This document shows positions 1 through 64,000 of a DNA stretch of 64,000 bases, piece after piece. The notes under the pieces were generated by a model. That model was not told the DNA's origin and searched no databases. It was given only the letters and a program-made list of their open reading frames with translations. Source of the DNA: Acidipila sp. (GTDB taxonomy: Bacteria; Acidobacteriota; Terriglobia; Acidiferrales; UBA7541); assembly GCA_010365215.1 (NCBI GenBank), contig JAAFGT010000009.1, positions 1 to 64,000 on the forward strand, in the 5' to 3' direction. Made by a program: the position numbers and the translations under genes. Every line of letters begins with the position of its first letter. The first letter of the stretch is position 1.

Positions 1-4
1 CGGC

Positions 5-2467
5 TTGGCGTGGGCGGGGCGGGCCGTAGCGGAAAGGGCGCCAGCGGCCGGGCAGCGCGCGGAGCGGCCGGCGCGAGAGCTTTATCAGGCACTGAACAGC
101 CTGCGCGTTGATGGCAAGCGAGTTTTCAGCGTGCGCGACATATCGCTTCGCCGTGATGCCGTGCGCATCTCGCTGGCAGAAGGAAAGCTGGCGTTTCTCG
201 CGCCGCTCGATGGCCAGGTGTATGGAGCTGCGTTCACGGGACGCGGGCGAATACTGGCAGTTCCGCGCGACGCGGTGGAGAAACTTTCCATCTCGCGCTT
301 CCTCGATACACCTCTGGTCGACGAGCCTTTCTCGAAGGCTTACTTCCGGTTTACCGATGACACCGCGGCGGAACTGGAGCGCCAGCTCGGCCAAGCCGGT
401 CAAGCTGGTCAAGACGGTCGGGCCGCGCGGGCGCCTGAGCCGGACAGCGATTTTGCCGAGAGCTGGAACCCGACGGTGAGCAATCTGAATCCGGTACATT
501 CGCTGCGCACGCTATGCGACCGCCTGGCGACTTCCCCGCTGCCTTACTTTTACACCATGATTCTTGGAGATCATACCGGCCCGTTTGACCTGGTGGTGGA
601 TGACCGGCGCGTTGAGCAGGTGATGCTGGGGCGGACGCAAACGAGCGGCGGGACGCGGCATTACGACTTGTGGGCTTCCTTCGCGCGCGCTGAGGGCCCG
701 GGCAAAGCTCCGGAAAATGTAGCAGCGGTTTCGTACCGCGTGGAGACGTCGATTGCCGCGAATCTTTCGCTGGAGGGGCATACCGAACTTACATTGAAAG
801 CTCTGCGCGACGGCGAGCGGGTGATTTCTCTTGAGCTCTCGCGCTCGCTGACCCTGGAATCCCTGACCGGGAGCGATGGACAGCCTCTGCCTTACTTTCA
901 AAACGAAGATTTGAGCAGAAAGCAGGTGGTGGAACGCGGAAATGACACGTTCCTGGTGGTGCTTCCGACGGGCACGCGCGTGGGTCAGGAACTCCGATTA
1001 GTGGCGACCTATCGCGGCAGCGTGATCAGCGATGCCGGGAATGGCGTTTACTACGTGGGAGCGCGCGGGGACTGGTACCCGCACGTGGCTGGGCCGGGAA
1101 ATTTTGCGCGGCTGGATCTTTCGTTTAAGTGGCCGCGCAAACTGACGCTGGTGGCCACCGGCAAGAAGACCGAAGAGAAGGAAGATGGCGAATGGCGCAC
1201 GGGACGCTGGCAGTCCGAGGTGTCGGTAGCGCTGGCGGGTTTCAATCTGGGGGAATATGCCAGCGAGCAGGTGGAGGCCGGGGGAGTACGCATTGCGGTG
1301 CACGCCAATCGCCAACTGGAGCGCGCGATCCTGGAACGCCTTGTGCCAAAGGATGCCGACACCGTTCGAATTGCCGGCATGGGCTGGGGCCATTCCGGCG
1401 CTGCGAATACGGCGGGCGCTGCACCGGTGCCGGCAATGGCTCCGCCAAATCCCGCAGGCGCTCTGAAATTGCTGGCGCGAAATGTGGCCGAGTCGGTGCA
1501 TAAAATGGAGCGCTGGAACGGGCCCTTCCCCTATCATCAACTGGAAATTTCTCCCATTCCCGGATCGTTTGCGCAGGGATGGCCGGGACTGCTCTATCTT
1601 TCGACGATGGCGTTTCTGCCGCCGGAAGCCGAGCGGCGCGCGGGAGTGGCGCAGCGGGATCAGGATTCGTTTCAGGAGCTGATGCCTTATCACGAGGTGG
1701 CGCACCAGTGGTGGGGCAATGTAGTGACCTGGTCGAGTTACCGCGACGAATGGATTGAGGAGTCGCTGGCCAATTATTGCGCGCTGCTTTATCTGGAGGA
1801 GCGAAAACCCGGGGAGCACGTGTTGAGCCCGTGGCTGGAAAATTATCGCAACGACCTGCTGGGCAAGATTCCTGAACACGAAAGAATATACGACGATGCG
1901 GGACCCTTGGCCCTCGGACAGCGCCTGGATTCCTCGCTCATTCCCGACGGATTCGCACACGTGATCTACCCCAAGGGCACCTGGGTGATGCACATGCTGC
2001 GCATGATGCTTCGCGCGCCGGGCTCCAAGGACCCGGATGCGGGCTTTGCCGGGCTGCTGCGCAGCTTGATCGAACAGCATCGCGAATCGAGCCTCTCAAC
2101 CGCGGAGTTTCAGCGCGCGATCGAACGCGTGATGACGCCGGAGATGGCGCTCGAAGGCGGCCACTCGATGGAGTGGTTCTTCGACCAATGGGTGCGCGGC
2201 ACCGGCATCCCGCGATACGCCGTGCAGTTTACGGTGAAGCCGCAGGGCGATTCGTTTGTGGTGCGCGGGACTCTACAGCAGAGCGCGGTGGCGGAATCAT
2301 TTGTGGCGCGCGTGCCGCTGTATGCCACGGGAGCTTCGGGGAAACCGGTGTTCCTGGGGGCGGTGGTCACCGGCGGCGAGTCCACGCCGTTTCATTTCAC
2401 GGCGCGGGTGAAGCCGAAGCGCATCGTGATCGACCCGAATGAGACGCTGCTGTGGAGAGAGAAGTAG
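5..2467 (+). CDS. M1 family metallopeptidase (aminopeptidase N-like), 5' end cut by window
   Basis: Zinc metalloprotease of the M1 (gluzincin) family, expected to cleave N-terminal residues from peptides. The signature HEVAH lies at residues 563-567, followed 19 residues later by the third ligand Glu586 in the DEWIEES stretch; this is the canonical HEXXH-X18-E arrangement. The first ~150 residues are low in complexity and include a short GQAGQAGQDG run. The reading frame is open to the window edge and the first in-frame start is a TTG at base 5 with no signal peptide behind it, so the true start and probably an export signal lie upstream. It converges with the next gene on the minus strand. 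Family assignment is secure; substrate is unknown. Confidence 0.9.
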   Translation: MAWAGRAVAERAPAAGQRAERPARELYQALNSLRVDGKRVFSVRDISLRRDAVRISLAEGKLAFLAPLDGQVYGAAFTGRGRILAVPRDAVEKLSISRFLDTPLVDEPFSKAYFRFTDDTAAELERQLGQAGQAGQDGRAARAPEPDSDFAESWNPTVSNLNPVHSLRTLCDRLATSPLPYFYTMILGDHTGPFDLVVDDRRVEQVMLGRTQTSGGTRHYDLWASFARAEGPGKAPENVAAVSYRVETSIAANLSLEGHTELTLKALRDGERVISLELSRSLTLESLTGSDGQPLPYFQNEDLSRKQVVERGNDTFLVVLPTGTRVGQELRLVATYRGSVISDAGNGVYYVGARGDWYPHVAGPGNFARLDLSFKWPRKLTLVATGKKTEEKEDGEWRTGRWQSEVSVALAGFNLGEYASEQVEAGGVRIAVHANRQLERAILERLVPKDADTVRIAGMGWGHSGAANTAGAAPVPAMAPPNPAGALKLLARNVAESVHKMERWNGPFPYHQLEISPIPGSFAQGWPGLLYLSTMAFLPPEAERRAGVAQRDQDSFQELMPYHEVAHQWWGNVVTWSSYRDEWIEESLANYCALLYLEERKPGEHVLSPWLENYRNDLLGKIPEHERIYDDAGPLALGQRLDSSLIPDGFAHVIYPKGTWVMHMLRMMLRAPGSKDPDAGFAGLLRSLIEQHRESSLSTAEFQRAIERVMTPEMALEGGHSMEWFFDQWVRGTGIPRYAVQFTVKPQGDSFVVRGTLQQSAVAESFVARVPLYATGASGKPVFLGAVVTGGESTPFHFTARVKPKRIVIDPNETLLWREK

Positions 2468-2565
2468 AGAGTAGAAAAACCTGCCGCCAGATGTAAATAA
2501 GCTGAGTCGCCGAGATCGCCGTGGCGAGAACGGGGCACCAGGCATGACGTTTGAGACCGACAGCG

Positions 2566-3336
2566 TTAGCCAGGACCTGACGCTGCTTCTTTCCATGTCC
2601 TTGGAGCACAGAAGAGGAACGACCAGGAATGCTTGCCTCCGATCGGCGAGTTGGAATCGGGCTGACAGGTATAAATCCATCCCACAGGTGGATCCTCCGG
2701 CGGAAATTGCTCCATCGCCTCGCTTACGGCGTTGAGTATCTCCTGTACCGTAACGTTCTTGAGGTGCAAGGTGATGACTCTAGGATTGACTCCTTCAAGC
2801 ACGCTCCCCACGACTCCACTTGGTTGCGGGGGGCCGGTGCGCTTGGGCGTGAGGCGGGCGGCGAGTTCAGGTATGAAGTGTTCAGGACGTGTAAGGATCT
2901 GGCCGGGGTCCACATTAACCGCATTGAATTCGGGCACGAGCGTCTTCAACACATCTTGGGGATCATTTTCAGCCAGCACGGGATAGATGTTAATCATGTG
3001 CGCGGAAACGACCTTAAACTTATAGCCGGGGACCTGATCCATGATCTGGCGCAGTGCATCGCCCAGGCTGTTGCCTGGTTGTAGATTTAGACTCACGATG
3101 GGCTCCTGGCCGTCGCTCGATCTCACTTCGAGCCCGAACAAGGCGTAGCCATTGCGCACGTAAGATCCCACTTCGCCTAAGGCTCGCGTCAAAGGGATTC
3201 CCGTGCGCTCCAGCGAGGCGGGGAAAAGGGGCAGAGCTAACACGGACGGTTCGGACGCCGGCCCGTTCTCCTGGGGGCGGATGGGTACCGCCAGAATCAA
3301 AAGCCAGATCAAAGCGGCACAAGCCTTCCCTTTCAT
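2566..3336 (-). CDS. Secreted protein with secretin/STN-like short domains, function unknown
   Basis: 256 residues. A clear Sec signal peptide covers about residues 1-21 (basic MKGK, then a hydrophobic run ending near VPIRPQ). Two stretches resemble the small STN/secretin N-terminal fold: around residues 55-100 (GNSLGDALRQIM, followed by a strand ending in INIYP) and around 175-200 (VTLHLKNVTVQEILNAV). Such domains occur in secretins and TonB receptors as docking modules, but there is no barrel here, so this is a free-standing exported protein. The start is supported by GTAGGAG seven bases upstream of the ATG. It has no operon partner; the nearest minus-strand gene upstream ends at 3522. Family resemblance is by eye only. 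Confidence 0.6.
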   Translation of the reverse strand: MKGKACAALIWLLILAVPIRPQENGPASEPSVLALPLFPASLERTGIPLTRALGEVGSYVRNGYALFGLEVRSSDGQEPIVSLNLQPGNSLGDALRQIMDQVPGYKFKVVSAHMINIYPVLAENDPQDVLKTLVPEFNAVNVDPGQILTRPEHFIPELAARLTPKRTGPPQPSGVVGSVLEGVNPRVITLHLKNVTVQEILNAVSEAMEQFPPEDPPVGWIYTCQPDSNSPIGGKHSWSFLFCAPRTWKEAASGPG

Positions 3337-3521
3337 GCGAGCTCCTACGGTGTGAGGGTCACGATTGGGCTGCCTCCATACAACGTCGTTCCATTTTGCA
3401 CATGGATGAGGTCTATCGCTACAGATTAGTTAAAATACCTGAACCATAAAGATGCGAAATCGTTAAATTAGCAAGCCAATCCTGAACACGAATACAGGAC
3501 CGAATCGCAGGGTGAAACCTG

Positions 3522-3869
3522 CTAGCCGGGGGGCCAGCGCATGAGCCTGCCGCCGAGAAGATGCAGGTGCAGATGGAAGACGGACTGGCCGGCGCCTGCG
3601 CCGTTGTTTACCACCGTGCGATAGCCGTCGGTGAGGTTGCGTTGGGCGGCGAGCTGCGCGGCGACCAGCTGCAGACGCCCCAGGAGCAGAGCATCCGCGG
3701 CGGCTGCGTCGCCCAGTTTTTCGATGTGCCGGCGCGGGCAGATCAGAATGTGCGTGGGGGCCTGCGGGGAAATATCTTCAAACGCGAAAATTTCTTCGTC
3801 CTGATAGACCAGCTTCGCGGGGATCTTGGCGGCACCGATTTTGCAGAACAGACAATCGCTCATAGACAC
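3522..3869 (-). CDS. HIT (histidine triad) family protein
   Basis: 115 residues, the usual length of HinT-type nucleotide hydrolases acting on adenosine phosphoramidates and similar nucleoside monophosphate conjugates. The diagnostic HLHLHLLGG triad sits near the C terminus (residues ~98-106), with the normal N-terminal CLFCKI and the DISPQAPTHILICPRRH segment. The N-terminal CxxC plus a His upstream of the triad suggests the zinc-binding branch of the family. It is the third gene of a short minus-strand run (coiled-coil protein, rlpA, HIT), 12 bp after rlpA. Cytoplasmic. Cellular substrate unknown. Confidence 0.93.
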   Translation of the reverse strand: MSMSDCLFCKIGAAKIPAKLVYQDEEIFAFEDISPQAPTHILICPRRHIEKLGDAAAADALLLGRLQLVAAQLAAQRNLTDGYRTVVNNGAGAGQSVFHLHLHLLGGRLMRWPPG

Positions 3870-3881
3870 CTCTGGTGTGGG

Positions 3882-4697
3882 CTACTCGGTAGGCGGCGCT
3901 TCGTCGAGGCGCACGACGAAGGGCACCACGTTCTGCTCCTGACTTAGCTGGTCGGCAAAGGCCAGCGCGGCAGCTTCGCTGGGCAGCTTGCCGACGCGCA
4001 CGCGGTAAAGAGTTCCCTGCGGCGAATCCAACGGGGCCACCGATGCGGTGGAGTAGCGCTGTTCCATGCGCTGTTGGAATTTCACGGCATTTTCCTGCAT
4101 GCGGAACGCGCCCACCTGCACGGTGAAACTTCCGGTAAAGGGGTCGGGGCCGTTGAGCACTTCGATGCGCACCGGCGCGATGCCCATGCCCACCATGTCG
4201 ATGGCGCGCGCGGCGGCGAGCGAAAGATCGAGGATGCGCCCTTCGACAAAAGGACCCCGATCGATGACGCGAATCTCCGTGGACATTCCGTTCTTCAGGT
4301 TGGTCACACGTAAAATGGTGTCGAAAGGGAGGGTGCGATGCGCCGCGGTCATTTTATACATGTCGTAGACCTCGCCGTTCGAGGCGCGGCGGCCGTGAAA
4401 GGGTATTCCATACCAGGAGGCCACGCCTTCTTCGACGTAGGGCTGACCGAGGGCGGATAGCGGTTCGTTCTGATTTGTGGAGGGCTGCTTGTTGGAGGCA
4501 CGCGGGGAATGCTTTGCGGGAGTTCCCGCGGCGCCGCCACTGGGAGAAGAATTCCCGCTGGAGGAAGGCTGGCTGGGCGGAACGCGCGAAGGTTGACGGT
4601 GCGCCGCCGCTTTGTGGCGTGCGCAGCCGCTGAATGTCATCAGGGACAGCGCGGCGACTGCCGCCAGCACTGCCGACGCGGAACTCTTCACGCGCAC
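3882..4697 (-). CDS. rlpA: RlpA-like septal ring lipoprotein (DPBB + SPOR domains)
   Basis: 271 residues. The N terminus is a lipoprotein signal ending in FSGC (Cys ~25). A Pro/Ser-rich linker of ~60 residues follows. Then comes the double-psi beta-barrel of RlpA: GVASWYG at ~93, TAAHRTLPF, and the conserved VIDRGPF stretch carrying the catalytic-type Asp. The C terminus is a SPOR domain (FTVQVGAF to the YRVRVGKLP repeat), which binds denuded septal glycan. Some RlpA homologues are lytic transglycosylases. Here this is inferred from the conserved DRGPF motif, not proven. It lies 6 bp after the small coiled-coil gene and is probably cotranscribed with it. Confidence 0.9.
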   Translation of the reverse strand: MRVKSSASAVLAAVAALSLMTFSGCARHKAAAHRQPSRVPPSQPSSSGNSSPSGGAAGTPAKHSPRASNKQPSTNQNEPLSALGQPYVEEGVASWYGIPFHGRRASNGEVYDMYKMTAAHRTLPFDTILRVTNLKNGMSTEIRVIDRGPFVEGRILDLSLAAARAIDMVGMGIAPVRIEVLNGPDPFTGSFTVQVGAFRMQENAVKFQQRMEQRYSTASVAPLDSPQGTLYRVRVGKLPSEAAALAFADQLSQEQNVVPFVVRLDEAPPTE

Positions 4698-4703
4698 ACA
4701 ACC

Positions 4704-4919
4704 TTAGCGGGGCTTGGCATCGGCTGGCTTAGCGGCGGCTGGCTTAGCGGCGGAACTGCGCTCCAGATCGGAAGCCAACTCCTGGAGGCGCGCGGCAGCG
4801 GTTCGAAGCCCTTCAATGGTGGCGCGGCGGGTGCTGGGGACCACTTCATCGGTAACGAAGCGCTTCAAATGTTCCAGCTCGGCCTCGAGCGCTTTGCCAA
4901 AATTTTCAAAGTTTGCCAT
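4704..4919 (-). CDS. Small helical protein, Ala/Lys-rich C terminus, function unknown
   Basis: 71 residues starting MANFENFGKALEAELEHLK. It is almost entirely predicted helix, with regularly spaced Leu in the first 50 residues and a tail of AAKPAAAKPADAKPR repeats. The start at 4919 is chosen because GGGAGA lies six bases upstream. The frame continues upstream to 5105, but that would overlap the divergent rhomboid gene and has no ribosome-binding site. It is the first gene of the run with rlpA and the HIT gene. The Ala-Lys-Pro tail resembles histone-like tails, but no family is recognised. Confidence 0.65.
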   Translation of the reverse strand: MANFENFGKALEAELEHLKRFVTDEVVPSTRRATIEGLRTAAARLQELASDLERSSAAKPAAAKPADAKPR

Positions 4920-4996
4920 GGCTTCTCCCTGGCGTGCCTGCCAAATAGAATTTCCGGTATTATAGGTGGCCGGGATTCGTCCCGCAAGGAAACCGA

Positions 4997-5926
4997 TTGC
5001 CTCTCTCACCACGAATGCGCTGGAAAGTGGATCGAGCACGTGAATGGTTCTCCGGCCTTTTTGGCGGGAAGCCGGAGGAGGCCCGGCCGAAGCTTTGCCC
5101 GGCATGCGGACAACTGGTTGGCGCGACGCAGACGCGCTGCCACCAGTGCGGCACGAGCATGAATTTTTCGCTGGCCGCTGCCGGCAAATCGCTGGGCGGG
5201 CTGATGCCCAGCGCTTCGCCGGTGACCGCGCTGATGGTTGGCCTGAACATCCTGATCTACGGCGTGTGCCTGGTGGCCACGATTCAAGCGAGCGAACACC
5301 TCAACCTGATGGGCAGCATAAATGGACAGGTGCTGTTTCGCCTCGGCGCGCGTGAAACGTACCAGATTTTGATTCACGGAGAATGGTGGCGCCTGGTGAT
5401 CGCCATTTTTCTCCACGGCAATCTGCTGCACATCGGAATGAATACCATGGTGCTGGTGGACCTGGGTCCACAGATCGAAGAGGTCTACGGATCGGCGCGC
5501 GCGTTTTTTCTTTATGTGGCCACCGGCGTGTTCAGTTTTGTCTGGAGCACGGGATGGGACGTCTTGACGGCGCATGGCATGGGCCCGATGAGTGTGGGCG
5601 CTTCCGGCGCGCTGATGGGGCTGGTGGGCCTGATGCTGGCCATCGCCGGGAACCGCGGAGGAGCCTATATGCGCGAAATCCGCGTGCGGTTGATCCGCTG
5701 GGTGGTGATGATTTTCGCTTTTGGTTTCCTGATCGGCGGAATCGACAACGCGGCGCACTTTGGCGGCCTGCTCGCGGGTTACGGACTGGGGCGGATTTTC
5801 TACGACCGCGAACCGCAGAGCGGAGAGGAGCGTAAGAACGCTTACTTCCTGGCTATGGTGGCGCTGCTGGTGGTGGTGGGGAGCTTCGCGGCGATGATCA
5901 CGCACTACTTACGGACTTCCTCATAA
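4997..5926 (+). CDS. Rhomboid family intramembrane serine protease with N-terminal zinc ribbon
   Basis: 309 residues. Residues ~33-50 form a zinc ribbon (CPACGQ, then CHQCG), followed by a rhomboid core of about six membrane helices. Catalytic Ser203 is in VGASGALMG and catalytic His254 in NAAHFGG; HGNLLHIGMN supplies the conserved HxxxN-like loop. The TTG at 4997 has AAGGA six bases upstream. The ATG at 5015 is the alternative and would remove six residues. It is divergent from the small helical gene (77 bp between starts). The rhomboid cleaves membrane proteins within the bilayer; the target is unknown. Confidence 0.9.
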   Translation: MPLSPRMRWKVDRAREWFSGLFGGKPEEARPKLCPACGQLVGATQTRCHQCGTSMNFSLAAAGKSLGGLMPSASPVTALMVGLNILIYGVCLVATIQASEHLNLMGSINGQVLFRLGARETYQILIHGEWWRLVIAIFLHGNLLHIGMNTMVLVDLGPQIEEVYGSARAFFLYVATGVFSFVWSTGWDVLTAHGMGPMSVGASGALMGLVGLMLAIAGNRGGAYMREIRVRLIRWVVMIFAFGFLIGGIDNAAHFGGLLAGYGLGRIFYDREPQSGEERKNAYFLAMVALLVVVGSFAAMITHYLRTSS

Positions 5927-6375
5927 GCCACGCCATTGGCCGGCAGGCGCACCAGTAACACGGGGCACGCCACGCGGCGAATCACGCGTTCGGTGACCGA
6001 GCCGAACAGGGCGGCGTCGAGAAAACGCCGGCCATGCGTGCCCATGACCAGCATGCCGGGCATCTCCCCAGCGCAGAATTCTACGATGGCGTCTTCGGTG
6101 TGGCCGTGCAAAATAGCCACGCGGACATTCAGGCCGTCGTGCCGGGCAGCGCGAATCCACGCGGCGATCTGACCTCGCGCGGCATCCTCTATATCTTTTA
6201 CCTCGTCCACTTCCGCGTGGCCGGAGTAGGCGCTGAGCAGAGGCACCTCTTCCATGACGTGCATCAGCACGAGCTCGGAGGAAAACTTGTGCGCCAGGGC
6301 GGCGGCATATTCAAACGCGTGCCGCGAAGTGTCTGAAAAATCGACCGGGCAGACCAGCTTGGCGAGAGTAATCAT
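5905..6375 (-). CDS. Universal stress protein (UspA family)
   Basis: 156 residues, one USP domain. The N terminus ITLAKLVCPVDFSDTSRHAF and the C-terminal nucleotide-binding loop GTHGRRFLDAALFGSVTERV, followed by CPVLLVR, match the ATP-binding UspA class (G-2x-G-9x-G-S/T). Its start overlaps the stop of the upstream M28 peptidase by 4 bp, so translation is probably coupled. Its 3' end overlaps the convergent rhomboid gene by 22 bp. Likely a cytoplasmic stress-response protein. Confidence 0.93.
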   Translation of the reverse strand: MITLAKLVCPVDFSDTSRHAFEYAAALAHKFSSELVLMHVMEEVPLLSAYSGHAEVDEVKDIEDAARGQIAAWIRAARHDGLNVRVAILHGHTEDAIVEFCAGEMPGMLVMGTHGRRFLDAALFGSVTERVIRRVACPVLLVRLPANGVAYEEVRK

Positions 6376-8042
6376 TGAGCTCCCTTCTTTTTTCCGTAGT
6401 GCTCACCGAAGTAATCACCGGAGTTCCAGGCAGGGCGCTCCGCGGCCTGCGCGATCAGATACCCGCAGAGAAAATTGAACCGCGCAAATTTCGCGCCGGA
6501 TTCAAAGTCGAAGGGCTGGTTCATGTCGTCCTGCGGCTGGTGATAGATATTTTTCTCCCACGCTGCTTCCCGTTCTTTGGCATTGATGGCGGGGTCGCTG
6601 GACTTTACGCCGGCTTCGGTGAAGATTGCGGGAATGCCCTGCTTCACAAAAGAATAATGATCGCTGCGAATGAAGACGACCTGCTCGGGCTGCGGATCGG
6701 GGCTGATATCGAGATGCAGACGGCCGGCGGCCTGCTGAGCCACGGCGCCCAGGCTGGAATGTTCCGCGCCGTAAACGACCACGTCCTGGAGCGGCCAGAG
6801 CAGGAGGTCTTCATCGATGTTCACGTTGGCCACCATGGAACCTTTTGGCACGGTGGGATAACGGGCGAAATAGTCCGAGCCCAGTAGCCCGGCTTCCTCG
6901 CCGGTCACGGCAACAAACAAAATCGAGCGGCGCGGCCGCGGATTCATACGGCTGAACGCGCGGGCAATTTCCAGGAGGCACGCGGTGCCGGAGGCATTAT
7001 CCAGCGCGCCGTTATAGATTTTGTCGCCTTTCACCGGGTCGCCAATTCCCAGATGATCGGCGTGAGCGGTGTAGACGACATATTCCTGGCGCAAGGCCGG
7101 ATCGCTGCCGGGCAGGCTGGCGGCCACGTTGGGGCTTTGCGTGTCTTCCAGCCTGGTGACTTCATGAATCCTGGCGGTCATGTTCAGCGGGAACGAGAGC
7201 GGCTTTCCCGCCTTGGACGCGGCAAACACTTCCGTGGCGGTGTGGCCACTGCCGTCAAAGAACTTCTCCACGGCATCCATGCTTAGAAAGACAGTTCCAC
7301 GCAACTCGGGAAAGTAGTCATTGGGCTGCTGATGCGCGTCGAGCCAGCGCAGCGAGGGGAACGAAAGATCGCGGACCTGCTCCTGGAAGCTGTAGACCTG
7401 CTCGCCGACAGGATCGGCAAGCCCGATCATGCCGATCGCGCCATGCGCGACGGCGATAGCCTCCTTAACTTCAAATGAGGAAAAGTGCGCGCGCAGCGAA
7501 GTTTCGAAGTTGGGGGCCTGCAGGACCACGGCAACGATTTTACCTTTTACGTCGATACCCTGGTAGTCGTCGTAAGACTGCTCGGGGGCGGTGACGCCGA
7601 ACCCCGCGTAGACTACCGGCGCTTCCACGTTAGTTTCCGCGCGTACGGGATCGCCCAGCGAATAGTAGTCTTTGCGGAAAACGAGGTTGGTCGGTTTGCC
7701 GCCGCGTGTAAGGGTTAGCGTGGTGTTGGCTTCGTCCGGGCGGTAGGAGCGCAGCGGCACGTTCTGAAAGTAGGTGCCTTTCTCGCCTGCCGGCTCCAAG
7801 CCCATGGCCTCGAACTGCGAAGCGACGAATTTTGCGGCGAGCAGATGGCCGCGCGTACCGGTGCCGCGGCCTTCCAGCAGATCGTCGGCAAGAAAGCGTA
7901 TGTCCGCGCGCAAGGCTTCGGGGCGGATTAAGGCCATGGCATCGTCGGCGGGGTCCACGCCGGTTGGAGCGGCGTGAGTGGCTCCGGCCAGAAGAAGAAG
8001 CGCGCCCAGCCAAAGCAAGATCTGTTTTCTAGAATTTTTCAT
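6372..8042 (-). CDS. Secreted M28 family zinc peptidase
   Basis: 556 residues. It has a signal peptide (about 1-24, ending ATHA) and an N-terminal region followed by a PA-like insertion (YAGFGVTAPE, then DVKGKIVAVV). The co-catalytic two-zinc aminopeptidase core follows, with ligands recognisable in AHADHLG, GALDNASG, VTGEEAGLLGS and NVNIDED. M28 enzymes release N-terminal residues from peptides; PA-containing forms are usually exported. It is the first gene of a two-gene unit with the universal stress protein. The 123 bp between this start and pgsA hold no further gene. Confidence 0.92.
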   Translation of the reverse strand: MKNSRKQILLWLGALLLLAGATHAAPTGVDPADDAMALIRPEALRADIRFLADDLLEGRGTGTRGHLLAAKFVASQFEAMGLEPAGEKGTYFQNVPLRSYRPDEANTTLTLTRGGKPTNLVFRKDYYSLGDPVRAETNVEAPVVYAGFGVTAPEQSYDDYQGIDVKGKIVAVVLQAPNFETSLRAHFSSFEVKEAIAVAHGAIGMIGLADPVGEQVYSFQEQVRDLSFPSLRWLDAHQQPNDYFPELRGTVFLSMDAVEKFFDGSGHTATEVFAASKAGKPLSFPLNMTARIHEVTRLEDTQSPNVAASLPGSDPALRQEYVVYTAHADHLGIGDPVKGDKIYNGALDNASGTACLLEIARAFSRMNPRPRRSILFVAVTGEEAGLLGSDYFARYPTVPKGSMVANVNIDEDLLLWPLQDVVVYGAEHSSLGAVAQQAAGRLHLDISPDPQPEQVVFIRSDHYSFVKQGIPAIFTEAGVKSSDPAINAKEREAAWEKNIYHQPQDDMNQPFDFESGAKFARFNFLCGYLIAQAAERPAWNSGDYFGEHYGKKKGAQ

Positions 8043-8165
8043 CTCATCCTTCGTGCGGCGGTGCGCCCAAATTCGCAGTTTAGAGCCACGCGCGGGCGGA
8101 TTGTATCACTGGCGTGCAAACTTCGGCTCGCTGTCACTGGAAAGGCCGCGCGGCGCGAAGTAATT

Positions 8166-8723
8166 TTAACTGCCGCTGCCGCCACCGTTGCGGGCGATCA
8201 CTACGCTGTAGTGCAAGCCGGAAAATACGGTCAGCGCCGCGGTCAGGTAGGTGAGGATCTGATCGACGCGCTGGCTGGCGTCATAGGGAAATGCCGTTCC
8301 GGCAATAACGGCGACCACCAGAAGGATCTGCACCGCGGTAGTGAGCTTGCCGTAGATGGTGGGCGGAAACCTGCGATGACCGACGACCAGCAGTATGACG
8401 GTGGCGATGGTGAGAATCATCACATCGCGGCCCAGGACCAGGATGGTCAGCCACCAGGCGAGGCGATGATTGATGGCCAGGATGACGAACGATCCGGAAA
8501 GCAGCAGCTTATCGGCGATGGGGTCGAGGAAAGCGCCCAGCTCGCTTTTTTGATCGAGGCGCCGCGCGAGCTGGCCATCGACGGCGTCGGAAAGCCCTGC
8601 CACCAGCAACACCACTAATGCGGATTGGTAATGGCCATAAAAAATAAGAATGAAATAAACAGGCAGAAGGCCCAGGCGCAGGAAAGTGATCTGGTTGGGC
8701 AGGGTGAAGATGCTCTCGCGCAT
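8166..8723 (-). CDS. pgsA: CDP-alcohol phosphatidyltransferase, probable phosphatidylglycerophosphate synthase
   Basis: 185 residues with four to five membrane helices. The complete family signature D-x2-D-G-x2-A-R-x8-G-x3-D-x3-D is present from SDAVDGQLARR to LDPIADKLL (residues ~46-70). The N terminus LPNQITFLRLGLLP is typical of PgsA, which makes phosphatidylglycerophosphate from CDP-diacylglycerol and glycerol-3-phosphate at the inner membrane. Other CDP-alcohol transferases share the signature, so the exact acceptor is inferred from length and the N-terminal motif. Confidence 0.85.
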   Translation of the reverse strand: MRESIFTLPNQITFLRLGLLPVYFILIFYGHYQSALVVLLVAGLSDAVDGQLARRLDQKSELGAFLDPIADKLLLSGSFVILAINHRLAWWLTILVLGRDVMILTIATVILLVVGHRRFPPTIYGKLTTAVQILLVVAVIAGTAFPYDASQRVDQILTYLTAALTVFSGLHYSVVIARNGGGSGS

Positions 8724-8760
8724 TTAGCAGTTATCGCCCTGGTGGAATTCCAACCAAGCG

Positions 8761-8796
8761 GTGGTCATGGCTGTGGTCATGGCTGTGATTATCGCT
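8761..8796. repeat. 12-bp tandem repeat, three units
   Basis: GTGGTCATGGCT occurs twice exactly (8761-8772, 8773-8784) and a third degenerate unit, GTGATTATCGCT, follows to 8796. It fills the gap between pgsA and the next minus-strand gene. No function is visible; it looks like slippage-derived sequence. Confidence 0.7.
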
Positions 8797-8839
8797 GTGA
8801 TGGGGCCGACTTGGGGAGCGGCGGTGGGGCCGGGACCGC

Positions 8840-9166
8840 TCATTCGAAGCGCGCCAGGTAGGCGCCTAGCGTGCAGCCTACTTTTTGCTCGAATAGATCG
8901 GCGAGCGAAGGGACCGAGCCTCGGCGCTCATCCAGCGCGATGCGCTCGAGGCGGGCCATGGGGAAGAACAGCGTGGGCAGCACAACGGATTCGCCTTCGG
9001 GATCGCGCGCTTGCCGAACAAATATGTCGAAAGAATCTACGTCGACACCGCGGAGGGTGATGCCCGCGGAATTGGTTTCGAGCAGCTCGCCCCAAATCCG
9101 CTCTTTGGGAGTGTGCAGGCTCACGACAACGACGGAATGGGGCTTGAGCATTTTCGTTTTCAACAC
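8840..9166 (-). CDS. Conserved-looking small protein, function unknown
   Basis: 108 residues, soluble, no signal or membrane segment. The first half is beta-rich (SVVVVSLHTPKERIWGELL, then GITLRGVDVDSF), reminiscent of an Sm/PRC-type small barrel. The second half is helical (FFPMARLERIALDE, then a C-terminal LADLFEQKVG). The frame opens at a GTG (9166); an ATG at 9151 would shorten it by five residues, and neither has a strong ribosome-binding site. It lies between the CoA-transferase genes and pgsA on the same strand. No family is assigned. Confidence 0.55.
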   Translation of the reverse strand: MLKTKMLKPHSVVVVSLHTPKERIWGELLETNSAGITLRGVDVDSFDIFVRQARDPEGESVVLPTLFFPMARLERIALDERRGSVPSLADLFEQKVGCTLGAYLARFE

Positions 9167-9279
9167 TCGGTGGCGACGCTCCGCATCTTATCGCGAATGG
9201 GGAGTTGGCGTCACGCGCGTGCGGCGCCGGGTCCTGCGTTCATCGGCGTTTGCGATTTATCGCAGTGCAGAGGAACAAA

Positions 9280-9945
9280 CTAGACGGGCATGGAGCGGCA
9301 ATCGACGGCGACGCGGAGAACAGGCTCGGTGACTTTCTGAACGTCCGCGGGAGTGACACCGGCGGCGACTTCGCGCAGCAGCAGGCCCTGGGTGGTGACT
9401 TCGATGACGGCAAGCTCGGTGACGATCACGTTGACCACGCGGACGCCGGTGAGCGGCAGCGTGCACAGCTTCATGATTTTTGGCTTGCCGTCTTTGGTGG
9501 AGTGCTCCATGGCGATGATCACGCGGCGCGCCCCGGCGACCAGATCCATGGCGCCGCCCATGCCTTTCAGCATTTTGCCGGGAATGGCCCAGTTGGCCAG
9601 GTTGCCCACCTCGTCGACTTGCAGCGCGCCGAGGACGGTCAAGTCGACGTGGCCGCCGCGAATCATTCCAAAAGAATCGGCGCTGGAAAAATAGGAGGTG
9701 CCGGGAACTTCGGTAACGGTTTCCTTGCCGGCGTTGATGAGGTCGGCGTCTTCGGTGCCCTCCAGCGGGTAGGGACCGACGCCGAGCATGCCATTTTCCG
9801 ACTGGAGGACCACCTCCATTCCCGTGGGAATGTAGTTGGCCACCAGGGTCGGAAGGCCAATCCCCAGATTTACATAAAAGCCGTCGCGCAACTCCAGCGC
9901 CACGCGGCGCGCGATGCGCTCGCTTTTGTCATCTCTCGCAGCCAA
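9280..9945 (-). CDS. scoB: 3-oxoacid CoA-transferase, subunit B
   Basis: 221 residues. It carries the beta-subunit signature of family-I CoA-transferases: [13 protein letters not shown] near residue 22 and the active-site SENGMLG (~55-61), whose Glu forms the CoA thioester intermediate. It would move CoA between succinyl-CoA (or another acyl-CoA) and a 3-oxoacid such as acetoacetate. The partner subunit A gene ends 46 bp upstream. A second, diverged copy of the pair lies at 42822-44178. The exact acyl specificity cannot be read from sequence. Confidence 0.93.
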
Positions 9946-9991
9946 GTTCTCTCCAGTGCAGAAAGGCGAAGGTCAAGGGACGGAAGTTTCC

Positions 9992-10687
9992 CTATCCTTT
10001 TTTAGTTACGGTCCTCTTTTCAATCCTCTTTTCATACTTACCTTCGAAAATCGCATTTACAAAAATTCCCGGCGTGTGAATCTGGTCGGGTGGAAGCTGG
10101 CCGATGTCGACAAGCTGTTCCACTTCGGCGATTACGTATTGCGCGGCGGTGGCCATCACCGGATTGAAGTTTCGCGCGGTCTTGCGATAGATGAGGTTTC
10201 CCCAGCGGTCGCCCTTCCAGGCCTTGATGAAGGCGAAGTCAGCGCGCAGAGCGCGCTCCATCACGCAGGGGCGGCCGTCGAACTCACGCACCTCTTTTCC
10301 CTCGGCAATCATGGTGCCGTAACCGGTGGGGGTAAAAAAGGCGGGGATGCCGGCGCCACCCGCGCGGATGCGCTCGACAAAGGTGCCTTGCGGATTCAGC
10401 TCCACCTCGAGCTCTCCGGCGAGAACGAGCTGCTCGAAGAGTTTATTTTCTCCGACGTAGGTGGAAATCATTTTCTTTACCTGGCGGGTTTGCAGCAACA
10501 GACCAATGCCAAAGTCATCGAGGCCGGCGTTGTTGGAGGCGATGGTCAGATGGCGCGTACCTTTCCGGCGCACGGCGGCAATTAAATTTTCAGGGATGCC
10601 GCAAAGGCCGAAGCCGCCCATCAGGATGGTGGCGCCGTCAGGCAGTTTTTCCACAGCGACATCGGCGTTGGCTACGCGCTTATCCAA
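9992..10687 (-). CDS. scoA: 3-oxoacid CoA-transferase, subunit A
   Basis: 231 residues. The alpha-subunit hallmark [19 protein letters not shown] is at ~18-36, followed by the conserved SNNAG and GTMIAEGKE segments. It is normal length for the family. It is followed by subunit B and preceded by tyrA, 44 bp upstream, so it may be transcribed at the end of the trp/aro run or from its own promoter. This would allow use or release of acetoacetate-type acids. Confidence 0.93.
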
Positions 10688-10731
10688 AGATTTCCTCCCA
10701 CGAAATTGCCGGGCTTCACGAGCGCCCGAGT

Positions 10732-11601
10732 TTAGTCCCTTTTGTGCAGAGAATTGTAAACGCTATTGGCGGCGGCAAATTCTTTCTCCAGTTCGCGGCT
10801 GCCGAGGTTGCGGCGCAGGTGGTCGATGGCCTGGGTAATGCGATCGAGCGCGCGGCCGATGTTGTCGCCGTTCGTCAGGCAGATGTCGCGCCACATAGAG
10901 TAGGGGCTTCCGGCGAGGCGCGCGACATCGCGCAGCGCCGGGCCGGCCAGCGAGAGGGGGAGGCCGCTGCCGTCGGTTTCGTCGGTCTCATCGAGCACCA
11001 CGCTGGCCAGGGCGACGGCTAGCATCTGCGGCAGGTGCGAGACGATGGCGGTGGCCCAATCGTGGGTCTCTGCGTCCATCCACCGGGTCTCGACGCCCAG
11101 GGCGGTTTTCAGAAATTGCTCGAGGCGCGTGGAACGGGAATCCTCTTCTCCGACGAGAACGTAGTGGGCACCGCGAAAAAGCTCCGCGTCGGCGGACTCG
11201 ATGCCGCTGCTTTCACGCCCAGCGATGGGATGGCCGCCAATGAAGCGAGCGCCTCGCGTGAATTCGCGCGCGGCCGCGCGGCAAATAGCCGCCTTGGTGC
11301 TGCCGGCGTCGGTGACGATGGCGCTGGGCGCGGCGGCGCGAGAGATCGCCGGGAGATTGTCGAGGATGGCTCCGACGGGGAGGGCAACGTAGACGAGATC
11401 GGCGCCGGCAACCGCCAGAGCCAGGTCGGTGGCGGTTTCCGTGACGGCGCCGCGCGTGGCGGCGCGTTCGAGCGCTTCGGGACGATCCCAACCGACGATG
11501 GAGGCCTGGGGAAACGAATTGCGAACCGCCAAACCGAAACTGCCGCCGATGAGACCGGTGCCCAGTAAGGCGATGCGCGGAAACGGGAGCTCGCCGCTCA
11601 C
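10732..11601 (-). CDS. tyrA: Prephenate dehydrogenase
   Basis: 289 residues. It has an NAD(P)-binding Rossmann start, [17 protein letters not shown] (residues ~12-28), then the family motifs TDAGSTK (~97-103) and [11 protein letters not shown] (~120-130) carrying the catalytic His region. It oxidatively decarboxylates prephenate to 4-hydroxyphenylpyruvate, the tyrosine branch. There is no fused ACT or chorismate mutase domain; chorismate mutase is encoded separately in the same run. It starts 3 bp after aroF, indicating cotranscription. Confidence 0.94.
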
Positions 11602-11604
11602 GCC

Positions 11605-12624
11605 TTATACCACCCGCCGGCCAACCGCCGGAGCGATGATGCGCAGCTCGGCCATAAGCTGAGCGAACTGTTCGAAGTAAAGCGACTGCGCGCCATCGGA
11701 GAGCGCGTGTTCCGGATCATTGTGAACTTCCAGCAGCAGCCCATCGGCGCCAGCAGCCACCGCGGCTCGCGCCATGGGCGGCACTTTGTCGCGGCGGCCC
11801 GTGCCGTGAGAAGGATCGGCCAGAATCGGCAGATGAGAGAGCTTCTTGATCACGGGAATCGCGGCGATGTCGAGTGTGTTGCGCGTATAGCTTTCGAAGG
11901 TGCGAATGCCGCGTTCGCACAGCATCACATTATAGTTTCCGCCAGCCATAATATATTCCGCGCTGAGCAGCAGCTCCTCGATGGTGGCGGACATCCCGCG
12001 CTTGAGCAGGACGGGCTTGGCGACTTCGCCCAGCCCGCGCAGCAGGTGATAATTCTGCATGTTGCGCGCGCCCACCTGGAATATGTCGACGTAGGGCATC
12101 ATCAGCGTGATTTGCGACGGGTCCATTACTTCGCTGACCACCAGGAGGCCGTTGTGGTCGGCAGCTGCGCGCATCAATTTCAAGCCTTCCTCTCCCAAGC
12201 CCTGAAAACTATAGGGCGAGGAGCGCGGTTTGAATGCGCCGCCGCGCAAAACTTTAGCGCCGAGGCGCGCCACGTGCTCGGCGATCTTGCCGATCTGTGC
12301 GGCAGTTTCCACGGCGCAGGGTCCGGCCATCACCACCACGTCCGGGCCGCCCACGCGCACGCCGTTGCCAAGCTCGACCACGGTGCCGGCCGGGCGAAAC
12401 GCGCGGCTGGCCAGCTTGTAGGGCTGCGTGATGGTGACGACTTCACGCACGCCATCGAGCAGCTCGATGTCGCGCGGGTCGAGCGTGCCCTTGGTGCCGA
12501 CCGCGCCGAGCACGGTGTGACTTTCGCCGGTAGAACGATGAACGTCAAAGCCGCGCTCCACCAGGCGGTCGATGACCCGCTGGATCTGCTCATCGCTGCA
12601 ACCTGCTTGCATGACTACAACCAT
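11605..12624 (-). CDS. aroF: 3-deoxy-7-phosphoheptulonate (DAHP) synthase, type I-beta
   Basis: 339 residues. The N-terminal ~70 residues are the ferredoxin-like regulatory domain seen in type I-beta enzymes ([20 protein letters not shown]). The KDO8P-synthase-like barrel follows, with [20 protein letters not shown] and QVGARNMQN motifs. It condenses PEP and erythrose-4-phosphate as the first shikimate-pathway step. ATG at 12624 is preferred, with GGGGGAG four bases upstream; a GTG one codon earlier is possible. A CRP/FNR-like palindrome lies 38-53 bp upstream of the start in the 88-bp gap after the chorismate mutase gene. Confidence 0.94.
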
Positions 12625-12661
12625 CACTCTCCCCCAAAAAACTTTTCATGGCGCGGGCTGG

Positions 12662-12677
12662 TGTGACTCGCGTCACA
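12662..12677. promoter_or_regulatory. CRP/FNR-family-like palindrome upstream of aroF
   Basis: TGTGA-N6-TCACA, an exact match to the CRP consensus half-sites, with arms TGTGAC and GTCACA around TCGC. It lies in the 88-bp aroQ-aroF gap, which also holds an 8-bp GTACGTAC palindrome at 12683. It suggests separate control of aroF and tyrA within the run. The regulator is not in this window, and chance occurrence or an RNA hairpin is possible. Confidence 0.4.
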
Positions 12678-12715
12678 GTTTGTGTACGTACGGGTAGTAC
12701 GTTCCGGGTCGGGCG

Positions 12716-12988
12716 CTACGGGTCGTGCATCACGGTGCGCTCGACGGCCCGCGCTTCGTCGAGGATGCGCTCGAAAAGCCGCCGGATGGCTTGCTCGCTG
12801 AGCGGCCCAGGATTGGCGCGCGCGACATTTTCCAGGATCTGGCGCTCGCGCTCGGGCTGATAGAGCGGGTCGTGCGTCTGGCGCTTGAGCTTGCCCACCT
12901 CGGCCGCACACTGCGAGCGCTCGTTGAGCAGCGCGACCAGTTGGCGGTCGAGCTCATCGATCTTGCTGCGCCAATCGTCGATGGTCAT
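12716..12988 (-). CDS. aroQ: Chorismate mutase, AroQ class
   Basis: 90 residues, all helical, the length of stand-alone AroQ. Conserved positions are visible: IDELDRQLVALLNER at the start, a Lys in VGKLKRQ, YQPERERQIL in the middle, and LFERILDEARAVE in the last helix. It converts chorismate to prephenate. Its ATG overlaps the TGA of trpA by 4 bp, implying coupled translation. Its position before aroF and tyrA makes a tyrosine/phenylalanine branch directly after the trp genes. Confidence 0.93.
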   Translation of the reverse strand: MTIDDWRSKIDELDRQLVALLNERSQCAAEVGKLKRQTHDPLYQPERERQILENVARANPGPLSEQAIRRLFERILDEARAVERTVMHDP

Positions 12989-13857
12989 GGGTTCACACTC
13001 CCCAAATCTTCGCGCCGGCTCATTCCTTGCCGGGCGGCTTGCTTTAGCAGCTTGGCGCGCGCGGACACTGCCGCTACAGCTGCATCGATGTTCGCGCCGC
13101 CCTCAATTTCCGCCACCAGGGCGGAGCCTACTACGGCGGCGTCGGCGAGGCCGCCGAGAATGGAGACGTGTCCGGGCTGAGAGATGCCGAAGCCCACAGC
13201 GATGGGCAGCGAGGTGGCCGCTCTCACGCGGCGCAACAGCGCGGGGAGGCCGTCGGCGAGGGCGCTGCTCTCACCGGTGACGCCGGTGCGCGAAATCAAG
13301 TATAGAAAACCCGTGGATACTTCGGAGATGCGGCGCATGCGGGCATCGCTTGAAGTGGGCGCCACAAGAAAAATCGTGTCGAGGCCACGCCCCGCGCCCG
13401 CGCCGTGGAGGATGCGTCGGTAGTCTTCGGATTCTTCCGGCGTCAGGTCGGTGACCAGGACACCGTCGGCGCCCGCTTCCACTGCCGCATCGGCAAATGA
13501 CTGGATGCCCATCTGCAGGATGGGATTGAAATAGGTAAAGATCACCAGGGGAATTTCGGTGCGCACGCGAATTTTGCGGACCAGAGCGAGCACGCCGGCA
13601 AGAGTGGTGCCGCTGCGCAGCGCGCGCTCACTGGCGCGCTGGATGGTGGGGCCGTCGGCGACGGGGTCGCTGAATGGGACTCCCAGCTCGATGACGTCGG
13701 CGCCAGCTTTGGCGAGCGCCATAACGAATCGCTCAGTGGCCTCGATGGAAGGATCGCCCGCGGTGATGTAGGCCACCAGGCCCAGCTCGCCGGTGCGCCG
13801 CAGCTCGGAGAAGCAGCGGGAGAGGCGCGAGGCGGCGGTGGTGAGGGAAGGATTCAT
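12985..13857 (-). CDS. trpA: Tryptophan synthase alpha subunit
   Basis: 290 residues, TIM barrel. The alpha-subunit signature ELGVPFSDPVADGPTIQ (~57-73) contains the catalytic Glu/Asp environment. YFNPILQMG and GVLVTDLTPEE, then the phosphate-binding VGFGIS near the C terminus, follow. It cleaves indole-3-glycerol phosphate to indole and works in an alpha2beta2 complex with TrpB, whose gene ends 4 bp upstream. Confidence 0.96.
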   Translation of the reverse strand: MNPSLTTAASRLSRCFSELRRTGELGLVAYITAGDPSIEATERFVMALAKAGADVIELGVPFSDPVADGPTIQRASERALRSGTTLAGVLALVRKIRVRTEIPLVIFTYFNPILQMGIQSFADAAVEAGADGVLVTDLTPEESEDYRRILHGAGAGRGLDTIFLVAPTSSDARMRRISEVSTGFLYLISRTGVTGESSALADGLPALLRRVRAATSLPIAVGFGISQPGHVSILGGLADAAVVGSALVAEIEGGANIDAAVAAVSARAKLLKQAARQGMSRREDLGSVNP

Positions 13858-13861
13858 GCGG

Positions 13862-15079
13862 TTAGGCCAGGCGGGAAAGAATTTCCATGTCCTTATCGCC
13901 GCGGCCGGAGAGGTTCACGATGACCAGCTCGTCGCGGTGCATTTTGGGCGCGCGCCGAATCAACTCGGCCAGGCCGTGTGCCGTTTCAATGGCGCAGAGA
14001 ATGCCCTCGGTACGCGCGAGAAGTCGCAGCGCATCGATCGCGGCGTCGTCGCTAACTGCGGTGTATTCGGCGCGGCCCTGGTCGGCGAGCCAGGCGTGCT
14101 CCGGGCCGATGGCCGGGTAGTCGAGTCCGGCAGAAACCGAATGGGTGGTGGAGATCTGCCCCTCCGGAGTTTGCAGAACGAAAGTGTACATGCCCTGCAG
14201 CACTCCGGGGCGCGCGCCGCCATAGCCGAGCGCGGCGGAGAGCCGCGCGGCGTGCTCGCCGAGAGTGGTGCCTCGCCCGCCGGCTTCGACTCCAATCATT
14301 TTCACGGAGGCGGCGTCAAGAAAGGGGTGGAAGAGTCCGATGGCGTTGGAGCCGCCGCCCACGCAGGCGAAGAGCGCGTCGGGCAGGCGGCCTTCCGCTT
14401 CCAGAATTTGCCGGCGTGCTTCGATTCCGATCACCGAATGGAAATCGCGCACCATCACTGGATAAGGATGCGGGCCGAGGACGGAGCCCAGCAGATAGTG
14501 GGTGGTGCGCACGTGGGTGACCCAATCGCGCATGGCTTCGTTGACGGCGTCCTTGAGCGTGCGACTTCCGGAATCCACGCCGACAACTTGCGCGCCCATC
14601 AGGCGCATGCGGCCGACGTTCAGCCGCTGGCGGTCCATGTCTTCGGTGCCCATGTAGACGACGCATTCGAAGCCCAGGTGCGCGGCTACCGCAGCGCTGG
14701 CTACCCCGTGCTGCCCCGCTCCAGTTTCCGCGACGATGCGCCGCTTACCCATGCGCGCGGCGAGCAGGCCCTGGCCGATGCAGTTATTTATTTTGTGCGC
14801 GCCGGTGTGCAGCAGGTCTTCGCGTTTGAGGTAAATGCGCGGGCCGCCGAGGTGCGCGGTGAGCCGCTCGGCAAATTGCAGCGGGGTGGGCCGCCCGGCA
14901 AAGTTGCGGTTCAGATTTTCGACGTCGCGGCGGAAGCCTGCGTCCGCGCGAGCCTCGATGTAAGCCTGCTCGAGTTCCTCGAGCGGGCCGACCAGAGTTT
15001 CCGGCACGTAACGGCCGCCATAGGGACCGAAGCGGCCGCGAGCGTCGGGACCGTAGTCGATTTTGGGTTCAGTGGTCAT
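13862..15079 (-). CDS. trpB: Tryptophan synthase beta subunit
   Basis: 405 residues. The PLP-binding Lys lies in HTGAHKINN (~91-99), the phosphate-binding loop is [10 protein letters not shown], and the start carries the [15 protein letters not shown] signature. It condenses indole with serine. The antisense strand carries a long open frame (13793-15097), which is a composition artefact. The 34 bp before trpF's stop hold no other gene. Confidence 0.97.
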
Positions 15080-15113
15080 GCGAAGCGGTCATTCTAAGTG
15101 CCCATTTTAGCTA

Positions 15114-15749
15114 CTAGGCAAAATATTCCTTCACCGGTTCCAGAGCGTCGAAGAAAGCGCGAAGCTTCCGCAGATTTTTCTTCCCCGGAGCGGATTCGAT
15201 GCCGCTATTCACGTCGATGGCCGCGGGCCGCGCGCTGCGCATGGCTTCGGCGATGTTGCGGGGATTGAGGCCTCCCGCCAGAACAATCTTAGCGTAACGC
15301 GCGGCGCGCCGCGCCATCTTCCAGTCTATCGTACGTCCCGTGCCGCCGCGAAGCCGCGGGCGAAAGGCGTCGAGGAGGCAAGCCTCCGCCGCCTTGAAAC
15401 GCTTGAGGTCGGCCGGGCGAAAATCGGGCGACGTTTGCAATGCTTTCAGGGTCACGATTCGTTCCGCGATGCGCGCCACGGTTTGCGGTGTCTCCTCGCC
15501 GTGCAACTGAGCAATGTGGATGCCGGCAATATTCCTGGCGCGCAGCACCACCTCGAGCGGCTCATTTACAAATACACCGACGCACGCGATGTTTCCCGGC
15601 AGCCGCCTAATAATTTTAGCGGCGGCGTGGGGAGAAATATAGCGCGGGCTGGGCCGGTAAAAATTGAACCCCAGGGCGTCGGCGCCACACTCCACGGCGT
15701 GGCGCGCGTCCGTCCAGTTGGTGATCCCGCAAACTTTGACGCGAAACAT
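15114..15749 (-). CDS. trpF: Phosphoribosylanthranilate isomerase
   Basis: 211 residues, a normal-length TIM barrel. The start VKVCGITNWTDARHAVECGAD holds the catalytic Cys. VQLHGEE is represented by IAQLHGEETP, and near the C terminus KIVLAGGLNPRNIAEA is followed by DVNSGIE. It lies 11 bp after trpC on the same strand. It performs the Amadori rearrangement preceding TrpC in tryptophan synthesis. Confidence 0.95.
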   Translation of the reverse strand: MFRVKVCGITNWTDARHAVECGADALGFNFYRPSPRYISPHAAAKIIRRLPGNIACVGVFVNEPLEVVLRARNIAGIHIAQLHGEETPQTVARIAERIVTLKALQTSPDFRPADLKRFKAAEACLLDAFRPRLRGGTGRTIDWKMARRAARYAKIVLAGGLNPRNIAEAMRSARPAAIDVNSGIESAPGKKNLRKLRAFFDALEPVKEYFA

Positions 15750-15760
15750 GGCGGAGGTCC

Positions 15761-16582
15761 CTAGGCCGGGCTCGCGCCGAGCAGCTCGCGGAGCGCGGCT
15801 GCCGGGTCGGGCGCCTGCATCAATTGTTCGCCGATCAGAAACGCATCGAAGCCAGCGGCGCGCAGGCGTTCAAGTTCGGCGCGCGAGCGCAGTCCCGATT
15901 CGCTCACGGCAATACAGTCGTCGGGGATAGAGGCAACGAGCTGGAGCGAAGTTTCCAGGCTAACGGTAAAAGTTTTGAGGTCGCGGTTGTTCACACCCAG
16001 GACGCGAGCGCCGGCTTGCAGGGCTCGATCCAACTCGGCGCGTGAATGCACCTCGACCAGCGCTTCCATCCCCAGCTCGCGGCCGAGCGCCAGCAGTTGG
16101 GCAAGCAGCGCGTCGTCGAGGATCGCGGCGACAAGCAGAAAAGAGTCCGCGCCGACCGAGCGAGCTTCCCACACTTGCCAGGGATCAAACAGAAAATCCT
16201 TGCGCAGCACGGGAATCCCCGCAGCGTCGCGCGCCTGCTTCAGATTGAGCAGCGACCCGTGAAAAAAATCTTCCTCGGTGAGGATCGAGAGTGCGGCAGC
16301 GCCGGCCGCGGCGAGGGAAACGGCCAGCGCGGCGACGTCGAAGTCCGCGCGAATCACGCCGCGCGAGGGCGAAGCTTTCTTGAGCTCGGCGATGACGTTC
16401 AGGGAAGTTCCCGAAATGGCCGCGGCGAAATCGCAGGGCGGCGCAGCCTTGGCCACGGCCATTTTCAGCACGGGCAGCGGCACCAGGCGCTGGCGTTTGC
16501 CTACCGAGGCGCGGCGCGCCTCGATGATGCGATCGAGAATGGTGCCGGTTTGCGCCTCGGCCTTCAAAGAAACACCCCACAC
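15761..16582 (-). CDS. trpC: Indole-3-glycerol phosphate synthase
   Basis: 273 residues with a GTG start. Canonical motifs in order are AELKKASPSRG (~67-77), LTEEDFFHGS, VLRKDFLFDPWQ, LVEVHSRAEL, LGVNNRDLKTF, VSESGLRS and FLIGEQLM. It is the first gene of the trpC-F-B-A-aroQ-aroF-tyrA run. A sigma70-like promoter lies just upstream (16609-16637). The resulting leader of about 20 nt leaves no room for a trp attenuator. trpE, trpG and trpD are not in the window. Confidence 0.96.
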   Translation of the reverse strand: MWGVSLKAEAQTGTILDRIIEARRASVGKRQRLVPLPVLKMAVAKAAPPCDFAAAISGTSLNVIAELKKASPSRGVIRADFDVAALAVSLAAAGAAALSILTEEDFFHGSLLNLKQARDAAGIPVLRKDFLFDPWQVWEARSVGADSFLLVAAILDDALLAQLLALGRELGMEALVEVHSRAELDRALQAGARVLGVNNRDLKTFTVSLETSLQLVASIPDDCIAVSESGLRSRAELERLRAAGFDAFLIGEQLMQAPDPAAALRELLGASPA

Positions 16583-16608
16583 GTTGCGACTCGAGAAAGG
16601 AAACGTCC

Positions 16609-16637
16609 ATGCTAGCCGCGGCCCGGAGCGAAGTCAA
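16609..16637 (-). promoter_or_regulatory. Putative sigma70-type promoter of the trp/aro run
   Basis: On the minus strand, TTGACT (16637-16632) and TAGCAT (16614-16609) are separated by exactly 17 bp. This gives five of six and four of six matches to the -35 and -10 consensus. It lies in the 125-bp divergent gap between trpC and the S9 peptidase gene and points at trpC. Confidence 0.5.
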
Positions 16638-16707
16638 TTTATGGGCACTGGACGCAAGGGCGCGGCGCAGTTAGACTCCGTCACACAATTTCAGGAGGAA
16701 TCCGAGT

Positions 16708-18918
16708 ATGAACGCAGTCTCTACAGCGCGCAGACGTATGCATTGCGGCGTTTTGATTTTTGCGGCGGTAATGGCGGCAGGGCTGGGCGGGAGCGCCGCC
16801 GACAAGCGGCCGATCACGGAAAAAGATATTTTGAAATTCAACTGGGTTGCCGACCCGCAGATCTCTCCGGACGGCACGCAGGTCGCGTATGTGCTGGTGA
16901 CGGTAAACGAGAAAGACGATAAGTACGAGACCAGCTTGTGGAGCGTGAACACTTCCGGCAGTCCAGCTCCCCGGCGTCTGACGGCCGGGCCGCGGGACAC
17001 CGCGCCGCGGTGGTCACCCGATTCGAAGACGGTGGCATTTTTGCGCGCGGGCGAAAAAACTCCGGCGCAGATCTATCTGCTCTCCATGCAGGGCGGCGAG
17101 GGGATCAAGTGGACGGACTTGCCGCGTGGCGCCTCCGCCGCGGTGTGGTCGCCCAGCGGGCGCGCCCTGGCATTTACCAGCGACACGAACGCGGAAGACC
17201 TGGCGGAGAAGCGCGACGAGAAAAAAGCCGCCGAGAATAATGACAGCAACAAAGATCACAAGAAGGCTGACGAGCCAGAAAAGAAAAAGAGCGATGTGCG
17301 AGTGATTACCCGGGCGGTGTTCCGCGCGAATGGCGAAGGCTGGCTGGAACTCGGACGCCACGACCATATTTGGACGGTAGCCGTGCCGGCAGGCAGCGTG
17401 ACCCCGCCCGAACCCACGGCAATTACTTCCGGCAAGTACGACGAAGGAGAACCGGCCTGGAGCCGCGACGGCGCGAAGATCTATTTTACTTCGCAGCGGG
17501 TGGATGAGCAGTACTACTCGACGCCGGACGCGAATGTCTACTCCGTTTCTGCGAGCGCGCCGGCGGGAGGGACTGCGCCCGGGGATGCGCCGACGCTGGT
17601 GGTTGATATCGACGGGCCAATAAACGGAGCGGCGATCTCGCCCGACGGCTCACGATTTGCCTTCGACGGCTTCATCAATCCGCCGCAGGATCAGTCCAAC
17701 ACGCAATCTTCACTGTTTGTATTTGCAAATGGAAAAGCCACGAACCTCACGGGCAAGGCCGACGTGGAGATAGGCACAGATGTTTCCGGAGACCAGCACG
17801 CGCCGCGCGGCGGCGGGACATCGAGCCCGCTGATCTGGACGGCCGACGGCAGCGCGCTGATCGTGGCCACGACCATCGAGGGGCGGTCCAATCTTGTACG
17901 AGTCGACGCGACCAGCGGAAAGATCGAACCGCTCACCACCGGCAATCACGAGGTGATGGCTTACACGGCCACGCCCGATGCCGCAAAGATTGCGGCCACA
18001 ATCGGCGACGCCACCCATATCGGCGACGTTTATCTGATCGATACCGCGACGAAGACGCTCACGCAGCTTACCCGGGTGAACGACGCGCTTTTCGGTACGC
18101 TGAGCCTGAGCGCGCCCGAGGAGTTTACCTACAGCAGCTTCGACGGCAAGAAAATCCAGGGCTGGATCCAGAAGCCGCCGGACTTTACGGCCGGAAAAAA
18201 ATATCCGCTCATTCTGGAGATTCACGGCGGGCCGCACACCGCTTACGGCCACATGTTCACGCACGAGTTCCATTGGCTGGCGGCCCAGGGCTACGTGGTG
18301 CTCTACGTCAACCCGCGCGGCAGCACATCCTACGGCCAGGAATTCGCCAACATCATTCAGTACCGTTATCCCGGCGATGACTTCAAAGACCTGATGGCCG
18401 GGGTGGATGAAGTGGTGAAGCGCGGCTACGTGGACGCGTCGCGCATGGGGGTGACCGGCGGCAGCGGCGGCGGCCTGCTGACTAACTGGACGGTGACGCA
18501 GACGCCGCGGTTCCGCGCCGCGGTGTCGCAACGCTCGGTGGCCGACTGGGCGGCTTTCTGGTATACCGCCGACTTCACGCTGTTCCGCCCTACCTGGTTC
18601 CACAAGAATCCTTATCAGGATCCGGAAGAATTTTCGGCGCGGTCGCCGGTGCGCTACGCGGAGAAAATCACCACACCGATGATGTTCATCGAGGGAGACG
18701 CGGATTACCGGACACCGCCGGTGCAAGGCGGCGAGGCGATGTTCCGCGCGCTAAAGGCGCAAAAGAAAGTAGCGGTGATGGTGCGGTTTCCCGGCGAATC
18801 GCACGAACTGTCTCGCTCGGGCAAGCCGCAGCATCGCATCGAGCGGCTGGAGCATATCGAGGCGTGGTTCGGGAAGTACCTGCAGGGGCGAGACATAAAA
18901 ACTTACGACCTGCAATAG
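16708..18918 (+). CDS. Secreted S9 family peptidase (prolyl oligopeptidase-like, PD40 propeller)
   Basis: 736 residues. Signal peptide ~1-31 (ending near GSAA). A seven-bladed-propeller region (~40-480) has WD40-like PD40 repeats such as [14 protein letters not shown] and [15 protein letters not shown]. The C-terminal alpha/beta-hydrolase domain has Ser586 in GGSGGG, an Asp in [10 protein letters not shown] and a His in GESHELSR. A Lys/Glu/Asp-rich insert lies near residues 165-190. The start is set by AGGAGGA nine bases upstream. It is expected to degrade short peptides in the periplasm and is monocistronic. Confidence 0.93.
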
Positions 18919-18951
18919 GGGGCAACAGTTCGAAATACGCCGGCGCAACCG

Positions 18952-18971
18952 GGGACCATTGTGGTCTCCGC
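18952..18971. other. Hairpin between convergent genes
   Basis: GGGGACCA-TTG-TGGTCTCC can form an 8-bp stem (one G-T pair) between the S9 peptidase stop and the protease remnant stop. There is no T-tract, so it is only a weak candidate for a 3' end structure. Confidence 0.3.
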
Positions 18972-19000
18972 CTGGGTGATCGGCGCGGGTTCTTGCACGG

Positions 19001-20685
19001 TTACCTTTTCAACAGGGGATCGGCGTAGCGGATGGGGATGCCGAAATTTGAGCCGCCGAAACCGCGCAGAATGGCGTAGTTTACGCCGATTACTTTGCCT
19101 TGAAGGTTGAAGAGTGGTCCGCCGGAGCCGCCCGACGTGGTCTGAGCGTCGTAGACAATTCGCTCCCGCTCCACGTCACCGATATGGCCTTGCGTGGTGA
19201 TGGGGCGGATGAGCTTGTGGTTTACCAGCGCGGTCATGATATTGGCGGGGTTGCCGCCACTGGATTTGACGATCTGCTGCATGGGGCTTCATCCGCGCGC
19301 GCCAAAAGCGAATCGAGGCCGGTGGGATAGCCCATCAGCACGACGCGGTTGCCGCTTACCGCGGCATCGGCGCGGGAATCCAGGCCAATCACCGGCTGAT
19401 TCGGATCTTCGAGCACCGCGCCCACTACCGCCAGATCCGCTTCCTGCGAAATTTTCTCGATGGTCACACGCAGTGGCCGCGGTGCGTCGGGACAGTAACC
19501 GTTAACCTCTGCGATTAATGGCTCGATGCCTTCCTGAGTAACCGAGGCGAGCTCGTCGTTTTTCCACCAGGGCTCAACCACGTGACGGTTGGTGAGCATA
19601 CTGCCATCTTTTCCCACGAGGAAAGCCGTGCCGAAAAAATCGGCGCGCACCTCGGGCCCGCGTCCCTGGAGAGAATAGATGGGCTTGCCGTCGCTATCCT
19701 GGAGCGGCTCGCCCTTGGGATTGATTCCCGCGTAGCGCAGGCGCGATCCGCTGTCTTTTTCGCGGAAGGCCACCGAGACGTGCAGCAGGCAAACGCTTCG
19801 TGAGTAGGCGCGGATTACGCCCTGGGCCACGCGGCTTTCATCCTCGATGTGCTTGAGCCGGCTGGTGGTGTCCTGGAGCTGCTTGCGAATATCGGAAACT
19901 TCGCCGCCAGCGGCGGAGGCGAGCTGCGCGCGAAGCTGTTCGCTCTGCTGCTGCAACTGCTGTTTCTGCGCATCCTCTTTTGTGTCCGCGCCCTGCTTGC
20001 TTTCCTGGCGCAACTTGCTGGCGCGTGCCAGCAAAGTCTCCTCGGTAGCCAGGCCGCGTTCGAGCTGCGCAATCACGGTGTAGGCGCGCCGAGTCTCTTT
20101 TTCCGCGCGACGCGTGAACAGAAAAAAAATCCCGGCCATGATGGCGGCCGCCCCGAGCAAGCCGGCGAGTCCGATCTTCAGCCGGCGGTCGAGTGAAAAG
20201 GCGTCGCGGGTCATTTTCTCGGTGACGGCGAGCGCTTCGAAGGCGGTGTGAGCGAACTGCTGGCCCTCCTCGGCGATGCGCACGCGGTTGCGGAGGTCAT
20301 CGGCGGCGCGCTTGGTGCGGAGCTGGTTGCGCACGCGCGCCAGAAAGACGACGCTCTCCACGGGACGCCGGATGACGTCATCTGCGCCGAGGTCGAGCGC
20401 ACGCGCGCGCTCACCCGGGCCAAGAGAAGACAGCACGATGACGCGAATCGCTGCGGTGGCCGCCGCGCCCTTCAGCTCGACCACTGCCGCCGACCAGCAG
20501 CTTCCCGGCGCGCCGGCGTCGAGCACCACTACATCGGCCTGGCCTTTCCCGGCAGCTTCAAAACCTTCCGAGCAGGACTCGGTAGAAAAAGTTTCGTAGC
20601 CCGCAGCTTTCAGCTCCGCTTCGAGCGCCTGGCGCGTGACCGGGTCGGTCTCTACGAGAACTATTTTTTCGCGCTTGATCACCAA
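19001..20685 (-). pseudogene. Receiver domain-TM-coiled coil-trypsin-like protease, split by a frameshift
   Basis: Domain order from the TTG start at 20685: response-regulator receiver (~8-120, phospho-acceptor Asp56 in VVVLDAG, with the conserved Lys replaced in VIRRP), a membrane helix (~170-190), a Gln-rich coiled coil (~195-290), then an HtrA-like trypsin fold with His368 (LTNRHVV) and Asp417 (EADLAVV). The frame breaks at a run of four G on the plus strand (19283-19286). The rest continues in another frame to 19001 with the catalytic Ser in [11 protein letters not shown]. Adding one base to the run restores an A-P-M-Q-Q join. It is therefore either a recent pseudogene or a sequencing/assembly error. 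The TTG start is shared with the duplicated copy at 22802. Confidence 0.8.
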
Positions 20686-20909
20686 TTTCCGGGCCGTCCT
20701 TGGCCGTATCTTATCACCGCTGACAACTGCTGCCGGCGGACACTCCGCGTCCCACGAACGGACACTTTGCGTGCGGCAGCCGGACGCGCCGTACGTCTAC
20801 AATACTGGGCGCAAATAATTTAAGGCAGCGATGGTGTGGCACCAGGCTTGCTTTTGTATTCAGCGCATGAATGGGGTGACCCGTGATGGGAAGGTCTTTG
20901 GCAGGATTT
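20394..20909. repeat. Direct repeat copy 1 (about 515 bp)
   Basis: This stretch covers the first ~97 codons of the receiver-protease gene, its upstream region and the first codons of a divergent ADOP gene. It recurs at 22511-23025 in the same orientation, at roughly 92% identity counted by eye, with small indels. The homology is continuous across the divergent intergenic region. Confidence 0.9.
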
Positions 20910-21009
20910 GAAGTTCGCGACGCGCCGGCTTTTCCGGGCGCCGGGATTCGCGGCCGTGGCCGTGCTGACGCTGGCGCTGGGGATCGGGGCCAACACCGCG
21001 GTGTTTAAG
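20886..21009 (+). pseudogene. Remnant of ADOP permease, N-terminal 40 codons
   Basis: From 20890 the sequence translates as [15 protein letters not shown], then [20 protein letters not shown] and AVFK. This is the N-terminal segment and first membrane helix of ADOP (acidobacterial duplicated orphan permease) proteins. The ATG at 20886 is one base out of frame because it is followed by GGG, where the second copy (23003) has GG. The gene stops abruptly at ~21009, against the 3' end of the SDR gene. It is a truncated, frameshifted fragment of a gene once divergent from the receiver-protease. Confidence 0.75.
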
Positions 21010-21023
21010 TTAGGTTGGGAACG

Positions 21024-21830
21024 TCATCGGATCGCGTAACCGCCATCAACGCGAATCGTCGTACCGGTAACGAAGTCCGAAGCCCTCGAAGCCAAGTACA
21101 CGGCCGTTCCGGCAACTTCCTCCGGTTGACCCCACCGACCGGCAGGGGTTCGCGCGAGAATCTCGTCGTTCATGGGCATGGTACGTACAGGCGCCGTCAT
21201 CTCCGTTTCAATCCACCCTGGCGCGATCGCATTGACTTGAATGTTGTGCGGGGCAAACTCGATGGCCATGGACTTGGTCAGCTGGATGATCGCACCTTTC
21301 GCGGCGCTGTAAGAGGGGACGAGCCCAGACCCAAAGAACGAGTACATACTGCCAATGTTGATGATCTTCCCGCGCTTATGACTTAGCATCGATCTGGCAG
21401 CGAGCTTCGACAGTAGGAAAACTGCGTTCAGTTGCGTCTCCATTACGCAGTCCCAATCTTCAGGCTTTTCGTTCATCACACCGCCACTCAGCGATACGTT
21501 GCCGGCATTATTGACAAGTATGCCGACGCTGCCGAGTTCGCTCTCGACCCTGTTGAGCGCGGGCTCCAATCCGGCGCGATTCGTCATGTCAACCATCAGA
21601 GCCACCGAAGGAACGCCGATTGCTTTTAATTCGGAAAGTACCCGCCGATTCTTTTCGTCGTTTCGCCCGAACACTGCGACGGCAGCCCCGGCTTCGGCCA
21701 GTCCGAGCGCAATGCTTCGGCCGATTCCACCATTGCCTCCGGTCACGACAGCCACCCGGCCGGTCAAGTCAAACAATTCAGACGTCTTTATCATGCGCTC
21801 CCACATCGAATCACCGGAGTGGCGACCCAC
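21024..21830 (-). CDS. SDR family oxidoreductase (3-oxoacyl-ACP reductase/glucose dehydrogenase-like)
   Basis: 268 residues, classical SDR. Cofactor motif TGGNGGIG (30-37), NNAG (107-110), catalytic Ser161, Tyr174 and Lys178 (YSAAK), and the C-terminal [15 protein letters not shown]. Alternative starts at the ninth and thirteenth residues (Met) are possible; the latter would begin [12 protein letters not shown]. Its G+C (about 57-58% in sampled lines) is clearly below its neighbours. With the SnoaL-like gene it lies between the two copies of a duplicated segment, suggesting acquisition by insertion. Substrate unknown. Confidence 0.88.
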
Positions 21831-21895
21831 CTGCGGCGGTGACGCTGTTTACCGGGAGAGTCTATACCACAGTCAAAAGGCAACGCCGTAAATGC

Positions 21896-22315
21896 TTATT
21901 CGGGGGTTCCGATGCCGTGTTCGAGTTGGCGTAGATACTCTTCCTGGTCGAAAGTGCCGCGTGATTCAACGATGAGCCCGTGCTGGTTGATCTTCCAGGT
22001 CTCGAAGCCGGTGATGCGCACTTTGTGCCCGGTACCGCCTGCACCGGTGTTCGTGCCGATGAGCGTCCAGTGGTACAGAGCGCAGTCTTCTTGAACAATG
22101 AGGTTGTCCATGAGCACCTGCAGGTCGGGAAAGGCGGACATGAACTCCTGGGCGGCTTGCGTGACGGCCTCGCGGCCCACCGACGCAGTACGTCCGTTTA
22201 TGCTGAGTGAGCCGTCGGGTGCGTAAAAAGCCGCAACGCTTGAGGGGTTTTTGCTGCACCATGCCGCAGTATAGCGCACCGCGAAATCGCGCAATTTGGC
22301 TGGGTCAGCTCGCAT
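21896..22315 (-). CDS. SnoaL-like / NTF2-fold protein
   Basis: 139 residues in one cone-shaped NTF2-like domain. Features are FAVRYTAAW at the start, VAAFYAPDGSLSINGR, EFMSAFPDLQVLMDNL, YHWTLIGTNTG and ITGFETWKIN. This order fits the ester-cyclase/SnoaL-like family, which includes polyketide cyclases and many uncharacterised enzymes. It is 65 bp upstream of the SDR gene on the same strand, so the two probably form a unit. The 195 bp between its start and the repeat copy at 22511 hold no gene that can be supported. Confidence 0.75.
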   Translation of the reverse strand: MRADPAKLRDFAVRYTAAWCSKNPSSVAAFYAPDGSLSINGRTASVGREAVTQAAQEFMSAFPDLQVLMDNLIVQEDCALYHWTLIGTNTGAGGTGHKVRITGFETWKINQHGLIVESRGTFDQEEYLRQLEHGIGTPE

Positions 22316-22510
22316 CGACTCCTATCGTATCAACCTGCCTTCATAGAAGATAGAAAATGGATAGCGGTCAACTCGGAAGTAGTCCCACGTCCCTCGACGG
22401 CTGATTGGTCCCTTTTCTTGCAAATACTTCCAATTCACCGACTACACGGGGAATGGAGGTGACCGATTCCGGCGAGCCAGCAGACATCCGCGATTCAGCC
22501 GCAACTTTTT

Positions 22511-22802
22511 CGAGCGCACGCGCGCGCTCACCCGGGCCAAGAGAAGACAGCACTACGACGCGAATCGCTGCGGTGGCCGCCGCGCCCTTCAGCGCGACCA
22601 CTGCTGCCGACCAGCAGCTTCCCGGCGCGCCGGCGTCGAGCACCACTACATCGGCCTGGCCTTTCCCGGCAGCTTCAAAACCTTCCGAGCAGGACTCAGT
22701 AGAAAAAGTTTCGTAGCCCGCAGCTTCGAGTTCCGCTTCGAGCGCCTGGCGCGTGTCCGGGTCGGTCTCCACGAGAACTATTTTTTCGCGTTTGATCGCC
22801 AA
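22511..22802 (-). pseudogene. Truncated receiver domain, duplicate of the protease N terminus
   Basis: It starts at a TTG (22802) equivalent to that at 20685 and encodes the same receiver start (AIKREKIVLVETDPDTRQAL) and VVVLDAGAPGSCW. Similarity ends after GERARAL, about residue 97. The frame then runs on through unrelated sequence to 22368, so the transmembrane and protease parts are missing. Between 22803 and 23002 lies the duplicated divergent upstream region. Confidence 0.75.
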
Positions 22803-23025
22803 TTTCCCGGCCGTCCTTTGCCGTATCTTATCACCGCTGACAACTGCTCCCGGCGGACTCACAGCGTCCTACGAACGGACACTTTGCGTGCGGCAGCCGG
22901 TGGCGCCGTACGGCTACATTACTGGGCTCAAATAACTTAAGGTAGCGATGGTGTGGCAGCAGGCTTGCTTTTATATTCCGCGTAATATTGGGGTGACCCC
23001 TGATGGAAGGTCTTTGGCAGGATTT
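22511..23025. repeat. Direct repeat copy 2 (about 515 bp)
   Basis: Second copy of 20394-20909 in the same orientation. Differences are scattered substitutions and a few indels, including GG versus GGG after the ADOP start codon. The copies bracket the SDR and SnoaL-like genes. Confidence 0.9.
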
Positions 23026-23132
23026 ACATTAGCGTGGCGCTGCAGCTAGCCGGACTAGTGGTGCTGGCGTGCGATCTTTCCGCGGGGCGGGCGATGAAGG
23101 TGGATCCGCTCGAAGTGTTGAGGGACGAATAG
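23003..23132 (+). pseudogene. Remnant of ADOP permease, fused N- and C-terminal ends
   Basis: The ATG at 23003 begins MEGLWQDL, the normal ADOP N terminus, then stops at TAG after two further bases of drift. From 23034 a different frame reads VALQLAGLVVLACDLSAGRA, then MKVDPLEVLRDE and a stop at 23132, which is the ADOP C-terminal tail. Some 800 codons between them are deleted. The stop lies 17 bp from the stop of the intact, convergent ADOP gene. Confidence 0.75.
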
Positions 23133-23149
23133 CCGCGACTCCGGCCGCG

Positions 23150-25567
23150 CTATTCGTAGCGCAGGGCGCTAATGGGATCGATCCTGGCCGCGCGGCGGGC
23201 GGGCACGTAGCTGGCGAGAAACGCGACCATCGCCAGAGCCAGCGCGGCGAGCGCGAAGGTGACGGGGTCGAACGGGCTGACCTGAAAAAGTTCGCTCGAC
23301 AACAAGCGAGCCAGGCTTGCCGCGGCGATCAAACCGACGAGTATTCCGGCGCCGACCAGCTTCATACCTTGCGTGATCACCAATCCGAGAACCTGGCCCT
23401 GCTGCGCGCCCAACGCCATACGGATGCCGATTTCCTGCGTCCGCTGCGCCACCGAATAGCTAATCACGCCGTAGAGACCGAGGGCGGCCATCAGAAGCGC
23501 GACGCCGGCGAAGAAGCCCAGAACGGTCACACCGAAACGCTGAGGGCCGAGCGAGCCGGCCAGCCTTTCTTCCATGGGCGTCAGGTCGTAGACCGGTTGG
23601 CCGGGGGCGGCGGCGCGCACGGCCTCGCGCATCGAGCCCGCGAGTGCGGCAGGATCGGCAGCGGTGCGCACGACAAGGAACGCGCGGGAGATGGGCACCT
23701 GATAGAGCGGGTAGTAGCAGACACCCTTGCCCGTATCCCCCGCGAGAGAGGATTGGTGCACGTGCTTAACCACGCCCACAATTTCCGCCCAGGGGGCATT
23801 CGAACCGCGCCGGATTCGCTTCCCGATGGGGCCCTGATCGGGCCAGTACATGCGGGCAAGATTTTCGTCGATCATCGCCACGAGTTGCGTTCCCTCGTGA
23901 TCCTGCTCAGTGAATATGCGCCCGGCGGCGAGAGGAATCTTGAGCGCGGGAAAATATCCCGGGGTCACTGCGCCCAAGTCACTGTGCGGGCCGGGATCGC
24001 CCGGGCCGGATGGCCGGCCCTCGATCTGAAATGAGGAGGAAAAATTGGAGCCGCTGAAGGGCAGAGGAATCGCCGCCGCTGCGCTGGACACGCCGGGCAA
24101 AACTGCCAATTTCTGCGTGACTTCGCGATAGAAGGCAACTTGCTTGGGTTCCGGATACTGATTCTCCGGTAAAGATACCGCGCCGGTCATGACTCGGGCA
24201 GGATCAAATCCGGGGTTAAGTCTCTCCATCCGCGCCAGGCTCTTGAGGAATAGGCCGGCTCCCGCGAGGAGAACGAGCGCGAGCGCCACTTGACCGGCCA
24301 CCAGCACGGAGCGAACGCGCCGCCGGCCGCGGCCCGCAGTTCCGGAGCGGCCTCCCTCCTTCAGCAATTCGAAATCTTGAATTCCGGAAACCTGCCAGGC
24401 AGGGGCGACACCGGAAAGAATCCCCGCCAGCGCGCCCACCAGCATCGTGAACGCCAGCGCATAGGCGTCGGTCTTGATCAGTAGCCCGTTAGAAACGTCG
24501 GGAGGAGCAATCTGAAGGAGAATGCGGATTCCGGCCTGCGCGACTCCCAAGCCAACCAGAGTGCCGGCGGCGGCGAGGACAAGACTTTCCGCGAGCGTCT
24601 GGCGGATGAGCCGCCAGCGGCCGGCGCCGAGGGCTGCGCGCACGGCCAGCTCCCTGGAGCGTCCGGAAGCGCGCGCGAGCAGGAGCCCGGCGATGTTCGA
24701 GCAGGCAATCAGCAACACGAACCCCACCGCGCCGATCAAGACAAACAGCGGCGTTTTCAGATCGCCGTAAGCGTACTCCGTGAGCGGGAGTGCAAACATG
24801 CCCCAACCGGAGTCGATGGCGTACTTGCCCTGAGGGTCGCGCTGGATGATCTGGCCGGAAAGAACGTGGACGAAAGCCTCGGCCTGCTGGCGCGAAACGC
24901 CGGGGCGAATTCTGGCAACGGAAAAATAATTTTCGTTGAAGCGGTTCCCGGGGCCGAAATCGCCGGGCGGCAATCCGATGGGAACCCATACCTGTACCTG
25001 CGAGGGCCAATTAAATTCCGGTCCCATGACGCCCACGACTTTGTAGGGAAGCTGGTTGAGCTGAATCGTCTTGCCAACAATGGAGCCGTCGCCGCCAAAC
25101 CAGCGCTTCCAGCCGCGATAGGAAATCACGGCGACATGGTTGGCACCTGGCTGGTCCTCCTCAGGAAGGAAAACGCGGCCGAGCAGCGGCTTGACGCCGA
25201 ACACCTCGAACCAGTTCCAAGTAACCCGCGCGCCGGGCAGGCGCTCGGGCAAGTCCTGCGCGATGGAGCTGAAGTCCGCCACGTCACCTAGCACGGCGGA
25301 AGAGAAGACCTGCCGGCTGTTGCGGATATCGGCGAAGTCGGTGGCGGAAATTGTGATGCTGGCCAGGTTCAGCTTATCGTACTTTACGCGAATGGCGAGC
25401 AGCCGGTCGGCGTCCGGGAGACCCGCCGGATGCAGCAGCAGACCATTGATGACGCTGAAAATTGCGGTGTTGGCGCCAATGCCCAGCGCCAGCGCCAGGA
25501 TGGTGGTGACGGCGAACGTGGGAGATTTCGCCAGGGTTCGGAGGGCAATTTTAATATCAGTCCACAT
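23150..25567 (-). CDS. ADOP-type ABC transporter permease (MacB/FtsX-like)
   Basis: 805 residues, the normal length. It has the N-terminal MWTDIKIALRTLAKSPTFAV and first helix with [16 protein letters not shown], followed by a MacB-like periplasmic domain (~45-240). An FtsX domain with three helices (~265-385) comes next, then a second half beginning near RRRVRSVLVAGQVALAL with another periplasmic domain and FtsX domain. The tail is VPARRAARIDPISALRYE. ADOP proteins are multiplied in acidobacteria and usually lack a dedicated ATPase gene, as here. Substrate unknown. The intact copy is oriented opposite to the two remnants. Confidence 0.92.
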   Translation of the reverse strand: MWTDIKIALRTLAKSPTFAVTTILALALGIGANTAIFSVINGLLLHPAGLPDADRLLAIRVKYDKLNLASITISATDFADIRNSRQVFSSAVLGDVADFSSIAQDLPERLPGARVTWNWFEVFGVKPLLGRVFLPEEDQPGANHVAVISYRGWKRWFGGDGSIVGKTIQLNQLPYKVVGVMGPEFNWPSQVQVWVPIGLPPGDFGPGNRFNENYFSVARIRPGVSRQQAEAFVHVLSGQIIQRDPQGKYAIDSGWGMFALPLTEYAYGDLKTPLFVLIGAVGFVLLIACSNIAGLLLARASGRSRELAVRAALGAGRWRLIRQTLAESLVLAAAGTLVGLGVAQAGIRILLQIAPPDVSNGLLIKTDAYALAFTMLVGALAGILSGVAPAWQVSGIQDFELLKEGGRSGTAGRGRRRVRSVLVAGQVALALVLLAGAGLFLKSLARMERLNPGFDPARVMTGAVSLPENQYPEPKQVAFYREVTQKLAVLPGVSSAAAAIPLPFSGSNFSSSFQIEGRPSGPGDPGPHSDLGAVTPGYFPALKIPLAAGRIFTEQDHEGTQLVAMIDENLARMYWPDQGPIGKRIRRGSNAPWAEIVGVVKHVHQSSLAGDTGKGVCYYPLYQVPISRAFLVVRTAADPAALAGSMREAVRAAAPGQPVYDLTPMEERLAGSLGPQRFGVTVLGFFAGVALLMAALGLYGVISYSVAQRTQEIGIRMALGAQQGQVLGLVITQGMKLVGAGILVGLIAAASLARLLSSELFQVSPFDPVTFALAALALAMVAFLASYVPARRAARIDPISALRYE

Positions 25568-25632
25568 GCCGTGGGTTACGCATGCGGATCGAAAAAGGTT
25601 CCTCGCTTCCCAGGAGTGCGAGGGGAAAATGA

Positions 25633-26535
25633 CTAAAGGCCGCGGGAGAGGAGGAATTCGCGCACCACATCGCGCGCTTCGCGGCGTTCCCCATCGACGG
25701 CGTAGTTCATGCGACGCATATCGGCGTCTGAAATCCTGCCGGCCAGGCTGAGCAGTGCCTGGCGCAGAGCCGGCACGCGCTCAAGAGTTGCCACGCGCAC
25801 CACGGGCACGGCTTCGTAGGGCGGAAAATATCCCCGGTCGTCATCGAGCACGGTCAGGTTGAGCGCCGCGATCAGCCCGTCGGTGGAGTTGCCGGCGACG
25901 ACGTCCACCTGTTTATCCTTCAACGCGCGGTACAGCAGGCCCAGGTCCATGAGCCTGGGAGCTTCGCGAAATTTCAGTCCATAGGTTTTCGCGAGTCCCT
26001 GGTAGCCGTCGGGCCGCTCGATGAATTCGTAACCCACGCCGAGCCGCCAGTCGGGTGCGAGTGCGGCGATTTGCGACAGCGCAGTCAGGTGCAGCCGGCG
26101 CGCATCGTCACCACGCACGACGATGGCGAAAGTATTGTTGAACCCCAGCGGCGGCAGCACTTCCAAGCCGAAGCGGCGCGCATATTCGTCGCGCACCAGC
26201 TTGTAGACTTCCTCGCGGCCGGGCTGCGGCGGCTGTTTGAGAATCGCGGTTAACGCAGTGCCGGTGTATTCCACGTACGCATCGATGCGGCCGGCCAGAA
26301 TGGCCTGGTGGCAGATGTAACTTCCGGCGAGGTAGAAGCGCCGTTCCACGGGCAGCCCGGTAGCAGCTTCGATGCGTTGCGCCAGCAGCTCGCCGAGCAC
26401 GGACTGTTCGGTAAAATTCTTGGAACCGATGACGACTGGCCGCTGCCGGGACCCGGTGCAGGCTCCCTGCAAGCAAGCCGCGAGAACAAGGCCGAGCAGC
26501 GCCTTCAGGATCACCGGGCGCGTGGGGATGGCCAC
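25633..26535 (-). CDS. Osmoprotectant-type ABC transporter substrate-binding lipoprotein
   Basis: 300 residues. Lipoprotein-like signal ending LQGAC (Cys ~26). The mature part begins VVIGSKNFTEQSVLGELLAQ, the hallmark of the OpuAC/OsmF quaternary-amine binding family, followed by YVEYTGTALTAIL. It is the third gene of a compact importer operon (ATPase, permease, binding protein) and starts 2 bp after the permease. Likely ligands are glycine betaine, choline or related compounds; the sequence alone does not distinguish them. Confidence 0.92.
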   Translation of the reverse strand: MAIPTRPVILKALLGLVLAACLQGACTGSRQRPVVIGSKNFTEQSVLGELLAQRIEAATGLPVERRFYLAGSYICHQAILAGRIDAYVEYTGTALTAILKQPPQPGREEVYKLVRDEYARRFGLEVLPPLGFNNTFAIVVRGDDARRLHLTALSQIAALAPDWRLGVGYEFIERPDGYQGLAKTYGLKFREAPRLMDLGLLYRALKDKQVDVVAGNSTDGLIAALNLTVLDDDRGYFPPYEAVPVVRVATLERVPALRQALLSLAGRISDADMRRMNYAVDGERREARDVVREFLLSRGL

Positions 26536-26537
26536 GA

Positions 26538-27173
26538 TCAGCGCCCGTGCTCGAGCCGCCGCGCGATGAAGCCCAGCGTCTGATCCGCAAGGATGGCCAG
26601 TGCGGCTGCGGGAAACGCGCCAGCCAGGATCAGCTGGTTATTGACCATGGCTACGCCCCTGAAAATGAACTCGCCCAGGCCACCCGCGCCAACCGCGGCG
26701 GCAATGGTTGCCGTGCCCACGGAGATCACCGCGGCCACTCGTATGCCCGCAACAATCACGCCCAGCGCCAGGGGAAGCTCAACGCGAAAGAGAAGTTGCT
26801 GGTCGGTCAGCCCCATGCCGCGACCCGCTTCCACCACGGCGCGATCCACTCCGCGAATTCCGGTGTAGGTGTTGCGCAGAATCGGCAGCAGCGCGTAGAG
26901 CGTCAGCGCAAGTATGGTCATTCTTTCCGCGCGCGCGCCCAGCCACGGTAGTGGCATAAAAAAACCGAACATCGCCAGGCTGGGAATGGTTTGCAGAATA
27001 TTCGCGCCAAAGAGCACGGGCCTGGCGAAAGCCGGGCGCCTGGCGAGGAGTACACCCAACGGCAAACCAACGGCTACGGCAAATAAGACGGCCAACCCCA
27101 CCAGCCAGATGTGCTCGAGCGTGAGCGTCAGCACTTCATGACGGTTGCGCCAGAAGAAACTCATCAGGCTCAT
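26538..27173 (-). CDS. Osmoprotectant-type ABC transporter permease
   Basis: 211 residues with five to six membrane helices. The EAA loop region reads VVEAGRGMGLTDQQLLFRVELPLALGVIVAG (in two parts around residues 110-140), typical of ProW/OpuBB permeases. TLEHIWLVGLAVLFAVAVGLPLG at the N terminus is also characteristic. Its start overlaps the ATPase stop by 4 bp. The binding protein is separate rather than fused. Confidence 0.93.
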   Translation of the reverse strand: MSLMSFFWRNRHEVLTLTLEHIWLVGLAVLFAVAVGLPLGVLLARRPAFARPVLFGANILQTIPSLAMFGFFMPLPWLGARAERMTILALTLYALLPILRNTYTGIRGVDRAVVEAGRGMGLTDQQLLFRVELPLALGVIVAGIRVAAVISVGTATIAAAVGAGGLGEFIFRGVAMVNNQLILAGAFPAAALAILADQTLGFIARRLEHGR

Positions 27174-28051
27174 TTAGCTTCTCCCTCTACCCGTGGAATT
27201 CCACTGGCATGTTTCCGTACGTTGTCGAGAGCTGCGCCGCCGGCCTCGAATCCGGAATGGAAGGCCTTTACATATGCAGCGGGCAAGGGGTCGTTAGCTT
27301 GAAGGAACTCGGCCGGCGAATAGAGCCCGTGCAAACGCCCGGCTTCCAGTAACGCGATGCGCGTGCCCATCAGCAACGCTTCTGGCAGATCGTGCGTAAC
27401 CAGCACGACGGTTTTCTTGGGGCGTATCTCCAGCGCGGCGAATTCACGTTGAACTTCGGCGCGGGTCAATGCGTCCAGGGCACCAAAGGGCTCGTCCATC
27501 AGGAGAATCGGCGGATCGAGCGCCAGAGCACGCGCCACGCCCACGCGCTGGCGTTCGCCGCCGGAAAGCTCCCGCGGAAAGCGCGCGGCGAGCTCCGGCT
27601 GGAGACCCACCAGGACCAGCAATTCGCGAACGCGCTCGCGTATTCGCGCCGCGGGCCAGCCTTCTACGCGGGGCATCAGTCCGATGTTGCGCTCGACGGT
27701 CATGTGCGGAAATAACCCGACTTCCTGGATGGCGTAGCCGATGCTGCGGCGCAAGCGGATAGGATCCCAGGCAGTGGTGGCCTGGCCCTCCACCAGCACT
27801 TGGCCGCCAGTGGGCTCGAGTAAGCGGTTAATCAGCTTCAGGGTGGTGGTTTTCCCCGATCCGCTGCGGCCGAGCAGCACGAGCGATTCCCCGCGGCGCA
27901 CGCTGAGATCAAGCGGAGCAAGAAGGGTACGCCCCGGACCGTGCTCGGCATCAGGCACGGAGTAGGACGCGGCGCGAAATTCGATTACGGTGTTGCGGGA
28001 AACCTCGGTGTTGCTCGCTGGCGAGAAATTATTTTGTGGACTGGGCGGCAT
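27170..28051 (-). CDS. Osmoprotectant-type ABC transporter ATP-binding protein
   Basis: 293 residues from the ATG at 28051. It has Walker A GRSGSGKTT, signature LSGGERQRVG, Walker B ILLMDEPFGALD and the switch His in VLVTHDLPEAL. The Q-loop reads YAIQEVGLFPHMTV. No CBS domains follow. The frame stays open to a TTG at 28150, but that triplet is the beginning of a perfect TTGACA -35 box, so the shorter start is preferred. No good ribosome-binding site precedes either start. It energises uptake with the two downstream genes. Confidence 0.9.
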   Translation of the reverse strand: MPPSPQNNFSPASNTEVSRNTVIEFRAASYSVPDAEHGPGRTLLAPLDLSVRRGESLVLLGRSGSGKTTTLKLINRLLEPTGGQVLVEGQATTAWDPIRLRRSIGYAIQEVGLFPHMTVERNIGLMPRVEGWPAARIRERVRELLVLVGLQPELAARFPRELSGGERQRVGVARALALDPPILLMDEPFGALDALTRAEVQREFAALEIRPKKTVVLVTHDLPEALLMGTRIALLEAGRLHGLYSPAEFLQANDPLPAAYVKAFHSGFEAGGAALDNVRKHASGIPRVEGEAK

Positions 28052-28121
28052 GGTAGGTGTGCGAGATAAGTGATGTGCGATCCCCGCCGGCAAGGATTGG
28101 CGCGGGGAATAGTAGGGTGAG

Positions 28122-28150
28122 AGCCTACTTTTGCGCGGGTCCGGTGTCAA
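28122..28150 (-). promoter_or_regulatory. Putative sigma70-type promoter of the osmoprotectant importer
   Basis: On the minus strand, TTGACA (28150-28145) and TAGGCT (28127-28122) are separated by 17 bp. The -35 box is perfect and the -10 box matches three of six positions. It lies 71 bp upstream of the preferred ATPase start. Confidence 0.45.
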
Positions 28151-28292
28151 ACGGAGCGTTCGGAACGAAGGAATATCCGTCGGACCATCAGAGTGGGCGG
28201 GGCATACTCTCTTTTTTCATAGAAAGTGCGTGAGTCCATATTGGTCTGGCACGGCGACAGCGCTCCTTATCAACATTTTACAGACATGGAGC

Positions 28293-28320
28293 TTGACATG
28301 CAGTCAGGGTGCGATGTAAA
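28293..28320 (+). promoter_or_regulatory. Putative sigma70-type promoter of the TonB-dependent receptor
   Basis: TTGACA (28293-28298) and TGTAAA (28315-28320) with a 16-bp spacer, 45 bp before the start codon. The -35 box is perfect and the -10 box matches four of six. It lies in the 313-bp divergent region between the importer (from its preferred start) and the receptor. Apart from the two promoters nothing else is recognised there. Confidence 0.4.
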
Positions 28321-28364
28321 ACTCTTGGACAATGGGGGAAGTTCAACCTCTAAGGGGTGCGTGA

Positions 28365-31300
28365 ATGAAACGAACGATCTTGCCGATTTGTGCTTTTGCA
28401 ATCCTATCCTTTTGCCTCTGCGTGTCGCTTCCCGTTTCCGCGCAGGTAACCACGGGAGAAGTCACCGGTTTGGTCACGGATTCGTCTGGCGCGGCAGTGC
28501 CGGGGGCGACAGTCGCCGCGGAATGCCCGGAGACAAAGCAGACGTATACAGCAACCACTTCGGAAGCTGGCGAGTACCGCATCGCCCAGATGGCGGTCTG
28601 CGTCTATAAGGTCTCCGCGTCGGCACAAGGCTTTAAGACCTCTTTGCGCGATGTGACCGTTTCCATCGCCCTGCTGACGAAGGCCGACTTCCAGCTTCAA
28701 ATCGGCCAGAAGACGGAAACGATTACCGTGGAAAGCGCTGCTCCACTCATAGAATATACCGATCAGCTCAACAACTACGTGGATCAGCAGAGAATTAATG
28801 ACCTTCCATTCAACGGCCGCGACTTCAACTCCATGCTGGGCATTATGCCCGGCGTGCAGCGTGCCCCCGGCGGCGGCTTCATCGCCGTCAGCATCAATGG
28901 TGCGCGAACCACCAGCAACAACTATCTGATCGACGGAATGTACAATAACGATCGCTACTACGGCGATTCCGCGATCGGCCAGACCGGCGTGCTGGGCGTG
29001 CCGGCAACCGTGCTTCCAAACGATGCGGTCGCGGAATTCACTGTGCAGCAGCTTCCCTCTGCCGAATATGGCGTGAAGGGTGGAGCGTCGATCAACGTGT
29101 CGTTAAAGAGCGGCACGAACGATATCCACGGGGGGGCCTACTACTTCGGCCACACTGATGCCACGGACGCGTCGAACACCTTTACCCATGTGGTGACGCC
29201 CCTGAAGAACCACCAGTATGGCGCCAACATCGGGGGACCAATCCTCAAGGACAAGCTTTTTTACTACGGGTTTTTTGAAGGCCAAAGAAATTCATCGCTG
29301 GCGCCCTATACCCTTAACGTACCGACGCCGGCGCAGGTGGCCGCGGCTCAAGCCAACGCTACCAGTATTTGCAATGCTGGGTCAGGCGGGGCTTGTACGA
29401 CCTTGCCGGGCGCGGCGTTGGTAAAGTTTTTCCCAACTGATCCCTCCGGCAACAAGGCTTTCAATATACCGAACACGGCGAAGTTGTGGGAGTTTCTCAC
29501 AAAAATCGACTACAAGCTCTCCGACAAGCACCAGCTTTCGGCCAAATACTTTTTCGGTGATAGTTTTCAATCGGCGCCTTCAGCCGGTTACACGCTGGCA
29601 CCCCCCAGCGGAAGCGGCCTGGGGCCGGACGGCTTCAACTCGGTTGCTCCGTCGCGGGCACAGTTGGCAGGGGCGAGCTGGACCTTCACCATCTCACCCA
29701 GCAAGATCCTGGTAAGCCGATTCGGCTTTACGCGTTTCTCCCAGATCATTGACGTAGCCACGAAGATCGATCCCCGCACGCTGGGCGTGAACACGGGCCC
29801 ACTCGACGCGGCGGACTTCGGCGTTCCGTACGTGTACGGCAGCTACATCTCGTACGGTTATATCGGCGGCGTCGCCGGCTACCCGATAACCACCCGGCCT
29901 GACCAGACCTATGACGTCTCAGAGAATTTCACCTGGATCAAGGGCAGCCACACCATGAAAATGGGGGGCAATTGGCAGTACGCATTCACCGATAGCCTGA
30001 GAAACCGCGCGCGTTCCAGTTTAGTGTTCGATCAGGATCCGGACACCGTTAACCAACTAACCCAGTTGTACTTGCTGCGGTTTGATCGAGCTACGCGTAG
30101 TTTCGGCTCCACGCAGCGCCATTTGTATCAACATTCCCTCGGGGTGTTTTTCTCGGACGAATGGAAAGTCAAGCCCCGCGTTACCGTTACGCTGGGTCTG
30201 CGCTGGGAGGTCAATTCACCCCTCGCTGATTCCGACCGGCAAGGTGGAAATTTCATCCCCGGGAAGGGTCTGCTATCGGTAGGTCCGCAGTTGAAGCGAA
30301 TTTACGACTTTGACCTCGGAGACTTCGGTCCGCGTGCCGGGCTGGCATGGGACGTTTTCGGAAACGGCAAGACCGCACTGCGCTTCGGCTACGCACTGAC
30401 CTATGACGTGCCGACCATCGCCACCATCCACGCCCCGCAGAATGCTTCAATGAACGGGAGCCGCTCTGGCGTCTTCACCAATCCGAACCAGGGAGATTTC
30501 AGCGTTCGCGTGACCGGTAACTTTATTTCCTCCATCAGCGCCGCGAACCTGAATTCGTGTTTTGATCCAGTGACCAATACTTCGGGAGAATTTATCTGCG
30601 GCGCGCAGGGTCCCGGTCTGGCCACGGTCACCCCCCTTTATGGGGCTAGCCCGACGGGAACGCCACCGTTCAACATCTACTCGATCAGGCCGGACCTGAA
30701 AACGCCGAGGACTCAATACTTCCAGATGAGTGTCCAGCAACAGGTGGCTAAAGATAACGTCCTGACGTTGGCCTATGTGGGCACGTTTGGCCAGCGCCTA
30801 TTCATGATTCGCGATCTCAATGCACGCCACATAGGCTGTTACGACAGCGTGAACGGCGTGAACTTCACCACGCCAGCAGGCGTCGGTGGAAACACCAGCG
30901 GTCTTGATTGCACAAGGCCGTTCGACAGTATCGTCGATCCCATCAGTGGCGTGCCTGAGTTCAAGTCGATCGGCAATCTCACGAACGACGGCAAGTCGTT
31001 TTATCATTCGTTGCAGGCTTCCTTCCGCCAGCAGAACTGGCACGGGTTGAATACTCAGTACAGCTTGACCTGGAGCCACTGCATCGACTGGAACTCCGCC
31101 AATCGCGGGTCGGTACGAAGCGGTTTCACTCCGTTCCAGAACCCTTATAATCCGCGCGCCAACCAGGGTAACTGCGATCACGATGTGCCGCTGAATTTCA
31201 ACGTCGGGGGCGTTTACTCCGTTCCCAAAGTTGAGGCGCTCCATCGCTTGGGAGAAGGTTGGGAAATTGGCGCGGTATTTACCGCGCTTTCCGGCCGTCC

Positions 31301-31739
31301 GTTCACAGCAGGGGTTTCGTCCAGATTTGACCATTCCGGTCAGGACGTCAACAGCGTGATGCGCGCGGATTGCCTGCTGCCGGTAAAATACAACACGCGT
31401 GACTACCTCCACTACGTGGCGAATGCCAGCGTGGCGTTTGGGCTGCCGGCGGACAACACAGCCGGCAACTGCGGGCGCAACACTCTGCGCGGCCCCGGTT
31501 TGGCGCAACTCGATGTGAACATCGCGAAAAAGACCAGGATCACCGAGCGGTTGGGCGTGGAGTTCCGTGCTGAGGCATACAATGTCCTTAATCGCGCCAA
31601 CTTTGCAAACATCTTCGCCTCGGGTAACTCGCAGAGTGGAGGCTTTCAGCGCATAACCACCTCGCCGGACAGCTCCAACCCGGGAATCGCCCAAGGTGGC
31701 CCGCGCACCATGCAGTTCGTCGTGAAGTTCACGTTCTGA
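28365..31739 (+). CDS. TonB-dependent receptor, Oar-like, with carboxypeptidase-regulatory domain
   Basis: 1124 residues. Signal peptide 1-26 (cut near VSAQ), then a carboxypeptidase-regulatory-like beta-sandwich (~30-100: GEVTGLVTDSSGAAVPGATV, EAGEYRI, VSASAQGFKT). A plug domain (~125-260, with INDLPFNGRDFNSML and INGARTTSNNYLIDG) and a long outer-membrane beta-barrel ending MQFVVKFTF follow. The start has AAGGGG eight bases upstream. This architecture is abundant in acidobacteria and is generally linked to uptake of large oligomeric substrates. There is no SusD-like partner. The next gene is a sulfatase-like protein, separated by a strong terminator. G+C is slightly lower than in neighbours. 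Confidence 0.93.
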   Translation: MKRTILPICAFAILSFCLCVSLPVSAQVTTGEVTGLVTDSSGAAVPGATVAAECPETKQTYTATTSEAGEYRIAQMAVCVYKVSASAQGFKTSLRDVTVSIALLTKADFQLQIGQKTETITVESAAPLIEYTDQLNNYVDQQRINDLPFNGRDFNSMLGIMPGVQRAPGGGFIAVSINGARTTSNNYLIDGMYNNDRYYGDSAIGQTGVLGVPATVLPNDAVAEFTVQQLPSAEYGVKGGASINVSLKSGTNDIHGGAYYFGHTDATDASNTFTHVVTPLKNHQYGANIGGPILKDKLFYYGFFEGQRNSSLAPYTLNVPTPAQVAAAQANATSICNAGSGGACTTLPGAALVKFFPTDPSGNKAFNIPNTAKLWEFLTKIDYKLSDKHQLSAKYFFGDSFQSAPSAGYTLAPPSGSGLGPDGFNSVAPSRAQLAGASWTFTISPSKILVSRFGFTRFSQIIDVATKIDPRTLGVNTGPLDAADFGVPYVYGSYISYGYIGGVAGYPITTRPDQTYDVSENFTWIKGSHTMKMGGNWQYAFTDSLRNRARSSLVFDQDPDTVNQLTQLYLLRFDRATRSFGSTQRHLYQHSLGVFFSDEWKVKPRVTVTLGLRWEVNSPLADSDRQGGNFIPGKGLLSVGPQLKRIYDFDLGDFGPRAGLAWDVFGNGKTALRFGYALTYDVPTIATIHAPQNASMNGSRSGVFTNPNQGDFSVRVTGNFISSISAANLNSCFDPVTNTSGEFICGAQGPGLATVTPLYGASPTGTPPFNIYSIRPDLKTPRTQYFQMSVQQQVAKDNVLTLAYVGTFGQRLFMIRDLNARHIGCYDSVNGVNFTTPAGVGGNTSGLDCTRPFDSIVDPISGVPEFKSIGNLTNDGKSFYHSLQASFRQQNWHGLNTQYSLTWSHCIDWNSANRGSVRSGFTPFQNPYNPRANQGNCDHDVPLNFNVGGVYSVPKVEALHRLGEGWEIGAVFTALSGRPFTAGVSSRFDHSGQDVNSVMRADCLLPVKYNTRDYLHYVANASVAFGLPADNTAGNCGRNTLRGPGLAQLDVNIAKKTRITERLGVEFRAEAYNVLNRANFANIFASGNSQSGGFQRITTSPDSSNPGIAQGGPRTMQFVVKFTF

Positions 31740-31768
31740 CGACTGCGTAGCCAACCTACTTACCTGAA

Positions 31769-31804
31769 GGGGAGTCTGATAAACTCAGACTCCCTTTTTC
31801 TTTT
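31769..31804 (+). terminator. Intrinsic terminator of the TonB-receptor gene
   Basis: Perfect 10-bp stem GGGAGTCTGA (31770-31779), loop TAAAC, TCAGACTCCC (31785-31794), then TTTTTCTTTT to 31804. The T-tract runs directly into the ATG of the next gene at 31805, leaving no separate leader for it. Confidence 0.92.
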
Positions 31805-33751
31805 ATGAAGCGCGACCTCATCGCCTGCGTTTTGCTTTCGTTTCTGTTGCCTCGGATGGCCGGGGCGGCGGAAAAGACCAACGTCATTCTGATTACGTTG
31901 GATACGGTGCGGGCGGACCGCATGGGCTTTCTCGGCTCGAAGCGCGGGCTTACGCCTAACCTGGACATGGTTGCCCGCGATGGCGTGGTGTTCGAGCAGG
32001 CCTATTCCCAGGCGCCGCTAACGCCGGTCTCCCACGCGGCCATTTTGACCGGCACCTACCCGCAGTTCCACCAGATCCACAATTTCGGGGATAAATTGAG
32101 CATCAAGCTGCCCTATCTACCTGCAATCTTGAAATTGCGCGGCTACAGTACGGGCGCGTTTGTCAGCTCGATTATTCTGGACCCTAAGAACGGCTTCGCG
32201 CCGGGGTTCGAGCGCGGTTTCGACGTTTACGATGCGGGGTTTCATCGCCAGCGTAAGGGTGAAAACCGGTTTCAGTCCATCCAGCGGCGCGCGGACGATA
32301 CCCTTTCCCACGCTATGCCCTGGCTCGAGAATAATGCCCAGCGGCCGTTCTTCATGTTCCTGCACCTTTGGGACGCTCACGACCCCTACACGCCTCCGGA
32401 GCCCTATAAAACGCGCTACGCCGCAGCTCCTTACGACGGCGAGATCGCGTATCTGGACGCGGCGCTGGGCAAGCTGTTCGCCATGCTGCGCGCCAAGGGA
32501 CTCTATGAGAACACGCTGATTGCGATCATGGCCGATCATGGCGAGGCCCTGGGCGATCACGGAGAAAAGACCCATGGCGTGTTTCTCTACGACGCGACCA
32601 TCCACGTTCCGCTGCTGCTGAAGCTTCCCGGGGCGAAGTTTGCGGGCCGCCGGGTGAAGAGTCGCGTGAGCCTGGTGGACGTTTCGCCCACAATTCTGGA
32701 CCTGGTCCTTGATGCCGTGCCGTCGGTGATGCAGGGGCAATCGCTGATGGGCCTCCTTTTCGCCACGGCAGCGCAAGACCGCCCTTCGTTTGCGGAAACC
32801 GAATATCCCAAGAGCGCGTTCGGGTGGAGCGGGCTCAAGGCGCTGCGCTCGGCCAATTTTCTGTTCGTGAAGGCGCCGCAGCAGGAGCTTTACGACCTGG
32901 CGGCGGACCCGGCGGAGAAGACAAACCTCGCGGGTACCAGCAAGGCTGCGGCGTCGCGGCTCTCGAGCCAGGTGGAAGATTTTCTCAAGCGCACGAGCTC
33001 CAGCGCCACCGCCGCGAGTGAATCGGCGATGGACCCGAAAGATGTGGAGAAGCTCACCGCATTGGGCTACGTAGGCGCCAGCCACTCAGCCAGGCAGGGT
33101 GGTAGCAACATTGACCCCAAAGCGCATATTCAGATCGCGAATCAGCTCCACGACGCAAACCTGGACATCGAAGACAATCGGCTCGAGGTTGCCCTGCCGC
33201 TGCTGCAACGCGTAGTAGCCAGCGACCCGCAGATCTATACGGCGCAGTATTATCTCGGCGTGGCTTACGCGAAGCAGAGAAAGTTTGCCGAAGCGATTCC
33301 GCCACTGCACAAAGCCATCGAGCTGCAGCCGGATTCCACCCTGGCGCACTACGAAATGGGCCTGGCGCTCTTTGAGACCGGCGACTGGAAGACGGCTGCC
33401 GTACACTTCGAGATCGTGGTGAACAAGAATCCCAAATGGGTGGATGCGCGCTACTCGCTGGCTTCGGTATATGCGCGCATTGACCGCGTTGCCGATGCTG
33501 CGGCGCACCTGGTGCTGGTCATTGAGGAAGAGCCTAACCACTTCCGCGCAAATCTTTTGCTCGGCCGGATCCTGACGCTTAAGGGGCAGCCCGATGCGGC
33601 CGTGCCCTATCTGGAGAAGGCAGTGAAGGTCCAGGCGGATTCCGCGGAGGCCAATGCCTTCCTGGCGGACGCGTACGAAAGGTTGGGAAGAACCGCGGAC
33701 GCTGCTGCCGCCCGCGCTCGCGCCGGCGCGCTGCGGCGCAAGCTGCAATAG
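31805..33751 (+). CDS. Sulfatase-like (alkaline phosphatase superfamily) protein with C-terminal TPR repeats
   Basis: 648 residues. Signal peptide 1-21 (ending AGAA). Sulfatase fold ~24-400 has metal-site motifs VILITLDTVRADRMG at the start and MADHGEALGDHGEKTHG later. The nucleophile position, normally Cys/Ser of CxPxR, reads TPVSH (Thr73), so a formylglycine cannot form. Activity may be phospho- rather than sulfo-directed, or transferase-like. A linker with EKLTALGYVG leads to about five TPR repeats (~455-645). There is no ribosome-binding site, because the upstream terminator's T-tract touches the ATG. It is followed after 3 bp by the first phosphodiesterase gene. Exported. Confidence 0.88.
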   Translation: MKRDLIACVLLSFLLPRMAGAAEKTNVILITLDTVRADRMGFLGSKRGLTPNLDMVARDGVVFEQAYSQAPLTPVSHAAILTGTYPQFHQIHNFGDKLSIKLPYLPAILKLRGYSTGAFVSSIILDPKNGFAPGFERGFDVYDAGFHRQRKGENRFQSIQRRADDTLSHAMPWLENNAQRPFFMFLHLWDAHDPYTPPEPYKTRYAAAPYDGEIAYLDAALGKLFAMLRAKGLYENTLIAIMADHGEALGDHGEKTHGVFLYDATIHVPLLLKLPGAKFAGRRVKSRVSLVDVSPTILDLVLDAVPSVMQGQSLMGLLFATAAQDRPSFAETEYPKSAFGWSGLKALRSANFLFVKAPQQELYDLAADPAEKTNLAGTSKAAASRLSSQVEDFLKRTSSSATAASESAMDPKDVEKLTALGYVGASHSARQGGSNIDPKAHIQIANQLHDANLDIEDNRLEVALPLLQRVVASDPQIYTAQYYLGVAYAKQRKFAEAIPPLHKAIELQPDSTLAHYEMGLALFETGDWKTAAVHFEIVVNKNPKWVDARYSLASVYARIDRVADAAAHLVLVIEEEPNHFRANLLLGRILTLKGQPDAAVPYLEKAVKVQADSAEANAFLADAYERLGRTADAAAARARAGALRRKLQ

Positions 33752-33754
33752 ATT

Positions 33755-35824
33755 ATGGCCTCTCCGCTGCTTTCGCGGCGCAAACTCTCTTACTCTGCCT
33801 GGGCTCACGGCGCACGTCCTTGGGTTTCGCGCTGGCAGATTGGCGCGGTGCTGGCGCTTAGCCTTGCGGCTTTTGCCGCGTGCCGGCTGGGCACTGCGTC
33901 CGGAAATTTTGCCGCTTCGGCTGGCGCGCAGAAACAGGTGATGGTCCTGGGCATCGATGGCATGGACCCGCAACTCCTGGAACGGTTCATGGCCGCGGGC
34001 AAGATGCCGAATTTTTCCCGCCTCGCCGCCGCGGATGGCGTTCACCGGCTGGGCACCAGCAATCCGGCGCAGAGTCCGGTGGCCTGGTCCAACCTGATCA
34101 CCGGGATGAATCCTGGCGGGCACGGAATTTTTGATTTTATCCATCGTGATCCGGCAACGCTCGCGCCGTTTCTGTCGACCTCCCGGGTGGAACCGCCCAA
34201 GCACTCGATTTCCATCGGCAGTTGGGTGTTCCCTGTTTCCAGCGGCCATACACTGCTGCTGCGCCATGGCAAGGCGTTTTGGGAATATCTCGATGAGCAT
34301 AAAATCCCCGCGCTGATTTATCGCATGCCGGCAAATTTTCCTCCGGTGGCCACGAAGGCGCGCACGCTATCGGGCATGGGCACGCCGGACGTGCTGGGTA
34401 CCTACGGGACGTTCTCGTTTTATACCGACGATCTTTTCTTTCCTTCGGGCACGGTGAATGGCGGACGAGTCTATCCGGTAACTCTGGAACATTCGCGCGT
34501 CTCCGCAAAGCTTTACGGCCCGTACAACACGTTTCGCGAGGGCGATCCGCAATCTTCCGTGGATTTCGCCGTGGTGGTGGACCCGGCATCACCGGTAGCG
34601 AAAATTTCCCTGCAGGGACATGATTTACTCCTCGCTGAGGGGGAGTGGAGCGCCTGGATCCCGGTGACCTTCGACCTGCTGCCGCATCTCGCCAGCGTTA
34701 AAGGCATCTGCCGGTTCCATCTTCGCCAGGTGCATCCGCGCTTGCAGCTCTACGTCACCCCGGTAAATATGGACCCCGCAGATCCGGCGCTGCCCATCTC
34801 CACGCCCGACGCGTATGCGCGCGAACTCGACGAGGATCTGGGACCGTTCTACACCCAGGGAATTGCGGAGGACACCAAGGCGCTATCCACCGGCGTATTC
34901 GCGGACCAGGACTACCTGCAACAAGCCCAACTGGTGCTTGCCGAACAGTCACGCGCCTTCGACCGCGAGCTCGGGCGCTACCGAGCAGGGCTTTTCTTTT
35001 TTTATTTCTCGAGCATTGATCTGAATTCGCACATGTTCTGGCGGGCCATGGACCCACATCATCCCGGTTATTCGGCGGAGGCCGGCGAGAAATATGGCGC
35101 GGTCATCGAACAGCTCTATACCGAGATGGATAAAGCGCTGGGCAAAGCGCAGGCACGGCTGGGCCCGCAGGGCACGCTGGTGGTGCTCTCCGATCACGGC
35201 TTTGCTCCTTACTACCGTTCGTTTAATCTCAACACCTGGTTGCTCGAGCAAGGCTACATCGCGCTGCAGCCAGGGGCCGAGCGCTCCGGCGATTACTTCG
35301 CGCACGTCGACTGGGCGCACACCCGCGCGTATGGCCTGGGCTTGAACGGGCTCTATCTGAATCTGCGTGGCCGGGAGCGAGACGGAGTGGTGACGCCGGG
35401 TATGGAAGCGAACGCTTTGCTGGATGAAATCCGCGCACGGCTGCTTGCGCTGCGCGATCCCGCTTCCGGCGCTACGCCCATCACGCGCATCGACAAAGCT
35501 ACCGAAGCCTACAGCGGCCCGTACGTTTCCGAAGCGCCGGACTTGTTGATTGGATACAATCGCGGATACCGCGCGGGCTGGGGCACGGTGCTGGGAAGTT
35601 TTCCCGAGGGAATCCTGGAAGATAATCTTGATCCCTGGAGCGGCGACCACTGCATGGATTTCACGCTGGTTCCCGGAATTCTGGTCAGCAATCGTAAACT
35701 GACAGCGCAATCGCCGGCGCTCACCGACGTAGCGCCTACCATCCTCGCGGAATTCGGCATCGCGCGGCCGCAACAAATGTCCGGCCGCGCGCTATTTTCA
35801 CCAGTTTCGCCGCCGCGCCCCTAG
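33755..35824 (+). CDS. AP-superfamily phosphodiesterase/phosphohydrolase (COG3379-like), paralogue 1
   Basis: 689 residues. Basic N terminus, one hydrophobic segment (~29-43) ending in FAAC, so it is probably exported as a lipoprotein or anchored. The catalytic domain starts VMVLGIDGMDPQLL. The nucleophile position is Ser107 in AQSPVAWSNLITG, followed by PGGHGIFDF. The second metal motif is VVLSDHGFAPYY and the third is WSGDHCMDFTLVPG. The central FPP...GTPDVLGTYGTFSFYT region and YVTPVNMDP are shared with paralogue 2. COG3379-type proteins are annotated as predicted phosphohydrolases or phosphomutases; substrate is unknown. It lies 3 bp after the sulfatase-like gene. Confidence 0.85.
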   Translation: MASPLLSRRKLSYSAWAHGARPWVSRWQIGAVLALSLAAFAACRLGTASGNFAASAGAQKQVMVLGIDGMDPQLLERFMAAGKMPNFSRLAAADGVHRLGTSNPAQSPVAWSNLITGMNPGGHGIFDFIHRDPATLAPFLSTSRVEPPKHSISIGSWVFPVSSGHTLLLRHGKAFWEYLDEHKIPALIYRMPANFPPVATKARTLSGMGTPDVLGTYGTFSFYTDDLFFPSGTVNGGRVYPVTLEHSRVSAKLYGPYNTFREGDPQSSVDFAVVVDPASPVAKISLQGHDLLLAEGEWSAWIPVTFDLLPHLASVKGICRFHLRQVHPRLQLYVTPVNMDPADPALPISTPDAYARELDEDLGPFYTQGIAEDTKALSTGVFADQDYLQQAQLVLAEQSRAFDRELGRYRAGLFFFYFSSIDLNSHMFWRAMDPHHPGYSAEAGEKYGAVIEQLYTEMDKALGKAQARLGPQGTLVVLSDHGFAPYYRSFNLNTWLLEQGYIALQPGAERSGDYFAHVDWAHTRAYGLGLNGLYLNLRGRERDGVVTPGMEANALLDEIRARLLALRDPASGATPITRIDKATEAYSGPYVSEAPDLLIGYNRGYRAGWGTVLGSFPEGILEDNLDPWSGDHCMDFTLVPGILVSNRKLTAQSPALTDVAPTILAEFGIARPQQMSGRALFSPVSPPRP

Positions 35825-35868
35825 GCCTACGACGTGGCCGTGTGGCATTCGGCGAGTGGAGGAGTGCT

Positions 35869-36072
35869 ATGTTCGGAAATCGCGTGAAGATCGATGACGG
35901 GTTGCTAATGAAGGCGAAAAAATGTTCGGAGCTTGCCGGCTATGCTGACGTCGAGGAGTTCGTCAACCACGTACTCGAAAAGGAAATTACAAAAATCCTG
36001 GGTTCCGACGACGAGCAACAGTCCGACGCGGAAGTTAAGAAACGACTGCAGGGGCTGGGCTACATCGAATGA
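35869..36072 (+). CDS. 67-residue protein, RHH-like helix pattern and LGYIE tail, function unknown
   Basis: The start at 35869 is chosen because GGAGGAG lies five bases upstream; the frame extends 27 bases further without one. NRVKIDDGLLMKAKKCSELA followed by GYADVEEFVNHVLEKEI has the strand-helix-helix pattern of ribbon-helix-helix proteins. An acidic linker and a C-terminal KKRLQGLGYIE follow. That tail resembles EKLTALGYVG of the sulfatase-like protein two genes upstream. It lies between two phosphodiesterase paralogues, so a role as adaptor or regulator of the cluster is possible. DNA binding is not shown. Confidence 0.75.
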   Translation: MFGNRVKIDDGLLMKAKKCSELAGYADVEEFVNHVLEKEITKILGSDDEQQSDAEVKKRLQGLGYIE

Positions 36073-36152
36073 CGGTTCGCCGCCAGGTTCGCACGACTGC
36101 GCCGTTTGCGCGAGTTCCTGCGCGAAAGGGCAACCGAGGCGGCGGCTGAGGC

Positions 36153-36983
36153 ATGAGGTTGCTCATTTCTGCGGTCAATGCGGCCGCGAACGGCGTCTGC
36201 GAAATTCTATTTGCGTCATTGCGCGGCCTTCCTCCCCTGGTGGCGCTTGGCATCATCGCGTTTCTCACCGGCGCGGTAATGCTACTGGCCTATAAGTTCA
36301 CTTCCAATCAACGCTCGATTGGGCGCGCCAAAGACGTGATGCAGGCCCACGTGCTGGCGGTGAGACTCTTTCAGGATCAAATTGGTGTGGTGTTGCGCTC
36401 TTACGGACGAATCCTGCGGGCGACGTTCGGCTACCTGCGCCTTTCCCTGGTGCCGCTGCTGGTGATGTTTATCCCGCTTACGCTTCTGCTGATTCAACTG
36501 GAGGCGCGATTCGCTTACCGTTCACCGCGCATTGGCGAGCCGTTTCTAGTTACCGTTCGCGTGGCGCAGCCGCAAGATGTCGCTGGCGTATCGCTGGAAA
36601 CTCCCGCGGGACTGGCGCTGACAGCGCCGCTGTTACGGGACGCGGAGGGCCGCGAAGTCGTCGCGCGCCTCGAGGCGCGACAGGCGGGGAGCTGGAATTT
36701 GCTGGTGCGTCTCGCCGGGAGCGAATCGAAGAAGCAGCTTATCGTCAGCGAACGGCTGGAGAGTCTTTCGACGGAGCGCGTGAGTCCCGGAATACTGGCG
36801 AGATTATTGAATCCTTTGGAAGATCCTTTGCCGGCCGGCTCTCCGGTAATCGCCATCGCGGTAGACTATCCGGAACGGCGCATCGCGCTGGGACGATTTA
36901 ACCTCAACTGGATGGTGACTTTTTTCGTTTTGTCGCTCCTTGCCGGCCTAGCGTTGAAGCGCCCGCTGCGAGCAGACTTTTGA
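36153..36983 (+). CDS. Three-TM membrane protein with long cytosolic helices and beta domain, function unknown
   Basis: 276 residues. Membrane segments are at ~24-46 (PPLVALGIIAFLTGAVMLLA), ~92-113 (VPLLVMFIPLTLLLIQL) and ~250-268. Between the first two is a basic helical stretch (QRSIGRAKDVMQAHVLAVRLF and VVLRSYGRILRATFGYLR). Between the last two is a beta-rich domain of ~130 residues (EPFLVTVRVAQP, then ARLEARQAGSWNLLVRLAG). TM1-helical hairpin-TM2 loosely recalls the Oxa1/EMC3/DUF106 superfamily, but this is inference from topology only. It sits between phosphodiesterase paralogues and starts 81 bp after the small gene. Confidence 0.75.
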   Translation: MRLLISAVNAAANGVCEILFASLRGLPPLVALGIIAFLTGAVMLLAYKFTSNQRSIGRAKDVMQAHVLAVRLFQDQIGVVLRSYGRILRATFGYLRLSLVPLLVMFIPLTLLLIQLEARFAYRSPRIGEPFLVTVRVAQPQDVAGVSLETPAGLALTAPLLRDAEGREVVARLEARQAGSWNLLVRLAGSESKKQLIVSERLESLSTERVSPGILARLLNPLEDPLPAGSPVIAIAVDYPERRIALGRFNLNWMVTFFVLSLLAGLALKRPLRADF

Positions 36984-37013
36984 CCGCGTAGTTCGGACGA
37001 GGCTATCGAATTA

Positions 37014-39134
37014 ATGCAGAGAACGGTCCACAAACGGAAAGCGCTTTTCGCGGGATTGGCCGCGGCCACGCTGATTCTGGCGACGCCGGTAGTGGCTGCG
37101 GCTTACGTGGGTCCGGGCGCGGGCTTCGCCGTGCTCTCATCGTTTCTCACACTATTCATTGCCTTCCTCTATTCCCTTCTCGCGCTGGTCACCTGGCCGA
37201 TTCGTCAGTTGCTCCGCTGGCGGCGCCGGCGACGCGCTTATCAGCGCGCGCGAGTCGAGCGAGCGGTGATCGTCGGCTTTGACGGCATGGATCCGGAGCT
37301 GGCAACGCGCTGGATGGACGAAGGCAAACTACCTCATCTTGCTCGCTTGCGCGATCAGGGCACATTTCGCAAGCTGGCCACCACCTTTCCGCCCATCTCG
37401 CCGGTGGCGTGGTCTACGTTTCTGACCGGTGTCAACCCCGGCAAGCACAACATTTACGATTTTCTCGCGCGAAATCCTGCCAACTATCTGCCTTATCTTT
37501 CCTCGGCGCAGATTGGCGATTCCGGGCGCCGTTTGAAAATTGGAAAATGGTCCCTGCCCATCGGCCGGCCGAAGATGCGGTTGCTGCGCAAGTCCAAGCC
37601 TTTCTGGAACCTGCTCGGCGATGCGGGAGTTTTCTCTTCCGTGCTGCGGGTACCCATCACTTTTCCTCCCGAGAAATTTCAGGGCGTGCTTCTCTCCGGG
37701 ATGTGCGTGCCGGACCTGTGCGGCAGCCAGGGCACATTTTATTTCTACTCCAGCAGCACGGCGACGAATGCGTTTGAAGAAGGCGGCGTGCGTTTACGCC
37801 TGCAGAAGAACCCCAAAAGCGGCCGGGGATTCGCCGGCACTATCCCCGGGCCTGGGAATAACGGAGGTTCGGAGACGCGCTGTCCCTTCACGCTGGAGGC
37901 GCGCGACAAGAAGAGTGAGTGCGTTCTGGAAATCGAAGGCCAGCGTTATACGCTGCGGATGGGCGAATACTCGGAATGGATTGAAGTGAGCTTTCGCGCC
38001 GGCCGGGGCTCGCGCGCGCGCGGTATCTGCCGGTTCCTGCTGAAGCAACTGGCGCCCGATGTCGAGGTTTACGTCACCCCGGTGAATATCGATCCGCGCC
38101 GCCCGGCATTGCCTATTTCGCATCCGCTGTCTTATTCGGTGTACCTGGGAAAACTGCTCGGGCCTTACGCCACGCTGGGGCTGGCGGAAGATACCTGGGG
38201 ACTCAATGAAGGCGTGCTCGACGACAATTCATTTCTCGAGCAGTGCTACCTGATTCACGACGAGCGCGAGAAAATGTTTTTTGATGCGCTGGAAAAAACC
38301 GCTCGCGGCGTGTGTATCTGCGTTTTTGACATTACCGACCGCGTGCAACACATGTTCTGGCGTTACCTGGAAAAAGACCATCCCGCCGCCGAAGCGACTG
38401 CCGGCGCGCCGCAGCGTCGTGACGCCATCGAGCAGATGTACGTGCGCATGGACGCTCTGGTGGGACGGGTGATGGAGCAAGTGGACGACAAGACGCTGGT
38501 GTTGGTGGTGTCCGACCACGGCTTCCAGTCTTTCGCTCGCGGCGTCAACCTCAACCGCTGGCTGCTGGATAACGGTTATCTGGCACTGAAAGACGGGGCC
38601 ACGGGCACGCACGACTGGTTCGCCGACGTCGACTGGTCGAAGACGCAGGCCTTCGCCATGGGACTCAATGGCATCTACGTCAATCAGCGGAACCGCGAGC
38701 GCGACGGCATCATCGAACCGGGGAAAGACACGCAGGAATTAATACGCGAGCTTTGCGCGAAACTTACCGGCCTGGCCGATCCAGCTTCGGGTCAGGTTGG
38801 GGTCACCGAGGTGTTTGACCGGCGCAACGTTTACAACGGCCCGTACGTTGACGGGTCGCCCGATCTGGTGATTTGCTACGCGCGCGGCTACCGCGCGGCC
38901 TGGGAATCCGTGAAGGGACAAGTGGCCGGCGAGATTTTTTCAGACAATAACAAAGCCTGGAGCGGCGATCACTGCATCGACCCGCGCCTGGTTCCCGGAG
39001 TGCTATTCTCCAATCATAAAATTGAGGCCGCAGCGCCGGCCATTGTGGACGTGGCGCCGACGATGCTCGAACTCTTCGGCGTGAAGCTTCCCGCACACTT
39101 TGATGGCAAAGCGTGGAGCATTTCAACTTTGTAA
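37014..39134 (+). CDS. Membrane-anchored AP-superfamily phosphodiesterase (COG3379-like), paralogue 2
   Basis: 706 residues. A signal-like hydrophobic segment (~10-30) ends in AAAYVGPGAG. A second helix (~37-63) is followed by a strongly basic stretch (RQLLRWRRRRRAYQRARVER). By the positive-inside rule this puts the catalytic domain in the cytoplasm. The catalytic core has VIVGFDGMDPEL, nucleophile Ser129 in PISPVAWSTFLTG, VVSDHGFQSF and WSGDHCIDPRLVPG. It is about 40% similar to paralogue 1 by eye, sharing LSGMCVPD, GTFYFY and YVTPVNIDP. It ends 17 bp from the convergent paralogue 3. Substrate unknown. Confidence 0.85.
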   Translation: MQRTVHKRKALFAGLAAATLILATPVVAAAYVGPGAGFAVLSSFLTLFIAFLYSLLALVTWPIRQLLRWRRRRRAYQRARVERAVIVGFDGMDPELATRWMDEGKLPHLARLRDQGTFRKLATTFPPISPVAWSTFLTGVNPGKHNIYDFLARNPANYLPYLSSAQIGDSGRRLKIGKWSLPIGRPKMRLLRKSKPFWNLLGDAGVFSSVLRVPITFPPEKFQGVLLSGMCVPDLCGSQGTFYFYSSSTATNAFEEGGVRLRLQKNPKSGRGFAGTIPGPGNNGGSETRCPFTLEARDKKSECVLEIEGQRYTLRMGEYSEWIEVSFRAGRGSRARGICRFLLKQLAPDVEVYVTPVNIDPRRPALPISHPLSYSVYLGKLLGPYATLGLAEDTWGLNEGVLDDNSFLEQCYLIHDEREKMFFDALEKTARGVCICVFDITDRVQHMFWRYLEKDHPAAEATAGAPQRRDAIEQMYVRMDALVGRVMEQVDDKTLVLVVSDHGFQSFARGVNLNRWLLDNGYLALKDGATGTHDWFADVDWSKTQAFAMGLNGIYVNQRNRERDGIIEPGKDTQELIRELCAKLTGLADPASGQVGVTEVFDRRNVYNGPYVDGSPDLVICYARGYRAAWESVKGQVAGEIFSDNNKAWSGDHCIDPRLVPGVLFSNHKIEAAAPAIVDVAPTMLELFGVKLPAHFDGKAWSISTL

Positions 39135-39150
39135 TGTGAGGTAAGGCGAT

Positions 39151-40539
39151 TTACCGCGGCTGCGTTTGCGGCGCCAGCGACCTGCCTTGCATCAGTTTGG
39201 GAATTTTGTAGCCTGCCAAGTCCATCATGGTAGGGGCCATGTCCAGCAACTTCGCGCCCTGGTATTCGCCGCGCAATGCCAGGTTCGGCGCCACGAGAAT
39301 GAATGCGCCAAATTGGGCGTGGTTGCAAGCGTCCGGGCCGGTATCGTTTTCCTGCACATGGAATCGCCCATGGCCCACGCTGCCGATCGAACGCCAGTAC
39401 AGACCGCCAAAATGCACGATCAGGTCCGGAGCTACGTTGCGCACGTGGCGATAGATCTCGGTGGGCTTGAATACCAGTGAATTGAGCGGTTCGCCGCGGT
39501 CGTCGCGCAATGCCAGAAACCTGGCCTTCATTTCATCCTGAAACGCCGGATAATCCACCGCGGGAATAATCCCCTGCGGCTCGCGGCCTTGCATGTTAAA
39601 AAACACGCGCGCGTAATAGCCGCCTTCGCTCCACACTTTGGTTTTCGACCAATTCACTTTCAGCTTATCGAACGGGGTGATTTCCGTGGGCATCTCCTCC
39701 ACGACCAACAGGCCTTCGTGGATCAGCCATTCATTCACGGCGAAGCCGCCATCCAGGCGCTGCGCACCGTGGTCCGAGACCACCAGCAGCACGGTGTCCG
39801 CAGGCAAAGCCTGAAGCACGATGCCGATCTGCTGGTCGAGCCAGCGGTAATATTCGGGGATTACATCCTCGTAGGGATTGCCCGCCTGGTACTGCACGTG
39901 TTTCTTGTCGAAGAAATTCCAGAAGCCGTGATGCACGCGATCGAGGCCGATGTCCACGAAATGAAAATAGTCCCAGGGCTGCTCTTTCATCAGCCAGTGG
40001 ACCACCTTCCACTGCTTGCGGCTCATCTCGAAAATCTGCTTCTTCAGCCAGCCTTTGTCGTCGGTGCGGAAGCCTTTGACATCCACCGGATATTCGCCGA
40101 CCAACTCGTTGATTTTTGTTTTCAGCGCAGCCGGATGAGTGAACTCTTTATCTTTCGTATTAGGCGTCAAAAAGCATCCGATGCTGATGCCGTGGATCCG
40201 CCGGGGCGGATAGCCTGGCGGCACACCCACCACGATGGATTTTTTTCCATCGCGCGCCAGGTAATCCCAGATAGCGGGCTGCTCGATGGAATCAGCGTTG
40301 GTGATGCCCAGCTTGTCGTAGGAGTGGTCGCGGCGATTGCGAAACCCGTAGACCCCCAGCGATCCGGGATCTTGGCTGGTGGAGAGGCACATCCAGGCCG
40401 GCACGGTGATCGGCGGAATCACACTTTCCAGGCGGCCGTACGTGCCGCGGGCCATCAGGGCGCGGATATTTTTGAGGCGCGGGTCACCGAGCAGAACTTC
40501 AGGTGCGGCGCAGTCCAGTCCGATAACGCAAATTTTCAT
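39151..40539 (-). CDS. Cytoplasmic AP-superfamily phosphodiesterase (COG3379-like), paralogue 3
   Basis: 462 residues from MKICVIGLDCAAPE; the frame continues 13 codons upstream without support. There is no signal or membrane segment. The nucleophile position is Thr45 in PPITVPAWMCLSTS, followed by DPGSLGVYGFRN. Metal motifs are DIGLDRVHHGFW and VVSDHGAQRLDGG. A histidine-containing CNHAQFGAFILVAP stretch precedes the conserved DMAPTMMDLAG end. It is the most compact of the three paralogues. It is convergent with paralogue 2, and the amidohydrolase lies upstream on the same strand. Confidence 0.85.
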   Translation of the reverse strand: MKICVIGLDCAAPEVLLGDPRLKNIRALMARGTYGRLESVIPPITVPAWMCLSTSQDPGSLGVYGFRNRRDHSYDKLGITNADSIEQPAIWDYLARDGKKSIVVGVPPGYPPRRIHGISIGCFLTPNTKDKEFTHPAALKTKINELVGEYPVDVKGFRTDDKGWLKKQIFEMSRKQWKVVHWLMKEQPWDYFHFVDIGLDRVHHGFWNFFDKKHVQYQAGNPYEDVIPEYYRWLDQQIGIVLQALPADTVLLVVSDHGAQRLDGGFAVNEWLIHEGLLVVEEMPTEITPFDKLKVNWSKTKVWSEGGYYARVFFNMQGREPQGIIPAVDYPAFQDEMKARFLALRDDRGEPLNSLVFKPTEIYRHVRNVAPDLIVHFGGLYWRSIGSVGHGRFHVQENDTGPDACNHAQFGAFILVAPNLALRGEYQGAKLLDMAPTMMDLAGYKIPKLMQGRSLAPQTQPR

Positions 40540-40602
40540 GCAATGCCCCGGAAATTTTCGCGCGGCGCATCTGCGCAAAACTCTGCGCCAAAAACTGCGG
40601 AG

Positions 40603-41928
40603 CTAGCGAGTTTCATTGCGGTAAACCTTTCCGCCTTTCATTACAAATGCCATGTGTTCGAGCGTTGCAATATTTTCGAGGGGGTTTTCCCGCACAGCGA
40701 TGATGTCGGCAAATTTGCCTTTCTCAACGGCGCCGACACGGTCCGCCCAGCCCAGCAGGTCAGCAGCCTCGATGGTCGCCGTCTGTATCGCTTTGATGGG
40801 GGTAAAACCGTACTTTACGTACACGGCGAACTGTTTGCCATTATCGCCGTGCGGAATTACCGCAGCGTCGGTGCCGAAAGCGATGCGCACACCCATAGCC
40901 AGCGCCCGCTGGGTGACGCGGATCTGCGACTGCCCGGCAATTTTTTCCTTCTCGATATATTCGTCCGGTGATTTTCCCGCGCGCTGGAGGATCACTTCGT
41001 CGTCGTAGAGATCGGCCACCAAAAATGTGCCGCGCTCCTTCATCATCCTCAGCGCCTCGTCGTCCAGAAAGCTGCCGTGCTCGATGGAGGCCACGCCGGC
41101 GCGAATGGCGTCCTTGGCTCCCGCCGCGCCGTGCGCGTGACACGCCACTTTCAGCCCGGCTTTGCCCGCTTCTTCCACCGCGGCGCGCAGCTCGTCGTAG
41201 GAGAACTCTTGCGCGCCAGGCTGGCTGTGCAGAGTGAGGACTGCCCCGGTGGCCAGCACCTTGATGACGCCCGCACCGTGGCGGATGATTTCCCGCACGC
41301 GTTGCCGCACCTGGTCGGCGCCGTCCGCCTGGCCGAAACGCAGGTCGAGCGGCAGCACGATATCCGGCGCAAGCCCGGTAATGGCTCCCGCGCCGCCGGA
41401 GATGGTGACGTAAGCGCCGGCAGGAACGATGCGCGGCCCATCGACGATGCCTTTGTCGATGGCATCACGCAGGGCCACATCGGTGAACGCGCGAAAAGTG
41501 CCTACGTCGCGCACCGTGGTGAATCCGGCGGCTAGCGTTGCGCGCGCGTGCGGAATACTGCGGAACGCAACTTCCGCGCCGCTCAGTTGCAAAGGACCTG
41601 CGGCGGAATAGTTCCCCGTGCCGTCGCTATCGGCCAGATGGGTGTGCATGTCCAAAAGGCCGGGCAAGCAGGTAACCTGGCGCAAATCGATATGCAGCGA
41701 CTGGGCCGGCGCTTCCGTTTGCTGCGACGCGCCGACCGCCACAATTCTTTCGCCTTCGATGACGATGCGTTGATCGCGCTCTATTTTCCCGGTGCGCACG
41801 TCCAGCAGCCTCCCGCAATCCAGCACTGTAACGGCCGCAGGCAACGGCGTTTGGGCGTTGGCGGTTCCGGGGATGAGGGCGGTAATGATTACGGCAGACG
41901 CAGCGAATAAGATAAGTCTTTTCTTCAT
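40603..41928 (-). CDS. Secreted amidohydrolase (imidazolonepropionase/prolidase-like)
   Basis: 441 residues. Signal peptide 1-25 (ending TANAQ). Metal-dependent hydrolase barrel: HxH in LLDMHTHLAD, probable carboxylated Lys in VIKVLATG, His ligands in KVACHAHG and SIEHGSF, catalytic Asp in AFGTDAAVIPHG. Secreted members of this clade act on Xaa-Pro dipeptides or similar cyclic amides, but the substrate cannot be predicted. It is 63 bp upstream of the third phosphodiesterase start on the same strand and may be cotranscribed. Confidence 0.9.
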   Translation of the reverse strand: MKKRLILFAASAVIITALIPGTANAQTPLPAAVTVLDCGRLLDVRTGKIERDQRIVIEGERIVAVGASQQTEAPAQSLHIDLRQVTCLPGLLDMHTHLADSDGTGNYSAAGPLQLSGAEVAFRSIPHARATLAAGFTTVRDVGTFRAFTDVALRDAIDKGIVDGPRIVPAGAYVTISGGAGAITGLAPDIVLPLDLRFGQADGADQVRQRVREIIRHGAGVIKVLATGAVLTLHSQPGAQEFSYDELRAAVEEAGKAGLKVACHAHGAAGAKDAIRAGVASIEHGSFLDDEALRMMKERGTFLVADLYDDEVILQRAGKSPDEYIEKEKIAGQSQIRVTQRALAMGVRIAFGTDAAVIPHGDNGKQFAVYVKYGFTPIKAIQTATIEAADLLGWADRVGAVEKGKFADIIAVRENPLENIATLEHMAFVMKGGKVYRNETR

Positions 41929-41969
41929 AATTGACCCTGGCGCGGCAGTCTAACACGAGCTTAGCGCGG

Positions 41970-42776
41970 CTAGCGGGAATCACGCGCGGGAGGGGGCGCG
42001 CTGTCGTTGGGTGCGGAATCGAGAAACCGGCGAATGGCTGCGAGTACCTGCCGATACATCTGCGGTGTTACCAGCCCAGTTTGCGTGTTCTGCTGGCTGG
42101 GATGGTAGGCTGCGAACAGCTGCGACTCCGGGATCACCCTGGCCTTCCCATGCGGCAAATTTTTCGGATGATTTGCGCACGATGCAGAGAAACCGGGCAG
42201 GGCATAACTGGCGCCGTGGCGAAACGTGTAGCCAGCGCGCGAACTGATCTTGCCGCACTCCATCAACATTTTCAGATAACCGTCGAAGGCGATTTTTCCC
42301 AGGGCCAGCACCGCTCGCGGACGCAGCAGCTCCAGCTCGGCGATGAGATACTGCCGGCAGTTGGCGATTTCCGACGGCAGCGGCTTATTGTCCGGCGGGG
42401 CGCAACGCGCTGTGGCGCTGATGAAAGCGCCGCGCAGATCCAGTCCATCACCAGCATGGTGCGAGACGGGCTGCGAAGCGAATCCGGCTTCGAACAGACG
42501 CGCATACAGAAAATCGCCTGAACGGTCGCCGGTAAACATCCGCCCGGTGCGATTGGCGCCATGCGCGGCAGGAGCCAGGCCCAGAATCACCAGCTTGGCG
42601 CGGGGATCGCCGAAGCCCGGCACCGGCTTGCCCCAGTACGTTTCACCGCGAAAGGCGCGGCGCTTTGTGGAAGCCACCGATTCGCGATACATCACCAGCC
42701 GCGGGCATAGCCGGCAGGAAATAACGGCCTGGTTGATGACGGCGAGCTGGCTCTCAGGAGTCATGGCGACTTTCAT
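41970..42776 (-). CDS. Uracil-DNA glycosylase, family 5 (UdgB type)
   Basis: 268 residues. It has the iron-sulfur cysteines Cys21 and Cys24 (CRLC) and Cys125 and Cys140. The active-site motif A reads GLAPAAHGANRTGRMFTGD from residue 66, the form typical of family-5 enzymes, which lack the catalytic Asp/Asn of other families. A late motif YHPSQQNT follows. It removes uracil and other deaminated bases from DNA. The start is taken at 42776; Met5 is an alternative. It is a single gene between the amidohydrolase and the CoA-transferase pair. Confidence 0.92.
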   Translation of the reverse strand: MKVAMTPESQLAVINQAVISCRLCPRLVMYRESVASTKRRAFRGETYWGKPVPGFGDPRAKLVILGLAPAAHGANRTGRMFTGDRSGDFLYARLFEAGFASQPVSHHAGDGLDLRGAFISATARCAPPDNKPLPSEIANCRQYLIAELELLRPRAVLALGKIAFDGYLKMLMECGKISSRAGYTFRHGASYALPGFSASCANHPKNLPHGKARVIPESQLFAAYHPSQQNTQTGLVTPQMYRQVLAAIRRFLDSAPNDSAPPPARDSR

Positions 42777-42821
42777 CGGGGGGGAAACGGGAACATGGTG
42801 GAAGATTCTTTGGCGTGTTTT

Positions 42822-43511
42822 CTATTTTTCGGCAGGGATGGGCGGTAAATTCATTTCCGGGACGCGCCCGCGGACCATCAGCGTCGCGCCGGTGGCCGCT
42901 TGGACCTCTTCCGGCGTAATCCCTGGAGCCACTTCGCGCAGCACCAGCCCTTCCCTGGTCACATCGATCACGGCCATGTCGGTTACGATGGTGTGCACGC
43001 ATTCGAGCGCGGTCAGCGGATAGGTGCACTCGCGCACAACCTTGGGGCTGCCGTCCTTGGTTGCGTGCTCCATGCAGACAATCAGCCGGCGCGAGCCCGA
43101 GGCAATATCCATGGCCCCACCGATGCCACCCGAGCCTTTCTGGCCGGGCACTTTCCAATTGGCCAGGTCGCCTTTTTCTGAAACCTGCAAGCCGCCAAGC
43201 ATGGCTACATCCAGATGGCCGCCGCGGGTCATGGCATGAGCATCGGCCTGATGAAAATAAGACGCGCCAGGCAGCGCGGTCACGGGCACCTTCATCGCAT
43301 CCACCAGGTCGTAATCCTCTTCTCCCGGTTTGCTGCGCGGGCCCATGCCGAGAATTCCGTTCTCGCTGTGAAAATGGATCGTGAACTTTTTCGGCACATA
43401 CGCGGCCACAAGATTGGGAATCCCCCAGCCAAGATTTACGTACGCGCCGTCCGGAAGCTCCAGCGCGGCGCGCTGGGCGATCTGCTCACGGGTGAGGGTA
43501 GGCTTAGACAT
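42822..43511 (-). CDS. 3-oxoacid CoA-transferase, subunit B (second copy)
   Basis: 229 residues from MSKPTLTREQIAQ. YVNLGWGIPNLVAAYV and active-site SENGILGMGP place it in the beta-subunit family. An RGRVPEMNLPPIPAEK tail closes it. The ATG overlaps the subunit-A stop by 8 bp, so translation is coupled; the longer frame to 43580 would lie wholly inside subunit A. It is diverged from the pair at 9280-10687 (SENGILG versus SENGMLG, different spacing), so probably differs in substrate. Confidence 0.92.
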   Translation of the reverse strand: MSKPTLTREQIAQRAALELPDGAYVNLGWGIPNLVAAYVPKKFTIHFHSENGILGMGPRSKPGEEDYDLVDAMKVPVTALPGASYFHQADAHAMTRGGHLDVAMLGGLQVSEKGDLANWKVPGQKGSGGIGGAMDIASGSRRLIVCMEHATKDGSPKVVRECTYPLTALECVHTIVTDMAVIDVTREGLVLREVAPGITPEEVQAATGATLMVRGRVPEMNLPPIPAEK

Positions 43512-44178
43512 TGCGGAGCCCCTTGGCCTGCACGATGCGATGAACATAAATGGATGGCGTGATGATGACTTCGGGATCAAGCGCGCCCACCGGAACTATT
43601 TCGTCGACTTCGACGATGGTGGTCTTGGCCGCGGTGGCCATGATGGGATTGAAATTCCGGGCGGCTTTGCGGTAGACCAGATTTCCCAGGGCGTCGGCCT
43701 TCCACGCCTTGATAAACGCGAAGTCCGCGCCCAGCGCCTGTTCGAGGATGGCGCGGCGTCCCTCGAAGGTGCGCTCCTCCTTGCCGTTAGCGATCTCCGT
43801 GCCCGCACCCACCGCGGAAAAAAACGCAAAAATTCCCGCACCTGCAGCCCGCATACGCTCACAAAGAATCCCCTGGGGCACCAGCTCGAGCTCCACCTGG
43901 CCGGCGGCAAACTGCGCTTGAAAATATGTGGATTGCGGGCCCGGAAACGATGCGATGACGCGGCGAATTCGCCTGGCTTTAAAAAGCACGCTAAGCTCAC
44001 CTTCGCCCGAGCCGCAGTTGTTGCTGATGGCGGTCAGCCCGGCGGCGCCCTGACGCTCCAGCGCACGAATCAGATTGTTGGGAAAGCCCGCGCCACCGAA
44101 TCCGCCAAAGAAAATACTGGCTCCTGAGGGAACGTCCGCAACCGCAGCGTCGAGGGTAGGATAGATTTTATCTTTCAT
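43504..44178 (-). CDS. 3-oxoacid CoA-transferase, subunit A (second copy)
   Basis: 224 residues from MKDKIYPTLDAAVADV. The signature GASIFFGGFGGAGFPNNLI is at ~20-38, followed by SNNCGSGEG and GTEIANGKEERTF. The frame extends to 44280, but that would run into the epimerase gene, so the Met at 44178 is used. It lies 47 bp after the methylmalonyl-CoA epimerase gene, suggesting an acyl-CoA catabolic unit of epimerase and CoA-transferase. Confidence 0.92.
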   Translation of the reverse strand: MKDKIYPTLDAAVADVPSGASIFFGGFGGAGFPNNLIRALERQGAAGLTAISNNCGSGEGELSVLFKARRIRRVIASFPGPQSTYFQAQFAAGQVELELVPQGILCERMRAAGAGIFAFFSAVGAGTEIANGKEERTFEGRRAILEQALGADFAFIKAWKADALGNLVYRKAARNFNPIMATAAKTTIVEVDEIVPVGALDPEVIITPSIYVHRIVQAKGLRNV

Positions 44179-44225
44179 TTCCGGAGAAATACCTTCTGGT
44201 TGCGGCGAAGCGCCGTGCACACGCT

Positions 44226-44663
44226 TTACTCGCGGCGGTGAGAAGGCGGCTCTTCCACCATTTCGAACTGGATGCCGCAAGTCTCCGCCGGGTCCACAAA
44301 AGCAATGCGGCGTCCGTGGGCGCCGGTGCGCGGCGCGGCATCGAGCAGGCGGATTCCCGTGGCGCGCATTTCACCCATTTTACTTTCAATTCCATTCACG
44401 TTGAAGGAGACATGATGGATGCCTTCGCCTTTCTCGGCCAGGATGCGTCCGATGCGGGAATTTGGCGCTGGCGAGCTCAACAGTTCGAACTGAGCGCCCC
44501 CCACTTCGAGAAGCGCAACTTCAGTTTCCGCAGCCGCGAGATACTCGCGCTCGAGCAATCGCGCGCCAAGCACGGATTCAAATTTAGCCACCGCGGCATC
44601 CAGGTCGCGAACCACGAAAGCGATATGGCTTAGATTGCCAAGGATAGTGGGGCCTCTTTCCAT
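44226..44663 (-). CDS. mce: Methylmalonyl-CoA epimerase (VOC superfamily)
   Basis: 145 residues, two glyoxalase-fold halves. The first reads LSHIAFVVRDLDAAVAKFES and the second starts IHHVSFNVNGIES. Metal ligands are His in LSHIAF, Glu/Gln in the FELLSS region, His in IHHVSF and the C-terminal Glu in IQFEMVE. It interconverts the epimers of methylmalonyl-CoA in propionate metabolism. There is no ribosome-binding site. The start codon sits inside a 17-bp tandem repeat carrying TATA-rich hexamers, suggesting leaderless expression. Confidence 0.88.
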   Translation of the reverse strand: MERGPTILGNLSHIAFVVRDLDAAVAKFESVLGARLLEREYLAAAETEVALLEVGGAQFELLSSPAPNSRIGRILAEKGEGIHHVSFNVNGIESKMGEMRATGIRLLDAAPRTGAHGRRIAFVDPAETCGIQFEMVEEPPSHRRE

Positions 44664-44694
44664 GGGACTATTTATATCATGGGACTATATATAT
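44661..44694. repeat. 17-bp tandem repeat over the mce start codon
   Basis: CATGGGACTATTTATAT (44661-44677) is followed by CATGGGACTATATATAT (44678-44694), with one mismatch. On the minus strand the units read as TATA-rich -10-like elements (TATAAAT; TATATAT) seven bases before AGTCCC-type ATG. The first unit contains the mce start codon. The AT-rich block stands out against the GC-rich background. Confidence 0.85.
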
Positions 44695-44747
44695 CAGACG
44701 ACCCGGCGGTTATGGTTTAACGCCTTGCAGAAAATGTTTTCGGACGA

Positions 44748-45470
44748 TTATGCGCGATCGGATCCGTGCGCGCCGCCGAACGAAGAAGTTTCAGACTTTT
44801 GAATTCCATCGCGCATGGTTTCTTCACGCCGGCTCAGGAGACGCGTCAGGCAGGCTCGAGTAGCCGTCTTTTTCACGTCTTCCGCGAGGAAATGCCGCAG
44901 ATCCGCTTCATCGTCAAGATCAAGCTCGATGCGCGGGTTTCGAACCACCTCCGTGCTTGCTCCGGCTCTCCGCGCCTCTGCGAGGTGTTTGGACAGACTG
45001 CCCGGGCCAAAATGAGAAGGAAACAGAGACGGCGGAGTTCGCAACAGCGCATTCGTCCCTTGACCATCGCGCGAGGGCACCACGATTACAGAAGGGCCTT
45101 CGACCGCCGCGTGGAGCAGGCTTTCGATGTCGCCAGGTTCAATCAAAGGGATGTCGATGGGCAGGCGGAGAAGCGCATGAACGCCGCGCTCCTGGCACAA
45201 TCGCGAGGCATAATCCACCGACCGGCTTTCCGAAAGTTGTGCGTCCTCCGGGAAAACATTCCACCCCAGACTTTGCGCGCGTGCCAGGGCCAGCGCATCG
45301 CTCGAAACCAGGTACACGGCATCAACGCCGCGCGCGGCATTTACCGCGGCAAAAACGTCATCCATCATCGCGCGCGCCAGCGTGGTGCGCTCGACTTGTG
45401 ACAACAGTCCTGCCATACGCTGTTTGGCGAGCGTGAGGTCTTTCACCGGGATCAAGACGGCGCGCGTCAT
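44748..45470 (-). CDS. cofC: Phosphoenolpyruvate/2-phospho-L-lactate guanylyltransferase (F420 synthesis)
   Basis: 240 residues. The nucleotidyltransferase start AVLIPVKDLTLAKQRMAGLL holds the Lys-rich loop of CofC/FbiD. Later motifs are YLVSSDALALARA, LLRLPIDIPLIEPGDIE (metal-binding Asp region), DGQGTNALL and NPRIELDLDDEADL. The enzyme makes the GDP-activated three-carbon precursor. Whether it uses PEP, phospholactate or 3-phosphoglycerate is lineage-dependent and not readable here. It overlaps the cofD stop by 4 bp and is last in the cof run. The C terminus has ~30 extra residues. Confidence 0.93.
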   Translation of the reverse strand: MTRAVLIPVKDLTLAKQRMAGLLSQVERTTLARAMMDDVFAAVNAARGVDAVYLVSSDALALARAQSLGWNVFPEDAQLSESRSVDYASRLCQERGVHALLRLPIDIPLIEPGDIESLLHAAVEGPSVIVVPSRDGQGTNALLRTPPSLFPSHFGPGSLSKHLAEARRAGASTEVVRNPRIELDLDDEADLRHFLAEDVKKTATRACLTRLLSRREETMRDGIQKSETSSFGGAHGSDRA

Positions 45471-46441
45471 TCTGAGCTCATCACTTGCCCGACGGCAGGT
45501 GCGGCAACGGCTCGAGGGCCAAATAATGCGAGAACCACCCGGGCCAGACGATCCTTGTCCTCATCCCGCCGCATCACCGAAGGTTCCACCACCACCTTTA
45601 TTCCCACCGCCTCGATAGCCGATTGCAGCGGCGCGTCCGCAATATCGATTAGCAGCGTACCGACGATGTCCGAATAGAGGTTGGCGACGCCGAGCGATGT
45701 CGCTTCGCAGCCGCACTGCGCCATCATCCGGTCTGACGGCCCTTTCAGCGAACGCCCGGCAACCAACGGCGACACGGCCACCACGCGCTCTCGAAGGTCC
45801 CAGAGTTTTTCGCGAATTCCAGCGACAGCAAGAATCGGGCCCAGGCTGATCAACGGATTGCTGGGACAAAAAATAATCGCCTCGGCGGCATCGAGCGCTT
45901 CCAGCACGCCCGGCGCGGGCCGCGCATTTTCGATCCCCTCGAAATGGATGTCCAGCACTTCGGGCTCGGCGCGATGCTGGACTAAATATTCCTGAAAATG
46001 CATCTCGCCGCGCGAAGTGACGATGATGGTGGGCACCGGATCGTTGCTCATCGGCAGAATCGCAGCAGACACTCCCCAGGCGCGGCGAATTGAATCCGCT
46101 GCCTGGGTTAGCGTGGCACCGCTGGCCAGCAGCGCAGTGCGATGGATATGGGTGGCCAGGTCGCGGTCGCCCAGGTTGAACCATACCGGCCTGCCATACC
46201 GGCCAAGCACTTCGAGCGCGCGAAACGTGTCGCCCGAAATTCCCCAGCCGGTATCGGTGTTCACTGCGCCAGCCAGCGTGTAGGTAACGATGTCGAGGTC
46301 GGGCGAAATATGCAGCCCGTGCATGCGGATGTCATCGCCAGTGTTGACGATGATGGTCAGCTCGCTGGGGTCCATAGCGCGCGCCAGGCCCCAAAGCAGC
46401 TTGGAAGCGCCCACTCCGCCGGCTAGCGCCACGACGCGCAT
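45467..46441 (-). CDS. cofD: 2-phospho-L-lactate transferase (F420 synthesis)
   Basis: 324 residues. The N-terminal nucleotide-binding loop is VALAGGVGASKLLWGLARAM. INTGDDIRMHGLHISPDLD and YTLAGAVNTDTGWGI motifs follow, and FCPSNPLISLGPIL lies mid-protein. It transfers the GDP-linked moiety to the deazaflavin FO to form (dehydro-)F420-0. It shares one base with cofH upstream and overlaps cofC downstream, so it is tightly coupled. Normal length for CofD/FbiA. Confidence 0.95.
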   Translation of the reverse strand: MRVVALAGGVGASKLLWGLARAMDPSELTIIVNTGDDIRMHGLHISPDLDIVTYTLAGAVNTDTGWGISGDTFRALEVLGRYGRPVWFNLGDRDLATHIHRTALLASGATLTQAADSIRRAWGVSAAILPMSNDPVPTIIVTSRGEMHFQEYLVQHRAEPEVLDIHFEGIENARPAPGVLEALDAAEAIIFCPSNPLISLGPILAVAGIREKLWDLRERVVAVSPLVAGRSLKGPSDRMMAQCGCEATSLGVANLYSDIVGTLLIDIADAPLQSAIEAVGIKVVVEPSVMRRDEDKDRLARVVLALFGPRAVAAPAVGQVMSSE

Positions 46442-47709
46442 CAGTAGCTCGTCCCGGTATAGGGTGCGTGCACGGGAGCGCCGGCAATGCGCAGGCGCGG
46501 CGTGATGGAATCACCCGAATCTTCCGCCGGGAAAAGTTGGCGGATTTTATAGGTGGTGGTGCGCTCGGCGGGAATTCGACCGATGTGCCGGATCATGGCG
46601 CGAAATTCCTGGGGAGCCACGTACTCGCCGAAGTCCGCGCCGGCCATCTTGGAAATGCTTTCTTCCATCAACGTGCCGCTGAAGTCATTGGCGCCCGCCT
46701 GCAAGCAGGCCAGCGAGCCCTCGAAGCCCATCTTTACCCAGGAGACCTGCAAGTTTTTGATCCAGCCATGCAGCAGCAATCGCGATACCGCGTGCACGAT
46801 GAGGTGCTCGCGCCGCGTCGCACCCGGTCGCGCCTGGCCCTCGTGGAAGAGCCGCGTCTTGTCGTGAACAAATCCCAGTGGCACAAACTCGGTGAACCCG
46901 CCAGTCTGTTTTTGAATGTTGCGCAACAGCAGGATGTGGCGCAGCCATTGCGCCCGGTTCTCCACGTGGCCGTACATCATCGTGCAGGTGGTAGGCAAGC
47001 CGAGCTCATGCGCTGCGGTAACGATTTCCACCCATTGGGCGGCTTTTAGTTTGTTAGGGCTGAGCAGGTCGCGCACCTGATCATCCAGAATTTCCGCGGC
47101 CGTGCCGGGAATGCTGCCCAAGCCTTCGGCTTTCAGCATGGCCAGATATTCGCGCAGCGGCAAACCTGTTTTCTCCACGCCGTAAGCGATCTCCATGGGC
47201 GAGAACGCGTGGATATGCATTTCCGGCAGCACGCGCTTGATGGCGCGGAGAATATCGCGATAGAAATAGCCGTCGAGGTCTTTGGGGAGTCCGCCTTGAA
47301 TGCAAACCTCGGTGGCGCCGCGCTGGTGCGCCTCGATGGCTTTGGCCGTCACTTCTTCGAGGGAGAGAAAATAAGCATCCGCGGCACGCGGCCCGCGGCT
47401 GAAACCACAAAACGAGCAGCCTACCACGCAGATGTTGGTGAAGTTGATGTTGCGGTTCACTACGTAAGTGATTACCTCGCCCACGGCGCGCCGGCGCAGT
47501 TCGTCCGCAGTCTTCACCAGGGCAGTGAGGTCGGCTCCATCCACCTGGGCGAGCGCCACACCTTCTTCGAGGCCCAATTCGCGATCGCCGAGCGCACGGT
47601 CAAGGATCCGCGCAACGGGCTGTGATGCGTTGCGTAAGGCGTCGTGGAGCGAACCGGTCACGAGTTGGAGCCCGGGGAAGGAGCCGACAGGCTGGGTAAT
47701 CTGCCCCAT
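46441..47709 (-). CDS. cofH: FO synthase subunit 2, radical SAM (F420 synthesis)
   Basis: 422 residues from the ATG at 47709, one base after the cofG stop, with GGGAGA eight bases upstream. The frame extends further but overlaps cofG. Radical-SAM cluster CVVGCSFCGF (CxxxCxxC) is preceded by YVVNRNINFTNI. IQGGLPKDLDGYFY and SPMEIAYG are the usual CofH/MqnE-group motifs. With CofG it couples 5-amino-6-ribitylaminouracil and tyrosine into FO. CofG and CofH are separate proteins here, as in archaea, not fused as in actinobacterial FbiC. MqnC/E-type enzymes are the main alternative; the neighbours exclude it. Confidence 0.94.
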   Translation of the reverse strand: MGQITQPVGSFPGLQLVTGSLHDALRNASQPVARILDRALGDRELGLEEGVALAQVDGADLTALVKTADELRRRAVGEVITYVVNRNINFTNICVVGCSFCGFSRGPRAADAYFLSLEEVTAKAIEAHQRGATEVCIQGGLPKDLDGYFYRDILRAIKRVLPEMHIHAFSPMEIAYGVEKTGLPLREYLAMLKAEGLGSIPGTAAEILDDQVRDLLSPNKLKAAQWVEIVTAAHELGLPTTCTMMYGHVENRAQWLRHILLLRNIQKQTGGFTEFVPLGFVHDKTRLFHEGQARPGATRREHLIVHAVSRLLLHGWIKNLQVSWVKMGFEGSLACLQAGANDFSGTLMEESISKMAGADFGEYVAPQEFRAMIRHIGRIPAERTTTYKIRQLFPAEDSGDSITPRLRIAGAPVHAPYTGTSY

Positions 47710-47710
47710 G

Positions 47711-48904
47711 TCAATTTTCTCCCAAGCGCGCATAACCATCCGCGCCGGCATGTCGTGCGAATTCGGCGCACACGCGCTCGGCCAGAAAACCGCTACGCTG
47801 AGCAAACTCCGGATAGAGCGCCAGCCGCTCGCGAAGTTCGAGCCCGGCCGCCGCGGTCTTTTCGGCAAGCGTAGAGATCTGCGGCCAGGCCGCTTCGGGA
47901 TTGATGAAGTCCAGCGTCACCGGCGAAATCCCGCCCCAGTCGTTGATCCCCGCATCCAGCAGGCGGGGAAAATCTTTATAGCTCAGGTTGGGTGGAGCTT
48001 GCAGATTTATTTCGCCGCCCAGCAAGAGCCGCGCCAGCGCCAGCGTGCGCAGCAGATCTTCGAGCCCGGCATCGGCATGTGCCGCGAACGGTGTATCCGG
48101 CTTGGCGCGAAAATTCTGCACGATCACTTCCTGGATGTGGCCGTAGCGTTGGTGCAGCGCGCGAATGGCCAATAAGGAATCCACTCGCTCTTTCAGGGTT
48201 TCGCCAATGCCGATTAGAATGCCCGTGGTGAAAGCGATCTGCTGGCGCCCGGCTTCCTCGATCGTGCGCAAGCGCAGAGCCGGCACTTTGTCCGGCGCAT
48301 GCCAATGGGCCATGCCTTTTTTCAGCAGCCGCGGGCTTAGCGTCTCGAGCATGATGCCCATGCTGGCGTTTGATTCCTTCAGCGCGGCCAAATCGTCGCG
48401 GCCCATCACGCCAGGATTGGCATGAGGCAGCAGGCCCGTGCGCTCCAAAACCATCCTGCACATCGCTGCCAAGTAGGCCAAAGTCGTGTCAAAGCCCTGC
48501 GAGCGCAAAAAATCGCGCGCTTCCGGGAAAATGCGTTCCGGTTGATCGCCGAGGCTGAATAGCGCTTCCTTGCATCCGGCGCGGCGCCCGCGCTCGGCCA
48601 GCGCGAGAACTTCGTCGGGAGTCATGAAGTGCGCGCCGGGCTGGCCGGGATCTTTACGAAAGGTGCAGTAGCCGCAGTAATCACGGCACAGCGTAGTGAG
48701 AGGAATAAAAACTTTTTTGGAATAGCTGACTGAGCGGCCCTTGGCCCGCGCACGCAGGCGGCAAGAGGCCTGCAACAATGCGGAAGTTTCTGCCTGCTCC
48801 ATCAGCGCAAGCGAATCCTCTTGGGAGAGCCCCTGGCCCTGCTCACCGCGAGCCAGCAAACGCTCAACGTTGCCGGGCCGAGCCGAGATGGAAGCCGTGG
48901 CCAT
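47711..48904 (-). CDS. cofG: FO synthase subunit 1, radical SAM (F420 synthesis)
   Basis: 397 residues. Radical-SAM motif CRDYCGYCTF (CxxxCxxC) follows SKKVFIPLTTL. EALFSLGDQPE, LPHANPGVMGRDDL and FTTGILIGIGET are typical of CofG. NDWGGISPVTLDFINPEAAWP near the C terminus is a strong family marker. The first ~45 residues are an extra helical segment. Upstream, a 140-bp gap with a short tandem repeat separates it from cofE. Confidence 0.95.
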   Translation of the reverse strand: MATASISARPGNVERLLARGEQGQGLSQEDSLALMEQAETSALLQASCRLRARAKGRSVSYSKKVFIPLTTLCRDYCGYCTFRKDPGQPGAHFMTPDEVLALAERGRRAGCKEALFSLGDQPERIFPEARDFLRSQGFDTTLAYLAAMCRMVLERTGLLPHANPGVMGRDDLAALKESNASMGIMLETLSPRLLKKGMAHWHAPDKVPALRLRTIEEAGRQQIAFTTGILIGIGETLKERVDSLLAIRALHQRYGHIQEVIVQNFRAKPDTPFAAHADAGLEDLLRTLALARLLLGGEINLQAPPNLSYKDFPRLLDAGINDWGGISPVTLDFINPEAAWPQISTLAEKTAAAGLELRERLALYPEFAQRSGFLAERVCAEFARHAGADGYARLGEN

Positions 48905-48930
48905 CAGTTCATGTTCCTTTACGCATTTTC

Positions 48931-48968
48931 TTGCAGTTCATCCCTTGCAGCTCATCCCTTGCAGCTCA
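48931..48968. repeat. 14-bp tandem repeat between cofE and cofG
   Basis: TTGCAGTTCATCCC (48931-48944), TTGCAGCTCATCCC (48945-48958) and a partial third TTGCAGCTCA (48959-48968). On the minus strand each unit includes GGGATGA. It lies in the 140-bp gap upstream of cofG. It may have no function beyond spacing; no hairpin is evident. Confidence 0.8.
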
Positions 48969-49044
48969 TGCGCATCGTTCTTCCGGCGGCGCTGTCATTA
49001 TTCGGCAATGATGGGTTGCGGTGCTTAGTTTTTTGCCCACTCGC

Positions 49045-49860
49045 TCAACGAAACATGTCTTCGCTCGCGGGACGAATCAACTGCCGCGCACGGCCGTCCC
49101 CCACACGAAACCGCACCCCACGCAGGATCACGGCAGGAACGCCCTCGCGCTTGCCCATGGCCAGTCCTGCGGCAGCGGCCAGTTCGTCGCCCACTGCCAA
49201 GATAGTCGCGCGCAACGGGTGACCGTAGGCGTCGCGCGTGCCGCGCAGATCCTCAAGCACGCGCAGGCCGGCCGCACCGATGGCTACGTTGACCAGGCCC
49301 AGACGCCACGGCCGGCCAAAGGTGTCGCTGACGATCACAGCCACGGTTATGCCCAGCCAGCGCCGAATTCCGGCGGCAAATCGCTTCGCCGATTTATCCG
49401 GATCCGCCGGGAGACAGGTGACGCGGTGACGCCCGGCGACGCCGGAGCGATCCACTCCAGCATTGGCGCAGACAAAGCCGTGACGCGTTTCCGTGATGAT
49501 CACACGCTCGTCCATGCGCAGAATACGCTGTGATTCCCGCAGCACCACTTCGATCAGGCGCGGATCGTTGCGCACCTTGCGCGCCCAGGCGCGCGCCAGC
49601 AAAGATGGTTTCACGCGCGGTAAATCTACGATGCAGCCTTCTGCCTTGGAGACAATCTTCTGCGCCAGCACCACCACGTCACCGCGGCGCAGTCCCGCGC
49701 CTTCGCGCTGCGCGGCTTGCACTACCAGACGGGCCAGGTCATCACCTGGTCTAATTTCCGGCAGCGTCTTCAGACCGATGATTTGTAACGTTTCGGGAGG
49801 CGCCACCGGCTTCATTCGCTTTTTTGCCCGCGTGGAGCGCTGCGTCAATACTCCTCCCAT
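49045..49860 (-). CDS. cofE: Coenzyme F420-0:L-glutamate ligase
   Basis: 271 residues, single-domain form without the nitroreductase-like half found in actinobacterial FbiB. Motifs: LPEIRPGDDLARLVVQAA, LRRGDVVVLAQKIVSKAEG, VLRESQRILRMDERVIITET, VSDTFGRPWRLGLVNVAIG. It adds gamma-linked glutamates to F420-0. The start is uncertain: 49860 gives 15 extra N-terminal residues before MKPVAPPETL (49815). It lies 12 bp after npdG. Confidence 0.94.
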   Translation of the reverse strand: MGGVLTQRSTRAKKRMKPVAPPETLQIIGLKTLPEIRPGDDLARLVVQAAQREGAGLRRGDVVVLAQKIVSKAEGCIVDLPRVKPSLLARAWARKVRNDPRLIEVVLRESQRILRMDERVIITETRHGFVCANAGVDRSGVAGRHRVTCLPADPDKSAKRFAAGIRRWLGITVAVIVSDTFGRPWRLGLVNVAIGAAGLRVLEDLRGTRDAYGHPLRATILAVGDELAAAAGLAMGKREGVPAVILRGVRFRVGDGRARQLIRPASEDMFR

Positions 49861-49871
49861 TCCATGGCATC

Positions 49872-50561
49872 TTACTGCGGCAGGCCGGTCACGCGGATGC
49901 CGGACAATTTTATTTTGTAGCGCCTATTGATGCCCACCAGCAGGGCGGTGATGGATTCCACGATGCGGGCATTCTCCAGCTTGCCGCCATCCACGTAGCG
50001 GCAGCCCGGGATCGCCTCCACCCACGGGCGCAGCAATTTTCGAGTTTCCGGTGAATCCGCGCAGACGATGGCGTCGCAATCCACCGGCGTATCGAGATGT
50101 TGCAAGGCGTGCGCCGAGACATTGTGAAATGCCGCCGCTACTTCGATGCCCGCGGGAACGTTCGCAGCGGCCTGCTGCGCCGCTGAGCCCGCCCACACGC
50201 CGAGAATTTTCGATGCCGAGCCGCCCACGCTGGCCTCGAGCGGCACGGTAAGATCGATAAGCACCTGTCCCGCCTTCCATGCGCCGCGCATTGCAACGAG
50301 TGTTTTAACCTGCGCTGTAAAGGGAACGGAGAGCACCACCAGCGGCGCCTGGGTCATGGCATGAAGATTTTCGTAGCCTTCGACCCGCGCCGCGGCACCG
50401 ACGAGGGATTTTACGCGGTCTGCGGCTTCTTGCGCGCGAGCCGGGTCGCGCGAGCCAATAATCACGCGAAAGCCGGCGCGCGCCCAACGCAGCGCCAAGC
50501 CGTACCCCTGATCTCCCGTGCCGCCGACGATGGTAACCGTCTTATCGCTGATGTCGCTCAT
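49872..50561 (-). CDS. npdG: F420-dependent NADP reductase (NADPH-F420 oxidoreductase)
   Basis: 229 residues. Rossmann start TVTIVGGTGDQGYGLALRWA, then IIGSRDPARAQEAA, which fits NADP preference, VVLSVPF and a conserved AFHNVSAHALQ segment. It transfers hydride between NADPH and F420, giving the cell a supply of reduced cofactor. It heads the npdG-cofE-cofG-cofH-cofD-cofC run and is divergent from the PEP-domain protein gene, sharing a 203-bp upstream region with two TATAAT hexamers. Confidence 0.92.
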   Translation of the reverse strand: MSDISDKTVTIVGGTGDQGYGLALRWARAGFRVIIGSRDPARAQEAADRVKSLVGAAARVEGYENLHAMTQAPLVVLSVPFTAQVKTLVAMRGAWKAGQVLIDLTVPLEASVGGSASKILGVWAGSAAQQAAANVPAGIEVAAAFHNVSAHALQHLDTPVDCDAIVCADSPETRKLLRPWVEAIPGCRYVDGGKLENARIVESITALLVGINRRYKIKLSGIRVTGLPQ

Positions 50562-50665
50562 GCTTCCGGGCTCCGAATCAAGCTGCTACCACCACAGAAG
50601 AAAGATTGTACAGGAGCAGCAGCCCCTGGGCGACCGCCGGAGCCCTTTTTCGCCATTCCCGCCAA

Positions 50666-50693
50666 ATTATATGCGCATCATTATAGGCGCATC
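50666..50693 (-). promoter_or_regulatory. Tandem 14-bp repeat with two TATAAT boxes upstream of npdG
   Basis: ATTATATGCGCATC (50666-50679) and ATTATAGGCGCATC (50680-50693). Read on the minus strand, each unit ends in a perfect TATAAT (50671-50666 and 50685-50680), 105-125 bp upstream of npdG. No convincing -35 box is spaced correctly, so activator dependence or an operator role is possible. It sits in the npdG/PEP-domain divergent region. Confidence 0.45.
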
Positions 50694-50764
50694 CATAATT
50701 CGGGACGCATTTTCGTGAACCGGCTGGGCAAAAATGCCCGTACAATCAGTCCGGATCTGCTGCG

Positions 50765-51676
50765 ATGATTCAACGAGCGCCGACACACACCCGAATTTGT
50801 CTAGATCTGAGCTCGAGCGAGCGCATTGGCGCGCATGCCAAGCTGGCCTGCGACGGCGTGGGACTCATGCGCGCAGAGTACCTGGCGCGAGCGCTGGGCA
50901 TTCATCCAGGCAAACTGATTGCGGACGGCGACGAGGAAAAGTTCCTCGATCTTTATTCGCAGCAGATTGTGCGGCTGGCCCGGGCCTTTGCTCCGCGCCA
51001 GATGGTCTATCGCCTTCTGGATATGAGCTCGCAGGAGTACGCATCTCTGGCGGGCGGCGCAGAGTACGAAAAACAGGATCGGGGTCCCGGCTTCCGCGGG
51101 TGTAGCCGCTCGCTGGCCGAGGAAGACAGCTTTCGGATGGAACTGCGGGCGGTCAAGCGCGCGCGCGACATGGGCTGCGTCAACGTAGACCTGTTGCTTC
51201 CCTTCGTGCGCGTCCCGGACGAGCTGGCGCGCTGCCGCGAAATCGTTATCGAGGAGGGCCTGTTTGCGTCGGCGGAATTCGAGCTATGGATGACCGCGGA
51301 ATGGCCTTCGACGATCCTTGGGATAGAAGAATTCTTGCCGCACGTTTCCGGAGTCTTAATCGACTGTGACGGCTTGATGCCACAGCTCACCAGCCCAGAC
51401 AGCAATGAACTTCCTGCGGCGAGCACTCCAGATTCGATTCAGCGCACCTTTCTGGATGCCATCGCACGCGTCGCGAGAGCCTGCCGCGCGCGGGGTTTGG
51501 CCAGCTCGATTTGCGGCGAGTCAATCTCGCGTAATTTGGGAATGATACGCGCCTCGATTGAAAACGGGCAGACCGGGTTGAGCGTTACCCCGGAATTCTT
51601 CGACACCACGGTCGCGGCGGTGACCGCGGCGGAGGCAGAGTTGGGGATTCTTCCTGAACGTGAAGTTACGACGTAA
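50765..51676 (+). CDS. Stand-alone PEP-utilising enzyme C-terminal (TIM-barrel) domain protein
   Basis: 303 residues, matching only the C-terminal PEP/pyruvate-binding barrel of PEP synthase and PPDK. It has GVGLMRAEYL (31-40), YRLLDMSSQEYASL, PGFRGCSRSL (Arg111, Arg115), MTAEWPS (Glu179, a likely metal ligand) and the catalytic-type Cys250 in SSICGES. The ATP-grasp and phosphohistidine domains are absent, so full PEP synthase chemistry is not possible. The usual SNDLTQ motif is changed (DCDGLMPQ). Its position, divergent from the F420 operon, suggests a link to supply or sensing of PEP, but this is inference. Confidence 0.82.
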   Translation: MIQRAPTHTRICLDLSSSERIGAHAKLACDGVGLMRAEYLARALGIHPGKLIADGDEEKFLDLYSQQIVRLARAFAPRQMVYRLLDMSSQEYASLAGGAEYEKQDRGPGFRGCSRSLAEEDSFRMELRAVKRARDMGCVNVDLLLPFVRVPDELARCREIVIEEGLFASAEFELWMTAEWPSTILGIEEFLPHVSGVLIDCDGLMPQLTSPDSNELPAASTPDSIQRTFLDAIARVARACRARGLASSICGESISRNLGMIRASIENGQTGLSVTPEFFDTTVAAVTAAEAELGILPEREVTT

Positions 51677-51712
51677 AATTTCACGGAGAGCGGTTTACTC
51701 ACGCTTTCCCGC

Positions 51713-52243
51713 TTATTTCTTCGCAGGCTCCGGATCCACCTGGAACACCTGGCAAGTATTCTGCAGCACCGGAAGCCACATCGACCGGTTCTCCTCCTCG
51801 CTCAGGCGGGGATCTTCCGAAAGGCCGGTGCGCAGTCCGATCAAAACAGTGGCGGTGAAGCCGATCGCTGCCTGAAAAATCTCCACCAGGTGGACGCAGC
51901 CCTGCGATTTACCAATCAGGTCCACGATGCGGCGGTTGATGCCGCGACCGATCACTTCCCCTTCCAGCTTGTGAATATTGTCGAGAGCGCGCAGGCAGTA
52001 GGTGACGTAAGGCCGCTTGGACATCACCGCCCAGGTCCTGTCAATCCTGCCGCTGGCGACATCGACAGTCATCTCGGCGTGAAAGCTGTGCTCCAGGTCG
52101 AAGAACGACGCGAATACTTTTATTTTCTCGCCGCCCGCATCGGTTACCTTGACGTTGATGTTGCGCTCGTAGATGTCCGGCGTCGCCGAATTGCCCTCTG
52201 CAGCCGATCTGCTCTTGACGTTTCTCTGTGTGCCGTCGCCCAT
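51713..52243 (-). CDS. DUF2889-like protein
   Basis: 176 residues, soluble. YERNINVKVTDAGGEKIKVF, the mid-region SKRPYVTYCLRALDNIHKLEG and the conserved IGKSQGCVHLVEIFQAA segment resemble DUF2889 proteins, whose function is unknown. No signal peptide or membrane helix. Isolated gene. The 126 bp before the DUF427 gene's stop hold nothing recognisable. Confidence 0.7.
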   Translation of the reverse strand: MGDGTQRNVKSRSAAEGNSATPDIYERNINVKVTDAGGEKIKVFASFFDLEHSFHAEMTVDVASGRIDRTWAVMSKRPYVTYCLRALDNIHKLEGEVIGRGINRRIVDLIGKSQGCVHLVEIFQAAIGFTATVLIGLRTGLSEDPRLSEEENRSMWLPVLQNTCQVFQVDPEPAKK

Positions 52244-52369
52244 TACCCGTTACCTCCGGCTGCAAGCTTACACTCGCCGCCGCGCTACCGCAGGCTAATC
52301 AGCCGGGTTGTGGATGAAGCGGCGGGAACGGCAATGAATGAGCCGGGAAAGCTGCGGACTTGGTAGGGA

Positions 52370-52654
52370 TTACGCCTCGACGCGGACTCCACGCCAGAAA
52401 GCGACGTGATCCTTGATCTCTTTTGCCGCGGCTTTCGGCTCGGGATAAAACCACGCGGAGTTTTCGTTGCGTTTGCCATTCACTTCGACGCTGTAGTAAT
52501 GGGCGGTCCCTTTCCAGGGACAGATCGTGGTGTGATCGCTCGGCACCAGGTGCTCGCGTCTCACGGAATCCGGCGGAAAATACTGATTCCCTTCGACCAC
52601 CACGCACCGGTCGCTTTCGGCGAGAACGGTCCCTTCCCAACTTGCTTTGGACAT
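52370..52654 (-). CDS. DUF427 domain protein
   Basis: 94 residues from MSKASWEGTVLAESDRCVVV. The start is fixed by AGGAGG six bases upstream. YFPPDSVRREHLVPSDHTTI, CPWKGTAHYYSVEVNG and AWFYPEP, followed by HVAFWRGVRV, are the conserved DUF427 motifs. It is a small beta-rich fold of unknown function. A perfect TTGACA lies at 52705-52700 upstream, but no good -10 box is spaced from it. It is next to tRNA-Glu. Confidence 0.9.
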   Translation of the reverse strand: MSKASWEGTVLAESDRCVVVEGNQYFPPDSVRREHLVPSDHTTICPWKGTAHYYSVEVNGKRNENSAWFYPEPKAAAKEIKDHVAFWRGVRVEA

Positions 52655-52764
52655 GGAAACCTCCTGGAAAACACCCGGCGTGTAGTTTGATCGCTTTTCT
52701 GTCAAACGCAATGCACACCGGCGTGACTGAGCGCAGCGGCAAGTTTATTTCATTACGAAAAAAC

Positions 52765-52839
52765 TGGTAGCGGTACCGGGAATCGAACCCGGGTTACCAG
52801 ATTGAGAATCTGGCGTCCTAACCCCTAGACGATACCGCC
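52765..52839 (-). tRNA. tRNA-Glu(CUC)
   Basis: 75 nt including an encoded 3' CCA. The acceptor arm is GGCGGTA pairing with TACCGCT, and the D-arm begins GTCTAGGGGTTAGGAC. The anticodon stem CCAGA/TCTGG encloses loop TTCTCAA, giving anticodon CTC for codon GAG. The T-arm is CCGGG-TTCGATT-CCCGG. All arms fold properly. Confidence 0.97.
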
Positions 52840-52886
52840 ACAGGAAAAAACACACCGGCAAAGATGCAGCCGCGATGGTCCGTTAT

Positions 52887-52916
52887 AGCCTAACTTCCCA
52901 CGGGAGTTTTCGTCAA
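52887..52916 (-). promoter_or_regulatory. Putative promoter of tRNA-Glu
   Basis: On the minus strand, TTGACG (52916-52911), an 18-bp spacer and TAGGCT (52892-52887), 48 bp upstream of the tRNA. An overlapping TATAAC (52887-52882) is closer to consensus but badly spaced. The -35 box overlaps the 3' end of the zinc-ribbon gene. Confidence 0.35.
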
Positions 52917-53308
52917 GCGGAGGGCTCGTGACCTGCGCTAGTGCGGCCGGGCTTGCCCTGATGGTCCGCAACCGAGGCCACGGGAGTCGCCGGCAGATAA
53001 GAACGCAAGGAGAAAAACTTTTGCCGGCAATGGTCGCAGCGGTAGGCGGGAACACGCATCATGCGTTGAAGCCCGGCGAGAAACACCTTGTCCACGCGAT
53101 CCCGGGCAACTCGATTCACCGCTGGATTGCCACAACTGGGGCAGTGAACCCTTAGCAGGAACGTTACCGGAACCATCCAGGCGTGGAATCGGTGGGAACA
53201 ATCGCGGCATTTCCAGGGCAGCATGCGCAGAGCGCTTAGCAGATGGTCAACAAGACTCGCCCGGCGCGAGCGGCGGCATTGCATGCCATGGCAAACTGGG
53301 CAGATCAA
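52913..53308 (-). CDS. Protein with four CxxC zinc-ribbon knuckles, function unknown
   Basis: 131 residues. Four paired-cysteine knuckles, in order: CPVCHG (~3), CRDCSHRF (~34), CPSCGN (~56) and CDHCRQKFF (~91). The first pairs with the second and the third with the fourth, making two zinc ribbons. Basic, with a short hydrophobic stretch (MVPVTFLL, ~45-52). Divergent from queF; its stop overlaps the presumed tRNA-Glu promoter. No enzymatic motif. Possibly nucleic-acid or membrane associated, but unassigned. Confidence 0.72.
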   Translation of the reverse strand: MICPVCHGMQCRRSRRASLVDHLLSALRMLPWKCRDCSHRFHAWMVPVTFLLRVHCPSCGNPAVNRVARDRVDKVFLAGLQRMMRVPAYRCDHCRQKFFSLRSYLPATPVASVADHQGKPGRTSAGHEPSA

Positions 53309-53452
53309 TCTTTGTCCTCGCGCGCGCTTGTTTACGTCGAGAAAGAGTAATCAATCCCAGCCGCAAACTCAACCTCGCAGCGCAGGCGCGCAAACAGTCT
53401 GTAACCAAGCAAGCAAGGCCGCACTCATTGTAGAATACCAGCGGGGGCCTTC

Positions 53453-53905
53453 ATGGGCAGTCCATCAACTCGCGGTACATCAAGCCGCGGTACATCAAGC
53501 CGCACTACAGGCTACACCGCGGAACACGCGCGCGCGGGTATAGACGCTCGCTTGCCGGTTCTGGAGACCTGGCCGAACCAATTCCCGGGCTACGAAATTA
53601 CGATCTCCTTTCCGGAATACACTTCGATCTGCCCCAAGACCGGCTTGCCCGATTACGGCGCGGTGACAATTTCTTATGCTCCCGGCAAAGCCTGCCTGGA
53701 GCTGAAAGCGCTCAAGATGTACCTTCTGGCTTACCGCAATCTCGGTATCTTTTATGAGAATGCCGTCAATCGCATGCTGCGGGATATTGTGCGCGCCGTC
53801 CGCCCAAAGCGTTGTGTGGTAAGGGGAGCTTTCACTCCGCGGGGCGGGTTGACCACCACGGTGGAGAGCCGCTGGCCCCCTTCCGTGGGGCGGCGGCGTG
53901 GCTAA
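53453..53905 (+). CDS. queF: NADPH-dependent 7-cyano-7-deazaguanine reductase
   Basis: 150 residues. Core of the short (YkvM-type) QueF: PEYTSICPKTGLPDYG contains the catalytic Cys, YAPGKACLELKALKMYL contains the substrate-binding Glu, and the end is CVVRGAFTPRGGL. It reduces preQ0 to preQ1 in queuosine synthesis. The N-terminal ~20 residues (GTSSRGTSSRTTG) come from a 15-bp DNA repeat and may not be essential. No preQ1 riboswitch is recognised in the 144 bp upstream. The other queuosine genes are not in this window. Confidence 0.93.
   Translation: MGSPSTRGTSSRGTSSRTTGYTAEHARAGIDARLPVLETWPNQFPGYEITISFPEYTSICPKTGLPDYGAVTISYAPGKACLELKALKMYLLAYRNLGIFYENAVNRMLRDIVRAVRPKRCVVRGAFTPRGGLTTTVESRWPPSVGRRRG
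53471..53500. repeat. 15-bp tandem repeat in the queF 5' end
   Basis: CGCGGTACATCAAGC occurs twice in a row, flanked by degenerate partial units. It encodes the RGTSS repeat at the N terminus of QueF. Confidence 0.75.
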
Positions 53906-54032
53906 AGCAGGGCTCGTTTTTGGCGGGTGGACAACCTAACGCCCGCGGTTGTACTCGAAATAGAGATACTCAGAAGAAGCACATTCGAAAGGAAGCGGGA
54001 CTCTGGCATTTTGAGATCCCCTGGAGGAATTG

Positions 54033-54863
54033 ATGAGCAGTTCGCCAAACGTCGCCCCAAGCGGGGAGACCTACCACGTGGAAAATCCCGCGACTCCGCG
54101 CTGGATCATCTTCGTCCTTGTTCTGCTGTTTGCCGGCGTGGGTTATTCCATTTACGCCGAGCAGGCCTCGCGCAAGTCTCTGGAAGCCGACCTCTCTCGC
54201 GGAAATCAGCGCGCGGAAATGCTGGCGGCCAAGCTCGAGCAGTCCGATTCGCGCCTGGCCGAGCTGAAGGGCCAGCTCGACGTCACTTCCGAAAAGCTTG
54301 GTCTCACGCAGAGTGAGCTGGCACGCGCCCGCGACCTCGCGCAGAACCTCAAGAAGCAGCAAGCAGTTTCGGATAAGGAGCTCGGCGAGAAACTGGGCAA
54401 AATCCAGAAAGAGAACGAGACGAAGCTGGGCCAGATTACCGGCGACGTCACGGGAGCGAAGTCCGACATCGAGGCCACCAAGAAAGACCTCGAAGCCACC
54501 AAGAGCAAGCTCGAGCGCACGGTGGGCGATATGGGCATGATGAGCGGCCTCATCGCTCGCAATAAAGAAGAAGTCGAAGAGCTCAAGCGCCGCGGCGAGC
54601 GCACCATCTTTGAATTCGACATCCAGAAGTCCAATTCTATGCAGCGCATTGGCCCTATCCAGGTGCGGCTCAGAAAGGTGGACACCAAGCGCCAGAAATA
54701 TTCCATGGACATAACCGTGGACGACAAAACCATCGAGCGCAAGGACAAGGCGCTCTACGAACCGGTGCAGTTTGTCAGCCGCTCTTCGCGCTCCGTGCAG
54801 GAGATCATCGTATTCGAGCTTTCCAAAGATCGCGTGGTCGGTTACCTGAGCGCACCAAAATAA
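54033..54863 (+). CDS. Single-TM protein with long coiled coil, function unknown
   Basis: 276 residues. One membrane helix (~24-43, WIIFVLVLLFAGVGYSIYA) is followed by a long Lys/Glu-rich coiled coil (~50-195) with heptad-like Leu/Ala spacing. A C-terminal beta-rich domain (~200-276: RTIFEFDIQKSN, IQVRLRKVDTKRQKYSMDI, EIIVFELSKDRVVGYL) closes the protein. The start is set by GGAGGAA four bases upstream of the ATG. It lies 38 bp before the VWA gene and is likely cotranscribed. An anchored structural protein is plausible; no family is assigned. Confidence 0.78.
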   Translation: MSSSPNVAPSGETYHVENPATPRWIIFVLVLLFAGVGYSIYAEQASRKSLEADLSRGNQRAEMLAAKLEQSDSRLAELKGQLDVTSEKLGLTQSELARARDLAQNLKKQQAVSDKELGEKLGKIQKENETKLGQITGDVTGAKSDIEATKKDLEATKSKLERTVGDMGMMSGLIARNKEEVEELKRRGERTIFEFDIQKSNSMQRIGPIQVRLRKVDTKRQKYSMDITVDDKTIERKDKALYEPVQFVSRSSRSVQEIIVFELSKDRVVGYLSAPK

Positions 54864-54901
54864 TCCCGGAGAAAAAATACGGCGGCGTAACCTGCAGCCT
54901 C

Positions 54902-55915
54902 GTGCTGCTGTTGCTTTGCTATTCCCCCGCGCAGGCGCAAGTCCCCCCTTCCGACGACTCGCAGCACATCAAGGTCAAAGCCGAAGTAGTCAATGTCGAT
55001 GTCAACGTAGTCGAAGCGAACGGTAATTTTGTAGCGGGCCTGAGGCGGGAACAGTTTCACGTTTTCGACGACGGCGCCGAGCAGCCCATCACGAATTTCG
55101 CATCCATTGACGTGGCCGTGAAGATCCTTCTGTTGGTGGAAACCAGTCCGGCGGTCTACCTCATTCACGGCGATCATCTCACCGCCGCGTCTGCGTTTCT
55201 CAACGGGCTCGCCCCGCGCGACGAAGTGGCACTGGCCACCTACGACGACCAGCTGCACAGCGTGCTGCCCTTCTCCACTGACAAAGCCCGCGTGGCGGCC
55301 ACGCTTGGCGAGGTCCGTTACACTCTGGGCACGGCGCGGCTCAATCTTTTCGCAAGTCTTTCGCGCGCCCTCGATGAGCTCGCGTCTATTCCCGGTAGAA
55401 CTGCCATTGTTTTGCTCACCACCGGCCTGGATGATTCAGCGAGTGGCGATGGAATTGAAAACGGAAGGTCCGAAGACCCCTCCGCGCGATTGAGGAACAG
55501 GGAATGGGAAAAGCTGGCTGCGCGGTTGCGCGCCGCCGGAGTGGTGGTCTATTCCGTGGCGCTGGGCGGAGGGCTGCGCGAGCCGGCGCGCCGCAAGGCC
55601 GGACAAAGTGAGTCCGGCACCGCAGCACAGCTGCGAATAGGTTTTGCGGCCGCCGACCGCGCGCTGCGGGAAATGGCGCAACTCAGCGGCGGACTGGCAT
55701 TGTTTCCGCAAGGTCCCGCGGACCTCCGCCCCATGTACCGCCATTTTTCCATCGCCCTGCGTCACGAGTACAGCCTCGGCTTCGCCCCGCCGTCCCACGA
55801 CGCGCGTTACCATCGCATTGAGGTCCGCGTGCTCGATAAAAAGGGCCGGCAGATAGCTCCCGCCGCTGATTATCATTTGCGGGCGCGCCCTGGATACATT
55901 TCTCCTTCGCCATAA
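54902..55915 (+). CDS. VWA domain protein of the acidobacterial VWFA-related type
   Basis: 337 residues from a GTG. Beta-rich N-terminal segment (IKVKAEVVNVDVNVVEANGN, FVAGLRREQFHVFDDGAEQ), then a von Willebrand A-like domain (~75-300) with VAVKILLLVETSPAV in place of the classic DxSxS. LASIPGRTAIVLLTTGLD and ISLALGG-like strands follow, and the end is RARPGYISP. A signal-like LLLLLCYSPAQAQ is at the start. The frame remains open upstream and includes a basic KKYGG, so the true start is doubtful, and there is no ribosome-binding site. The MIDAS is degenerate. Exported; function unknown. Confidence 0.85.
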   Translation: MLLLLCYSPAQAQVPPSDDSQHIKVKAEVVNVDVNVVEANGNFVAGLRREQFHVFDDGAEQPITNFASIDVAVKILLLVETSPAVYLIHGDHLTAASAFLNGLAPRDEVALATYDDQLHSVLPFSTDKARVAATLGEVRYTLGTARLNLFASLSRALDELASIPGRTAIVLLTTGLDDSASGDGIENGRSEDPSARLRNREWEKLAARLRAAGVVVYSVALGGGLREPARRKAGQSESGTAAQLRIGFAAADRALREMAQLSGGLALFPQGPADLRPMYRHFSIALRHEYSLGFAPPSHDARYHRIEVRVLDKKGRQIAPAADYHLRARPGYISPSP

Positions 55916-55966
55916 TCCGAAGGTTGGCAGGGGGAAAAAACGGCAGGACTACGTGGAAAACGGAAA

Positions 55967-58414
55967 CTATTCGAACTCTTTCAAGGCCAGAGCCATCTCG
56001 CGCAGGCGCCGGTCCACCATTCCAAATACAGTGTCGGGCTCGAACTTGCCGTCAGCGCCACGCTCCCCGGCGCGCACGCCGGTGAGCATCTCGATGCCCT
56101 CTTCAATGCGCGCCACCGGCAGAATTCGGAACATTCCTTTTTCCACTGCTTCCACCACATCGTCGCGAAGCATCAGATCTTCCACATTGGCGATGGGCAT
56201 GATCACGCCCTGTCCGCCGGTCAGCCGCTTCACATTGCAACTGTCGAAAAAGCCTTCAATCTTTTCGTTGATGCCGCCGATGGGCTGGATGTCTCCCTGC
56301 TGGTTCACGGAACCGGTCACCGCGATCTCCTGGCGGATGGGCAGCCCTGACAGCGCCGACAGCAGCGCATAGATTTCCGTGGAGCTGGCGCTGTCGCCAT
56401 CCACTCCCGAATACGATTGCTCGAAGCACAGGCTGGCGGAAAACGACAGCGGCTTATCGCGCGCGAACATCATGCGGAAAAAGCCGGAGATAATCTGCAC
56501 GCCCTTGGTGTGCAGGCGGCCGCTCAGATTGGATTCGCGCTCGATATTGACCAACCCGCCTTTGCCCATAGCCACCGCGGCGGTAATGCGCATAGGTTTG
56601 CCGAAAGCCAGTCCGCCGTAATCGAACACGCTCAGACCGTTTACCTGGCCCACGCGCGAGCCTTCCATGTCGATCAGGATCACGCCCTCTTCGATCATCT
56701 CGCGCATTTTTGTTTCAATCAGGTTGTGCCGCTCCACCTTGGCGGTGAGGGCCAAGGACACGTGATCGGCGGTTACCGGGCTCTGCCCGTGCTCGCGCGC
56801 CGCATAGCAAGCCTCGCGCGCCAGGTCCAGAATGTCGTTCAACCTCGCGGTGACCTTGCTGCGCCTGCCGGCCTTACGCACGCCATATTCCAATATCGCG
56901 GCGACGGCCGTGCGATCGAACGGGCACAGCCCTTCATCCCGCGAAAGCTTGCGCAAGTGCCCGGCATACTGCGAGACCACGGCCGAGCTCATCTCTAGTT
57001 CCTCATCGAACTCCGCGCGAATCTTGAAAATCTTCCTAAAATCTTCCTCGTGAACGTAGAGCAACTCATACAGCTCGCGGTCCCCGATCAGGATAATTTT
57101 TACCTTGGTGTCGATGGACTCGGGCTTCAATGCCGATCCGCCGACGGGAAACAGGTAATCCAAAGGCTGGATTTCGAGCTTTCCGTGATTCAAGGTGCGC
57201 TTCAAGGCTCGCCACACGCCTGGCTCGGTGAGCGTATCCATGGCATACAAAATCAGAAAGCCGCCGTCGGCGCGCAGCATCGAGCCCGGCCGGATGTCCA
57301 TGAAGTCCGAGCTCCAGCCGCCGCGCGTGTCGTAATTCCGCTGGATGCTTCCAAACAGGTTGACGTAGGTGGGAGTGGTTTCGAAAATAATCGGAAACGT
57401 ATCCTGGGGATTGCGCGCCAGCAGCACATTGACGCCATAGATGCGGAACGGGTCGCGGTCAAAACCGGCGCGGCGCTCCCCGCCGCCATCCAAGGCGCCT
57501 TCGTCGGTCTCTTCGCCTTCACGATCCTTGAACTGCTCGAGATTGTCGAGGATGTGGTGGCGCACTTCCTCCAGGTACTCAGCGATGCGCGTATCGGTAT
57601 ATTTTTCCTTGAGCTCCTGAATAACGCCATCCACCAGCACCGAGGCGGCTTCCTGCTCGAGGTAGCTCATCTCGCTGGCCAGTTCACGCGAGAGCGTCAG
57701 CGTCTTGCGATAGACAACGGTAAACTCCTGCCGGAACTGATCGTACTTGCGCTCGATCTGCTCGGCCACGCCGGTATCGAGCTTGCCCTCTTGCACCATC
57801 TTGGGCAGCTCCTCGACGGGAACCATCTGCCCTTCGAGCACAGGAAAGATTTCCGGCAGCGCCACGGCGCCCACCTGCATGCGTCCCAAGGCGAACTGTT
57901 CGCGCGCGATGCGCCGCGTAAAATCGTCCATCAGCTCTTTTTCACGAAGGGTGAAGCGTTCTACGATGCGACCCTTCTGCCGTTGAAATGGCTCGCCTTC
58001 GAACACTTGAGGAATGCGCCGGCGCAGAAAATCGATCCCCGCCTGCATCTCCTTCTTGAAGCTGTCGGCCTGGCCACGGGGCAGTGCCAGCAGGCGCGGG
58101 CGGTCAGGAGCCTTGAAGTTGTGAACGTAGCAGCGGTCCGGCGCGAGCTGGGTCTGCGGCTCAATCTCCTCGATCATGCGCGCGATCAATCCGCCGCGGC
58201 TGCTGCCGGCCAGGCCGCATACAAAAATGTTGTAGCCGGGTCCGGCCAGTTCGATGCCCATTTTGAGTGCGCGAATGGCGCGCACCTGTCCAATGACGCC
58301 CTCGGCGATCTCCGCCTCGTCGGTGGTGGCGTAAGGTACGGTCGCGGGATCGCAGCGCCAGCGCAGCCGATCTGGTGTCAACCCGCGTTTCTGGTCGGTA
58401 GGCTTGGTGGCCAT
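55967..58414 (-). CDS. Lon-related protease (COG1067-like) with degenerate P-loop
   Basis: 815 residues. An N-terminal AAA region starts GQVRAIRALKMGIELAGPGY, but the Walker A position reads GLAGSSRGG (67-75) without Lys. A helical insertion covers ~130-310, and the AAA core continues (ADGGFLILYAMDTL, as Walker B/sensor region). The C-terminal Lon protease domain has the Ser675-Lys718 dyad in DGDSASS and GGINEKIEG, with the standard 43-residue spacing. It belongs to the Lon-like families in which the P-loop Lys is often replaced. Whether it hydrolyses ATP is open. It follows the AI-2E-type permease gene, overlapping by 1 bp. Confidence 0.9.
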   Translation of the reverse strand: MATKPTDQKRGLTPDRLRWRCDPATVPYATTDEAEIAEGVIGQVRAIRALKMGIELAGPGYNIFVCGLAGSSRGGLIARMIEEIEPQTQLAPDRCYVHNFKAPDRPRLLALPRGQADSFKKEMQAGIDFLRRRIPQVFEGEPFQRQKGRIVERFTLREKELMDDFTRRIAREQFALGRMQVGAVALPEIFPVLEGQMVPVEELPKMVQEGKLDTGVAEQIERKYDQFRQEFTVVYRKTLTLSRELASEMSYLEQEAASVLVDGVIQELKEKYTDTRIAEYLEEVRHHILDNLEQFKDREGEETDEGALDGGGERRAGFDRDPFRIYGVNVLLARNPQDTFPIIFETTPTYVNLFGSIQRNYDTRGGWSSDFMDIRPGSMLRADGGFLILYAMDTLTEPGVWRALKRTLNHGKLEIQPLDYLFPVGGSALKPESIDTKVKIILIGDRELYELLYVHEEDFRKIFKIRAEFDEELEMSSAVVSQYAGHLRKLSRDEGLCPFDRTAVAAILEYGVRKAGRRSKVTARLNDILDLAREACYAAREHGQSPVTADHVSLALTAKVERHNLIETKMREMIEEGVILIDMEGSRVGQVNGLSVFDYGGLAFGKPMRITAAVAMGKGGLVNIERESNLSGRLHTKGVQIISGFFRMMFARDKPLSFSASLCFEQSYSGVDGDSASSTEIYALLSALSGLPIRQEIAVTGSVNQQGDIQPIGGINEKIEGFFDSCNVKRLTGGQGVIMPIANVEDLMLRDDVVEAVEKGMFRILPVARIEEGIEMLTGVRAGERGADGKFEPDTVFGMVDRRLREMALALKEFE

Positions 58415-59517
58415 TAATCTCTACCCGGGCGGGACTCTACCACAACGCCCGGTGCAGTCCCAATTCCTTCAAGCCCTTTGTGGTCAGAGGTGTAAGCCCC
58501 GAGGACGCTGGCCACCGTGGCCACCACGATAGGCCCGAGCACGAAACCCAGCATCCCGAAAAACGCGATGCCCCCGAGCACGCTGATAAACACCAGCAGC
58601 GGACTCATCCTGGCGCGCCCGCTCAAGAGTATCGGCCGGACAAAATGTTCGATTCCCCCGGCCACCACGCCGCAGGTAATGACCAGCGTCACCGCACTTC
58701 CGGCGTGCCCCTGAGTGAGCAGCCACAGCGCCGCAGGCACCCAGATAATCCAGGAGCCCACCAGCGGAAGAAGCGCGAAGAAGGCCATTACCACGCCCCA
58801 GAAAAGCGGCGCAGGAAGGCCCACCAGCTTGAAGGAAACTCCTCCAATCAAGCCTTGCAGCAGTGAGATGACAAAACTGGCCGTAACGCTCGCGGAAATC
58901 AGGTCCCGCGATTGCGCCAGCATCTCGATCCGCTGCGTGTCGTCGAACGGCAGTGCGCGGCGCGCGGCTTCCACAATCCCATCGGCATCGCGGAACAGGT
59001 AGAACAGTGCAAACAGCATGACGAACAGATCCAGCAGAAACAGGATGGCATTTCGCGCCAGGTTCCCCGCCCTCGCGGCCAACTCCAGACGCAGCCAGTC
59101 GGTGGCGTGCGCAACCATTTGCAGCGGGTCGATCTCGCTGAACGACGGAAATTGCTGGTGATACCAATCCGCAAAGCGCTGGCTGGTGGCCACCAGTGGC
59201 GATTCGCCGCGGCTGTGCGCCTCCTGGATGGCGCGATTGGCCACTTCGGCCTCGCGCACGAACCCGCCCAGCAGGGCTAGCGCCGGAACCACCAGCAGCA
59301 GCGTGACGCACAGCGTGCTCACCGCTGCCGCGCGGCCCGGCCCCCAGCGCTTCTCCAGCTTCTTGTGCCAGGGATAGAAACAGACCACCAGCACCACAGC
59401 CCACCCCAGCGGCACCAGGAAGGGTTCGAAAATCCGGAATACCAGATAGAACAGCAGCAGCATCACGCCGTAGTACAGCAGGGTGGAAAGCCGCGCGCTC
59501 CCGGTCACTTCCTTCAT
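58414..59517 (-). CDS. AI-2E family (PerM-like) membrane protein
   Basis: 367 residues from MKEVTGSARLSTLLYYGVML. The frame runs 130 codons further upstream, but that part is antisense to the MFS gene and is rejected. About eight membrane helices; family motifs are LFRDADGIVEAARRALPFD, GLIGGVSFKLVGLPAPLFWG and HFVRPILLSGRARMSPLLVF. Members export small molecules or ions; the AI-2 assignment is historical and substrate is not predictable. Cotranscribed with the Lon-like gene. Confidence 0.92.
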   Translation of the reverse strand: MKEVTGSARLSTLLYYGVMLLLFYLVFRIFEPFLVPLGWAVVLVVCFYPWHKKLEKRWGPGRAAAVSTLCVTLLLVVPALALLGGFVREAEVANRAIQEAHSRGESPLVATSQRFADWYHQQFPSFSEIDPLQMVAHATDWLRLELAARAGNLARNAILFLLDLFVMLFALFYLFRDADGIVEAARRALPFDDTQRIEMLAQSRDLISASVTASFVISLLQGLIGGVSFKLVGLPAPLFWGVVMAFFALLPLVGSWIIWVPAALWLLTQGHAGSAVTLVITCGVVAGGIEHFVRPILLSGRARMSPLLVFISVLGGIAFFGMLGFVLGPIVVATVASVLGAYTSDHKGLEGIGTAPGVVVESRPGRD

Positions 59518-59628
59518 TTCGTGGATATACTCCCGCTGTATATAATCACAGCTTTGCGCCACGCCCAACTCGCGAGGTCGATCATCTTCCCGATATCCCC
59601 AGCGCCGCCTGAGCCGTTCCTGAAGTCG

Positions 59629-60843
59629 ATGACAGGCGCCCAGCGCCGCCTGTTGGCCACGCTGGTGCTCATCAACTTTATCAACTTTGCCGACCGCCTG
59701 GTGATTGTGCCGCTTTTCCCCATCCTGCGCGACCGATTCCAGCTGAACGACAGCCATCTGGGAATGCTGCAGACCAGCCTGCAAGTGGTCCTGGCTCTGG
59801 CCACCGTGCCGTTCGCGCTGATGGCCGATCGCATCAGCCGCACTCGCGTGATCGCCTGGGGCGTAATCATCTGGAGCCTGGCGACATTCCTGAGCGGCAT
59901 GGCGCAAGTATTCACCGCCCTGCTGATTGCGCGCGCCTTCGTCGGCGTCGGCGAGGCCGCCTATTCCCCAGCCGCGCAGTCCATGATTTCCGGGGCGTTT
60001 CCCCAGGCTTCACGCGCACGCGCGCAGTCCATATTTGCCGCCGGGATGCTGGTGGGCGGCGCTGCCGGGCAGGCGCTGGGCGGCTGGATGGGGGAAATGG
60101 GTGCCTGGCGTCACGCATTTTTTGTCGTGGGCGTTCCCGGACTGCTGCTGGGGATGGCAGTGCTCAGCTTTAAAGAGCCGGCACGCGGTCCTCGCCAGGA
60201 GGTCGTCCCCATCAGCCATATCCTGCGGGTTCCGGCATTTCTCGCGTTGATGTTCAGCGGCGTACTGATCACTTTTTCGAGTCTTTCGTTCATCACTTGG
60301 GGCGCGGATTACATGGTGGAGTACAAAGGCTTTCGTCTGCGCGACGCCGGAGTGATCCTGGGAATTATAGGATTGATTTCGCTGGTGCTCGGGGCGCTGA
60401 CCGGCGGGCTGGTCGCCGACTGGCTGCAACGCCGCAAGCCCTACGGCCGCATCATCGCCATTGCCATGGCGTTTCTGCTGGCCGCGCCGTTTCTATTGTG
60501 GGCGCTCGCCGCTGAGGAAAAAAGCACTGTGCTCACCACGTTTTTCATCGCGTGCTTTTTTATGTCCTGGTATCACGGCCCGGTAACCGCCGTAATTCAC
60601 GACATGATGCCCGAGCGCGTGCACGCCACCTCAGTGGGCTTGTACATGCTGGTGACACAACTGGCCGGCGCCTTCGGGCCGCAGCTGGTGGGCCATGTCT
60701 CCGACATTTTGGATCTGCAAGTGGGATTGCAAATCGCCGTGGCGGTGATGGCGGCCGGCGCTCTCAGTTTCTTGCTGGTGATTTACTTCATCCGCCGTCA
60801 TGGCCTGCGTCATCCGGCGCTGGATTCCTACCGGCAGTTATAG
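59629..60843 (+). CDS. MFS transporter (spinster-like)
   Basis: 404 residues from MTGAQRRLLATLVLINFINF, with twelve predicted helices. Motif A is present as LMADRISRTRVIAWG, together with FVGVGEAAYSPAAQSMI and LVGGAAGQALGGW, all typical of the spinster-like/hexuronate-type subgroup. Upstream extension to 59365 would be antisense to the permease gene. The start is divergent from it by 111 bp. Substrate unknown. Confidence 0.9.
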   Translation: MTGAQRRLLATLVLINFINFADRLVIVPLFPILRDRFQLNDSHLGMLQTSLQVVLALATVPFALMADRISRTRVIAWGVIIWSLATFLSGMAQVFTALLIARAFVGVGEAAYSPAAQSMISGAFPQASRARAQSIFAAGMLVGGAAGQALGGWMGEMGAWRHAFFVVGVPGLLLGMAVLSFKEPARGPRQEVVPISHILRVPAFLALMFSGVLITFSSLSFITWGADYMVEYKGFRLRDAGVILGIIGLISLVLGALTGGLVADWLQRRKPYGRIIAIAMAFLLAAPFLLWALAAEEKSTVLTTFFIACFFMSWYHGPVTAVIHDMMPERVHATSVGLYMLVTQLAGAFGPQLVGHVSDILDLQVGLQIAVAVMAAGALSFLLVIYFIRRHGLRHPALDSYRQL

Positions 60844-60899
60844 GCCCGGTAAATTACGCTCGATGCTGTAGGCCGCGCGTACACACCCCGAGTCTTGCC

Positions 60900-61088
60900 A
60901 TGCTAGACTTGCGAAAGATACGGTTTAACCAGATGCCAGAAACTGCTCCTTGCCCACACCTCCGCCGCAGGCTGGTCGCCAAAGATCAGGAAGCGGAATA
61001 CGTGGAGTGTCTGGATTGCGGCGCGATCCTGGAAGTTGGCGAACTCGGCGACGCACAGGGCTTCAACGAATCGCTCTCCGATGCATGA
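60900..61088 (+). CDS. Small CxxC protein, probable zinc-binding, function unknown
   Basis: 62 residues from the ATG at 60900, or 51 from the ATG at 60933. The shorter form reads MPETAPCPHLRRRLVAKDQE, then YVECLDCGAILEVGEL. CPH and CLDC can form one zinc ribbon. No ribosome-binding site favours either start. It is 57 bp downstream of the MFS gene and may be cotranscribed. Confidence 0.55.
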   Translation: MLDLRKIRFNQMPETAPCPHLRRRLVAKDQEAEYVECLDCGAILEVGELGDAQGFNESLSDA

Positions 61089-61141
61089 TGCTTCCGTCTG
61101 AAATTTTTGGTTGGGAAAATTAGAACGTCAGGCCGGCCCGG

Positions 61142-61528
61142 CTATCCGATTTGTGACTGCTGGATCAGGCGCAGAACTTCAGCGCTGGGAACCTGATAGA
61201 TGTCGAGCTCGTCTTCCTGCTCCAGGCGCTCGGCCAGAAATAGCGCAGCGATGTGACTGGCTTCGCGGTCGGTGAGGTCACGGCCATGGCGGGCGCGGAA
61301 CGCTACGAATGCGGTGTGCTCGAGGCCGGCAACCACGGCGCGTCCATTCACAAAAAACTTCGTATCTATGGTGTCGCTATGCCGCGTGGCAATGCCATTC
61401 CACAAGTGCGAGAAACGGCAGTGATACACCTGGTCGGTGAGTTTCGAGCGAACCTCGAAAGGCGGCACGAAGTGGCCCATGGTGTCGCGATTGTAGCGGC
61501 CGGAATTTTGCAGAGTGGCTTCGGTCAA
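61142..61528 (-). CDS. Small protein of unknown function
   Basis: 128 residues, soluble. A beta-rich first half (FVPPFEVRSKLTDQVYHCRF, TKFFVNGRAVVAGLEHTAF) and a helical second half (TDREASHIAALFLAERLEQE, followed by SAEVLRLIQQSQIG). It starts 2 bp after the class-V aminotransferase stop, so the two form a unit. No family is recognised. Confidence 0.65.
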   Translation of the reverse strand: MTEATLQNSGRYNRDTMGHFVPPFEVRSKLTDQVYHCRFSHLWNGIATRHSDTIDTKFFVNGRAVVAGLEHTAFVAFRARHGRDLTDREASHIAALFLAERLEQEDELDIYQVPSAEVLRLIQQSQIG

Positions 61529-61529
61529 T

Positions 61530-62759
61530 TCAGCCTTCCTGGTGAGCGAGCTCGCGCTGGTGTGCAGCGGCGGCGCCCGTCTCCATATAACTCTTCACCG
61601 CCGCGCCAACTCCCGAACCCGCGCGGCTGCGGTAGCCGTGATCGAGCATCACTTTTTCCAGCGCCGCCAGGAACAGCAGCACGTTATTCTTCTGGCTGCA
61701 GTAGCCCATCAGCCCTACGCGCCAGATCTGGCCCTTCACCGGGCCGAATCCGCCGGCGATTTCAATATTGAATTCCTCCAGAAGCTGCGCGCGAACCGTG
61801 GCATCGTCCATTCCTTGCGGCACTTTCACCGCGGTGACCGTTGGCAGCCGCTCCGCTGGATTGAGGACGAATAGATCGAGCCCCATGGCCTCGATGCCGG
61901 CAATCAGCGCCTGCTGGTTCTGGCGGTGACGTTCCCAGCGCGCTGGCAGGCCCTCTTCCAGCGCCATACGCAGGGCTTCTCGCAGCGCAAATATCAAAGA
62001 GATAGGCGGCGTGTGATGGTAGGTGCGCTCTTTGCCCCAGTAATTCATCACCGTGGTGAGGTCGAAATACCAGCTCTGCACCTTGGTCTTTCGCGCGCGC
62101 AGCACCTCTTCCACGCGGGAGTTGACGGTCATGGGCGCCATCCCCGGGGGCGCGCTAAGTGCTTTCTGCGAACCGCTGAAGCAGATGTCAATGCGCTGCT
62201 TGTCGACATCGAGCGGAACGCCTCCCAGTGTGGCCACCGCGTCCACCGCCAGCAACGCGCCACACTCATCCGCAATCTGCCGGAAAGGTTCAATATTCGT
62301 GAGCACGCCGCTTGAAGTTTCCCCGTGCGCCAGGCCAATCATCTTGATTTTGCGGCCGCGCGCCAGCTTGCGAACGTCTTCGGGATCCACCGGCCTGCCG
62401 TAGGGCGCCTCGGCACGATGCACTTTTGCCGGAGTGCGCTCCGCGATGACCGCCATGCGCTCGCTGAACCATCCGTTCGTGCAAATGATCACTTCGTCGC
62501 CCTCTTCCAGGGGATTCAGCACGGTTGCCTCGATCGCGCCCGATCCCGAGGCCGAGAGCGGAAACGTCAGCCGATTGCTGGTCTGGAAAACTCGCCGCAT
62601 CAGCACCTGAACGCTTTCCATCATTTGCGTGAACCACGGATCGACGTGGCCTACCAGAGGTGTGGCCAGCGCGCGATACACGCGCGGGTCCATGTTCGAT
62701 GGTCCGGGAGTGAGCATCAAACGGGTGGGTGGTAGCAGTTCAGGAATCTGTTCGCTCAT
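61530..62759 (-). CDS. Class-V aminotransferase (alanine/serine-glyoxylate transaminase-like)
   Basis: 409 residues, PLP-dependent. MLTPGPSNMDPRVYRAL at the start, SGSGAIEATVLNPLEEGDEV, AHGETSSGVLTNI, DAVATLGG and the PLP-Lys in FSGSQKALSAPPG. This pattern fits serine-pyruvate and alanine-glyoxylate aminotransferases; archaeal-type phosphoserine relatives are an alternative. GAGG lies six bases upstream of the start. It is divergent from the ureohydrolase. The 280 bp between them hold no further gene. Confidence 0.92.
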   Translation of the reverse strand: MSEQIPELLPPTRLMLTPGPSNMDPRVYRALATPLVGHVDPWFTQMMESVQVLMRRVFQTSNRLTFPLSASGSGAIEATVLNPLEEGDEVIICTNGWFSERMAVIAERTPAKVHRAEAPYGRPVDPEDVRKLARGRKIKMIGLAHGETSSGVLTNIEPFRQIADECGALLAVDAVATLGGVPLDVDKQRIDICFSGSQKALSAPPGMAPMTVNSRVEEVLRARKTKVQSWYFDLTTVMNYWGKERTYHHTPPISLIFALREALRMALEEGLPARWERHRQNQQALIAGIEAMGLDLFVLNPAERLPTVTAVKVPQGMDDATVRAQLLEEFNIEIAGGFGPVKGQIWRVGLMGYCSQKNNVLLFLAALEKVMLDHGYRSRAGSGVGAAVKSYMETGAAAAHQRELAHQEG

Positions 62760-63039
62760 ATTGGCCTCGATCCTTCCTGGCTCAGGGGGCTTTTCTAGGG
62801 GCTGTGGGCAGCCCGGCCCCGCCGAGGGGATCTGCTGGTGTGGGTACCTCTATAGTGTCCCAATCCGGGTCCGGCCGGTCAACCGCCAATATGGCGTCCG
62901 CAATACAACCCGCGGATCATATTCGGAAGACCTGCAGCGCAGCAAAAACTGCCGTCCCTTGGACTGCCGATTCGAGTACAATTCCCGCCTGCGAGAAAGA
63001 TTTTAAAGCATTACGGTCAGGTTCAGGAGCTTCGCTGCC

Positions 63040-63990
63040 GTGAAGCAAAAATATACTCCACCCAGCAGCGCCGATTCACCGCGCTTCACCGGTCTTTCCA
63101 CCTACGCGCGTCTTCCCTACCTTGCGGCGTCCGAAAAAGCGGACTTCGGCATCGTTGGAGTACCCTTCGATTTGGGCTGCTCATTTCGCTCAGGCCCGCG
63201 CTTCGGCCCGGCAGCCGTTCGCGAAGCGTCGCGGCTCATCCGCCGCGCCAACCCTTTCCATCGCATTGACGTTTTTGAGCATCTCTCCGGCGGTGATTAC
63301 GGCGACACGCCGCTGTATCCCAGCGATCTCGAGCGAAGCCTCCAGTCCATCCAGCTTTTTCTGGCGCCGCTGGTGAAGGGCGGGATGGTGCCCATGTGTA
63401 TCGGCGGCGATCATACGATTCCGCTTCCGATTCTCCGCGCCCTGGCCAAAGAGACCGGCGCGCTTGCACTGGTACATTTCGATTCGCACACGGATACCGA
63501 CGATCTGGTTTTTGGCACGAAGATAAACCATGGCACCACTTTCCGCCGCGCTTTGGAGGAAAGGCTCATCGATCCTCAGCGGTCCATCCAGATCGGCATT
63601 CGCGGATCGATGTCGTCAGTCTCGGAGATCGATGAGGCGCGCGCGCTGGGCTTTGAAGTCATCGAAGCCACGGAGATGTTTGCGCTGACCAATGCAGAGC
63701 TGGTGCGCAGGATTACCCGGCGCGTGGGAAAGCACAAAGCCTACCTCACCTTCGACATCGATTTTCTCGATCCCGCCTACGCCCCGGGGACCGGCACACC
63801 GGAGGTGGGCGGCCCTTCCACCCATCAGGCTCTCTCCATCATTCGTGGGTTGGCCGGAATCAACTTTGTGGGCTTCGACCTGGTGGAAGTTTCACCTCCA
63901 TTCGATCACGGGCAGATCACCGCGCTCGCAGCGGCCAATCTGATCTTTGAATTTATTTCGCTGCTCGCCGTGCGCCGCGCAAAAAAGTAA
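63040..63990 (+). CDS. Ureohydrolase (agmatinase/arginase family)
   Basis: 316 residues with a GTG start; AGGAG lies ten bases upstream. Dinuclear-manganese ligands are present: His in CIGGDHTIP, the HFDSHTDTDD cluster, and FDIDFLDPAYAPGTGTPEVGG. SFRSGPRFGPAAVREASRLI is the N-terminal family motif. It hydrolyses a guanidino compound to urea and an amine; agmatine is the commonest substrate for this subfamily, but guanidinobutyrate-type substrates cannot be excluded. The adjacent aminotransferase is divergently encoded. Confidence 0.9.
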   Translation: MKQKYTPPSSADSPRFTGLSTYARLPYLAASEKADFGIVGVPFDLGCSFRSGPRFGPAAVREASRLIRRANPFHRIDVFEHLSGGDYGDTPLYPSDLERSLQSIQLFLAPLVKGGMVPMCIGGDHTIPLPILRALAKETGALALVHFDSHTDTDDLVFGTKINHGTTFRRALEERLIDPQRSIQIGIRGSMSSVSEIDEARALGFEVIEATEMFALTNAELVRRITRRVGKHKAYLTFDIDFLDPAYAPGTGTPEVGGPSTHQALSIIRGLAGINFVGFDLVEVSPPFDHGQITALAAANLIFEFISLLAVRRAKK

Positions 63991-64000
63991 CGGCAGTCCT

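Follow-up and report, generated by a model that had tools for sequence, protein, structure and literature searches.

The window, a stretch of 64,000 nucleotides from Acidipila sp. (Acidobacteriota), contains at positions 31,805–40,539 a block of six genes, in which four predicted enzymes of the AP superfamily surround a membrane protein and a 67-residue protein. An earlier note had proposed that three phosphodiesterase-like paralogues and two accessory proteins act there on a phosphodiester- or sulfate-bearing surface polymer or lipid headgroup. This raises the question whether the block is more than a chance grouping and, if so, which process it serves.

Organisation of the locus

All six genes were confirmed where the earlier note had placed them. 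The first plus-strand gene, P0002 (31,805–33,751), encodes an AP-superfamily protein of the sulfatase fold and is followed on the same strand by AP1 (P0003; 33,755–35,824), small (35,869–36,072), mem (36,153–36,983) and AP2 (P0006; 37,014–39,134). The gene order AP1-small-mem-AP2 is shared by the window and its relatives. The reported spacing of 3, 44, 80 and 30 bp holds when the ATG at 35,869 is taken as the start of the 67 amino acid protein, a start that matches the family alignment and is preceded by an AGGAG sequence. An intrinsic terminator with a 14-pair stem and a T-rich tail (31,766–31,798, plus strand) lies just 5' of P0002, and none comparable was found on the plus strand inside the block, which makes a single transcript for the plus-strand genes plausible. 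The sixth gene, AP3 (P0007; 39,151–40,539, with its ATG at 40,539), is convergent on the minus strand and therefore lies outside that transcript.

The assignment of P0003, P0006 and P0007 as COG3379-like phosphodiesterases is supported by Pfam, where all three match PF01663. P0002 was described as a sulfatase-like TPR protein and does match the Pfam Sulfatase and TPR families, but the FGly motif is absent. It reads T73-P-V-S-H at the nucleophile position instead of Cys/Ser-x-Pro/Ala-x-Arg, and with Thr73 in that place it is not a canonical FGly sulfatase. The protein also contains the internal motif EKLTALGYVG.

A conserved four-gene unit

Homologs of mem were found in 75 of 297 Acidobacteriota genomes. 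At 40 loci of this phylum AP2, AP1, small and mem are neighbours separated by few gaps, AP2-AP1-small-mem being the usual order. A wider locus scan of the genome collection using AP1 as query yielded 80 loci; judged by their titles they come from more than 20 lineages, among them Aminicenantes, Dadabacteria, Nitrospirota, Poribacteria, Planctomycetota, Lentisphaerae, Krumholzibacteria, Omnitrophota, Zixibacteria and Fibrobacter. Of these loci 69 carry mem and 65 carry small, and many of the remainder are cut by contig ends; mem is absent from L085, L117 and L147, although AP1 has flanks there. In Planctomycetota 20 loci have AP2-AP1-small-mem, although in a few of them one gene is cut off or was not found. 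Most of the genomes counted here and below are MAGs, and the counts include related genomes, which are not independent of each other.

Wherever the contig allowed a check, no mem without AP1 or AP2 nearby was found among approximately 130 loci. The conserved gene order that the earlier note asked for is thus present across Acidobacteriota and other phyla, and mem and small belong to the AP pair as dedicated partners; their occurrence without phosphodiesterase neighbours in most genomes is not what was found. Since AP2-AP1-small-mem recurs across phyla, the block is no chance grouping, and these four genes are its invariant core. The idea that three paralogues are kept together needs revision. 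The AP1/AP2 pair is invariant with the accessory genes, but P0007 and the TPR protein are frequent but variable neighbours, with P0002-related genes close to the block in 22 of the 80 loci.

AP1 and AP2, a pair of enzymes predicted on opposite membrane faces

AP1 and AP2 are paralogues with 40% identity across 626 residues, whereas AP3 is more distant (27%). In AP1 of the window the active site comprises the ligands D68, D422, H426, D480, H481 and H632 together with S107, and all seven positions are invariant in 41 AP1s apart from one S107T and one X. The site of AP2 is likewise complete (D90/S129/D442/H446/D501/H502/H653), and its seven positions are invariant in 37 of 37 AP2s. Both proteins share the six metal ligands and the Ser nucleophile with PF01663/COG3379 phosphodiesterases such as NPP and phosphonoacetate hydrolase. 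Unlike those enzymes they form a membrane-linked pair, predicted on opposite faces, that is kept with mem and an RHH protein.

The two N-termini differ. AP1 has a single N-terminal hydrophobic segment and is predicted to be exported; many lineages encode Tat signals (RRDF[LI]K), while lipoprotein-type signals or N-terminal anchors are found in Terriglobales, Dadabacteria and Nitrospirota, and AP1 of the window has a lipoprotein-like N-terminus. AP2 has two hydrophobic segments and starts with a signal peptide followed by the motif A-Y-[IVA]-G-P-G-A-G-F (AYVGPGAGF in the window), one transmembrane helix, a strongly basic stretch and then the AP domain. By the positive-inside rule, the basic stretch after the helix places the AP2 domain in the cytosol. 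The catalytic domain of AP1 is predicted to face the periplasm, and the two enzymes would accordingly act on opposite faces of the membrane and not in one compartment. AP3 is a predicted cytosolic protein.

The membrane protein resembles the Oxa1 superfamily

The earlier note recognised no family for mem. This can be corrected, as the profile of 41 members, searched against 177,635 PDB sequences, gave one credible match only, the archaeal YidC-like protein MJ0480 (E 4.3e-9). The alignment is collinear over the N-terminal part, first helix to TM2 with the cytosolic hairpin included, and a second, weak stretch at TM3 aligns the invariant Trp253 with a Trp of MJ0480. Two further profiles, one from a second alignment mostly of other lineages and one of the helical part alone, again had MJ0480 as their only credible match, with E 2.1e-9 and 3e-9, respectively. 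PF01956 (EMC3_TMCO1), for which the set used in PMC8675477 comprised archaeal proteins, EMC3 and TMCO1, was matched by 14 of 41 mem members at E<=0.1 and by 9 of 42 at E<=0.01, the best at 3.8e-7; the mem of the window by itself has no PF01956 match. NCBIfam holds no name for mem, for small or for the sulfotransferase described below.

Hydropathy and the AlphaFold model (pLDDT 96) of the 276 amino acid protein agree on a three-TM core with a helical hairpin between TM1 and TM2. The model has helices at residues 2–21, 28–50, 53–72, 77–121 and 253–267, corresponding to an N-terminal helix, TM1 (28–50), the hairpin, TM2 (to 121) and TM3 (253–267), with a beta domain at 130–238. The hairpin is presumably cytosolic and the Ig-like domain periplasmic. 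An amphipathic helix, TM1, a cytosolic helical hairpin, TM2 and TM3 follow each other in the same order in the Oxa1 superfamily (DUF106/MJ0480, EMC3, TMCO1, GET1, YidC), in agreement with the table of this superfamily in PMC8675477. Where YidC has an extra TM hairpin between TM2 and TM3, mem has its Ig-like periplasmic domain. It further differs from the superfamily in lacking a conserved positive groove residue, and in being bacterial and encoded within an enzyme operon. No conserved K or R was found within the TMs in the mem alignment, whereas a positive groove residue is present in all YidC homologues (PMC8920935). A Foldseek search with the full model returned solely beta-domain folds, and no Oxa1 protein, among the 50 matches listed; the helical part without TM3 gave no significant match. 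In view of the Foldseek result and the missing groove charge we refer to mem as Oxa1-superfamily-like and not as a YidC; its core is probably of the Oxa1/EMC3 type, with an Ig-like domain inserted on the extracytoplasmic side.

Members of the Oxa1 superfamily are insertases (PMC8675477, PMC8887752), and mem is encoded beside AP1 and AP2. It could therefore be a dedicated insertase or chaperone for the insertion of AP2 or the folding of AP1, with no direct role in the pathway proposed below. We regard this as rather unlikely, as AP2 with two hydrophobic segments and AP1 with one are ordinary Sec, Tat and YidC substrates, the conserved groove charge is missing, and a large periplasmic Ig-like domain would be unusual in an insertase.

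Linkage to PAPS synthesis

The neighbours of the unit repeatedly include genes for the synthesis of PAPS, the activated form of sulfate. The arrangement Sat-CysC-AP3'-AP2-AP1-small-mem is found at L036, CysD-CysN-AP3'-AP2 at L035 and L056, CysC-CysD-CysN-AP2 at L042 and L071, CysC-AP3'-AP2 at L110 and L115 and mem-CysD-CysN at L096 and L114, while L050 and L118 encode a Sat-CysC fusion upstream of the block. A recurrent arrangement in Planctomycetota is small2-Sat-CysC-AP2-AP1-small-mem; in this phylum an APS kinase gene lies 5–8 kb from mem in at least 21 of 40 mem genomes (far below 1e-30 by a rough binomial estimate).

APS kinase and mem also co-occur at the level of whole genomes. In Acidobacteriota APS kinase is encoded by 70 of 74 mem genomes vs 94 of 223 others (p=2e-17; G207, a weak 75th mem match, is excluded from these counts), and by genus the figures are 40/44 vs 74/124 (p=5e-5). 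The corresponding numbers for Planctomycetota are 39/40 and 119/195 (p=5e-7), and 18 of 22 mem genomes from other lineages have the gene. Since related genomes are not independent, the agreement at genus level and across phyla carries more weight than the p-values. The genome of the window has a Sat-CysC pair on a different contig from the block. Together with the sulfotransferase described below, this strong linkage supports the sulfate-bearing alternative of the earlier proposal, and a connection of the module with sulfation is very probable.

The AP3 family is part of this picture, being located between Sat and CysC in L157, L161, L162, L163 and L169. Several loci with this arrangement then carry putative sugar-nucleotide genes; these, like the CysQ-like and glycosyltransferase neighbours, were named by eye from their first residues alone.

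The position of AP3 between Sat and CysC, the Ser nucleophile, and the membership of the AP domains in PF01663, with distant PDB matches to NPP phosphodiesterases, would also fit a role of AP1 and AP2 as phosphodiesterases or pyrophosphatases clearing by-products of sulfation (PAP, PPi, nucleotide sulfates) and not acting on the sulfated product. We consider such a role improbable, since AP1 has Tat or lipoprotein signals, whereas PAP and PPi are cytosolic products. In addition, genes that look CysQ-like by eye, suited to that job, lie near some loci, and mem would be left unexplained.

The small RHH/LGY protein

The suspected ribbon-helix-helix (RHH) nature of the 67-residue protein is supported by RHH_1 Pfam matches in 13 of 26 family members (best 3e-5) and a weak similarity to NikR; the protein of the window by itself has no Pfam match. 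Near the C-terminus of the family the sequence GLGY is invariant. The LGY tail is common to APS kinases and AP proteins, and is found at the end of the CysC encoded by the window genome itself. Several genomes have a second RHH/LGY protein (small2) 5' of Sat, and in L158 and L164 the APS kinase, scoring above the TIGR00455 cut-off, runs into a related RHH/LGY domain in a single reading frame. These fusions, and the AP3 family between Sat and CysC, show that small and P0007 of the window are tied to PAPS enzymes in other genomes.

An RHH fold, with RHH_1 matches in half of the members and a resemblance to NikR, would also suit an autoregulatory DNA-binding repressor of the operon. That two genomes fuse a related domain to APS kinase, and that APS kinases and AP proteins have an LGY tail too, argues against a repressor and for an adaptor. 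PutA is a precedent for an enzyme-RHH fusion that can still act as a repressor, so the fusion is not decisive. On balance we think it unlikely that the protein is a repressor and not an adaptor. A role as antitoxin was rejected, as there is no toxin partner and the gene has a fixed position within the enzyme gene run. That the Tyr of the LGY tail serves as sulfo-acceptor is only speculation, since all four residues of GLGY are invariant and cytosolic and exported proteins alike have the tail.

A neighbouring sulfotransferase

The sulfotransferase family A5, of approximately 205 amino acids, matches both PF13469 and PF00685 in 11 of 11 members. It has the 5'-PSB loop GLPRSGTS, with the PAPS-loop Arg (R22) and the 3'-PB Ser (S112) invariant. 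In Acidobacteriota it is encoded by 36 of 74 mem genomes vs 10 of 223 others; 28 of these 36 genomes have it no more than 14 kb away from mem, mostly in the vicinity of AP2 or directly after mem. In other phyla, L094 and L102 likewise have it after mem. No member of the family was found in the other half of the mem genomes, that of the window included, and no acceptor gene is constant across the clusters.

Sat and CysC also serve assimilation and the AP enzymes are phosphodiesterase-like, but it is very unlikely that the PAPS link reflects sulfate assimilation only, with AP1, AP2 and mem processing a phosphodiester polymer independently, as several lineages encode the PAPS enzymes and the module in one gene run, a sulfotransferase is frequently found next to the block and the RHH/LGY domain is fused to CysC.

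A proposed role in sulfation

The functional assignment of the module comes entirely from gene context. Most safely put, AP2-AP1-small-mem is a partner dedicated to PAPS metabolism, and the most likely role is the sulfation of a surface or membrane-linked molecule. More specifically, we propose, with a probability of about 0.5, that these four proteins make up the membrane-bound half of a sulfation pathway that depends on PAPS. PAPS from Sat and CysC would supply the sulfation of a membrane-anchored acceptor, a lipid-linked glycan or a lipid, on which AP2 and AP1 would act at the two membrane faces, either by transferring a phosphoryl or sulfuryl group or by hydrolysis. The Oxa1-like mem would hold AP1 and AP2 together and let the head group cross; by analogy, Oxa1-family members scramble lipids (PMC10491306), and mem may do likewise for the acceptor. 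The RHH/LGY proteins could be adaptors tethering the PAPS-making enzymes to the AP/mem complex.

A more daring version is a transmembrane sulfuryl relay, where AP2 would load PAPS-derived sulfate on a lipid-anchored carrier at the cytosolic face, mem would pass it through the membrane and AP1 would transfer it to surface glycans at the periplasmic face. We consider this relay unlikely. If true, it would mean bacterial sulfation outside the cytosol without PAPS export, and the use of an Oxa1/EMC3-like protein beyond protein insertion.

Two other functions were examined and rejected. Anti-phage defence found no PADLOC match, and genes expected for modification of a teichoic or phosphoethanolamine-type polymer, by analogy with LtaS/EptA, are not recurrent in the clusters listed.

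The clustering of PAPS-making genes with a sulfotransferase that has a 5'-PSB loop and a 3'-PB Ser is likewise seen in dedicated sulfation clusters, such as those for marine sulfated capsules with cysNDC and for RaxST. Nod-factor sulfation is another dedicated sulfation system. PAPS genes and a sulfotransferase in one cluster are regarded as a hallmark of sulfated polysaccharide synthesis (PMC11641403). In the open-access papers searched we found no description of the present system, or of a sulfation cluster with an AP1/AP2 pair and Oxa1-like and RHH/LGY proteins.

A nameless gene set conserved in more than 20 lineages, mostly of uncultured bacteria, is a real gap. If the relationship of mem is as proposed, it would constitute a second bacterial branch of the Oxa1 superfamily besides YidC, EMC3/DUF106-like and with an Ig-like domain, which bears on the evolution and capabilities of this superfamily. 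The proposed role of the module, if true, would suggest that such a sulfation pathway is widespread among bacteria of soil and groundwater and among planctomycetes.

APS kinases and other proteins with an LGY motif

Two APS kinases (CysC) from other genomes carry a C-terminal ribbon-helix-helix (RHH)/LGY domain (L158:380-1108 and L164:244-1005), and that of the window's own genome (L153:9297-10214) ends in an LGY tail only, with no RHH domain. The latter is encoded together with Sat on a separate contig, C37, where apparent glycosyltransferase and epimerase genes lie upstream of the pair. The native APS-kinase C-terminus (KLEEMGYIE) is itself similar to the LGY tail of the extended enzymes.

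A relative of the APS kinases with an LGYI tail (L118:5014-5562) has no P-loop (GPSPALAAS) and is likely a pseudokinase. Its gene is flanked by those of the PF01663 enzyme AP3 and the AP3-related AP3', and an intact Sat-CysC fusion is located upstream.

LxxLGY-bearing proteins, both cytosolic and exported, were found at loci L094, L132, L124, L118, L114, L136 and L152. Among these, the motif is C-terminal in several sulfatase-like proteins and in one AP1, a PF01663 enzyme of the conserved block, and lies close to the mature N-terminus in two AP1 lipoproteins. In L124 the block contains a tandem pair of AP1 genes (7771-11846).

Other genes in the window

The minus strand of the window also encodes a MacB/FtsX permease, a glycine-betaine-type binding protein and an ABC ATPase (23150-28150), as well as F420 cofactor genes for CofD, a CofH-type radical SAM protein, a second radical SAM protein and an F420 ligase (45467-49860).
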